Positions 1 through 34,938 of a DNA stretch of 34,938 nt are shown in pieces (position 1 is the first letter of the stretch; each line of letters starts with the position of its first letter). The position numbers were made by a program, and so were the translations under genes. Origin of the DNA: an uncultured Roseburia sp. (lineage in GTDB: Bacteria; Bacillota; Clostridia; Lachnospirales; Lachnospiraceae); NCBI GenBank assembly GCA_900756925.1, contig CAAELX010000029.1, positions 1-34,938 on the forward strand. The letters run 5' to 3'. A model generated the notes under the pieces. It searched no databases. It was not told where the DNA came from and saw only the letters and a list, made by a program, of their open reading frames with translations.

Positions 1-295
1 GGTCTAAATCCACATGAGCTTGCTCATAAGTGGATGAAAGGCCTTGGGACCCGCCCCAATATGAGCCTAAAAGTGGGATGACAATCCCACGATATGCGAG
101 AGGCTCGTCCGATAACATAACGGAGAGGATCCCCAACCGCTCAATTCCCACCGTATTCCAGAAATCCGCCCCGCTGTCCGCCTTTTTCCGCTCAAAGGAC
201 ACAACGCCCACCGGCCGGAGCATCCTGTGCTTCAGCACAGGCTTTAATTTTTCAGCCTTGCCCAAAAAAGAATCATTGTTTTTTACCTGTCCCAT
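1..295 (-). pseudogene. GH3-like N-terminal fragment, chimeric, running off the window edge
   Basis: An open frame starts at an ATG at 295, preceded 9 bases upstream by AGGAGA, and stays open to the left edge (98 codons). Residues 40-60 (SGADFWNTVGIERLG, then SVM and DEP) closely match residues 22-47 of the intact GH3 at 16067-18319. The first 38 residues do not match that protein. After the DEP the conserved GH3 motif DGPHGLR is absent and similarity stops. The order alpha/beta hydrolase then GH3 repeats the order seen at 19446-16067, so this is probably a decayed or rearranged GH3 copy. The DNA at 64-112 holds short palindromes (for example GTGGGAT/ATCCCAC), so the left part could belong to a mobile element. 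It could also be a divergent intact gene; the window ends too soon to tell. Confidence 0.45.
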
Positions 296-377
296 ACTGT
301 CATTTCTCCTGTTCTCCCACGCTTTCGGACATGCCGCACCGCGGCACAAACAACAGTTGAAATCCGTGAAGAGCAAA

Positions 378-1415
378 TCAACATTTCCGATGCTCCTCCC
401 AGAATGCGACTGCATCCCGCAGCCAGCCCTCTGCCGCAGTATCTATCCCCAGGCCAAAGCCATGACCCAGCTTATCATACATGACGATATCGACATTTTC
501 CTGCCCCAGCGCTTTCCTGATGTCCGGGATGATCTTCTCCACGGCCGCAAAACCGGTAGGGTCATCCCGCCCGACCCTGGAAAATATAGCAAGCCCCTTG
601 TCCTCCTCGTGAACCTTAAGCTCCCAGTGCAGGCCATAGATGGGGAAGATGGCGGCGGGCCTTGGCAGATTATGTTTATGGCAGCAGTCCTTATAATCAG
701 AAAATGCGTAGGCTGTCGTCATCAGGCCTCCAGCGGAGAACCCGAACATACCAAAGCCGTCCATCGTATAGCCGTACTCTGCCTGATGCCCTATCAGATA
801 CCTTACCGCCGGCAGCACATCCTTGGATGCCTCCCCGCCCTTGGCCTGCGGTTCGGTTTCATGCAGCTCCACATTCACACGGTAGACCAGCACAAACGCA
901 CTGTATCCCCTCCTGTGCAGCTCCATGGCTGCCGGGATGCTCTCCAAATAAGAGGCTACGCCGTCAAACCCGCCGCCCGCAATCAGCACAGCCACGGGCT
1001 TCCCTGGCTCCCCCTGGAACAGGATCCCCTGTACCTTTCCCTTGTCGGGATCACGCCTTACCTCATCCTCCGCATAAAGCCCGCTGATGAAATGCACCTT
1101 TTTCAGCCCTTTCTGCTCCACGACATAGTTGAAACCATCCACGATGCTCTGCGCCTGTGCGGGCTGCCCGATAAGATTGCACAAACCATGGACGCTCATG
1201 CCTGACATGGCATATATTTCCTTTGGCGACCCGGTCTTCATAAAAAGCTCCGGCCTGCCCTCCCATACGGGATGCTGCAGGAAGAACGCAATCTTGTCAT
1301 TGATCGTAGCCCTGCGGAACCCTCCCGCGACATTGTAAAACTCCGATTCCTTTACCTTCGGCATATGCTTGACGCCTAAGATTGCCGGCCAGAACAGCCC
1401 TTTGTACTTACCCAT
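378..1415 (-). CDS. alpha/beta hydrolase (esterase-like), copy 1, without membrane anchor
   Basis: A 345-residue serine hydrolase of the alpha/beta fold, probably a carboxylesterase or deacylase acting on a substituted glycoside. Visible features are the oxyanion-type GGGF at residues 147-150, the nucleophile motif GFSAGG with Ser227, an acidic residue in GRDDP (284/285) and the catalytic His318 in LGHGFG. It is paralogous to the proteins at 2098-3192 and 18355-19446 and shares with them the unusual DCCHK segment (residues 243-247). It lacks their N-terminal hydrophobic anchor and begins directly at the following conserved segment. The start is supported by AAGGAGG just upstream. An insertion-sequence remnant ends 30 bp upstream of the start, so the gene is cut off from the transcription unit to its right and has no copy of the island operator. 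The exact substrate is unknown. Confidence 0.85.
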   Translation of the reverse strand: MGKYKGLFWPAILGVKHMPKVKESEFYNVAGGFRRATINDKIAFFLQHPVWEGRPELFMKTGSPKEIYAMSGMSVHGLCNLIGQPAQAQSIVDGFNYVVEQKGLKKVHFISGLYAEDEVRRDPDKGKVQGILFQGEPGKPVAVLIAGGGFDGVASYLESIPAAMELHRRGYSAFVLVYRVNVELHETEPQAKGGEASKDVLPAVRYLIGHQAEYGYTMDGFGMFGFSAGGLMTTAYAFSDYKDCCHKHNLPRPAAIFPIYGLHWELKVHEEDKGLAIFSRVGRDDPTGFAAVEKIIPDIRKALGQENVDIVMYDKLGHGFGLGIDTAAEGWLRDAVAFWEEHRKC

Positions 1416-1445
1416 GTTTTTTTCCTCCTTATCTATTTCAGAACG

Positions 1446-1930
1446 GTCTCGGAAACTCCATAAAACCCGAATCTCCGCTCTTTTTGTACTTGTTACTTTT
1501 TTCGTTTCCTCCCATTTTCAGAGAGGGATTTTAAATTTTTTCAGCAAATTTCCAAAAAACTATTGTCATTTCTCGTGAATTGTGCGCCATTCACTACACG
1601 TTGATATTCCACTCCTTTTGCGGTTTACCAGTGCCAAAAGACATGATTCTGTCAGTTTTCTGGTAGCTTTCCATGAATTTGAAAAACACATGCCCGACCT
1701 GCACATATCAAATATGTGCCTTGATTCTGCCATGGATAACTATCCAACATATAAGCGGACTCTTTCCCCAATAGCGTTTGTTTCAGCTCTCATTCAAGAG
1801 GGCTGCTTACCATGTCTTTTTTTTACTGCAGCTCTTCTAAACATCATCTCCTCCGCTCGCAAACCACTGTATTACTGATTTGCTGGAATACTCTCTGAAT
1901 TATATCAATTATTTATTGAGTTTCCGAGAC
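1446..1930. mobile_element. Internally deleted insertion sequence with 13-bp terminal inverted repeats
   Basis: The 13-base sequence GTCTCGGAAACTC at 1446-1458 recurs as its exact reverse complement at 1918-1930. Similarity extends a further few bases inward (ATAAA). Between them lies a piece of a DDE transposase on the plus strand. The 485-bp length is far too short for a full element, so this is a deletion derivative, MITE-like in form. No clear target-site duplication is visible at the outer edges. It lies in the 680-bp gap between two alpha/beta hydrolase genes. Confidence 0.75.
1582..1803 (+). pseudogene. DDE transposase fragment (IS1182/IS4-like)
   Basis: The plus-strand reading frame encodes DIPLLLRFTSAKRHDSVSF followed by CLDSAMDNYPTY. 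This pattern is typical of the catalytic core of IS1182/IS4-like transposases, where the Asp of CLDSA is the second acidic residue of the DDE triad. Upstream and downstream parts of the enzyme are missing, and the frame drifts into unrelated sequence after about residue 60. The assignment comes from recognition of the motif, not from a search. The fragment lies inside the terminal inverted repeats at 1446-1930, which supports the mobile-element reading. It is not expected to be functional. Confidence 0.65.
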
Positions 1931-1950
1931 TACTCTGCGAATAATTGGGA

Positions 1951-2016
1951 GGATTGTTGGAGTGCAAAGCACGGAACAATCCGTAGGCATCATAGTTGGG
2001 GGCTTTTGACCCCAAC
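1951..2016. other. Two consecutive intergenic hairpins
   Basis: The first hairpin (1951-1982) pairs GGATTGTT with AACAATCC and has an inner GTGC/GCAC stem. The second (1995-2016) pairs GTTGGGG with CCCCAAC across an 8-base loop. Both lie between the insertion-sequence remnant and the terminator of the downstream hydrolase. They could be part of an intergenic repeat family; no coding potential is evident. Confidence 0.5.
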
Positions 2017-2021
2017 ATCTT

Positions 2022-2065
2022 TAAAAAAGGTCAGATGTTTTATAATTTTATAAAACACTTGACCT
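2022..2065 (-). terminator. Rho-independent terminator after the hydrolase at 2098-3192
   Basis: On the minus strand a long stem pairs AGGTCA.GTGTTTTATAA with TTATAAAACAT.TGACCT and is followed by a run of six T. It starts about 33 bp after the stop codon of the hydrolase gene and closes the transcription unit that begins at 7989. Confidence 0.85.
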
Positions 2066-2097
2066 CTCAAAATTCACTCTTCCTGTTCTTGAAAAAA

Positions 2098-3192
2098 TTA
2101 TTTCCGATGTGCCTCCCAGAATTCCACTGCCTCTTCAAACCAATGAGGTACTATGGTATTGGAACCAATACCAAATCCATGTCCGAGATTATCGTAAATC
2201 CGTACAGACACATTGTCCTCACCCAACACGGATTTCAATTGCGGAAGTCTCTTCTCTACATTTCCGAATCCGTATTCATCCTCGCGCCCTGCGATGGAAA
2301 ATACCGCCAGTCCCTTATCCTGCTCAAGCGCTTTCACATTCCAGTCCAGACCATACATCGGGAAAATCACTTTCGGTCTCGGCAGTTTTACTTTGTGACA
2401 GCAGTCCTCGTAATTTGCGAAGGAATATGCCGTAGTCATCATGCCGCCTGCCGAAAAACCGAATATCGCATAGTCATCCATATCCACAGACAGTTCCTGC
2501 TCATGCTCCTTCAGATAACGGATTACCTGCACCAGCTCCCTGACCGCTGCCTGCCCCTGTTTTTCATGTTCCGTTTCTCCCAGCTGTTTGCCAATCGGGT
2601 AACTGATTACCAATACGGAGTACCCCAACTTGTGTAATTTCATTGCCACGGGATATCCCTCGCAGTCCGTCACATTACTGATAAATCCACCTCCGGGAAC
2701 GACCACCGCCAACGGTTTTCCTTGCTTTCCTTTGTAAAACATTCCGGTCAAATGAGACTGATATGGATTCTGTTCTATCATTTCTTTCGAGTTAATATCG
2801 GAAATCAACTGCGCCTCTCCACTTTCCACAAGCCGGGTCAGGTAATTAAAAGCCTCCAGTGCATTTTCCATCTGATCACTTCTGCCCTGCGCTTTTAGAA
2901 AATCTGCATATTTTGCCGGGGCAATCGCTTTTAACACGTTATCCTCAACATTAAAAAACATATGCTTATAGCCGCCAAACACCGGATGCTGCATAAAAAA
3001 TGCCACTTTATCATCTTTTTCCGCTTTCCGGAATGTTCCGTCTGCCTGATAATAATCTTTCTTTTTTATATTCGGAAAACCGCCGATGCCAAACAGTGCC
3101 GGCAGAAACATCGCATTTTTCTTATAAACATACCCCACAAAGCCGACTGCTAAAATGAGCAGCACGAGCATTATCATTGCCAGAATTTTCAT
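2098..3192 (-). CDS. Membrane-anchored alpha/beta hydrolase (esterase-like), copy 2
   Basis: A 364-residue alpha/beta hydrolase. Residues 3-22 form a single hydrophobic segment and are followed by Lys24-Lys25. Catalytic features are PGGGF (166-170), GFSAGG with nucleophile Ser247, the acidic residue in GRED (Asp305) and His338 in LGHGFG. The segment EDCCHK (262-267) is shared with both paralogs. The protein is very close to the 18355-19446 copy. Topology is uncertain: a signal-anchor with the enzyme outside is possible, but the lysines after the segment weaken that reading. The start has AGGAGGAAAAG upstream and overlaps the end of the GH78 remnant by four bases. It is the last gene of its transcription unit. 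A role in deacylating glycosides is inferred from neighbouring GH78 and GH3 genes. Confidence 0.87.
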   Translation of the reverse strand: MKILAMIMLVLLILAVGFVGYVYKKNAMFLPALFGIGGFPNIKKKDYYQADGTFRKAEKDDKVAFFMQHPVFGGYKHMFFNVEDNVLKAIAPAKYADFLKAQGRSDQMENALEAFNYLTRLVESGEAQLISDINSKEMIEQNPYQSHLTGMFYKGKQGKPLAVVVPGGGFISNVTDCEGYPVAMKLHKLGYSVLVISYPIGKQLGETEHEKQGQAAVRELVQVIRYLKEHEQELSVDMDDYAIFGFSAGGMMTTAYSFANYEDCCHKVKLPRPKVIFPMYGLDWNVKALEQDKGLAVFSIAGREDEYGFGNVEKRLPQLKSVLGEDNVSVRIYDNLGHGFGIGSNTIVPHWFEEAVEFWEAHRK

Positions 3193-3792
3193 ATGTTCTT
3201 TTCCTCCTTATCTCTTGCCCAAAATTGTCCTGCGTGCGCCACTGCCGTAAAATCTTCCGGCTTTACCGGAGCATCACATATCACTCTCACATAGCGGAAA
3301 CCATGATATGTAAAATGCGGTCTGTACTCTGCGGGTTTCCCGTTAGATATATATACATCCGTCTGTGTATGACCTGTCATGTCAGCACCAGCTATATTAT
3401 TAAAATAATTCCCCTGAGAATCCTTGGTCTCAAAGTGATCTAGTATCAACTTTGTTCCTGCGGGCAAATCCACCTTTACCCGCAGTACACCTGCCAGATT
3501 CTGACCGAAATCGATAATGGTCTCTCCCTTTGGGCTTACCTCCATACCGACCGCCTCCACTTCTTTCACCGGCCGCACAGGTTCACCATACTGTACCATC
3601 GGCAACTTTCAACTTATCGTCAGAGAGAACTGTCTCAAATGTGCCGTCTTCATACTCAATTCTCGTTTCAAACAACACTGCGCACTCCACTCCCTTTTCA
3701 TAAAACCTGTTTCAAAGGAGGATGTGGCGGTGGCGGTATCACCGGTGTTATCCGTCGCTGTGGTTGTTTACTTTTAATCTTGACAGTTCCAT
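3189..3792 (-). pseudogene. GH78 alpha-L-rhamnosidase remnant with several internal deletions
   Basis: The start is intact: an ATG at 3792 preceded by GAAGGAG, encoding MELSRLKVNN as in many GH78 proteins. After 13 codons the sequence jumps, in other frames, to the N-terminal pattern ATATSSFETGFMKREW (about 3752-3678). It then jumps to FETRIEYEDGTFETVLSDD (about 3676-3603), which corresponds to LEYEDGTQEI in the intact enzyme. From 3605 a longer piece follows: IIDFGQNLAGV, LDHFETKDSQGNYFNN, then HFTYHGFRYVRV. The catalytic alpha/alpha barrel is absent altogether. The tail reads straight into the ribosome binding site of the next gene. This is a GH78 gene eroded by at least four deletions, one or more of which shift the frame. 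It cannot be a working rhamnosidase. Confidence 0.85.
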
Positions 3793-3811
3793 CGCATTCT
3801 CCTTCAATATG

Positions 3812-5164
3812 TTACTTATTGCTGCGCGCTGCGATTGCCGTGTGCATTTCCTCTACTGCTTTTTTATCCAACGTATACTGTGTACCAAAAAGAATCGCCC
3901 CTGCGGCAGTCAGGATAGTCGGAAGTATCAGTACGCAGAGGATAATTCCTGTATTGATACTCTCCGGCTGGGCAACCGAGCCGGTAACAAAACCTGTAGC
4001 TGCCAATACATACCCCGGAATCGCTCCTCCGAGTCCCTGCGCCACTTTTGTAATAAAAGATGTAAGCGATGCGATCGCCGCTTCTGCACGTTTTCCGGTT
4101 TTATACTGCACGTAAGTAGTATTATCTGCCTGTATACTGGTTGTCAGCGGTGCTATACATCCGCCTGCCACACCTCCTGCCACTGTACTAATATAGATCA
4201 AAAGCATAGATCTCACATCAATCAAACGCAGTGCGGAAAACAGGATGGATACGACGATTGCCATTACAAAAATCTGTTTCTTTCCAAACCGGTTTGCCAG
4301 AATTGGTCCAAGGAAAATTCCCACCAGAGCAGTTATCATTGAAACAAGTGACACCCCTGACATAAGCGTCATATCACCCAATATATATGTGTAAAAATAA
4401 GCGCCGGCTCCTCCTGCTATATTACTGCCCACCCCGACTACCAGTGCCACTAAAAACAGTGCCCGGACAGGTTTATACCGCAAAAACTGTAACAATTCCC
4501 TGAATGTATAACTTTCTTCTTTTTTTCCTTCAAAAGCTACTCTTTCCTTTACACAAAGAGCCCCTGCAATAGATAAAACCAACACCATGGCCATGGAACC
4601 GAAAATTAACACGTAATAGTTCTGTAACGTTCCTTCCGCCACAAGAATCGGTGCTGCCACAGCCAGTACCGCGCTACCTATCATTGTTCCCAACGCGTTG
4701 AAAAGTGACAAACTGTTTCTCTCCTTGTCATCCGCGCTCATGACCGGGAGCAAACTGTTCTTGGAGATATCCATAATATCAAACGTCCAGCCCAGCAGCA
4801 GATACGTCACATACACAATCACATATTTTCCGACCGGAATCCAGACTGCGCCAAACCACAGTAAAATATAATTTATAACACAGATGATTGTTCCCAGAAT
4901 AATCATAGGGCGAAATTTTCCCATTTTTGTTACCGGAAATTTGTCCAGAAAATATCCCATAATCGGGTCGCTGATTCCATCCACCACCTTGGATATTAAA
5001 AACAGGGTCGCCAGTGCTGCCGGTTCCAGACCAACCACATTCGTATAGTAAATCATAAAGAATCCTGACAATAATCCCATCAGTGGAATATTTCCCGCAC
5101 ATACCATAAATAAGCCCATTTTTTCCACGATACTAACCTTTTGTTTTTTACTCTTCTCACTCAT
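3812..5164 (-). CDS. GPH-family sugar:cation symporter, copy 1
   Basis: A 450-residue polytopic membrane protein with about 12 hydrophobic segments, belonging to the glycoside-pentoside-hexuronide:cation symporter (MelB/GPH) family. The helix II motif KVVDGISDPIMG carries the Asp pair D62 and D66, which in MelB contributes to the cation site; GKFRP follows in the first cytoplasmic loop. A second conserved family stretch near the middle (YTFRELLQFLRYKPVRALF) starts the C-terminal half. It lies 15 bp after the rhamnosidase gene at 5179-7989 and shares its transcription unit. This suggests import of an intact rhamnoside or of released sugar. The start follows GAGGAG. The specific substrate cannot be read from sequence. 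Confidence 0.9.
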   Translation of the reverse strand: MSEKSKKQKVSIVEKMGLFMVCAGNIPLMGLLSGFFMIYYTNVVGLEPAALATLFLISKVVDGISDPIMGYFLDKFPVTKMGKFRPMIILGTIICVINYILLWFGAVWIPVGKYVIVYVTYLLLGWTFDIMDISKNSLLPVMSADDKERNSLSLFNALGTMIGSAVLAVAAPILVAEGTLQNYYVLIFGSMAMVLVLSIAGALCVKERVAFEGKKEESYTFRELLQFLRYKPVRALFLVALVVGVGSNIAGGAGAYFYTYILGDMTLMSGVSLVSMITALVGIFLGPILANRFGKKQIFVMAIVVSILFSALRLIDVRSMLLIYISTVAGGVAGGCIAPLTTSIQADNTTYVQYKTGKRAEAAIASLTSFITKVAQGLGGAIPGYVLAATGFVTGSVAQPESINTGIILCVLILPTILTAAGAILFGTQYTLDKKAVEEMHTAIAARSNK

Positions 5165-5178
5165 TTGTTCTCTCCTCG

Positions 5179-7989
5179 TTAATATTGTGATAATGCTGTA
5201 TTCAACATCTCTGTCTGCCCTTCATCCATCGGTCCGGAAAACATCTCCGCCACCTGTCGAAACGACAGTCCATAGACCGCATCCGGTATCATATCCACCT
5301 CGGTCATCGTCGACAAAAATGCCCGTATCTGCGGATGGTTCAGCAAATCTTCCAGCTTTGACTCCACGCTGTATATTTTCTTTAACTTCTCAGTTGCCTC
5401 ATATACGACTTCATAGTTTCCTGCAGTGATATAACAAATACCGTTCACCACTGTTGCGAATAGTGGATTTGTCTTATCTTCAAACAGAATCTCCGGAGCA
5501 TGCGGCAATCGCACCTCGCCTTCTCCGCCAAACGGAATCGTAATTTTGATTCTAATCCTGTTATCCTCCATAATTTCCCAGCTGCATGCATACTGTCCGA
5601 CGGCCGAATCATACACTGCCTCTGCCCTTCTCAAATCATAATGGACATTCGGACAAATTGCAATCCTTCTTCCTCCCGGAGATTCTTCCAAAAGATGGAT
5701 TCCTCCCACATGGCGGAACATCCATTCCAGAATCGCCCCGTAAGAATAATGGTTGAGACTGTTCATTCCGGTACTGGATATCTTACCGTCTTCATCCAGT
5801 GAATTCCATCGTTCCCAGACTGTGGTGGCTCCCAGTTTCACTTCGTGCAGCCACCCCGGATACTCCTCGTTCAAAAGCAGGCGGTAGGCGGTATCCGTCA
5901 TTCCGTTATCGGTCAACACATTGCACAAAAGAGAGGTTCCCACAAATCCGGTATTCAATTTGTTTCTGCTCTCGCGGAAAAGTTTCTTTAACATCTCTCT
6001 GGTCAGCTCTTCGTCCTCTGACAAATGATATTTCAGAGCCAGCAGAAGACCCGTCTGTGTCTTTTCCGCGCATCTTCCGGTCGGGGTAAAATATTCTTCT
6101 TTTACCACACGCCATTGTTTTTCGGCGATTTCCCGATATTGTTTTTCCTCTTCCTTTCGCCCGAGAACCGCCGCTGCCTTCGCTGTAAGCTCCGCGCTTG
6201 CCGCATAATAAATATCCGCAATATAGCCTTCATCGGTCGCTCCGTATACATTTCCCGCCGCGGCTCCCACCCGGTCAAGCGCCAGCCAGTCTCCGTAATG
6301 GAAGGAATGTCTCCATCCGTGGTGCTCTCCGTCCACCTTACGGATATAGTCCACCCAAGCCTTCATACTGTCAAACTGCTGTTCCAATATGGCAGCATCC
6401 CCGCTGAACAGATAGACATTCCACGGAACGATACAGGCCGCATCGCCCCATGCACAGGAACATTTCGACGGACCGAAGGTCGGCACCACCTCCGGAACCA
6501 TCCCTCCGGCAATCAGCTGTTCCTTATACAAATCGTACAGATATTTTCTGTAAAATGCATAGGTATCCGCCAGATAACATGCCGTACCCGAAAACACCTG
6601 TGTGTCGCCTGTCCATCCCATGCGCTCATCTCTCTGCGGACAGTCTGTCGGCACATCTAAGAAATTATCCTTCATGCCCCATTCCACATTGGAAATCAAC
6701 TGATTTACCAGTTCATTTCCTGTCTGTATACTACCGGTACCTTCGTAATCACTGTAGAGTGCCATTCCCGTAAAATCTTCACAGGAGACATTGGTTACCC
6801 CGCTGATTTTTACATACCGGTATCCGTAAAATGTAAAATGCGGAACAATGTCTTTTTCTTCCCCGTCAGAGATATACACATATTCCGACAAAGCGGTTCT
6901 TAAGTTTTCGTTATAAAAACATCCGTCCTGCAGGATTTCGCCTGTCTGGATTCTGATTTCTTTTCCTTTCGGCTCATGGACATGAAGTTTGAAAATCCCG
7001 GTAATCTCCTGCCCTAAGTCAAACACCCATTCATCCTTCGGGGTGTGAATCAGTTCCTTCGGTGTAAACTGTTCATGCACAGTCACCGGAAGGGACAGCC
7101 GCTCCGTCAGTCGCCCCTGCGGCGCCTCCGCAAGCTGCGCGCTGACAGGTTCGACAGGTTCCAAGGTATCATCCCGTTTCTCCCCGTCATATATATTGGA
7201 AAAAAACAGATTGCTCCTTGTCACTTCCCATGTGTCATCCGTGCCGATTATCTCTTGTGTGCCATCCTCATATTCCAGATGCACCTCTACCAGCAGTTTC
7301 CACTCGTCGCCGTAAAATCCTTTCTGTTCTGTCTGATTGAGCCCGAACCTCCCTTTGTACCACCCATTCCCCAAAAGAACGGACAACACACCTTCGCGCT
7401 GCATCTGCGCGGTCACATCATACGTCTGATACTGTAACCACTGATTGTAGTTATTGCAGTACGGGGTCAGATATTCTTCCCCAATTTTCGCGGATTTTAA
7501 AATATCTGTTTCGGTTTTCTCTCCATCCGTAAAATATGCCTCATAAAGCCCCAGTCCGCAGAGATAGAGACGGGCTTTTTTTACCTTTCCACGGGGAATG
7601 ATTCGCTTTGAGAAAATGGGATGGCGTTCCATCCTGCTGTCGCAGGTAATCCATTTTCCCACCCACGGCTCGTCCCTCTTTGCCGTCTCAAAGAACTGTA
7701 CGTCGGACTCCAGCACTTCGTCTGCGTCCGTAGTAACGATTACCTTCCAGTAATATCTGGTACAAGGCTCCAGATTCATCTCCGCTTTTACAGCCAGACT
7801 GTCGAGCTTTGCCTCCCCGGTGTCCCAAAGAACATCCGCGAAGGTTTCATCCTTTGCCACAAGGATTCTGGCACATCTCTGGTTCTTTCCCCTGCATTCT
7901 CTGACCTTCCACGAAAAAACCACCGGATTCAGTAAAAATCCCACCGGATTCGTGATATGATTTGTTTTTGCTGCGTAAATCTGATTCAT
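5179..7989 (-). CDS. GH78 alpha-L-rhamnosidase, copy 1
   Basis: A 936-residue cytoplasmic glycoside hydrolase predicted to release terminal L-rhamnose from rhamnosides by an inverting mechanism. No signal peptide is present. Beta-sandwich domains occupy roughly residues 1-420, and the alpha/alpha barrel follows. The GH78 signature DCPQRDERMGWTGD spans 449-462, with Glu455 the likely general acid. Glu726 in ATTVWERW is the likely base. After the C-terminal beta domain (to about 868) comes an unusual helical tail (872-936) with DLLNHP, also seen in the neighbouring GH3 enzymes. The start was placed at 7989 because the paralog at 13209-16004 begins at the same conserved YAAKTNHITNP segment. An AAGGAAGGAG lies rather far upstream, and an in-frame TTG at 8004 or ATG at 8022 cannot be excluded. 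An AraC-type operator lies at 8072-8105. Confidence 0.93.
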   Translation of the reverse strand: MNQIYAAKTNHITNPVGFLLNPVVFSWKVRECRGKNQRCARILVAKDETFADVLWDTGEAKLDSLAVKAEMNLEPCTRYYWKVIVTTDADEVLESDVQFFETAKRDEPWVGKWITCDSRMERHPIFSKRIIPRGKVKKARLYLCGLGLYEAYFTDGEKTETDILKSAKIGEEYLTPYCNNYNQWLQYQTYDVTAQMQREGVLSVLLGNGWYKGRFGLNQTEQKGFYGDEWKLLVEVHLEYEDGTQEIIGTDDTWEVTRSNLFFSNIYDGEKRDDTLEPVEPVSAQLAEAPQGRLTERLSLPVTVHEQFTPKELIHTPKDEWVFDLGQEITGIFKLHVHEPKGKEIRIQTGEILQDGCFYNENLRTALSEYVYISDGEEKDIVPHFTFYGYRYVKISGVTNVSCEDFTGMALYSDYEGTGSIQTGNELVNQLISNVEWGMKDNFLDVPTDCPQRDERMGWTGDTQVFSGTACYLADTYAFYRKYLYDLYKEQLIAGGMVPEVVPTFGPSKCSCAWGDAACIVPWNVYLFSGDAAILEQQFDSMKAWVDYIRKVDGEHHGWRHSFHYGDWLALDRVGAAAGNVYGATDEGYIADIYYAASAELTAKAAAVLGRKEEEKQYREIAEKQWRVVKEEYFTPTGRCAEKTQTGLLLALKYHLSEDEELTREMLKKLFRESRNKLNTGFVGTSLLCNVLTDNGMTDTAYRLLLNEEYPGWLHEVKLGATTVWERWNSLDEDGKISSTGMNSLNHYSYGAILEWMFRHVGGIHLLEESPGGRRIAICPNVHYDLRRAEAVYDSAVGQYACSWEIMEDNRIRIKITIPFGGEGEVRLPHAPEILFEDKTNPLFATVVNGICYITAGNYEVVYEATEKLKKIYSVESKLEDLLNHPQIRAFLSTMTEVDMIPDAVYGLSFRQVAEMFSGPMDEGQTEMLNTALSQY

Positions 7990-8040
7990 ATTGCCGTTTT
8001 CCAAACTCCTTCCTTTTTTCATTGTGTACACTGTAATTCG

Positions 8041-8105
8041 AGTATAATGGATTTGCCTCATAAAATCATTTACGGAATTTCATCATTTTACCTACCAAAC
8101 TTAAG
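8041..8105 (-). promoter_or_regulatory. Island operator and promoter, third copy (upstream of GH78 copy 1)
   Basis: The plus-strand block TTTACCTACCAAACTTAA (8087-8104) matches the blocks at 11936 and 19522. The half-site ACCAAACTTAAG occupies 8094-8105, and a weaker second half-site lies exactly 22 bp away at 8072-8083. On the minus strand a TATACT -10-like hexamer lies at 8046-8041. The proximal half-site is 82 bp from the chosen gene start. A short overlapping reading frame lies between this site and the GH3 stop. Confidence 0.7.
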
Positions 8106-8120
8106 ATTTCAGCTCTTTGT

Positions 8121-8213
8121 TTACCTGTAAATCAATTCTTTCAACACAATCTCTTCTGCCATATTACGAATACCATTTACCGCTACCTCATCCTCAATTA
8201 TCCTATTGTGCAA
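8121..8213 (-). other. Possible 30-codon reading frame overlapping the GH3 stop
   Basis: In the +1 frame relative to the end of the GH3 gene there is a short frame of protein-like composition (RIIEDEVAVNGIRNMAEEI, then VLKELIYR and stop). It would begin at a TTG at 8213. No ribosome binding site or ATG is evident. It may be a leftover of a deleted gene or chance. I do not recognise it. Confidence 0.2.
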
Positions 8214-10458
8214 GTAAACAATTCAGCTGCCCGATCAGCTGTTCCACCTGCTCTCCCGGCATCTGCCCCAGCAGAGATTTCAGCGGCATTTCCCGGATAA
8301 CTTGCTCTCCCAGCTTCTTGTATTCGTCACTCATCCCTTCTGCTGATGCGGCCGCTGCTGCCAAAGGCGCCAGCAGTTCCGTAATAACGGGAGCGGTTTT
8401 CGTATGATCCAATAATTCTCCGAACGTTGTTGTGAAATCTACGCGAAGGGGCAATTTTTTCTTTGTTTCAAACACAACATCAGCATGTAAGCGGATGTCA
8501 TCAGAAGCATGGCCGATCAGGATCCGATATGTTCCGGATGGCGCATACCAGTCCCCAAGACGTTCTTCATAATAGGATAGATTCCTCGCCGAAATTTCCA
8601 TCGACACCGTTTTCTCCTCTCCCGGCAGGAGATGAACTTTGGCAAATCCTTTCAATTCCTTGACCGGTCTCTCCGATATGCCGCACAGGTCAGCCACGTA
8701 CAACTGTACGACTTCTTTTCCTTCTGTCTTTCCTGAATTTTTCACCTTGAGAGAGACTGTCAGTATATCCTCATCCGTCATTTGAGCCGATGACAAAGTC
8801 AGGTCCCCATAAGTAAATTCCGTGTAAGACAGCCCATGTCCGAATGCATACCGCACCGGAACCTTCTTTGTATCATAATAACGGTATCCGACAAAGATAT
8901 CCTCGCCATATAACACCCGCTTTCCATTTCCCGGAAAATGAAGGAAGCTCGGATTATCTTCCAGCCGGTACGGGAATGTCTCTGCCAGCCTGCCGGACGG
9001 ATTTGCTTCCCCGAATAACAGCCGGTCGCAGGCTTCGCCAACGCCCTGACCTCCTAGATACATTTCAAGGATCGCGCTTACCCGGTCTGCCCATGGCAGT
9101 TCTACCGGACTTCCATTGTGGAGTACCACTACAACATTAGGCTGTACTTTCAACACTTCTTCGATCAGCCGGTCCTGGCATTTTGGCAGCTTCATGGATG
9201 TTCTGTCATACCCTTCCGACTCAAATATCTCAGGCAGCCCGGCAAAGATTACCGCGACGTCTGCTTCTGCAGCAGTCCGAAGCGCTTTTTCCAGCTCTTG
9301 TTCCGTCATCGAGTCATTTTCGTTAGAAAATCCTTTTGCATAAGTCACGCTACGCCCTTTTTCTCCGGCAGCATCCAATGCCGAAACAACCCTGAACGGA
9401 TTGATATGGCTGGAGCCGCCGCCCTGATACCGCGGCTTTTCGGCAAATTCCCCTATATAGGCAACCTTTCTGTCTGTATTCAGCGGAAGTATACCGTTAT
9501 TTTCCAGCAGGACCGCACATTCCGTCTCAATATCAGCTGCTTTTTTATGATCTGTTTCCTTATCAGATATATCTTCCGGACGATGCTGCTCTTCACCGGC
9601 AAACACAACATTCAATACCCGCTCCACCGCTTCATCCAGCACAGCTTCGTCCAGTCTTCCCTCCTGTACTGCTTTCACAATCTGTCTGTCATTGTATCCT
9701 CCGGAATAAGGCATCTCCAGATCCAGTCCGGCCTGCAGTCCTTTCACACGGTTATTTACAGCGCCCCAGTCACTGACGACGCAGCCTTTGTATCCCCATT
9801 CTTTTCTCAGGATATCTGTCAGAAGATATCTGTTTTCCGAAGCATATTCTCCATTTATTTTGTTGTAGCTACACATGACGGTTCTTGGAGCTGATTCTTT
9901 CACCGCTTCCTCAAACGCAGGCAGGTAGATTTCCCTGAGCGCACGTTCTGACACTTCGGAAGATATCGTCATACGGAGTGTTTCCTGGTTATTCAGTGCG
10001 AAGTGCTTAATGCTTGTCCCCACGCCCTGACTCTGTACTCCGCGGATATATGCCGATGCCATCCTACCTGCCAGATATGGATCCTCCGACAGATACTCAA
10101 AGTTCCGCCCACATAACGGGCTCCTTTTAATATTCACCGCCGGGCCAAGCAGTATGCTTACATTCTCGGCCTGACACTCCGCTCCCAGCGTCTCTCCCAT
10201 CCGTTCCATCAGGTCAACATCAAAGCTGGAGGCTGTTGCACAGGCTGCCGGGAAACAAACGGCCTTCACACTTTCATTCAATCCCAGATGATCCGTTTCC
10301 CCTTCCTGCTTTCTCAGTCCGTGAGGGCCGTCCACCATCATAACTGACGGAATGTTCAGTCGTTTGATTTCTTTCGTATGCCAGTTATCAGCGCCCGAGC
10401 AGAGACTTGCCTTCTCTTCCAGCGTCATTTTTGAAATCAGTTCCTTTATTCTGTCCAT
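8203..10458 (-). CDS. GH3 beta-glycosidase (beta-glucosidase-like), copy 1
   Basis: A 751-residue retaining beta-glycosidase without signal peptide, predicted to act in the cytoplasm. The N-terminal TIM barrel shows DGPHGLRK (43-50), GRNFEYLSEDP (117-127), KHFALNNQE (151-159) and the nucleophile motif SDW with Asp230. The second domain carries ESEGYDR, where a Glu is the expected acid/base. A fibronectin-like domain follows. The last ~75 residues form a helical tail (ELLDHT, then MPLKSLL and EQLIGQLN) related to the tail of the GH78 enzymes. The gene starts 23 bp after the upstream transporter stop, with AGGAGG, and forms a unit with it. A beta-glucosidase acting after rhamnose removal is the most likely role. 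Beta-xylosidase or other activity is possible. Confidence 0.92.
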   Translation of the reverse strand: MDRIKELISKMTLEEKASLCSGADNWHTKEIKRLNIPSVMMVDGPHGLRKQEGETDHLGLNESVKAVCFPAACATASSFDVDLMERMGETLGAECQAENVSILLGPAVNIKRSPLCGRNFEYLSEDPYLAGRMASAYIRGVQSQGVGTSIKHFALNNQETLRMTISSEVSERALREIYLPAFEEAVKESAPRTVMCSYNKINGEYASENRYLLTDILRKEWGYKGCVVSDWGAVNNRVKGLQAGLDLEMPYSGGYNDRQIVKAVQEGRLDEAVLDEAVERVLNVVFAGEEQHRPEDISDKETDHKKAADIETECAVLLENNGILPLNTDRKVAYIGEFAEKPRYQGGGSSHINPFRVVSALDAAGEKGRSVTYAKGFSNENDSMTEQELEKALRTAAEADVAVIFAGLPEIFESEGYDRTSMKLPKCQDRLIEEVLKVQPNVVVVLHNGSPVELPWADRVSAILEMYLGGQGVGEACDRLLFGEANPSGRLAETFPYRLEDNPSFLHFPGNGKRVLYGEDIFVGYRYYDTKKVPVRYAFGHGLSYTEFTYGDLTLSSAQMTDEDILTVSLKVKNSGKTEGKEVVQLYVADLCGISERPVKELKGFAKVHLLPGEEKTVSMEISARNLSYYEERLGDWYAPSGTYRILIGHASDDIRLHADVVFETKKKLPLRVDFTTTFGELLDHTKTAPVITELLAPLAAAAASAEGMSDEYKKLGEQVIREMPLKSLLGQMPGEQVEQLIGQLNCLLAQ

Positions 10459-10481
10459 CGCAAAAGTCCTCCTTTCTTTTC

Positions 10482-11858
10482 TTAATACTGATTGATCATC
10501 TGTGCCTCTGCTTCTTCACGGCTGATCTCACCATTATTGCATTTTGCCATCAGCTGGACATCATGGTCATTAAGCTTGTAAAGACGAAGTATAAGCAGAG
10601 TGCAAATACCCCCGATAATGCTGCCAAGACAGCTGAATGTCCATAATTTATCGGCAAATCCTGCCGCCTGAACAACGCCTTCTCCTTCCCGGAAGCCGAT
10701 TAAAGTTAACGCAAACACACTGACTGCTGTTGCGACCGCTCCATTTAATTTTGTAAAAAATGTCTGCGCTGCAAACGTTACACCACGCATTTTTAATCCT
10801 GTCTTGTACTGTCCATACTCGTAGCAGTCCGGCGTAAACTGATACTGCAGTATAACTGCTATTCCCAGCGGAATTCCTCCTAAGGCATTTAAAATCACAT
10901 ACACCATCATATTCTCATACCCGGCTATGAATCTTACAATTCCCAGAAGTAAAGCGAAAATATATGAAATATAGAAGACTTTAAATTTATCATATTTTTT
11001 GCATAATTCTACTGCCATAACCGCACCGATTAAGGTCGGAATAATTACCGCCATCGAAACATATGAGGCAGCTTCTTCACCGCCAAGGCAGTACCGGGCA
11101 ACGTATAAGCCCCAATTTGCACCAACATTAAGCAGGCTGCTGATGAGCGGAGCCGCAAAGAAAAGCAATAAATATTTGTTCTTCCGCAGACATTCTACCA
11201 TATCTCGCAATGTATAACTTTCTTCTGCCCCGTCATTCTGGACTCTTTCTTTTTCAATTACTCTCTCCCTTGCGAACAGACAAATCGGAATCATCATAAC
11301 ACATGACAAAAGAGATAACACAATTACTGTTGTTGACCAGCCGCCTAACCGCTGCCGTACCAACGGCAGGGCAATTCCTGTAACAATACCTGCAAAAATA
11401 GCAAACAATCTTCCTATGCTGTTTAGTGAAACACGTTCCTTCTGGTCTATTGTCATCGTGGTAACAATACCAAAAATCGGTACATCGCAAAGGGTATAGG
11501 CTGTATCCCATAACATATAAGCAAGTGTTGCCCATATGATTTTAGCCGTCATGGAAATCCCGGTAGGTATTATAAAAAGAAGAATAGTTGCCACCGGAAT
11601 CGCTATGACAGATATTCGAAGCCACGGCAGGAATTTCCCTTTCTTAAAATTCACCTTATCCATGATCATACCGAAGATCGGATCGTTGATGGCATCCCAC
11701 ACTTTCGTGATAAGCGCCACGATCGCAACCAATGCTGCCGTTATGCCGATATCTGTAAAATATGTAGTCATATATCCTACCAGTCCATAGAATACATTCT
11801 GTCCCATAAAATACAAACCATAACTGATTTTTTCTCTTTTTGTAACTGAATTTTCCAT
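10482..11858 (-). CDS. GPH-family sugar:cation symporter, copy 2
   Basis: A 458-residue polytopic membrane protein of the MelB/GPH symporter family with about 12 hydrophobic segments. The family motif KVWDAINDPIFG places Asp55 and Asp59 exactly as in MelB, and KKGKFLPW follows in the loop. The C-terminal half shows YEYGQYKTG, a common GPH element. It is only distantly similar to the transporter at 3812-5164, so the two are not recent duplicates and may carry different sugars. The start at 11858 has AAAGGAC upstream; a longer frame with 21 more residues lacks a matching site and would run into the promoter. An operator lies at 11921-11954. It heads a two-gene unit with the GH3 gene. Confidence 0.9.
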   Translation of the reverse strand: MENSVTKREKISYGLYFMGQNVFYGLVGYMTTYFTDIGITAALVAIVALITKVWDAINDPIFGMIMDKVNFKKGKFLPWLRISVIAIPVATILLFIIPTGISMTAKIIWATLAYMLWDTAYTLCDVPIFGIVTTMTIDQKERVSLNSIGRLFAIFAGIVTGIALPLVRQRLGGWSTTVIVLSLLSCVMMIPICLFARERVIEKERVQNDGAEESYTLRDMVECLRKNKYLLLFFAAPLISSLLNVGANWGLYVARYCLGGEEAASYVSMAVIIPTLIGAVMAVELCKKYDKFKVFYISYIFALLLGIVRFIAGYENMMVYVILNALGGIPLGIAVILQYQFTPDCYEYGQYKTGLKMRGVTFAAQTFFTKLNGAVATAVSVFALTLIGFREGEGVVQAAGFADKLWTFSCLGSIIGGICTLLILRLYKLNDHDVQLMAKCNNGEISREEAEAQMINQY

Positions 11859-11889
11859 TTCGTTATCCGTCCTTTCATTGTTTGATTCA

Positions 11890-11954
11890 ATTATAAATAA
11901 TTCCAAAGGGCAAATCACCAACGATATATAAGCAGTTTACCGACGAAACTTAAT
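11890..11954 (-). promoter_or_regulatory. Island operator and promoter, second copy (upstream of GPH transporter 2)
   Basis: The half-sites ACGAAACTTAAT (11943-11954) and ACGATATATAAG (11921-11932) are direct repeats with a 22-bp period, matching the arrangement at 19507-19540. A minus-strand TATAAT lies at 11895-11890. No good -35 hexamer is seen (GTGATT at 17-bp spacing), which fits an activator-dependent promoter. The proximal half-site is 62 bp from the start codon. Confidence 0.78.
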
Positions 11955-11976
11955 ATAATAATCATCTTTCTAAAAA

Positions 11977-12774
11977 TTAATATAAATATTCTTCCATCTT
12001 AGGCGTCCACCATTCCAGATATCCTGCCTGCGTCGGATGAACCGGATCTGCCATATAAACTTCATATTCTTTTTCAGAAACGTCATTCATCTCCTCGTCA
12101 TTCCAAAGGTCGATCACGCCTATTCCATATTTATCCTGAAGCTCAAACAATACATCTACCATCTGCTGATACTGTTTACTGTCATATTTTGTTCCGGTAT
12201 AAAAGATCACGGGACAATTCCATGTCTGCTTTGCATATACAATGATATATTCCATTGCTCCTGTTATCGTCTGTGTATCAAAATCCTCCAGATTTTCTGA
12301 ACTGCTGATTTCTCCCATCGGCATTTCCTTCGACGCGTCATTCGTGGAAAGCTGACAGACAAATGCATCGAATTTCTCATCTGTACCGATATTATTTTTC
12401 ATCCTTTGGATATAAGACGTCTTTCCGTTATCCACTAAAGTAGTACCGCTTACAGCTTCTTTTACATACTCACAGCCATTTCTGTAAGAGATATAATCTG
12501 CGAAAGAAACATCCATTGAGTACAGACCTAAGGTTACAGATGATCCAAGGTAGCAGATACGCTTCCCTTCAAGAGGGCTGTTTTCTAACGGTTCTATATT
12601 TTCCAGGCTGTATTTTTCTGCGTTTCCCGGCATTTTTTTCAGTTTGTTCTTCCAGACAAAATCAAACGGTCCTCCACCGCCTGCTGCTCCTACTAAATAT
12701 GTCAGGCCGATTCCCACAGCCAGAATCAGAATTAAAACGATACTTAAGATAATCTTCAATATTTTCTTTTTCAT
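11977..12774 (-). CDS. Membrane-anchored SGNH/GDSL-type hydrolase
   Basis: A 265-residue protein with a lysine-rich N-terminus (MKKK) and a hydrophobic segment at about residues 5-28. This predicts a signal-anchor with the enzyme outside the cell; there is no lipobox cysteine. The SGNH blocks are visible: YLGSSVT with nucleophile Ser79, LSTND with the block III Asn, and DPVHPTQAGY with the catalytic Asp/His pair near the C-terminus. Such enzymes remove acetyl or other acyl groups from carbohydrates, so an accessory deacylase role is reasonable here. The start at 12774 has AAGGAG nine bases upstream; a start 11 codons earlier lacks one. It is the last gene of the unit that begins at 19446. The acyl substrate is unknown. 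Confidence 0.87.
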   Translation of the reverse strand: MKKKILKIILSIVLILILAVGIGLTYLVGAAGGGGPFDFVWKNKLKKMPGNAEKYSLENIEPLENSPLEGKRICYLGSSVTLGLYSMDVSFADYISYRNGCEYVKEAVSGTTLVDNGKTSYIQRMKNNIGTDEKFDAFVCQLSTNDASKEMPMGEISSSENLEDFDTQTITGAMEYIIVYAKQTWNCPVIFYTGTKYDSKQYQQMVDVLFELQDKYGIGVIDLWNDEEMNDVSEKEYEVYMADPVHPTQAGYLEWWTPKMEEYLY

Positions 12775-12879
12775 AATCCCTAACTCCTTATTATTTTCAA
12801 CTTTCATATTAAGAGAACTAACCGTCTGTATTTACCGGTCAGTTCTCGCAAATACTGTCATTTTGTTTTCTTTGATTCT

Positions 12880-13194
12880 TTATTCAAACTGATACATTCC
12901 GCTTCCTACCTTGTATAATCTGCCATCCGGCATCTTTACAACGGCAGTCGTGTTGCAGGGGATTTTTACTTTCAGCTTAAATTTCCCTTCGTCCATACTC
13001 CACCTGACTGCGATTTCCCCGTACTCACTTATATAAGTACGTTTTACACTGGTAAACGCATTGTCCGGCTCCGGTGCGATTACAATCTCCTTAAATCCGG
13101 GAGCAGCCATATCAATGCCGCTTATCTTCCGGAACATCCAGTCGTCCACGCATGGTCTATATTGACTGTTTACTTTAAGCCTTATAAGCTCCAT
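12880..13194 (-). pseudogene. GH78 gene collapsed to N- and C-terminal ends (104 codons, frame intact)
   Basis: The first ~14 residues (MELIRLKVNSQYRP) resemble the GH78 N-terminus preserved at 3792. From residue 17 on (VDDWMFRKISGID, then PGFKEIVIAPEPD and KRTYISEYGEI) the sequence is the typical C-terminal end of the GH78 barrel and its beta domain. About 800 or more internal codons, including every catalytic residue, are missing, yet the frame is open to a normal stop. It follows the intact GH78 (13209-16004) by 14 bp with only a weak ribosome binding site. The simplest reading is a relic of a tandem rhamnosidase gene. A small stand-alone beta-domain protein is a less likely alternative. 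Confidence 0.75.
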
Positions 13195-13208
13195 AGCAAC
13201 CCTACTGA

Positions 13209-16004
13209 TTAGAATTTTGCCAGTGCCGCATCCAGCATCTGCGCCTCATCTTTTTTTATCTCTCCTGCGAATGTTTTCGCGACATCTCTAAGCGAAAGCC
13301 CATATGCAATATCGGGGATCATATCCACTTCCATCATTTGAGAAAGAAACGCGCGGATATCCGGATGGTTCAGCAGTTCTTCCATTGTCGAGTCTATGCT
13401 GTATTTCTTCTTTAAAGGCTGTGACGCCTCATAAGCGACTTCATATTCTCCGGCTCTCACACGGCAGATTCCATTTTCCACCTCTTCAAATAATGGATTT
13501 TCTTTATCTTCATATACAGATTCCGACGCATATGGAAGAACCACTTCTGCACTTCCGCCGAACGGAACCGTAACAGTGACCGTGATTTTATTATCCTCTG
13601 ATATCTCCCAGCCGCACTGATAGCATCCGCTTGCCGAATCATAAACAGCTTTTACATATTTCAGTCCATTATTCACTTTCGGGCTGATCCGCATCACCCT
13701 GCCTCCCGGGTTCTGTTCCGTCACATCAATCCCGGCCGCATGACGGAAGATCCACTCCAATACAGCGCCGTAAGAATAATGATTTAGACTGTTCATCCCC
13801 GTGCTGGAGACATGTCCGCTCTCATCCAGTGAATTCCAACGCTCCCACACCGTTGTTGCTCCCAGCTTCACTTCATGGAGCCAGCCCGGGTATTCCTTAT
13901 TCAGAAGCAGCCGGTATGCCGCGTCTGTCATTCCATGATCAGTCAGGACATTGCACAGAAGCGGGGTTCCTACAAACCCGGTATTTAATTTATTTTTATT
14001 ATCCCTGAGAAGCTTTTGCAGCATCTGCTTTGTCAGTTCTTCATTTTCAGACAGATGATATTTCAGTGCAAGAATAAGCCCTGTCTGCGTCTTCACCGCA
14101 CATCTGCCTGTAGCAGTAAAATATTCTTCTTTCACGACCTGCCACTGACGGTCTGCGATTTTCTGATACTCCTGTCTCGTTTCTTCCAGTCCAAGCACCT
14201 CTGCTGCTTTTGCAACAATCTGTGCACTTGCCGCGTAGTAGATGTCTGCAATGTATGCTTCATCAGTCGCTCCATACACGCTGTTCGCAGCGGCACCTGT
14301 ACGGTCAAGAGCAAGCCAGTCACCATAATGGAAAACCTGTCTCCATCCATGATGGTCTCCATCAATTCTCCGGATATAATCGACCCACGCTTTCATGCTC
14401 TCAATTTGGTTTTCGAGTATTGTTTTGTCCCCGCTGAACAAATATACGTTCCAGGGGATGATACATGCGGCGTCTCCCCATGCGCAGGAACATTTTGTCG
14501 GTCCGAATGTGGGGACAATCTCCGGAACCATTCCGCCCGCCAGAAGCTGTTCCTGATACAGGTCGTATAAATATTTTCGGTAAAACGCATAGGTATCAGC
14601 CAGATAGCTTGCAGTCGCGGAAAATACCTGTGTATCTCCTGTCCAGCCCATCCTCTCATCTCTTTGGGGACAGTCTGTAGGCACATCCAGAAAGTTCCCT
14701 TTCATTCCCCATTCGATATTGGAGATTAATTTGTTCACAAGATCATTCCCTGTCTCGATTGCCCCGATGCTCTCATAATCACTGTAAAGAACAAGCGCCG
14801 TAAAATCCTCACACGAAAGGTCCCTAACCCCGGTCACTTTCACATATCGATAACCATAGTATGTAAAATGAGGCGTAATCACCTTTTCTGTACCATCAGA
14901 AACATAAATGTACTCCGAAAGTGCAGTTCTTAAATTCTCGTTGTAGAAACATCCGTCCTGAAGCACCTCGCCCGTCTGAATCCTGATAGTTGTCCCCGCC
15001 GGCTCATGCACCCGCAGCCGGAAGATCCCCGTGATCTCCTGCCCCAGATCAAATACCTCTTCTCCGGCAGGAGTATGGATCAGCTCTGCCGGCTTCATCT
15101 CCTCCTGTACCTTAACTGGAAGAGATAACCGTTCCATAAGCCGGCCTTTCGGAACCTTTGCGATCCGCGCAGGAGACTCCTCTACCGGCGGCAGCGTATC
15201 ATCTCTTCTCTCACCGTCATAGATATTGGAAAACCACAAATTGCTTCTTGTAACTGACCAGGTTTCATCAGAACTGATCACATCTTTCGTTCCGTCTTTG
15301 TACTCTATGTGAATCTCCGCAATCAGCTTCCACTCGTCACCGTAATATGCTTCCCGCTCCGGATCATTGAAACCGAACCTGCCTTTATACCAACCGTTTC
15401 CGAGAAGAACAGACAGCACACCTCCTCGTTCTGCCTGTTCTGTGATGTCATACGTCTGATACTGGATCCACCGGTCATAATTATTGCAGTACGGAGTCAG
15501 ATACTCTTCACCGATTTTCTTAGGATTTTCTTTATTTTCCCCAAGAAAATATGCCTCATACAATCCCAGGCCGCAAATGTACAGTCTTGCGCTTTTCACT
15601 TCTTTTGCCGGACGAATCCTCTTTGAGAAAATCGGATGCCGTTCCTGACTGCTGTCACAGGTAATCCACCTGCCCGTCCACGGTTCATCCATTTTGGCGG
15701 TCTCAAAGAACTGCGTGTCTGATTCGATCACTTCCTCTGCATCTGTTGTCACAATAACTTTCCAGTAATATCTTGTATACGGCTGCGGTTCAAATTCCAC
15801 TCTTGCAGAGAGACTGTCCAGCTCTGCCTCCCCCGTGTCGTGACAGATATCTGTAAAGGTTTTGTTCTTGCTGATCACAATCCTTGCATGTTTCTGTTCC
15901 TGTCCTCTGCCGCCTTTCACTTTCCATGAAAATACCAACGGTTTCAGATAAAACCCTAAAGGGTTTGTGATATGATTTGTTTTTGCCGCATAAATCTTGC
16001 CCAT
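13209..16004 (-). CDS. GH78 alpha-L-rhamnosidase, copy 2
   Basis: A 931-residue cytoplasmic enzyme, collinear with and very similar to the 5179-7989 protein. The signature DCPQRDERMGWTGD spans 444-457, with Glu450 the probable general acid. The Glu of ATTVWERW (about 721) is the probable base. The N-terminal part is shorter by five residues, in the loop around residues 154-165. The helical tail (about 867-931) with ELLNHP and GLSLRDV is conserved too. GGAAG precedes the ATG. It lies 62 bp downstream of the GH3 gene, so the order GH3 then GH78 is the same as at 10458-5179 and indicates segmental duplication. The copies may differ in aglycone or linkage preference, which cannot be judged from sequence. 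Confidence 0.93.
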   Translation of the reverse strand: MGKIYAAKTNHITNPLGFYLKPLVFSWKVKGGRGQEQKHARIVISKNKTFTDICHDTGEAELDSLSARVEFEPQPYTRYYWKVIVTTDAEEVIESDTQFFETAKMDEPWTGRWITCDSSQERHPIFSKRIRPAKEVKSARLYICGLGLYEAYFLGENKENPKKIGEEYLTPYCNNYDRWIQYQTYDITEQAERGGVLSVLLGNGWYKGRFGFNDPEREAYYGDEWKLIAEIHIEYKDGTKDVISSDETWSVTRSNLWFSNIYDGERRDDTLPPVEESPARIAKVPKGRLMERLSLPVKVQEEMKPAELIHTPAGEEVFDLGQEITGIFRLRVHEPAGTTIRIQTGEVLQDGCFYNENLRTALSEYIYVSDGTEKVITPHFTYYGYRYVKVTGVRDLSCEDFTALVLYSDYESIGAIETGNDLVNKLISNIEWGMKGNFLDVPTDCPQRDERMGWTGDTQVFSATASYLADTYAFYRKYLYDLYQEQLLAGGMVPEIVPTFGPTKCSCAWGDAACIIPWNVYLFSGDKTILENQIESMKAWVDYIRRIDGDHHGWRQVFHYGDWLALDRTGAAANSVYGATDEAYIADIYYAASAQIVAKAAEVLGLEETRQEYQKIADRQWQVVKEEYFTATGRCAVKTQTGLILALKYHLSENEELTKQMLQKLLRDNKNKLNTGFVGTPLLCNVLTDHGMTDAAYRLLLNKEYPGWLHEVKLGATTVWERWNSLDESGHVSSTGMNSLNHYSYGAVLEWIFRHAAGIDVTEQNPGGRVMRISPKVNNGLKYVKAVYDSASGCYQCGWEISEDNKITVTVTVPFGGSAEVVLPYASESVYEDKENPLFEEVENGICRVRAGEYEVAYEASQPLKKKYSIDSTMEELLNHPDIRAFLSQMMEVDMIPDIAYGLSLRDVAKTFAGEIKKDEAQMLDAALAKF

Positions 16005-16066
16005 AATTCTTCCTCATTTTCATGCTGATACTTTTTCATCCAATAATAAGCCAACCGTTCCTCCCA

Positions 16067-18319
16067 CTACTGACACAGAGCATTTAACTCCACGATCATC
16101 TGCTCGATCGCTTCGCCCGGAATAACGCTTAAAAATGATTTCAGCGGCATCTGCGCAATAATTTCCGGAGTCACAAGCTGTACCTCCCCATCTTCTTTCT
16201 TAGGTTCTTCTCCCTGTGATATCCCCTCAAGATACTCCATCATTTTCCCTGCTGTCTTCGGGTGGTTCATCAATTCCCCCATTGTAGTGGTCATATCCAC
16301 AGTGAACGGCAGCAGCACATCAGTAGTAAATGTAAGTTCTGCAGCCTCTCTGATCTCATCGCTGGCATGCCCGATCTGGATCTCATATGTACCTGACGGA
16401 GTGTACCAGTCGTGAATCTTTGTCTCGTAGTAAGCAAAATCTCTCGCGCAAAGTTCCATTGTAACCGTCTTCTTCTCACCCGGATTCAGAAATACTTTCG
16501 CAAACCCTTTTAGTTCTTTCACTGCTCTTGGCACCGTGCTGTCCTTGTCACTGACATAGAGTTGAACCACTTCACTTCCTGCCCTCTTCCCTGTATTCTC
16601 CACATCAATGCTCACCTTCAGAATATCTCCATCTTTCATTTCCGCAGAAGAGAGTTTCATATTGCTGTAGCTGAATTCCGTATATGACAGTCCATGGCCG
16701 AATGCCCAGCGCACCGGTACTTTCTTCGCATCATAGTAACGGTATCCGACAAAGATATCTTCTCCATAGAGAACAGTCCTGCCGTCTCCAGGGAAATTCA
16801 GGTAACTCGGGTTGTCTTCCAGACGATATGGGAACGTCTCCGCCAGACGTCCTCCTGGATTTGCCTCCCCAAATAACAGCCGGTCGCTGGCCTCCCCAAT
16901 GCCTTCTCCTCCCAGATACATCTCCAGAATGGCATTTACAGACTCCGCCCATGGAGTTTCTACGGGACTTCCGTTATGAAGAACCACTACCACATTTTTC
17001 TGTATCTCAGCCACAGCCTCTATAAGGCGATTCTGACACTTTGGCAGTTCCATGGATATTCTGTCATATCCTTCCGACTCAAAGCTGTCCGGCAGTCCGG
17101 CAAAGATTACAACTACATCTGCGCCCGCTGCCGCTTCACACGCCTGTTTCAGATCCTCTTCTGTCATCTCGTCACGCTCTGACGAGAAGCCTTTCACGTA
17201 CTCCACTGCCCTGCCTTTTCTCACCGCAGTTTCCAGAGCCGACACTACGCTGTCCGTATTGATGTGACTCGATCCCCCGCCCTGGTATCGCGGTTTCTTT
17301 GCAAATTCCCCGATATAGACTACTTTCTGTTCTTTTTTCAGCGGCAGCACTCCCCTGTTTTCCAGAAGTACGGCGCACTCTGTTTCGATATCTGCCGCTG
17401 CTTTGTGATCCTTTTCCCTGTCAAATACAGTCTCCGCTTTCCTGTTATCTGTGTAGGAGAAGACTACTTTCAGTATGCGTTCCACCGTTCTGTCAAGAAT
17501 TTCTTCCTCCAGTTCTCCATTCTCCACTGCCTGAATAATCTTTCTTGTATTATATCCTCCTGATCCCGGCATCTCCAAGTCAAGACCGGCTTTCAGTCCT
17601 TTCACCCGGTCATTTACAGCTCCCCAGTCACTGACCACATATCCTTCAAATCCCCACTCATCCCGCAGGATATCTGTCAGAAGCTTCTTATTCTCTGAAG
17701 AAAATACTCCGTTGATCTTATTGTAGCTGCACATCACAGTCTTTGGCTGCGCTTTCTTCACCGCCTCCTCAAAAGCCGGCAGATAAATTTCCCGGAAAGC
17801 CCGTTCCGATACTTCCGACGATATCTGCATACGGTCTGTTTCCTGATTATTCGCGGCGAAGTGTTTCATACTGGTTCCGATGCCTTTCGACTGTACGCCC
17901 CGGATATATGCTGACGCCATCTTTCCTGTCAGATATGGATCTTCGGACATATATTCAAAATTCCTTCCGCAGAGAGGACTGCGTTTGATATTAACTGCAG
18001 GGCCGAGGAGCATGCCCACGTTCTCAGCCTGACACTCGTCCCCAAGGATCTGTCCCATACATTCCATCAGTTCCACGTCAAAGCTGGATGCCGTGGCGCA
18101 GGCTGCCGGAAAGCAGACTGCATTCACACTTTTATTCAGGCCGAGATGATCTGCCGCGCCTTCCTGTTTGCGCAAGCCGTGCGGGCCGTCTGTCATCATA
18201 ACGGAAGGAATCCCTAACCTTTCGATTCCCATCGTGTTCCAGAAATCCGCTCCCGAACATAGTCCTGCTTTTTCCTCCAGTGTCATCTGTCTGATCAATT
18301 CTTTCAGGTTTCTGCTCAT
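16067..18319 (-). CDS. GH3 beta-glycosidase (beta-glucosidase-like), copy 2
   Basis: A 750-residue retaining glycosidase without export signal. TIM barrel motifs are DGPHGLRK (44-51), GRNFEYMSEDP (118-128), KHFAANNQE (152-160) and VSDWGAVN with nucleophile Asp231. The second domain carries ESEGYDR with the likely acid/base Glu. A fibronectin-like domain and a ~70-residue helical tail follow (ELMNHP, then MPLKSFL and EQMIVELN). It is clearly paralogous to the 8203-10458 gene. AAGGAGG stands upstream of the start. It is the second gene of the unit that begins with the hydrolase at 19446, with 35 bp between them. Removal of a beta-linked glucose after or before rhamnose release is the expected task. 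Confidence 0.92.
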   Translation of the reverse strand: MSRNLKELIRQMTLEEKAGLCSGADFWNTMGIERLGIPSVMMTDGPHGLRKQEGAADHLGLNKSVNAVCFPAACATASSFDVELMECMGQILGDECQAENVGMLLGPAVNIKRSPLCGRNFEYMSEDPYLTGKMASAYIRGVQSKGIGTSMKHFAANNQETDRMQISSEVSERAFREIYLPAFEEAVKKAQPKTVMCSYNKINGVFSSENKKLLTDILRDEWGFEGYVVSDWGAVNDRVKGLKAGLDLEMPGSGGYNTRKIIQAVENGELEEEILDRTVERILKVVFSYTDNRKAETVFDREKDHKAAADIETECAVLLENRGVLPLKKEQKVVYIGEFAKKPRYQGGGSSHINTDSVVSALETAVRKGRAVEYVKGFSSERDEMTEEDLKQACEAAAGADVVVIFAGLPDSFESEGYDRISMELPKCQNRLIEAVAEIQKNVVVVLHNGSPVETPWAESVNAILEMYLGGEGIGEASDRLLFGEANPGGRLAETFPYRLEDNPSYLNFPGDGRTVLYGEDIFVGYRYYDAKKVPVRWAFGHGLSYTEFSYSNMKLSSAEMKDGDILKVSIDVENTGKRAGSEVVQLYVSDKDSTVPRAVKELKGFAKVFLNPGEKKTVTMELCARDFAYYETKIHDWYTPSGTYEIQIGHASDEIREAAELTFTTDVLLPFTVDMTTTMGELMNHPKTAGKMMEYLEGISQGEEPKKEDGEVQLVTPEIIAQMPLKSFLSVIPGEAIEQMIVELNALCQ

Positions 18320-18354
18320 TATGAAATCCTCCTTAAATAAATTCTTATCTGTTC

Positions 18355-19446
18355 CTATCTGTGGGCTTCCCAGAAGATGACTGCTTCCTGAAGCCAGTTT
18401 TTCACTTTTGTTTCATTTCCTATTCCAAATCCATGTCCCAGTCCGTCAACGATTCTGACCGACACATTTTCTTTGCCCAGTACCTTCTCTAATTCCAGCA
18501 GTTTATCTTCCACATTTGCAAAACCGAACTCATCATCCCGCCCTACGATAGAAAATACCGCCAGTCCCTTGTCCTCCTGCAAAGCTTTGATATTCCAGTC
18601 CAGACCATACATAGGGAAGATCACCTTCGGTCTTGGCAGATGATTCTTGTGGCAGCAGTCCTCATAATTGGCAAATGAATACGCCGTGGTCATAAGTCCT
18701 CCTGCTGAAAAACCAAAGATGGCATAATCATCCATGTTTACAGAAAACTGTTTTTGATGCTCCGTCAGATATCGAATCACTTGTGTCAGTTCCCTCGCGG
18801 CAGCCTGTCCCTGCTTCACCTGTTCTGTCTCACCCAGCTGCCTGCCGACCGGATAACTTATGACGAAAACAGAATATCCCATTTTATGCAGCTTCATCGC
18901 CGCAGGATACCCCTCGCAATCAGTTACATTACTGATAAATCCGCCTCCCGGAACTACAATGGCAAGTGGTTTTCCCTGTTGTCCCTGATAAAACATTCCC
19001 GTCAGATGTGACCTGTACGGATGACCCTTCACTGCTTCCGCAGGATACAGATCCGACACCAGCCTTGCCTGACCTTTCTCAACAAGTCCGGTTAGATAAT
19101 TGAAAGATTCCAAGGCTGCATCCAATTGTTCCTCACGGCCCGGCGCCTTTAAAAAATCCTTATACTTTACAGGCGCAATAGCTTTCAGCACGTTGTCCTC
19201 CACATTGAAAAACATATGTTTAAAACCGCCGAATACCGGATGCTGCATGAAAAATCCAACTTTGTCCTCCCCCGTTCCCGGACGGAAATGTCCGTTTTCA
19301 TCGTAATAGCTGCTTTCCTTTATTTTTGGAAATCCGCAGATGCCAAGAAGTGCCGGCAAAAACATGGCACTTTTTTTATAGACATATAATGTCGCACCGA
19401 TTACAAATAATAAAACAATCACCACTACTGCAAAAAATATCTTCAT
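18355..19446 (-). CDS. Membrane-anchored alpha/beta hydrolase (esterase-like), copy 3
   Basis: A 363-residue alpha/beta hydrolase with a hydrophobic N-terminal segment (residues 4-22) followed by a Lys pair. Catalytic features are PGGGF (166-170), GFSAGG with Ser247, GRDDE with the acidic partner, and His338 in LGHGFG. EDCCHK is conserved. It is nearly collinear with the 2098-3192 protein throughout. AAGGAGG lies 11 bases before the ATG. This is the first gene downstream of the divergent AraC regulator, and it heads a unit with GH3, GH78, the GH78 relic and the SGNH enzyme. Likely a carbohydrate esterase, with the substrate undetermined. Confidence 0.88.
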   Translation of the reverse strand: MKIFFAVVVIVLLFVIGATLYVYKKSAMFLPALLGICGFPKIKESSYYDENGHFRPGTGEDKVGFFMQHPVFGGFKHMFFNVEDNVLKAIAPVKYKDFLKAPGREEQLDAALESFNYLTGLVEKGQARLVSDLYPAEAVKGHPYRSHLTGMFYQGQQGKPLAIVVPGGGFISNVTDCEGYPAAMKLHKMGYSVFVISYPVGRQLGETEQVKQGQAAARELTQVIRYLTEHQKQFSVNMDDYAIFGFSAGGLMTTAYSFANYEDCCHKNHLPRPKVIFPMYGLDWNIKALQEDKGLAVFSIVGRDDEFGFANVEDKLLELEKVLGKENVSVRIVDGLGHGFGIGNETKVKNWLQEAVIFWEAHR

Positions 19447-19482
19447 CCTAACCTATGCCTCCTTTTCTTACTGACATCTTAC

Positions 19483-19540
19483 TTTATACAGACTAAAATT
19501 ACATCAACGAAACATAAGTGATTTACCGACCAAACTTAAT
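19483..19540 (-). promoter_or_regulatory. Island operator and promoter, first copy (between hydrolase 3 and the AraC gene)
   Basis: Two direct repeats, ACGAAACATAAG (19507-19518) and ACCAAACTTAAT (19529-19540), are 22 bp apart, two helical turns, as expected for an AraC-type dimer or tandem monomers. The proximal repeat overlaps the expected -35 position of a minus-strand promoter with a TATAAA -10 box at 19488-19483. The distance from the proximal repeat to the start codon is 60 bp. The distal edge is 120 bp from the AraC start, so autoregulation is possible. Confidence 0.8.
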
Positions 19541-19660
19541 AAATATCCGAGATTACTCTGTACACCTTTGCCCCCAATATGGTATATTTTAGACAGGTTA
19601 AATAAACTGCTGATGACTATAATCACAGTTCATTCATATCTCGAAAAGGAGAGATTATAT

Positions 19661-20698
19661 ATGATGACATTATCTGCATTGAATCAATTTCTGAAGCAGC
19701 ACACTACCGAAGAAACCCAGCGTCTGAATGGTGTAAAAAAAGATTATTCACAATTTCCTGTTGCCAGAGGTAAGTTTGATACACCCTGTTACCGTTTTGA
19801 TACGAACCTTGAAGATCTGCGTTCTTTATTTCTTTCAAAGAAAGTGCTTCCGAGTTATTACAACTTCGCTGTTGTAAAACAGGATCGTTTTGAAAACGTA
19901 CCTCTGCATATCCATGAGTGGCTGGAGTTGAGTTATATTTATTCTGGTTCCTGCACAATGACGATAAATAAGACTACATTCAGGCTAAAAGCCGGGCAGA
20001 TGGTTCTGATCAGCCAGAATGCACCTCATTCTGTCAAAAGATGTTCAGAAAATGATATTATCATCAATTTTCTGCTGACGCGCGAATATCTGAACGGTAC
20101 TTTTTTTGAACGCCTGTCTCAGGATAATTACCTTACACACTTTTTCATTGAGGCTCTGAACACCACGATGCAGGAAAGCATGTATATTGTCTTTTCCCCG
20201 GAACAAAAACAAAACCGGCTGGCAGATCTTGCCAACCAGTTTCTCTGTGAATTTTATTCTCCGTCCGTAACATCCGGACCTTTTTTAGACAGTCTTTTTA
20301 CGCTGATTACCTGCGAGATGATCAATCTGTTCCAGCACGGTATGGTTCTAGATCACGCCTCTGTGGATCAGATTTATACCATACTCCGATATATCGAAAC
20401 AAACTTTGCGGACTGTACCCTTTCTTCTACAGCTGAGTTTTTTAATATGCACCCAAACTATCTCTCTGCCTACATACGCCAGCATACCGGAACCACTTAC
20501 AAAGAGCTGGTCCAGACACACCGGCTCTCTCAGGCGGCAAAATTGTTAAGGAGCACCGCACTTTCCACAAATGATATCAGCCTTGCCGTCGGATATCAGA
20601 ATACCAGCTTTTTCTTTCAGCTGTTCCGCAAGAAATACGGATGTACGCCTATGGAATATCGAAACATGCTTCATGCTTCTGATACGCCAAATATGTGA
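19661..20698 (+). CDS. AraC-family transcriptional regulator of the glycoside island
   Basis: A 345-residue regulator. The N-terminal half is a cupin-like sensing domain (PLHIHEWLEL with the metal/ligand-side histidines, then GQMVLISQNAPH). The C-terminal ~100 residues carry two helix-turn-helix motifs: SSTAEFFNMHPNYLSAYIR, and ISLAVGYQNTSFFFQLFRK followed by the family's P-x-E-Y-R end (TPMEYR). The start at 19661 was chosen because AAAAGGAGAG lies 9 bases upstream; the frame extends 31 codons further without such a site. It is divergent from the hydrolase/GH3/GH78 unit and shares the intergenic region that holds a 22-bp-period direct repeat. It is probably an activator that senses a rhamnose-containing sugar or a breakdown product. 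That ligand is inferred from context. Confidence 0.9.
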   Translation: MMTLSALNQFLKQHTTEETQRLNGVKKDYSQFPVARGKFDTPCYRFDTNLEDLRSLFLSKKVLPSYYNFAVVKQDRFENVPLHIHEWLELSYIYSGSCTMTINKTTFRLKAGQMVLISQNAPHSVKRCSENDIIINFLLTREYLNGTFFERLSQDNYLTHFFIEALNTTMQESMYIVFSPEQKQNRLADLANQFLCEFYSPSVTSGPFLDSLFTLITCEMINLFQHGMVLDHASVDQIYTILRYIETNFADCTLSSTAEFFNMHPNYLSAYIRQHTGTTYKELVQTHRLSQAAKLLRSTALSTNDISLAVGYQNTSFFFQLFRKKYGCTPMEYRNMLHASDTPNM

Positions 20699-20706
20699 TA
20701 TGTACA

Positions 20707-21258
20707 TTATTTGCCATATAGAAACTTTTCCGGTAAAGTTACTTTAAAATCTTTCGCCAAATCTCTGAAATTCTGAGGTGAGATTGTCTGTCTTTTATCC
20801 GGTCTCATAGACAGCATCTTTACAAGGATTTCCGCGGATTTCTCTACGGTGTGCATTAATCCGAATGTAAGATCAAAGTCTTCCCCTGAGCAGAACATGC
20901 CGTGATGCGCCCAGATTGCCACATCATATTCTTTCATCAGGGCACTTGTCGCCACTGCGATCTCACGGCCGCCCGGCACCATCCATCCTACTACACCGAT
21001 TCCGGAAGGAAATACAACCGGGCACTCGGTCGCCATCTCCCAGAGTTCTCTAGTAAATACTTTATCCTCCAACGGCAGTACAAATGTCAGTGCGATCACA
21101 TTCGTGGTATGTGCATGATAAACATTGGTAACGCCTTTTTTCACTTCATGGTTCATCAGGTGACTCGGCAGCTCACTGGTCGGTCTGCCTCCGTTTACCA
21201 GACCCCAAAGGATGCGGTAATTCTCTCCTTTTTCATCCAATTCGATGATATTTTGCAT
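20707..21258 (-). pseudogene. rhaD: Rhamnulose-1-phosphate aldolase, 5'-truncated
   Basis: The 183 codons match the C-terminal two thirds of class II rhamnulose-1-phosphate aldolase, which cleaves L-rhamnulose-1-phosphate to dihydroxyacetone phosphate and L-lactaldehyde. WGLVNGGRPTSELPSH, the zinc ligands in YHAHTTNVIALTF, and WAHHGMFCSG with the third His are visible. The family is about 270 residues long, so roughly 85-90 N-terminal residues are missing. An in-frame TAG lies two codons upstream of the ATG at 21258, there is no convincing ribosome binding site, and sequence further right is unrelated. The gene was probably cut by the rearrangement that left the mobile-element debris beside it. 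It is convergent with the AraC gene (8-bp gap). Its presence still ties the island to rhamnose metabolism. Confidence 0.8.
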
Positions 21259-21304
21259 AGACTACCACTTCGAAGATGCAAAATTGTCACTATGTAGTTA
21301 CACA

Positions 21305-21331
21305 GATGCTATCAGATTCACTAATAGCATC
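21305..21331. other. Hairpin between the truncated aldolase gene and element debris
   Basis: GATGCTAT pairs with ATAGCATC across an 11-base loop. There is no T-run on either strand, so it is not a clear terminator. It lies just upstream of the truncation point of the aldolase gene. Confidence 0.4.
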
Positions 21332-21339
21332 GCCTTACT

Positions 21340-21597
21340 TTATCGCCCTCTATTCCTGCTAATCGGAATTACGTCCCCAAAATACTTACTATCCTTCACC
21401 GCTACAAGTTCCACCTCAACACACTTCTGCTGCCATTCCTTACAAGCCTCTTCATACCTTTGCCTCTCCTCACGAACCATGAATAGCTCGGTATAAAACT
21501 CCGAAGCATTTGCATAGTCTGCATCCTGAAGCACATTTGAAAGCTCTGATTTCATCCTCCCTGCTTTTCTATCCAATACAGCAATCTGCTCCTGCAA
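21340..21597 (-). pseudogene. Coiled-coil protein fragment of a probable mobile element
   Basis: An 85-codon frame rich in charged residues and heptad-like spacing (KAGRMKSELSNVL, REERQRYEEACKEWQQK). It has no ATG (TTG at best) and no recognised domain. The protein start seems missing: the codons before it reach into the palindromic block on the right. C-terminal pieces of relaxases or recombinases often look like this, but I cannot assign it. Its neighbours (oriT-like palindromes, group II intron, ParB) suggest it is debris of a conjugative or mobilizable element. Confidence 0.35.
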
Positions 21598-21660
21598 CTC
21601 TTTCTTTCACTTCTAATGCCAATGTGAGTGGACATATAGGTGTCCGTTTACGAACCCACC

Positions 21661-21908
21661 GCCGTATCCGGCGTGATAGCCCCCTGCAAGGGCGAAATAC
21701 ACAGAGTACAAAACGAAGTTTTGTGCGATGGGTGTATTTCGCTCTGCGAGGCTTAGCCCTCGCATAAATGCACGAGGGCTGGTTAAAAAATCTATCCTCA
21801 GCGCAAAAAGGAAAAAGCCACATACCTTCGCAAAGATACATGGCTTCAATTACGCTGATAACTGTATTTAATTGGCTACAATTCGTGCCGTATCCGGCAC
21901 CACTTTTT
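21661..21908. other. oriT-like block of nested palindromes
   Basis: The centre is a large hairpin at 21692-21742: outer arms GCGAAATACAC/GTGTATTTCGC and inner arms ACAAAAC/GTTTTGT around a GAA loop. A second perfect hairpin follows at 21755-21780 (AGCCCTCG/CGAGGGCT). The palindromic 12-mer GCCGTATCCGGC occurs on both sides, at 21661 and 21897. The frames here (for example 21569-22003 on the minus strand) look like accidental readings. Such structure resembles transfer origins of mobilizable elements, where a relaxase nicks beside a hairpin. No adjacent intact relaxase gene remains in the window, so the function is inferred. Confidence 0.4.
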
Positions 21909-21990
21909 TCTTCTAAAATTGAGGCTACAATTCCTTCCATAAATGATGCCATAACACTTCCATTTATAAATGTTTTGTAGCCTTCTGCTG

Positions 21991-22254
21991 TCATTCCCCG
22001 CAAAAACTGAAATCCAGCAACTCATTGATATCAGGATCCATCTGATACTTCTTCACATCCTCCTCTGTGTAATCCATATTCCCAGAAGCACCCTTATCGT
22101 CAGGCACAGGTTGTTCCTGTCCAACCGCCTGAATAGGCATTTCTGTATGCCCTGATGATTGCATAAGCGCTGAGTTCTTTGCGGTGGTGATATCATATCC
22201 AAGAAATCTTGCTTTATCTTGACTATGTGTTATCTTGGTCTTTTTTTCGGACAT
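21991..22254 (-). pseudogene. Chimeric frame: reverse transcriptase end joined to an unknown C-terminus
   Basis: The first 22 residues (ITHSQDKARFLGYDI after an EKKTK) belong to a group II intron reverse transcriptase/maturase. After residue ~26 the sequence changes to an acidic stretch (YTEEDVKKYQMDPDINELL, ending FCGE) that I do not recognise. The join points to a deletion that fused the intron-encoded protein to the end of another gene. No start signal of its own is evident. Confidence 0.5.
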
Positions 22255-22695
22255 CTCAAGATGCAGAGTATCCTCGAGAAATACTCTGAATTTTTCCTTG
22301 ATTTCAGATGCATCCTCAAATGAACCTATGGCTAGCTTGCATTGATTATCACGCAGATTGCAGACAGCAAAATACTAATCTGCCAATACATCACCGTAAC
22401 ATCTTCCCTTCGGTGCGGAGATGGTTAGCTCTAGCCTCTGACTTTCCTTCAAGCAGTTTAGCTTTCATCCTCATATAGTACCTTTCACCTCGACACTCAG
22501 TCGCAACTTGGAAGCTTTGTTGACTTGTGCCTTTACAAACGTGCTGTTGTCCCCTTTATGTTTCCATTCAAGGTTAGTTGTTGGCGATAAGACTGTGTTC
22601 TTCACACTTGATAATTTTTCTTATTGTTTTCTCAAAACAAAATCATAATGACCCACGTCGCTTGGGTGTCCACCCCAAACGCCTTACGGGCGCAC
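22189..22695 (-). mobile_element. Degenerate group II intron, 3' end missing
   Basis: The minus strand at 22695 begins GTGCGCCC, the same first eight bases as the Lactococcus Ll.LtrB intron and a fit to the GUGYG rule. A stem-rich, non-coding ~300 bp follows, as expected for domains I-III. At 22353-22189 a reverse transcriptase segment is readable (FEDASEIKEKFRVFLEDT, LHLEMSEKKTKITHS, KARFLGYDI). The residues where the YADD catalytic box should lie read LRDN. Most of the maturase and domains V/VI (the expected GAGCCGT...ACGGTTC hairpin) are absent. The intron interrupts the ParB-like gene. It is not functional. It also accounts for the gene-free stretch 22255-22683. Confidence 0.75.
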
Positions 22696-22977
22696 AGAAT
22701 CTACCATCGCCACTATCGCCTGATCATCATCCAATTCTCTTATAACTGCCGGAACCTCCGCAAGACCAGCCCAGCCGGCATCTGCCTTTCGTCTGTGTCC
22801 TGCAATCACTTCATAACCTTCTCCGTCAGGATTCGGTCTTACAGGCAAAGGTACAATCACACCCTCATCTTCAATACTTTTCATAAGGGCACACAGCTCT
22901 ATGTCCTGCTGCACATGAAAAGGATGGTTCTTAAAGTCCTTTAACTCGCTTATTCTGATACTCTTTATCTCTTCCAT
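22684..22977 (-). pseudogene. ParB/Spo0J-like N-terminal domain, interrupted by the group II intron
   Basis: The frame starts with a good site (GGAGG, ATG at 22977). It encodes the ParB N-terminal CTPase/nuclease-like fold: ISELKDFKNHPFHV, then the box II element GHRRKADA, then AIVAMVDS. The family sequence would continue after this DS, but the reading enters the intron at 22695 and stops three codons later. The protein is therefore 94 real residues instead of around 280 or more. ParB genes of this type are common on integrative conjugative elements and plasmids, which fits the surrounding debris. The rest of the gene is not visible downstream. Confidence 0.75.
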
Positions 22978-23043
22978 TACAACCTCCGTTCTTCCGGTAG
23001 AATAACTTCTACTCAGTTACGTCAATGTTATCTGCAAACAGAA

Positions 23044-23085
23044 AAAGACCGCTCATCTCCAATTACTTGAAAATGAACGGTCTTT
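23044..23085 (-). terminator. Hairpin terminator near the core/accessory boundary
   Basis: AAAGACCGCTCAT pairs with ATGAACGGTCTTT around a ~16-base loop, with one G-T type mismatch. On the minus strand five T follow, so it would end transcripts coming from rlmD or from the structured region at 23088-23374. Confidence 0.7.
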
Positions 23086-23087
23086 CA

Positions 23088-23374
23088 CGCTTCGTATTCT
23101 ATTGAATAACTTCAAAATATTAATTGTACTTTTATGTGTTTCCACACCCCACATCCAATACGACTGAGACATTCACACCGTCTGAAATTGCTTTTTTGTA
23201 GGTTTTTCTATCACTCTGTGAGAACATCATATGTCGCTCAAAGTGCCGGAAGTCGAGAAGTTTTACAAACTTCCCGACTCGCGGGCAGTCGTCGAATTCC
23301 GCATAAACACTGGCTTTACAGCCAGTTATTTCTTCGGAACTCTCCTCGTTGCCTTCGCGCAAAATCAAGGATTC
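23088..23374. other. Structured region downstream of rlmD, no convincing gene
   Basis: Two good hairpins lie here: GTCG.GAAGTTT/AAACTTC.CGAC at 23252-23278 and ACTGGC/GCCAGT at 23309-23326. A minus-strand frame of 78 codons covers 23132-23368, but it would have to start at TTG, without a ribosome binding site, seven bases after the rlmD stop. The region may be a structured RNA tail, or a dispersed palindromic repeat, ending at the terminator at 23044-23085. I could not assign it. Confidence 0.4.
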
Positions 23375-24826
23375 TTACATATCGACCCGATGTAGTGCAA
23401 CCACGCACTCAACGTGCCCGGTGTGTGCAAACTGGTCCACAGCCCGCACCCTTTTCACCTCATATCCGCCCTCTGAGAGCATCTTCAAATCTCTTGCAAG
23501 CGTCGCTGAATCACAGCTCACATACACGATCCTCTCCGGCTGCATCAGAAGCATGGTCTCTAAGCATTTCTCATCGCATCCCTTCCGCGGCGGATCTACG
23601 ACGATCACATCCGGGTGAAGCATGTCTGCGCCTTCTTTGCACTCCTGCTGCTCTTTCAACCCATTATTTTTTTCATAAAATTCAGGCAGGACTTCTTCCG
23701 CTTTTCCGACGAAAAATGCAGTGTTCGTAAATCCATTCCGCTTCGCATTGTCCTTCGCGTCCTCAATCGCCTGCGGCACAATCTCAACCCCATAGACATG
23801 TCCGGCTTTCCCGGCGAGAAACAGGGAAATTGTTCCAATACCGCAGTACAAATCCCAGACGGACTCTTTTCCGGTCAGCCCGGCGTATTCTAATGCAAGG
23901 CTGTAAAGCTTCTCGGTCTGCTCCGGGTTCACCTGATAGAAGGACTGTGGGGAAATATGATAAGAAATCGCCTTCCCGGTTCTTGTGAAATCTTTACAGT
24001 CGCGCAAATGAATATAATCGGTAATATAAGGCTGTCCCCAGATAGTCTCTGTGACATCCCCTAAAATGACATTTGTCTTTTTTTCATTTCTGTTGATGGA
24101 AATGCTTGTCATTCCCTCGATCTTCTGCAATTTTTCAAGCAATACCTCCTGTGCCGGAAGCTTCTTCCCATTGATGATCAGACAGACCATGATCTCTCTT
24201 GTCGTAAATCCGTAGCGGATCAGTACATGGCGGACCAGTCCTTTCCCGTTCTCCTCGTCGTATGGCTCCACTTTACATTCCTTCATATAAGAAAGCACAG
24301 CATCTAAAATCTCTTTATTCTCCTCGACACCGAGCATACAGTCCTTCACTGGAATAATGCTGTGCGTGCGGGATGCATAAAATCCTGCGATCAGATTTCC
24401 ATCACGGTCTTTTCCAACCGGAAACTGTGCCTTATTCCGGTAACGATAAGGCTGCTCCATCCCAACGATCGGTTCCATCACGTCATCCACAAACTCCTCA
24501 GAAAAACCGCCCAGGCGGATCAGGTTATTCTTCACCTTATTTTCCTTAAACTCTAACTGCTTCGCATAATCCATCGCCTGAATCTGGCAACCGCCACACC
24601 GTCTGTGTAATTCACACTTCGGCTCGGTGCGGTATGGGGAAGCTTTTACAATCTCCTCCACCCTTGCATAACCGTAATTCTTCTTTAACTTCGTGATCCG
24701 CGCCCGGATATCATCCCCGATGATGGCATCCTTCACAAAGAAGGTCATCCCTTCATATTTGCCGATTCCTTCGCCGTCGATTCCCATGTCTTCTATTTTC
24801 AGTTCGATGATATCGTTTTTATTCAT
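23375..24826 (-). CDS. rlmD: 23S rRNA (uracil-C5)-methyltransferase, RlmD/RumA family
   Basis: A 483-residue SAM-dependent RNA methyltransferase that makes 5-methyluridine in 23S rRNA (U1939 in E. coli for RlmD; Gram-positive members such as RlmCD can modify a second site). The order is an N-terminal TRAM domain (about 1-60), an iron-sulfur cluster motif with Cys71, Cys77, Cys80 and Cys163, then the catalytic Rossmann domain. DLYCGIGTISLFLAG (325-339) binds SAM, DPPRKG lies at 411-416, and the nucleophile is Cys438 in VSCDSATLARDL. The start at 24826 follows AAAGAGGAA. A start 11 codons upstream would lie inside the preceding terminator and is rejected. It is separated from yhaM by that terminator, so it may have its own promoter. 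Confidence 0.93.
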   Translation of the reverse strand: MNKNDIIELKIEDMGIDGEGIGKYEGMTFFVKDAIIGDDIRARITKLKKNYGYARVEEIVKASPYRTEPKCELHRRCGGCQIQAMDYAKQLEFKENKVKNNLIRLGGFSEEFVDDVMEPIVGMEQPYRYRNKAQFPVGKDRDGNLIAGFYASRTHSIIPVKDCMLGVEENKEILDAVLSYMKECKVEPYDEENGKGLVRHVLIRYGFTTREIMVCLIINGKKLPAQEVLLEKLQKIEGMTSISINRNEKKTNVILGDVTETIWGQPYITDYIHLRDCKDFTRTGKAISYHISPQSFYQVNPEQTEKLYSLALEYAGLTGKESVWDLYCGIGTISLFLAGKAGHVYGVEIVPQAIEDAKDNAKRNGFTNTAFFVGKAEEVLPEFYEKNNGLKEQQECKEGADMLHPDVIVVDPPRKGCDEKCLETMLLMQPERIVYVSCDSATLARDLKMLSEGGYEVKRVRAVDQFAHTGHVECVVALHRVDM

Positions 24827-24844
24827 TATTTCCTCTTTCCTGTT

Positions 24845-24891
24845 AAAAAAATTGCACAAGCCCCGGATCTGCTCCAGCCTTTGTGCAATTT
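24845..24891 (-). terminator. Rho-independent terminator of the yhaM transcript
   Basis: AAATTGCACAA pairs with TTGTGCAATTT around an 18-21-base loop. On the minus strand a run of seven T follows. It lies 14 bp after the yhaM stop and just upstream of the rlmD ribosome binding site. Confidence 0.85.
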
Positions 24892-24904
24892 AATATCCTG
24901 TCTT

Positions 24905-25855
24905 CTACTTTAATGTGGATCTGCGGATGTTCGAATCTAACAGCCGGTTAAAGCCCTGCCACTCCACATTATTCTCCGGAACTTTCTCAAAGATCTCCCG
25001 GATCGTCTCCATCTTCGCATCCACGTTATCCGCAAAGCTTAATGCCAGTGCCTCTGCTAACGCCGGTTTCTTCGGAGAACCATACTCTAATTCCCCGTGA
25101 TGTGCCAGAATACAGTGTTTCAACTCATTCGCCATTCTCACCGGGAACCCGTCAATCGTGCGGATGCGCTCTCCAACCATCTCAGCACCGATCATAATAT
25201 GACCGAGCAGCTGTCCCTCATCCGTGTAATCGTTCTCCGGGAATACAGACAGCTCCTCCAACTTTCCAATATCGTGGAAAATAGCTGCTGTTACGATCAG
25301 GTCGCGGTTTAACATCGGGTAACAGGATGCAAAATAATCACAGTGCTTCGCCACGCCAAGCGTATGTTCTAACAGTCCTCCGACAAAGCCATGGTGCACG
25401 GTCTTCGCTGCGGAATGGAACTTGAAGCGCTTCTCAAAGTCTGCATCCTCTAAGAAATAGCTGCTTAAAAGCTTCTTATAATATGGATTAGAAATGGAAC
25501 GGATCAGACCGCACAGCTCTGCATACATCTGGTCGATATCCTTCGTACTCACTGGAAGATAATCCTTCGGATCATATTCCCCTTCCTGCACTTTGCGCAC
25601 ACGCTTGATGGAGAGCTGTAAATTGCCCTGAAAACTTGTAATATCTCCCATGACTGCGATGTAGTCTAAAGAATCAAAATCGTCGATTCCGACAGAACCC
25701 GGATCCCAGATCTTGGCATCTAAAATACCGGTCTTATCCTGTAAAAGAACGTTCTCATATGGCTTTCCAGCCTTCGTAAGGGCGGACTGCTTGCTCTTGC
25801 ACAGATAGATCTCATTGATCCTCTCGCCTTCCCTCAAACTCTCAATATATTTCAT
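24905..25855 (-). CDS. yhaM: 3'-5' exoribonuclease of the YhaM family (OB fold plus HD domain)
   Basis: A 316-residue protein with an N-terminal OB-type nucleic-acid binding domain (about 1-95, including ENVLLQDKTGILDAKIWD) and a C-terminal HD-superfamily domain. Metal-binding residues include His164 in LLEHTLGV, His194-Asp195 in HDIGKLEEL and the later HHGELEYG. YhaM trims short RNA and DNA 3' ends in Gram-positive bacteria. GGAGG stands upstream of the ATG. It follows the HtrA-like gene by 37 bp and is probably cotranscribed with it from the promoter at 27242-27270. The length matches the family. Confidence 0.9.
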   Translation of the reverse strand: MKYIESLREGERINEIYLCKSKQSALTKAGKPYENVLLQDKTGILDAKIWDPGSVGIDDFDSLDYIAVMGDITSFQGNLQLSIKRVRKVQEGEYDPKDYLPVSTKDIDQMYAELCGLIRSISNPYYKKLLSSYFLEDADFEKRFKFHSAAKTVHHGFVGGLLEHTLGVAKHCDYFASCYPMLNRDLIVTAAIFHDIGKLEELSVFPENDYTDEGQLLGHIMIGAEMVGERIRTIDGFPVRMANELKHCILAHHGELEYGSPKKPALAEALALSFADNVDAKMETIREIFEKVPENNVEWQGFNRLLDSNIRRSTLK

Positions 25856-25892
25856 AACTGTTACTTCCTCCGTCTGTTTTCTTCCTGTATTT

Positions 25893-27173
25893 TTACTTCA
25901 ACATGCTGATGTTCACCTGGCAGGTGATCTCCGTATAGCCACTGCTTCCCTGCCGCTGTACAACAACCTGCGCCATATCTCCCGGCTGATAGGAAAGAAG
26001 CTTTGTCTTATAGCCATCTACGGACACGACCGGATCTCCGTCGATCTCCGTGATAATATCCCCGCTCTGCAGCCCGGCTGCCATCGCCGGCGAGTCCATC
26101 TTCACCTCTTTGATATAGACACCTTTTGGAATATCGTTCTCCTTCGCGATCGTATTCGTCACAGTCGTAATTTCAAGACCGATATACGGAATATCCTGGT
26201 TGTTCGACAACATCTCAATGAGCGGCTTTAACTCAGAGATGGCAATCGCGGTCAGCGTATTCTGGTCGCTGCCGTTTCCGAAGCCTTGCATAATCAGCCC
26301 GATCACTTCTCCCTTAAGATTTAAAAGTGCACCGCTGCCATTCTTGCTTCCTACTATATCCGTCGTGAACACTGCGTAATTTGCATCAATCGTAGACACG
26401 GAATACGAAGTTGCGGTAATATTTCCGGTCAAGATCGAATAATTGCTTCCGAGTGGGCTTCCCACTGCAAGTGCCAGCGTCCCCTGTCCTACGGTAAAGG
26501 AATTGCCAAGCACTGCCACTGAGATCTCATTTCTTGTCACGTCATCAATCTCACTATTTGGTACACAGAGCACTGCAATTCCTGTATTGCCGTCGTATTT
26601 TCTCACCGAAGCCTCCACAGAGGTATCATTTACAAACGTCACATAAATGGACTGTGCCCCGGACAGTACTTTACGCTCCGTCAGGATCAGAAGCTCCTGC
26701 CCATTGTCAGCAATGATAATACCGGAACCCTGTCCCTTGCTCTCGTAGGCATTGTTGAACCAGTCTGTATTGCTCTTCACACCGGTCACACCCACGATGG
26801 AGCGGTTTGCTTCCCTGCCGATTGCATACATCTCGTTCTGCAGTCCCTGATAGTCCTCTAACGTCATCGTCTCATATACAATCTGTGTGTCAGTCGCCGG
26901 TTCCTCACTTTCTGGTTCGTCTGTGCCAGTCTCCGTTTCCGTGTCTGTCTCCGGCTCATCCTTCGGAATCGTGATCTGCGGATCCTCTTTCGGGTAAAAT
27001 TTTTCTTCCATCCACGGCTGACATACGGTAAAAACAAGGCTTGCAATCACCCCAAATACCACCGCCATTGCGCATAAGAACCCCGCATGATAAATAAGCT
27101 TCTTTTTATTGACAGGCTTCTCCTTTATTTTTTCACTGATAAATTCATATTGATCCGGTTTCTTTTCCTGCAT
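25893..27173 (-). CDS. HtrA-like PDZ protein without catalytic triad (pseudoprotease)
   Basis: A 426-residue membrane protein: a short cytoplasmic N-terminus, one membrane helix (about 26-50), an acidic Thr/Glu-rich linker (62-96), a trypsin-like domain (about 105-320) and a PDZ domain (about 327-420, with GVYIKEVKMDSPAMAAGLQSGD in it). It resembles DegP/HtrA, but the catalytic positions are changed. TNNHVV is TERKVL (Lys168 for His), TDLAVL is TGIAVL (Gly198 for Asp), and GNSGGP is KNGSGA (Gly279 for Ser). It is probably a structural or sensing protein at the cell surface. The start at 27173 follows AAAGGA; an upstream TTG frame is less likely. Its promoter is the minus-strand TTGCAA/TATAAT at 27270-27242. 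Confidence 0.85.
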   Translation of the reverse strand: MQEKKPDQYEFISEKIKEKPVNKKKLIYHAGFLCAMAVVFGVIASLVFTVCQPWMEEKFYPKEDPQITIPKDEPETDTETETGTDEPESEEPATDTQIVYETMTLEDYQGLQNEMYAIGREANRSIVGVTGVKSNTDWFNNAYESKGQGSGIIIADNGQELLILTERKVLSGAQSIYVTFVNDTSVEASVRKYDGNTGIAVLCVPNSEIDDVTRNEISVAVLGNSFTVGQGTLALAVGSPLGSNYSILTGNITATSYSVSTIDANYAVFTTDIVGSKNGSGALLNLKGEVIGLIMQGFGNGSDQNTLTAIAISELKPLIEMLSNNQDIPYIGLEITTVTNTIAKENDIPKGVYIKEVKMDSPAMAAGLQSGDIITEIDGDPVVSVDGYKTKLLSYQPGDMAQVVVQRQGSSGYTEITCQVNISMLK

Positions 27174-27241
27174 GTATTCCTTTCCAGGCAAATAAAAAAG
27201 CGCCTCAGAATAAACCTCATATGACAATCATACTATCGTTT

Positions 27242-27270
27242 ATTATAAATTGAAATACAGATGCTTGCAA
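27242..27270 (-). promoter_or_regulatory. Sigma-A-type promoter for the HtrA-like/yhaM unit
   Basis: On the minus strand TTGCAA (27270-27265) and TATAAT (27247-27242) are separated by exactly 17 bases. The distance to the chosen start codon at 27173 is about 70 bases. It is back-to-back with the mutS2 promoter region. Confidence 0.7.
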
Positions 27271-27296
27271 CTGTTTCTTTTTTAACGATTTTGTTT

Positions 27297-27302
27297 TATA
27301 AT
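27297..27302 (+). promoter_or_regulatory. Probable -10 box of mutS2
   Basis: TATAAT lies 40 bases upstream of the mutS2 ATG. At 17-bp spacing the -35 reads TTTCTT, a poor match, so the assignment rests mainly on the -10 box. Confidence 0.45.
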
Positions 27303-27342
27303 GAAGCTAAAAATGACCAAAAACAATACGGAGTAATCATAG

Positions 27343-29727
27343 ATGAATGAAAAAGTTTTAAAAACACTGGAATATCATAAAATATTATCCCAGCTGTCAG
27401 AGTACGCGTTCAGCGATGCAGCGAAGAAACGCTGCCTCTCATTAAGACCGATCACTGACCGCGGGCAGATAGAATTATTACAGCTTCAGACGAAGGATGC
27501 CTTAAGCCGTCTCTTCCGTTGTGGCAGCCTCTCTTTTTCCGGCGTACACGATGTGACAGAATCGTTAAAGCGCCTGGCCATCGGCGGAACCTTAAGTGCG
27601 TCCGAGCTGCTTTCCATCTGCTCGCTCTTAGAAGCTGCCAAGCGTGCCAAAGCGTTCTCCCGCTCGGAGAAAGAGGATGTCCCGGAAGATTCCCTGACCT
27701 CTTTTTTCACAGAGATCGAACCGCTGACTCCGCTGTACGATGAGATCCGCCGCTGTATCATTGCGGATGACGAGATTGCCGACGATGCCAGCAGCACGCT
27801 CCGTTCCATCCGCCGTTCCATGCGCGGAATGAACGATAAGATCCGTGCACAGATGAACAATATGATCAACAACACGACCACCAGAAGCTATTTGCAGGAT
27901 GCCGTGATCACTATGCGTGACGGGCGCTACTGTCTCCCGGTCAAAGCGGAAGCCAAGTCCCAGATCCCGGGTATGGTGCACGATCAGTCCTCTTCCGGCT
28001 CCACCCTTTTCATCGAGCCGATGGCGGTTGTCAATCTGAATAACGAATACAAAGAACTGATGTTAAAGGAAAAGGAAGAAATTGAGAAGATCCTTGCCAA
28101 TTTAAGCAATCTGACCGCTGATTTTTCCGACCAGATCTCTGCCGATTACCAGATCCTGTCCGAGCTTGATTTTATTTTTGCAAAAGCTGCCTACGCGCAG
28201 ACTTACAATGGCGTTGCCCCGACTTTCAACGATGATGGGTATCTGCATATTAAAAAGGCACGACATCCACTTTTAGATAAGAAGAAAGTTGTTCCGATCG
28301 ATGTCATGCTTGGAAAAAAGTTCCAGCTTCTGATCGTCACAGGACCAAACACGGGTGGTAAAACCGTGTCCTTAAAAACCGTTGGTCTGCTTACCCTGAT
28401 GGGACAGTCTGGTCTGCATATCCCGGCTTCCGAGCGTTCGGAACTTGGCATTTTTGAGGAGGTCTTTGCTGACATTGGAGATGAGCAGAGTATTGAGCAG
28501 AGCTTAAGCACCTTCTCCTCCCACATGACGAATATTATCCGGATTTTGAAGAAAGTAAATGACCGCTCCCTTGTTCTTTTCGATGAACTCTGTGCCGGAA
28601 CCGACCCGACCGAAGGTGCCGCCTTAGCGATCTCCATTCTCTCGAAGCTCCATCTTTACGGTGCAAGAACGATGGCAACCACACACTACAGTGAGTTGAA
28701 GGTCTATGCCCTCTCCACACCGGGTGTTGAGAATGCCTGCTGTGAGTTCAATGTTGAAACCTTAAGCCCTACTTACCGCCTTCTGATCGGTATTCCGGGA
28801 AAAAGTAATGCGTTCGCCATCTCCGAAAAGCTTGGCTTAAGCCGCGATCTGATTGAAGACGCTAAGGGACGTATCAGTGAAAACGATGAGAACTTCGAAG
28901 ACCTGCTTGCAGATCTCGAGAAGAGCCGTATCACAATCGAAAAGGAACAATTAGAGATCAACCGCTATAAGGAAGAGATCCAGACCCTAAAGGAACGGTT
29001 AGAACAGAAGCAGGAGAAGCTCGATGCCAGCCGTGACAAGATTCTCCGCGAAGCGAACGAGGAGGCTTACCGCATTTTAAAAGAGGCAAAAGATGTCGCT
29101 GATGAGACAATTCGCAACTTTAACAAATACGGCAAAGCCGGTGCGCCAGTCAGTGAGATGGAAAAAGAACGTACCAAACTCCGCGACCGGATGAATGACC
29201 GCCAGAAGAAACTCTCTGACCAGCAGAAGAATGCCGCACCGAACCACAAGGTACCGAAAAAGCTACGCATCGGGGATAGCGTAAAGGTCATTAGCATGAA
29301 CTTAAAAGGTACGGTTCATTCACTTCCGAACGCGAAGGGCGACCTGTATGTCCAGATGGGAATTCTACGCTCTTTGGTCAATATCAATGACCTGATCCTC
29401 TTAGACGATGATTCGTCGATGATGGCAGGTGTGAAGGCGAATAAGACCGGCGCTGGAAAGATCCGCATGAGTAAATCTGCCTCTATTTCCCCTGAGATTA
29501 ACCTCATCGGAAAGACAACGGACGAGGCGATTGCCTTGTTAGACAAGTATTTAGATGATGCCTATCTGTCCCATCTGTCTTCCGTACGCATTGTACATGG
29601 AAAGGGTACCGGTGCTTTAAGAAATGCCGTACAGACATACCTCAGACGCCAAAAACATGTGAAGTCCTTCCATCTTGGGGAATATGGGGAAGGCGATGCT
29701 GGTGTTACCATCGCAGAATTTAAGTGA
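27343..29727 (+). CDS. mutS2: MutS2 ATPase with Smr domain
   Basis: A 794-residue MutS-family ATPase. MutS2 lacks mismatch-recognition domain I; it has been linked to suppression of recombination and, in Bacillus, to rescue or splitting of collided ribosomes. The core/clamp region covers about 1-320. Walker A GPNTGGKT is at 334-341, and the Walker B region LVLFDELCAGTDP is near 405-417. The long charged stretch at about 510-620 is a coiled coil. A KOW-like segment comes next, and the C-terminal Smr nuclease domain (about 715-794) carries the HGKGTGALR motif. GGAG precedes the ATG. It is the first gene of a plus-strand run, 19 bp ahead of a response regulator gene. Confidence 0.95.
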   Translation: MNEKVLKTLEYHKILSQLSEYAFSDAAKKRCLSLRPITDRGQIELLQLQTKDALSRLFRCGSLSFSGVHDVTESLKRLAIGGTLSASELLSICSLLEAAKRAKAFSRSEKEDVPEDSLTSFFTEIEPLTPLYDEIRRCIIADDEIADDASSTLRSIRRSMRGMNDKIRAQMNNMINNTTTRSYLQDAVITMRDGRYCLPVKAEAKSQIPGMVHDQSSSGSTLFIEPMAVVNLNNEYKELMLKEKEEIEKILANLSNLTADFSDQISADYQILSELDFIFAKAAYAQTYNGVAPTFNDDGYLHIKKARHPLLDKKKVVPIDVMLGKKFQLLIVTGPNTGGKTVSLKTVGLLTLMGQSGLHIPASERSELGIFEEVFADIGDEQSIEQSLSTFSSHMTNIIRILKKVNDRSLVLFDELCAGTDPTEGAALAISILSKLHLYGARTMATTHYSELKVYALSTPGVENACCEFNVETLSPTYRLLIGIPGKSNAFAISEKLGLSRDLIEDAKGRISENDENFEDLLADLEKSRITIEKEQLEINRYKEEIQTLKERLEQKQEKLDASRDKILREANEEAYRILKEAKDVADETIRNFNKYGKAGAPVSEMEKERTKLRDRMNDRQKKLSDQQKNAAPNHKVPKKLRIGDSVKVISMNLKGTVHSLPNAKGDLYVQMGILRSLVNINDLILLDDDSSMMAGVKANKTGAGKIRMSKSASISPEINLIGKTTDEAIALLDKYLDDAYLSHLSSVRIVHGKGTGALRNAVQTYLRRQKHVKSFHLGEYGEGDAGVTIAEFK

Positions 29728-29746
29728 TAAAAAAGGAGATAACTAT

Positions 29747-30448
29747 ATGGCAACAAAACAGAAAATTTTAATCGTAGACGATGACAATAATATCGCTGAG
29801 CTGATCTCCCTCTACCTGACGAAGGAATGCTTCGATACGAAGATCGTCAATGACGGGGAGGAAGCCCTGACCGCTTTTGAACAGTACAATCCGAACCTGA
29901 TCCTATTAGACCTGATGCTTCCGGGCATCGATGGTTATCAGGTCTGCCGGGAAGTCCGCGCCAAAGCAAATGTCCCAATTATCATGCTCTCCGCAAAGGG
30001 CGAGATCTTCGACAAGGTATTAGGGCTTGAGCTTGGTGCTGATGATTATATTATGAAACCATTCGATTCCAAGGAGTTAGTTGCCCGTGTGAAAGCAGTC
30101 TTAAGGCGCTATCAGCCAACTAAGACTGAGGAAGTTCTCCCAGATGTAAAATGTGTCCAGTATCCGGACCTAATCGTCAATCTGTCCAATTATTCTGTCA
30201 TTTATCAGGGACATGCAATTGACATGCCGCCGAAGGAGTTAGAACTTCTCTACTTCCTAGCATCCTCACCGAACCAGGTATTCACAAGAGAGCAGCTCCT
30301 CGACCACATCTGGGGATATGAATACATCGGAGATACAAGAACCGTGGATGTCCATGTGAAGCGTCTGCGCGAAAAGATTAAAGACCACGACGGCTGGAGT
30401 CTCGCCACTGTATGGGGAATCGGATACAAATTCGAGGTGCGCAGCTGA
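29747..30448 (+). CDS. OmpR-family response regulator
   Basis: A 233-residue two-component response regulator. The receiver domain has the acidic pocket DDD (11-13), the phosphoacceptor Asp55 in LLDLMLPG, the Thr/Ser position in MLSAKGE, and the conserved Lys in IMKPF. The C-terminal winged helix shows PPKELELLYFLAS and RTVDVHVKRLREKI. The start at 29747 is set by AAAAGGAG seven bases upstream; a longer frame begins inside mutS2. Its TGA overlaps the ATG of the kinase gene (TGATG), indicating translational coupling. The target genes and signal are unknown. Confidence 0.94.
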   Translation: MATKQKILIVDDDNNIAELISLYLTKECFDTKIVNDGEEALTAFEQYNPNLILLDLMLPGIDGYQVCREVRAKANVPIIMLSAKGEIFDKVLGLELGADDYIMKPFDSKELVARVKAVLRRYQPTKTEEVLPDVKCVQYPDLIVNLSNYSVIYQGHAIDMPPKELELLYFLASSPNQVFTREQLLDHIWGYEYIGDTRTVDVHVKRLREKIKDHDGWSLATVWGIGYKFEVRS

Positions 30449-31872
30449 TGAAACGTACTTTATATCCAAAACTGCTTGCTGGATATCTTCTGTTCGGCCT
30501 GCTTGGTTTCATCATCATCGCCACCTTCACCTATCACCTGACGTTCCAGCACTTAGAACGCCGGGAAGCCCAGAGCCTGTACCGGGAAGCCTCCCTGATC
30601 TCCTCGAATTATGCACAGAATTATTTCAACAATTCCACGACATTAGATGAGATCAGCACACAGCTTTCCACGTTAGACACCTATCTGAATGCAGATATCT
30701 GGATCGTCGATACGAAGGGGAATCTTCTACTTAACACTGCATCTTCCGGCACGGAAGATGACACAAAGACCATTCCATCCTTCGATATGACAGACTTTGG
30801 CAGCCGCTATTACCGCGTCGGCGATTTCTACCATTCCTTCAGTGAGAACATGCTCAGTGTGTTCTCTCCGATCACGGTCAATTACAAGGTGCGCGGTTAT
30901 GTCATCATCCACAAACCGGAATCCGCAATCACAACTGCTGCAAACAGTCTCTCTGCCATTGCCTATAAGACGTTAGCATTTATTTTCGCTGCAGCCTTTG
31001 TGGTGCTGATCCTGTTCACCTACGTCGTATATATTCCAATCCGCAAGATCACACGCGCGGCAGACGAGTATTCGAAGGGAAACTTCGATGCGAAGATTGA
31101 TGTACATTCTAATGATGAAATTGGCTACCTCGCCGCCTCCCTCAATTATATGGCAAATGAGCTGAACACCTTAGAGGAGGACCAGAGAAAGTTCATCTCG
31201 AACGTATCCCACGATTTCCGCTCTCCGCTCACTTCCATCAAAGGCTATGTGGAAGCGATGTTAGATGGAACGATTCCTGTGGAAATGCAGGACAAATATT
31301 TAAACATTATCCTGTTTGAGACAGAACGTCTGAACAAACTGACCCAAAGTTTACTTGAACTGAATAAGTTCGGTTCCCACGGCGTCATGCTTGATGTGAC
31401 GGATTTCGATATCAACCAGACGATTAAGACTACGCTGTTGACCTTCGAAGGGATCTGCGCCAATAAACACATCCGTTTTAACCTGATTCTGTCCGGCGAA
31501 AAGCTTTTTGTCACAGCAGATTTCAGTAAAATCCAGCAGGTGTTATATAACTTAATCGACAATGCAATCAAGTTCAGCCATCAGGATTCTGCTATTACGA
31601 TTGAAACAACAGAAAAAAATGAGAAGGTTTTCGTCTCCGTGAAGGATACCGGCATTGGTATTCCAAAAGACAGCCAGAAAAAGATTTGGGAGCGTTTCTT
31701 TAAGACCGATCTCTCCCGTGGGAAAGACAAGCGTGGGACAGGACTTGGACTCTCGATCGTAAAGGAAATCATTCAGGCACACGGCGAAAATATCAACTGT
31801 ATCAGCACGGAAGGTGTCGGTACAGAGTTTATCTTCACATTGTCGTTATCTAAGAAGTTCTCTGCCAGCTAA
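30448..31872 (+). CDS. Membrane sensor histidine kinase
   Basis: A 474-residue kinase paired with the preceding regulator. Membrane helix 1 is at about 9-31, an extracellular sensor loop covers 32-172, and helix 2 is at about 173-196. A HAMP linker (197-245) follows. The dimerization/phosphoacceptor helix has His255 in SNVSHDFRSPLTSIKGY. The ATPase domain shows NLIDNAIKFS (N box), DTGIGIP (G1) and GTGLGLSIV (G2). All catalytic boxes are intact. The start shares its A with the TGA of the regulator gene. Two hairpins follow the stop. The sensor domain has no recognised ligand motif. Confidence 0.94.
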   Translation: MKRTLYPKLLAGYLLFGLLGFIIIATFTYHLTFQHLERREAQSLYREASLISSNYAQNYFNNSTTLDEISTQLSTLDTYLNADIWIVDTKGNLLLNTASSGTEDDTKTIPSFDMTDFGSRYYRVGDFYHSFSENMLSVFSPITVNYKVRGYVIIHKPESAITTAANSLSAIAYKTLAFIFAAAFVVLILFTYVVYIPIRKITRAADEYSKGNFDAKIDVHSNDEIGYLAASLNYMANELNTLEEDQRKFISNVSHDFRSPLTSIKGYVEAMLDGTIPVEMQDKYLNIILFETERLNKLTQSLLELNKFGSHGVMLDVTDFDINQTIKTTLLTFEGICANKHIRFNLILSGEKLFVTADFSKIQQVLYNLIDNAIKFSHQDSAITIETTEKNEKVFVSVKDTGIGIPKDSQKKIWERFFKTDLSRGKDKRGTGLGLSIVKEIIQAHGENINCISTEGVGTEFIFTLSLSKKFSAS

Positions 31873-31891
31873 ATTCTTTCATTGATATCTC

Positions 31892-31934
31892 AAAAGCACA
31901 CCAAATCCATCCTGTCTGAATCTGGTGTGCTTTT
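31892..31934 (+). terminator. Terminator of the mutS2/two-component transcript
   Basis: AAAAGCACACCA pairs perfectly with TGGTGTGCTTTT, and the 3' arm ends in four T. It lies 20 bp after the kinase stop codon. Confidence 0.85.
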
Positions 31935-31946
31935 ACATATAAAATA

Positions 31947-31967
31947 GAATCCTTCATGCAAGGATTC
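31947..31967. other. Short hairpin in the convergent intergenic region
   Basis: GAATCCTT pairs with AAGGATTC around a 5-base loop. It lies between two terminators and may be a secondary stop signal. The 220-bp gap between the kinase and rplQ holds no gene that I can see. Confidence 0.4.
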
Positions 31968-32020
31968 TCCTGTATGCAATAGAATTGCGCGCTCCGCGAA
32001 CAATCTATAGTCATAAACGA

Positions 32021-32054
32021 AAAACCCTGAGTCCTATTTCAGACCCAGGGTTTT
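32021..32054 (-). terminator. Terminator of the ribosomal protein/rpoA cluster
   Basis: AAAACCCTG.GTC pairs with GAC.CAGGGTTTT. On the minus strand five T follow the stem. It is 40 bp after the rplQ stop, and works in both directions by its symmetry. Confidence 0.85.
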
Positions 32055-32094
32055 ATCATCTCTTCTGTAGTAAAGTACTTCTTTATATCCTGAA

Positions 32095-32631
32095 TTATAC
32101 TAACTCAAGTAATACTTCTAAAGCGCCATCACCTTTACGCTGGCCAATCTTAACGATTCTTGTGTAACCACCGTTGCGGTTTGCATACTTAGGAGCGATT
32201 TCGTCAAATAATTTTGCTGTCAAATCAACTTCCTTTGTATTTTTCTTCTTTCCAGCAGCTGCTGTTGGAACATCTGTTACAGAGTAAAGAACTTTGAGCA
32301 TTTCTCTTCTTGCATGAAGACGGGAAGGCATATCTTTCTTGATTGTCTTCTCAACTTCGTCATAAACAGTAACTTTCTTACCATCTACAACTTCTTTTAC
32401 TCTCTTACCATCAGCATCTTTGCGGGCAACTTTAGCTTTTACAGTAACTTCTTCGAAGTTATCCTTCTCTTTTACTGCTAATGCAATAAGACCTTCAGCA
32501 ATTTTGCGAACTTCTTTTGCTTTTGCTTCTGTAGTAACGATCTTACCATTGTGAAGTAATGCTGTTACCTGTCCTCTTAATAATGCTTTTCTCTGGCTGG
32601 ATGTTCTGCTTAATTTACGATATTTTGCCAT
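32095..32631 (-). CDS. rplQ: 50S ribosomal protein L17 (bL17) with lineage insertion
   Basis: A 178-residue form of bL17, a protein of the large subunit near the exit tunnel. The conserved ends are clear: [20 protein letters not shown] at the N-terminus, and [20 protein letters not shown] with the family's C-terminal strand at the end. Most bacteria have about 115-130 residues. The extra ~50 residues lie around positions 55-150, in Lys-rich segments such as [18 protein letters not shown] and [12 protein letters not shown]. The same kind of insertion is known in Lachnospiraceae, which supports the placement of the organism. A GGAGG site lies upstream of the ATG. It is the last gene of the cluster. 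Confidence 0.95.
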
Positions 32632-32851
32632 TTTTCAATTCCTCCATTTGTGGTGTACACCCGGCTACGCTCTTTGGACTTACTTGCCGAATGCCGTTCT
32701 TATTTTGTGCCACTCATGAAAATGTGAGAACCTGCTCACACGGACATACTGCATGCTCTTTGGACTTACTCTTTCTGCCCGTTTTTCATAAGATATAAGG
32801 TATCGATTGAACATTAGGAGTTCAATCGAAAGCGCACAACTTCGTTGTGCT
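32632..32851 (-). other. rpoA-rplQ spacer with hairpins and a direct repeat
   Basis: The 220-bp gap is longer than usual for this gene pair. It holds three perfect hairpins: GCACAAC/GTTGTGC (32834-32850, directly after the rpoA stop), CGATTGAAC/GTTCAATCG (32804-32828) and TGTGAG/CTCACA (32723-32740). A 16-base direct repeat GCTCTTTGGACTTACT lies at 32669 and 32755. No T-runs follow the stems on the minus strand, so readthrough or RNA processing is more likely than termination. Confidence 0.55.
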
Positions 32852-33811
32852 TTACTCTTCTCCCTGGTTCAGCTGAAGTCCTAACTCTTTTAACTTTGCT
32901 AAAACTTCCTCTAAAGATTTACGTCCAAGGTTACGTACTTTCATCATGTCTTCCGGAGTTCTGTTTGTTAATTCCTCAACAGTGTTGATTCCTGCTCTCT
33001 TTAAGCAGTTGAAAGAACGAACAGATAATTCCAGTTCATCGATGTTCATTTCCAGAACTTTTTCTTTTGCATCATCTGGCTTCTCGATCATAACATCAGC
33101 CTGCTGAGCAGCCTCAGATAAGTCGATGAAGAGATTCAGATGCTCACTTAAAACCTTAGCAGCTAAGCTGACAGCTTCGTCTGGCTCTAATGTTCCGTTT
33201 GTGTAAACATCTAATGTAAGTTTGTCGTAGTCAGTGATCTGACCGACACGGGTATTTTCAATAGAAAGATTTACTCTCTCTACTGGTGTATAGATAGAAT
33301 CAACGGCGATTACGCCAATTGGAGTATCTTCTGTTTTATTCTTGTCAGAGCTTACATAACCTCTGCCCTTTGTGATCGTGAGCTCCATGTATAATTTGCA
33401 GTCAGGACCACCATTTAAGTTTGCAATTACCAGATCTGGGTTTAAAATCTGAATATCAGAATCAACCTGGATATCAGCTGCAGTAACCACACCCTCGCCT
33501 TCAAATTCAATATAAGCAACTTTTGGTTCATCGGATGAACTATTATTACGAATAGCAAGTTCTTTGATGTTCATGATAATTTCAGTAACATCTTCCTTTA
33601 CTCCAGGAATTGAACTGAATTCATGCAATACACCATCAATCTTAACCTGGCTAACAGCTGCACCTGGTAATGAAGAAAGCATAATTCTTCTCAAAGAATT
33701 ACCAAGAGTTGTACCATAGCCTCTTTCCAATGGCTCTACAACGAACCGGCCGTACTTCTTGTCTTCTGAAATTTCAGCGATTTCAATCTTAGGTTTTTGA
33801 AAATCGAACAC
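32852..33811 (-). CDS. rpoA: DNA-directed RNA polymerase subunit alpha
   Basis: A 319-residue alpha subunit. The N-terminal dimerization domain (about 1-230) shows the conserved [21 protein letters not shown] and [12 protein letters not shown]. The C-terminal DNA- and activator-binding domain (about 250-319) has [15 protein letters not shown], then [12 protein letters not shown]. The length is normal. A GGAGG site precedes the ATG. Its place after rpsD and before rplQ is the standard order of this cluster. Confidence 0.97.
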
Positions 33812-33849
33812 TACAAAGTCCCTCCTTTTCGGGTTTTTTGCCTATATGA

Positions 33850-33902
33850 AAAAGTAAACGCCATATGTCCTGGCAAAAGCGCCAGACAATGGCTTTACTT
33901 TT
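33850..33902 (-). other. Large hairpin between rpsD and rpoA
   Basis: AAAAGTAAA.GCCAT pairs with ATGGC.TTTACTTTT, with an inner CTGGC/GCCAG stem. On the minus strand it is followed by about five T. It lies 20 bp after the rpsD stop and about 38 bp before rpoA. It could attenuate or process the transcript ahead of rpoA. Confidence 0.6.
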
Positions 33903-33921
33903 ACAAATCCGCTTAATCGGT

Positions 33922-34515
33922 TTATTTAGAATATAACTCGACGATAAGCATTTCATCAACTGGAACGTCGATCTGCTCTCTGGAAGGTAATTCCTTTACA
34001 GTACCCTGTAATTTTTCAGCATCAACATCTAACCAATCTGGAACTAATCTTCCGGATGTTACTTCAACGATGTCTTTCATTCTCTGGATGCTCTTATTCT
34101 TCTCTTTGATTTCGATAACATCACCAGCTTTTACTAAGTAAGAAGGAATGTTAACTGCCTTTCCGTTTACTGTAACGAACTTGTGGTCAACAATCTGTCT
34201 TGCTTCTTTTCTTGTTCTGGCGAATCCAAGACGGAATACTACGTTATCTAATCTGGACTCTAAAATAGTCATTAAGTTCTGACCAGTCATACCTTTCATC
34301 TGGTCAGCTTTCTCATAGTAGTTATGGAAAGGCTTCTCTAATACACCATAGATGAATTTAGCTTTCTGCTTCTCTCTTAACTGAAGACCGTACTCAGACA
34401 TCTTTCTGTTAGCTCTTTTTAATTCTCTATTGGATTTCTTATCATATCCTAAGTAACTTGGCTCTAAACCAAGTGATCTACATCTTTTCAGAACAGGAAC
34501 TTTATTTACTGCCAT
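33922..34515 (-). CDS. rpsD: 30S ribosomal protein S4 (uS4)
   Basis: A 197-residue primary 16S rRNA-binding protein. The S4 RNA-binding domain is at about 88-150 (ESRLDNVVFRLGFARTRKEA, then VTVNGKAVNIPSY). The N-terminus lacks the zinc-binding Cys cluster seen in some S4 forms; only Cys12 is visible. The C-terminus shows the conserved DEMLIVELYSK. A GGGAG site precedes the ATG. It lies 19 bp after rpsK. In many bacteria S4 represses this operon; nothing in the window shows that site. Confidence 0.96.
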   Translation of the reverse strand: MAVNKVPVLKRCRSLGLEPSYLGYDKKSNRELKRANRKMSEYGLQLREKQKAKFIYGVLEKPFHNYYEKADQMKGMTGQNLMTILESRLDNVVFRLGFARTRKEARQIVDHKFVTVNGKAVNIPSYLVKAGDVIEIKEKNKSIQRMKDIVEVTSGRLVPDWLDVDAEKLQGTVKELPSREQIDVPVDEMLIVELYSK

Positions 34516-34534
34516 CTTAGTATCTCCCTCCTAA

Positions 34535-34927
34535 TTAAACTCTTCTACGTTTTGGTGGACGACATCCATTGTGAGGTACAGGAGTTACATCTTTGATACT
34601 TGTAACTTCAAGTCCGCAAGCAGAGAGCGCACGGATTGCTGCTTCTCTTCCTGATCCTGGTCCTTTTACGAATACGTCTACTGTCTTTAAACCGTGAATT
34701 AAAGCTGCCTTTGTAGCAGTCTCAGCTGCCATCTGTGCAGCATATGGAGTAGATTTTCTTGAACCTCTAAATCCAAGACCACCAGCACTTGCCCATGATA
34801 AAGCATTACCTTCAGCATCTGTCAGGGTAACGATTGTATTGTTGAAAGATGACTGAATGTGTGCCTGTCCGCGTTCAACGTTTTTCTTTACACGCTTTTT
34901 TGTCACTTTTTTTGTAACTTTAGCCAT
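34535..34927 (-). CDS. rpsK: 30S ribosomal protein S11 (uS11)
   Basis: A 130-residue protein of the small-subunit platform, of normal length. The conserved core is visible: [18 protein letters not shown], then [20 protein letters not shown], then [15 protein letters not shown]. The end is [18 protein letters not shown]. It is the most upstream gene of the cluster in the window. The gene before it (expected rpsM) lies beyond the right edge. Confidence 0.97.
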
Positions 34928-34938
34928 ATCTAAACTAA

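Follow-up and report, generated by a model that had tools for sequence, protein, structure and literature searches.

A direct-repeat operator shared by three glycoside-gene promoters and probably recognised by the AraC-family regulator encoded beside it in an uncultured Roseburia sp.

An array of genes for glycoside use in an uncultured Roseburia sp. raises the question of what connects three of its promoters, each of which carries a copy of the same short repeated site, and which protein reads that site. Based on the analysis of the window, i.e., the whole stretch of 34,938 bp, and on a comparison with related genomes, we consider it likely that the sites are the operators of the adjacent AraC-family protein and that the array is a local multi-promoter regulon, which is activated by a sugar in a class II-type manner. 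The features are collected in Table 1.

Each of the three sites consists of an 18-bp distal element, TTAAGTTTSGTNGGTAAA on the gene strand, which is followed 22 bp on by a related but more degenerate proximal element. The preliminary description had reported that the 18-mer at 19522 recurs with one or two changes, and this was borne out, as TTTACCGACCAAACTTAA was found without mismatches at 19522 and with one mismatch at both 11936 and 8087; when up to four mismatches were allowed, no further place was found in the 34,938 bp on both strands. The 22-bp spacing of the half-sites also stood, since each site matched itself best at this shift when shifts of 12-30 were tried (12, 12 and 10 of 18), but the proximal half proved to be weak in two copies and not in one: the half-site ACSAAACWTAAK is present with no mismatches at 19507, 19529, 11943 and 8094, with two at 11921 and with three at 8072. 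The first matrix gave the window sites 52.0, 43.9 and 39.2 bits compared to 13.9 for the top of 50 shuffles. A matrix that was built outside the family from six sites only (from Clostridium folliculivorans, Neobacillus cucumis and G970, a genome of the Neobacillus family) ranked the same sites first to third over the 35 kb with 22.1, 21.4 and 20.9 bits, the next score being 6.7 and the maximum among 100 simulations 15.4. A chance repeat is ruled out because both maxima are far under the scores of the window sites with the same matrices; all three sites are genuine, are positioned correctly and exceed chance by far. A structured RNA was also considered, and no Rfam match at the gathering threshold was found anywhere in the window.

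Table 1. Coordinates of the regulator, the operators, the putative promoter elements and the neighbouring genes in the window
Feature	Position	Strand	Basis
AraC-family regulator, cupin (PF07883/PF02311) and HTH_18	19661..20698	+	Pfam on ORF 19568-20698; relatives with adjoining operator
Operator 3, distal element TTAAGTTTGGTCGGTAAA	19522..19539	-	52.0 bits; 22.1 bits with outside-family matrix
Operator 3, proximal element TTATGTTTCGTTGATG, 22 bp after distal	19502..19517	-	mismatch count and self-match
Operator 2, distal element TTAAGTTTCGTCGGTAAA	11936..11953	-	43.9 bits; 21.4 bits with outside-family matrix
Operator 2, proximal element TTATATATCGTTGGTG	11916..11931	-	2 mismatches to half-site of preliminary description
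Operator 1, distal element TTAAGTTTGGTAGGTAAA	8087..8104	-	39.2 bits; 20.9 bits with outside-family matrix
Operator 1, weak proximal element TGAAATTCCGTAAATG	8067..8082	-	3 mismatches to half-site of preliminary description
Putative -10 TAAGAT, offset 58	19476..19481	-	alignment of copies; no sigma70 consensus-scan pair uses this hexamer
Putative -10 TATAAT, offset 58	11890..11895	-	alignment of copies
Putative -10 TATACT, offset 58	8041..8046	-	alignment of copies
Esterase-like alpha/beta hydrolase (BD-FAE), first gene under operator 3	18355..19446	-	Pfam/domain search
GH3 glycosidase	16067..18319	-	domain search
GH78 alpha-L-rhamnosidase	13209..16004	-	domain search
GDSL-like esterase	11977..12807	-	domain search
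GPH/MFS_2 sugar symporter, first gene under operator 2	10482..11858	-	searched as ORF 10482-11921; start 11858 read from sequence
GH3 glycosidase	8203..10458	-	best NCBIfam model exo-alpha-(1->6)-L-arabinopyranosidase, 812 bits, below cut-off 1300
GH78 alpha-L-rhamnosidase, first gene under operator 1	5179..7989	-	searched as ORF 5179-8061; start 7989 read from sequence
GPH/MFS_2 sugar symporter, 14 bp after rhamnosidase	3812..5164	-	domain search
5'-truncated rhamnulose-1-phosphate aldolase (rhaD), adjoins araC	20707..21258	-	NCBIfam NF002963 207.7 bits, cut-off 170

The position of the sites relative to the promoters is also constant. In all three window sites, the first T (of TTAAG) is followed at an offset of exactly 58 bp by a hexamer of the form TAnnnT, and the -35, which with an assumed 17-bp spacer is at offset 35-40, has three of six matches to TTGACA in each, so that the -10-like hexamer and poor -35 noted earlier at every copy were found again at a common offset. 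The earlier distances of 60, 62 and 82 bp agree with the start codons of the first genes under operators 3, 2 and 1 (19446, 11858 and 7989), and the 5' ends predicted from the aligned -10s are close to those proposed earlier for two copies (about 11883 and 8034 compared to 11882 and 8034) and differ in the other (about 19469 instead of 19475). The hexamer occurs at offset 58 or 59 in all 12 sites that were used to notice the pattern and, the criterion having been picked after those 12 were inspected, in six of ten sites that were not used (it is missing in four), among which this pair of offsets ranked first of the 38 neighbouring ones tried. For plain TATAAT matches over the 12 sites, offset 58 is not the best (3.17 vs. 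3.58 at 36 and 51). Summed over 12 sites, the shift of 22 scored 126 vs. 97 for the runner-up, although it was not the best in three (L007_9915, L009_7697 and L011_9721) and was tied in two (L003 and L011_13074). The promoters therefore show two class II-type features, namely two direct half-sites with a spacing of about two helical turns and, together with a fixed -10, a proximal half-site that extends to the -35.

The regulator belongs to the AraC/XylS family, as it has both the double HTH at the C-terminus (PF12833, 73.6 bits, gathering 33.6; PF00165, 39.4 bits, gathering 26.6) and, at the N-terminus, the cupin effector domain of the sugar-responsive branch (PF07883, 34.0 bits, gathering 27.2; PF02311, 34.1 bits, gathering 21.1), in which H83, H85 and H123 are invariant and E89 is conserved in at least 90% among 12 homologues. 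Among the best 25 of the 29 matching NCBIfam models, none was over its cut-off. The protein is not an equivalog of RhaS (52.2 bits vs. cut-off 288) or RhaR (46.4 of 363, 40.8 of 384 and 39.2 of 525 bits), and by sequence it is only a distant relative of AraC (PRK10572, 54.5 bits, cut-off 208). In the AraC tree of 26 rows, the window clade adjoins L007, a locus with GH106 and MFS, with a support of 92/93 that is below the tool's star. The link to rhamnose comes from the targets, which include rhamnosidases of GH78 or of GH106 type, the GH106 matches in relatives covering the profile only in part, and from the rhaD remnant next to araC. The remnant scored 218.3 bits against TIGR02624, under the cut-off of 400.95, with the match beginning at about profile position 90, and no N-terminal part was recognised by eye upstream of it. 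An OmpR-type response regulator is also encoded in the window (29675-30448).

The site recurs in relatives. It adjoins the araC homologues L003-L006 (89-100% identity to the window gene; L005 is from Faecalicatena faecalis) and L007 (49%), and two sites each are present at the more distant loci of C. folliculivorans (L009; 39% AraC identity) and N. cucumis (29%). In the whole genomes of nine relatives, all eight exact-core sites are at the locus of a related araC gene. The exact core pattern matched six times in 397 same-family genomes, twice beside close araC relatives and four times within ORFs, and the pattern search of 193 Neobacillus-family genomes revealed one further genome besides the starting one, in which an AraC protein (36% identical to the window's) is accompanied by GH106 rhamnosidase and PTS genes, with an operator before each. 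Five untrained site variants (11.4-25.6 bits) also adjoin AraC homologues. No site above 1.1 bits was found at the homologues L019, L023 and L024 (37-44% identical) and only one of 7.3 bits at L020; the whole-genome scans at up to one mismatch gave no match for L007, L008 and L010. A reversed control pattern matched more often than the motif, 11 vs. 6 times in the 397 genomes, 26 vs. 12 in the nine relatives and 4 vs. 3 in the 193 genomes (counted by hand), which signifies that the 18-mer alone is not over-represented and that its places carry the information. Four one-mismatch matches in the nine relatives were rejected (L060-L063; 12.9, 2.8, -12.4 and -4.7 bits), of which L061 and L063 are in ORFs and L060 and L062 between ORFs. 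A candidate site, L051, was found in a genome of the same phylum (G507; 20.0 bits), where the distal element lies between ORFs and precedes a gene predicted to encode a lipoprotein; no second half was seen beside it. Occurrence at many unrelated promoters, which had been named as grounds for refutation, was looked for in the relatives' genomes and not found. Because of this cross-species co-occurrence of site and regulator gene, we assign the operators to the AraC protein; the comparison thus supports the AraC-type reading of the preliminary description, and the protein encoded alongside very probably binds the site that the three promoters share. As the relatives place the same site before different rhamnose-releasing enzymes, this appears to be a well-supported but ordinary sugar-response circuit.

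Two protomers would probably bind head-to-tail, two helical turns apart, with the strong distal element setting the position and the weaker proximal one reaching the -35 region. With its sugar bound, the protein would bring RNA polymerase to a promoter with a -10 but a poor -35 in the manner of class II AraC-type activation; the inducer, held in the cupin domain, may be L-rhamnose or a rhamnoside. The predicted transcripts are esterase-GH3-GH78-GDSL from operator 3, symporter-GH3 from operator 2 and GH78-symporter from operator 1.

Repression by the same protein at the same operator, with or without looping, until the sugar arrives is an unlikely alternative to such activation. A divergent promoter-like pair for araC (TGTACA-18-TATATT, 19559-19588) starts 20 bp from operator 3, which makes AraC-like dual control or autoregulation possible, and the sigma70 consensus scan found a 9-of-12 pair on the minus strand (8112-8085) that overlaps operator 1 in another register. 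However, the sites stop upstream of the conserved -10, where the poor -35 sits, and a study on C. bescii interpreted tandem repeats of the AraC family that precede promoter elements as sites of activators (PMC8579813). That a regulator encoded off-locus, e.g., a global sugar regulator, binds the sites while the AraC protein controls something else is very improbable. Although the link between AraC and site is one of sequence co-occurrence and the window encodes the response regulator mentioned above, sites elsewhere would be expected of a global regulator, which is disfavoured by the confinement of the exact-core sites to loci of this AraC subfamily (8/8), also in the new Neobacillus-family genome; from the scans of the relatives' genomes, a global-regulator motif was rejected.

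The slightest chance is given to two of the three operator copies being inactive and all of them being remnants of the duplication from which the array, with its paralogous GH78, GH3 and esterase genes, arose. The paralogues are 69-72% identical, operators 1 and 2 have degraded proximal halves, and the nearest genome has a single operator and a hybrid GH78 gene. The operators nevertheless occupy positions that do not correspond between the paralogous units, with one before the first GH78 gene but none before the second, and the symporter under operator 2 is only 28% identical to the other one. Moreover, the identity among the three operators is 0.27-0.45 in the flanks and 0.89-0.94 in the distal 18 bp, and the -10 spacing is kept as well; the sites thus seem to be maintained by selection, and recent segmental copying is unsupported. 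A sugar-activated regulon of the adjacent AraC protein remains the preferred interpretation.

The best reading of the loci together is that the regulator-operator pair is kept while the targets change, these being GH106 and PTS in distant relatives and GH78, GPH symporter, GH3 and esterases in the window. We are evenly divided on a broader proposal, i.e., a portable rhamnoside-sensing unit in which the AraC/cupin regulator and a rigid template (18-bp distal element, proximal at +22, -10 at +58/59) would have persisted in Lachnospiraceae, Clostridium and the Neobacillus family although the proteins are only 29-40% identical, the genes behind it, rhamnosidases and transporters included, would have been exchanged wholesale from the GH106 and PTS set to that of the window, and regulator and operator would mark rhamnoside-use loci better than the enzymes. 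Three promoters, a DNA site and a likely class of signal can now be attributed to a regulator that is under the cut-off of each of its best 25 of 29 NCBIfam models, and searching with the pattern uncovered, in another genome, a locus whose rhamnosidase belongs to a different enzyme family and whose transporter is of a different type. How gut-type Lachnospiraceae control the digestion of plant rhamnosides thereby becomes testable. Among the literature matches listed, none dealt with this motif or regulator in its title or abstract.

In E. coli, AraC at araI1-I2 is an activator with head-to-tail protomer sites next to the promoter, the proximal one reaching the -35 region. The window sites resemble these as well as the 15-bp direct repeats of XylS at Pm, as described in PMC5481539, in having two head-to-tail protomer sites adjoining the promoter, and differ in the half-site sequence and the distant regulator. 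E. coli RhaS and RhaR are likewise of the AraC family and control a rhamnose regulon, but their sites are inverted repeats according to Rodionova et al. 2013 (PMC3870299). The same study describes AraC-family rhamnose regulators of Bacillales, Bacteroides and Enterococcus, which share with our system mostly local regulons, a direct repeat of about two helical turns and rhamnose-related targets, in some lineages including rhamnosidases and transporters. Their motifs are reported to have a 21-bp period, whereas ours, compared by period, has 22 bp, and in the window the targets comprise glycosidases, symporters and esterases, rhaD being present as a remnant only. For rhamnose regulators, AraC operators in the form of direct repeats spaced by about 21 bp have thus already been described, and the window system joins them.

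The three putative operators, which lie on the minus strand, share an 18-mer that is exact at 19522 and has a single change each at 11936 and 8087, confirming the recurrence "with one or two changes" of the preliminary description; no further copy with up to four mismatches was found in the window. On the gene strand, the distal element is the 18 bp TTAAGTTTSGTNGGTAAA, which is followed by the proximal element in a register 22 bp later. A 22-bp shift gave the best self-match in all three window sites (12, 12 and 10 of 18), which upholds the proposed spacing of the half-sites. Summed over 12 sites from the window and its relatives, which are partly non-independent (that of L003 is nearly identical to operator 3), this shift scored 126 versus 97 for the next one; another shift was preferred in three of them (L007_9915, L009_7697 and L011_9721), 22 was tied in two (L003 and L011_13074), and TTAAGTTTGGT was present twice in L006 at a spacing of 22 bp. 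The half-site as originally proposed was matched by the proximal element without mismatches in operator 3 only; its weakness, which had been recognised in operator 1 (three mismatches), extends to operator 2 (two mismatches). A 38-bp matrix that was built from 11 sites, those of the window included, scored the window copies at 52.0, 43.9 and 39.2 bits, and the maximum in 50 window shuffles was 13.9 bits. Because this matrix includes the window sites, a second one was made from six sites only, from Clostridium folliculivorans (L009), Neobacillus cucumis (L011) and the genome G970 (L065). It ranked the window sites first to third (22.1, 21.4 and 20.9 bits; the next was 6.7), and 100 first-order simulations gave 15.4 bits at most. 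As the scores are far above both maxima, a chance origin of the three sites can be ruled out.

A putative -10 hexamer lies at an offset of 58 from the distal element in each of the three window sites (TAAGAT, TATAAT and TATACT), and this offset was the best of the 38 tested for these sites, with a mean of 5.0 of 6 matches to TATAAT versus 3.67 for the next. By the same measure, it was not the best over all 12 sites (3.17, with offsets 36 and 51 giving 3.58), as four of them have the hexamer at 59. TAnnnT at 58 or 59, a criterion picked post hoc once the 12 sites had been inspected, was found in all 12; it was also found in six of ten further sites (L018, L022, L025, L026, L065_13008 and L008_9453) and was absent in L021, L065_9804, L008_9643 and L020. 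In these ten as well, which include the near-identical sequences of L025 and L026 and the low-scoring sites of L008 and L020, 58/59 was the best among 38 neighbouring offset pairs. A spacing of 17 bp places the -35 position at offset 35-40, where it runs into the proximal element's end and has 3/6 matches to TTGACA in each window site, so that the -10-like hexamer with a poor -35 claimed for each site was borne out. None of the 53 pairs that a sigma70 consensus scan of the window gave (33.4 expected) contains one of these -10s; among them are a divergent candidate promoter for araC (TGTACA-18-TATATT, 19559-19588) and a sigma70-like pair at 8112-8085, which overlaps operator 1 in a different register. 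The layout fits a class II activator of the AraC type: the AraC protein (19661-20698, plus strand) would occupy tandem protomer sites at each promoter, with the proximal one reaching the poor -35 and the -10 lying at a fixed distance.

Nine AraC relatives were taken from public genomes; the nearest genome to the window among those compared was G001, with 29% of the sampled 31-mers in common. The motif adjoins the araC homologue in L003-L007 and, with two sites each, in L009 and L011, and L008 has borderline sites only (9.8 and 9.1 bits).

AraC relatives of the window protein in other genomes
Locus	Organism	AraC identity	Remark
L003		100%	same assembly as G001 and G791
L004		91%	
L005	Faecalicatena faecalis	89%	same assembly as G149 and G793
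L006		91%	partial
L007		49%	
L008		37%	
L009	C. folliculivorans	39%	
L010		30%	
L011	N. cucumis	29%	

Across the whole genomes of these relatives, the exact core had eight matches in six genomes, all eight at the araC locus, and the occurrence at many unrelated promoters that would speak against a single regulon was not seen in them. Four one-mismatch matches lay away from the araC locus (matrix scores up to 12.9); the genomes of L007, L008 and L010 had no core match at up to one mismatch, L007's own site having two. In 397 same-family genomes, six exact matches were found, two at araC loci (G001 and G149) and four inside ORFs, and in 398 genomes of the phylum three had a match, namely G001, G208 (one of the four in-ORF matches) and G507. 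The reversed control pattern, as counted here, had 11 and 7 matches in these two sets, 26 in the relatives' genomes and 4 in 193 genomes of the N. cucumis family; as it was no rarer than the motif pattern, matches to the bare 18-mer outside the araC loci do not exceed background. In the same 193 genomes, the pattern occurred in N. cucumis itself (two sites) and in G970. There it is flanked by a GH106 gene and by an AraC gene whose product shares 36% identity with that of the window, and a PTS gene of this genome has a second putative operator in front of it, which scores 23.9 bits and differs from the pattern by one change. Since G970 was picked out by the pattern alone, it is an independent prediction. 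The G507 match (L051) is a lone distal element of 20.0 bits, without a second half, between TetR-like and lipoprotein genes named by eye. In N. cucumis DSM 101566, the AraC frame (L011:9773-10800) appears, as recorded, to be interrupted in the HTH region, and both operators are present.

AraC homologues (E up to 1e-20) occurred in 171 of the 397 same-family genomes. Among the matches listed, 30 loci (L016-L045) were scanned for operators, and seven reached at least 10 bits, all within the 11 best AraC matches (L016-L026); two repeat known sites (L016 and L017), and five are untrained (L022 25.6, L018 19.9, L021 18.2, L026 17.3 and L025 11.4 bits). None of the other 19 scanned loci (L027-L045) reached 10 bits. 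Simulation gave nine false positives at this threshold in 3.49 Mb, equivalent to about 0.3 for the 112 kb that the scan covered. The scores of L019 (1.1 bits, near a contig end), L020 (7.3), L023 (0.7) and L024 (-2.7) show that, for some members of the AraC subfamily, the predicted site has diverged or is no longer in the same place.

Downstream of operator 3 are an esterase (BD-FAE), GH3, GH78 and GDSL esterase genes; operator 2 is followed by a GPH symporter and GH3, and operator 1 by GH78 and another GPH symporter. In F. faecalis, GH78 comes directly after the same site, and in L006 a symporter comes first and then GH78. The targets in L007, L009, L011 and L065 include a GH106-type alpha-L-rhamnosidase, with Pfam scores of 37-75 bits over part of the profile; the L022 neighbour, which had no Pfam match, shares 43-50% identity with three of these proteins over about 400 residues. 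Downstream of the other operator of L009, L011 and L065 is a PTS gene that encodes IIB and IIC domains, and a PTS gene and GH78 domains lie downstream of the site in L018 and L025, respectively. A 5'-truncated rhamnulose-1-phosphate aldolase gene lies directly past araC in the window (20707-21258) and in L003, and the ORF lists of L004 and L005 show no counterpart. Alpha-L-rhamnose is the factor in common, and L-rhamnose or a rhamnoside is therefore the likely inducer. The GH3 at 8203-10458 has an exo-alpha-(1->6)-L-arabinopyranosidase as its nearest model, below the cut-off; together with GH78 and the esterases it hints, speculatively, at substrates such as saponin-type or flavonoid glycosides. 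In L003, GH3 and GH78 are separated by a GPH-type symporter gene (4989-6341) whose product shares 43% identity with the window 3812-5164 protein; genes like it are located after GH3 in L004 and before GH78 in L006, and the window has no symporter gene at the matching place.

The GH78, GH3 and esterase paralogues of the array encode proteins that are 69-72% identical, and the operators lie at non-equivalent positions of the paralogous units. The identity of the three window promoters is 0.27-0.45 outside the operators and 0.89-0.94 in the distal elements. These comparisons point to selection, not recent copying, as the reason for the likeness of the putative operators. Operators 1 and 2 are absent from G001, whose locus L003 is without about 8 kb between two switch points. 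The first half of its GH78 gene (L003:2169-4964) follows the window GH78_2 (13209-16004; 89-100% in 150-column blocks) and the second half GH78_1 (5179-7989; 99-100%), with the switch near alignment column 1,500-1,650. The simplest reading of this apparent hybrid is a recombination between the two GH78 genes; it may also be an assembly artefact of the metagenome bin. Two apparent remnants of further GH78 genes are signs that the array in the window was rearranged: a piece of a concanavalin-like domain at 3189-3811 and, read by eye, a GH78 C-terminal piece after GH78_2 (12808-13208).

The feature of most note is a putative control unit that was conserved while enzymes and transporters were exchanged. 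AraC-family rhamnose regulators with direct repeats are predicted in Bacillales, Bacteroides and Enterococcus in one account (PMC3870299), with a period of 21 bp in contrast to the 22 bp of the window sites. For C. bescii, another (PMC8579813) takes AraC sites that form tandem repeats ahead of promoter elements to be activator sites, and a third (PMC5481539) describes two 15-bp direct repeats for XylS. In view of these precedents, the window system is a new and well-supported case of a known type.
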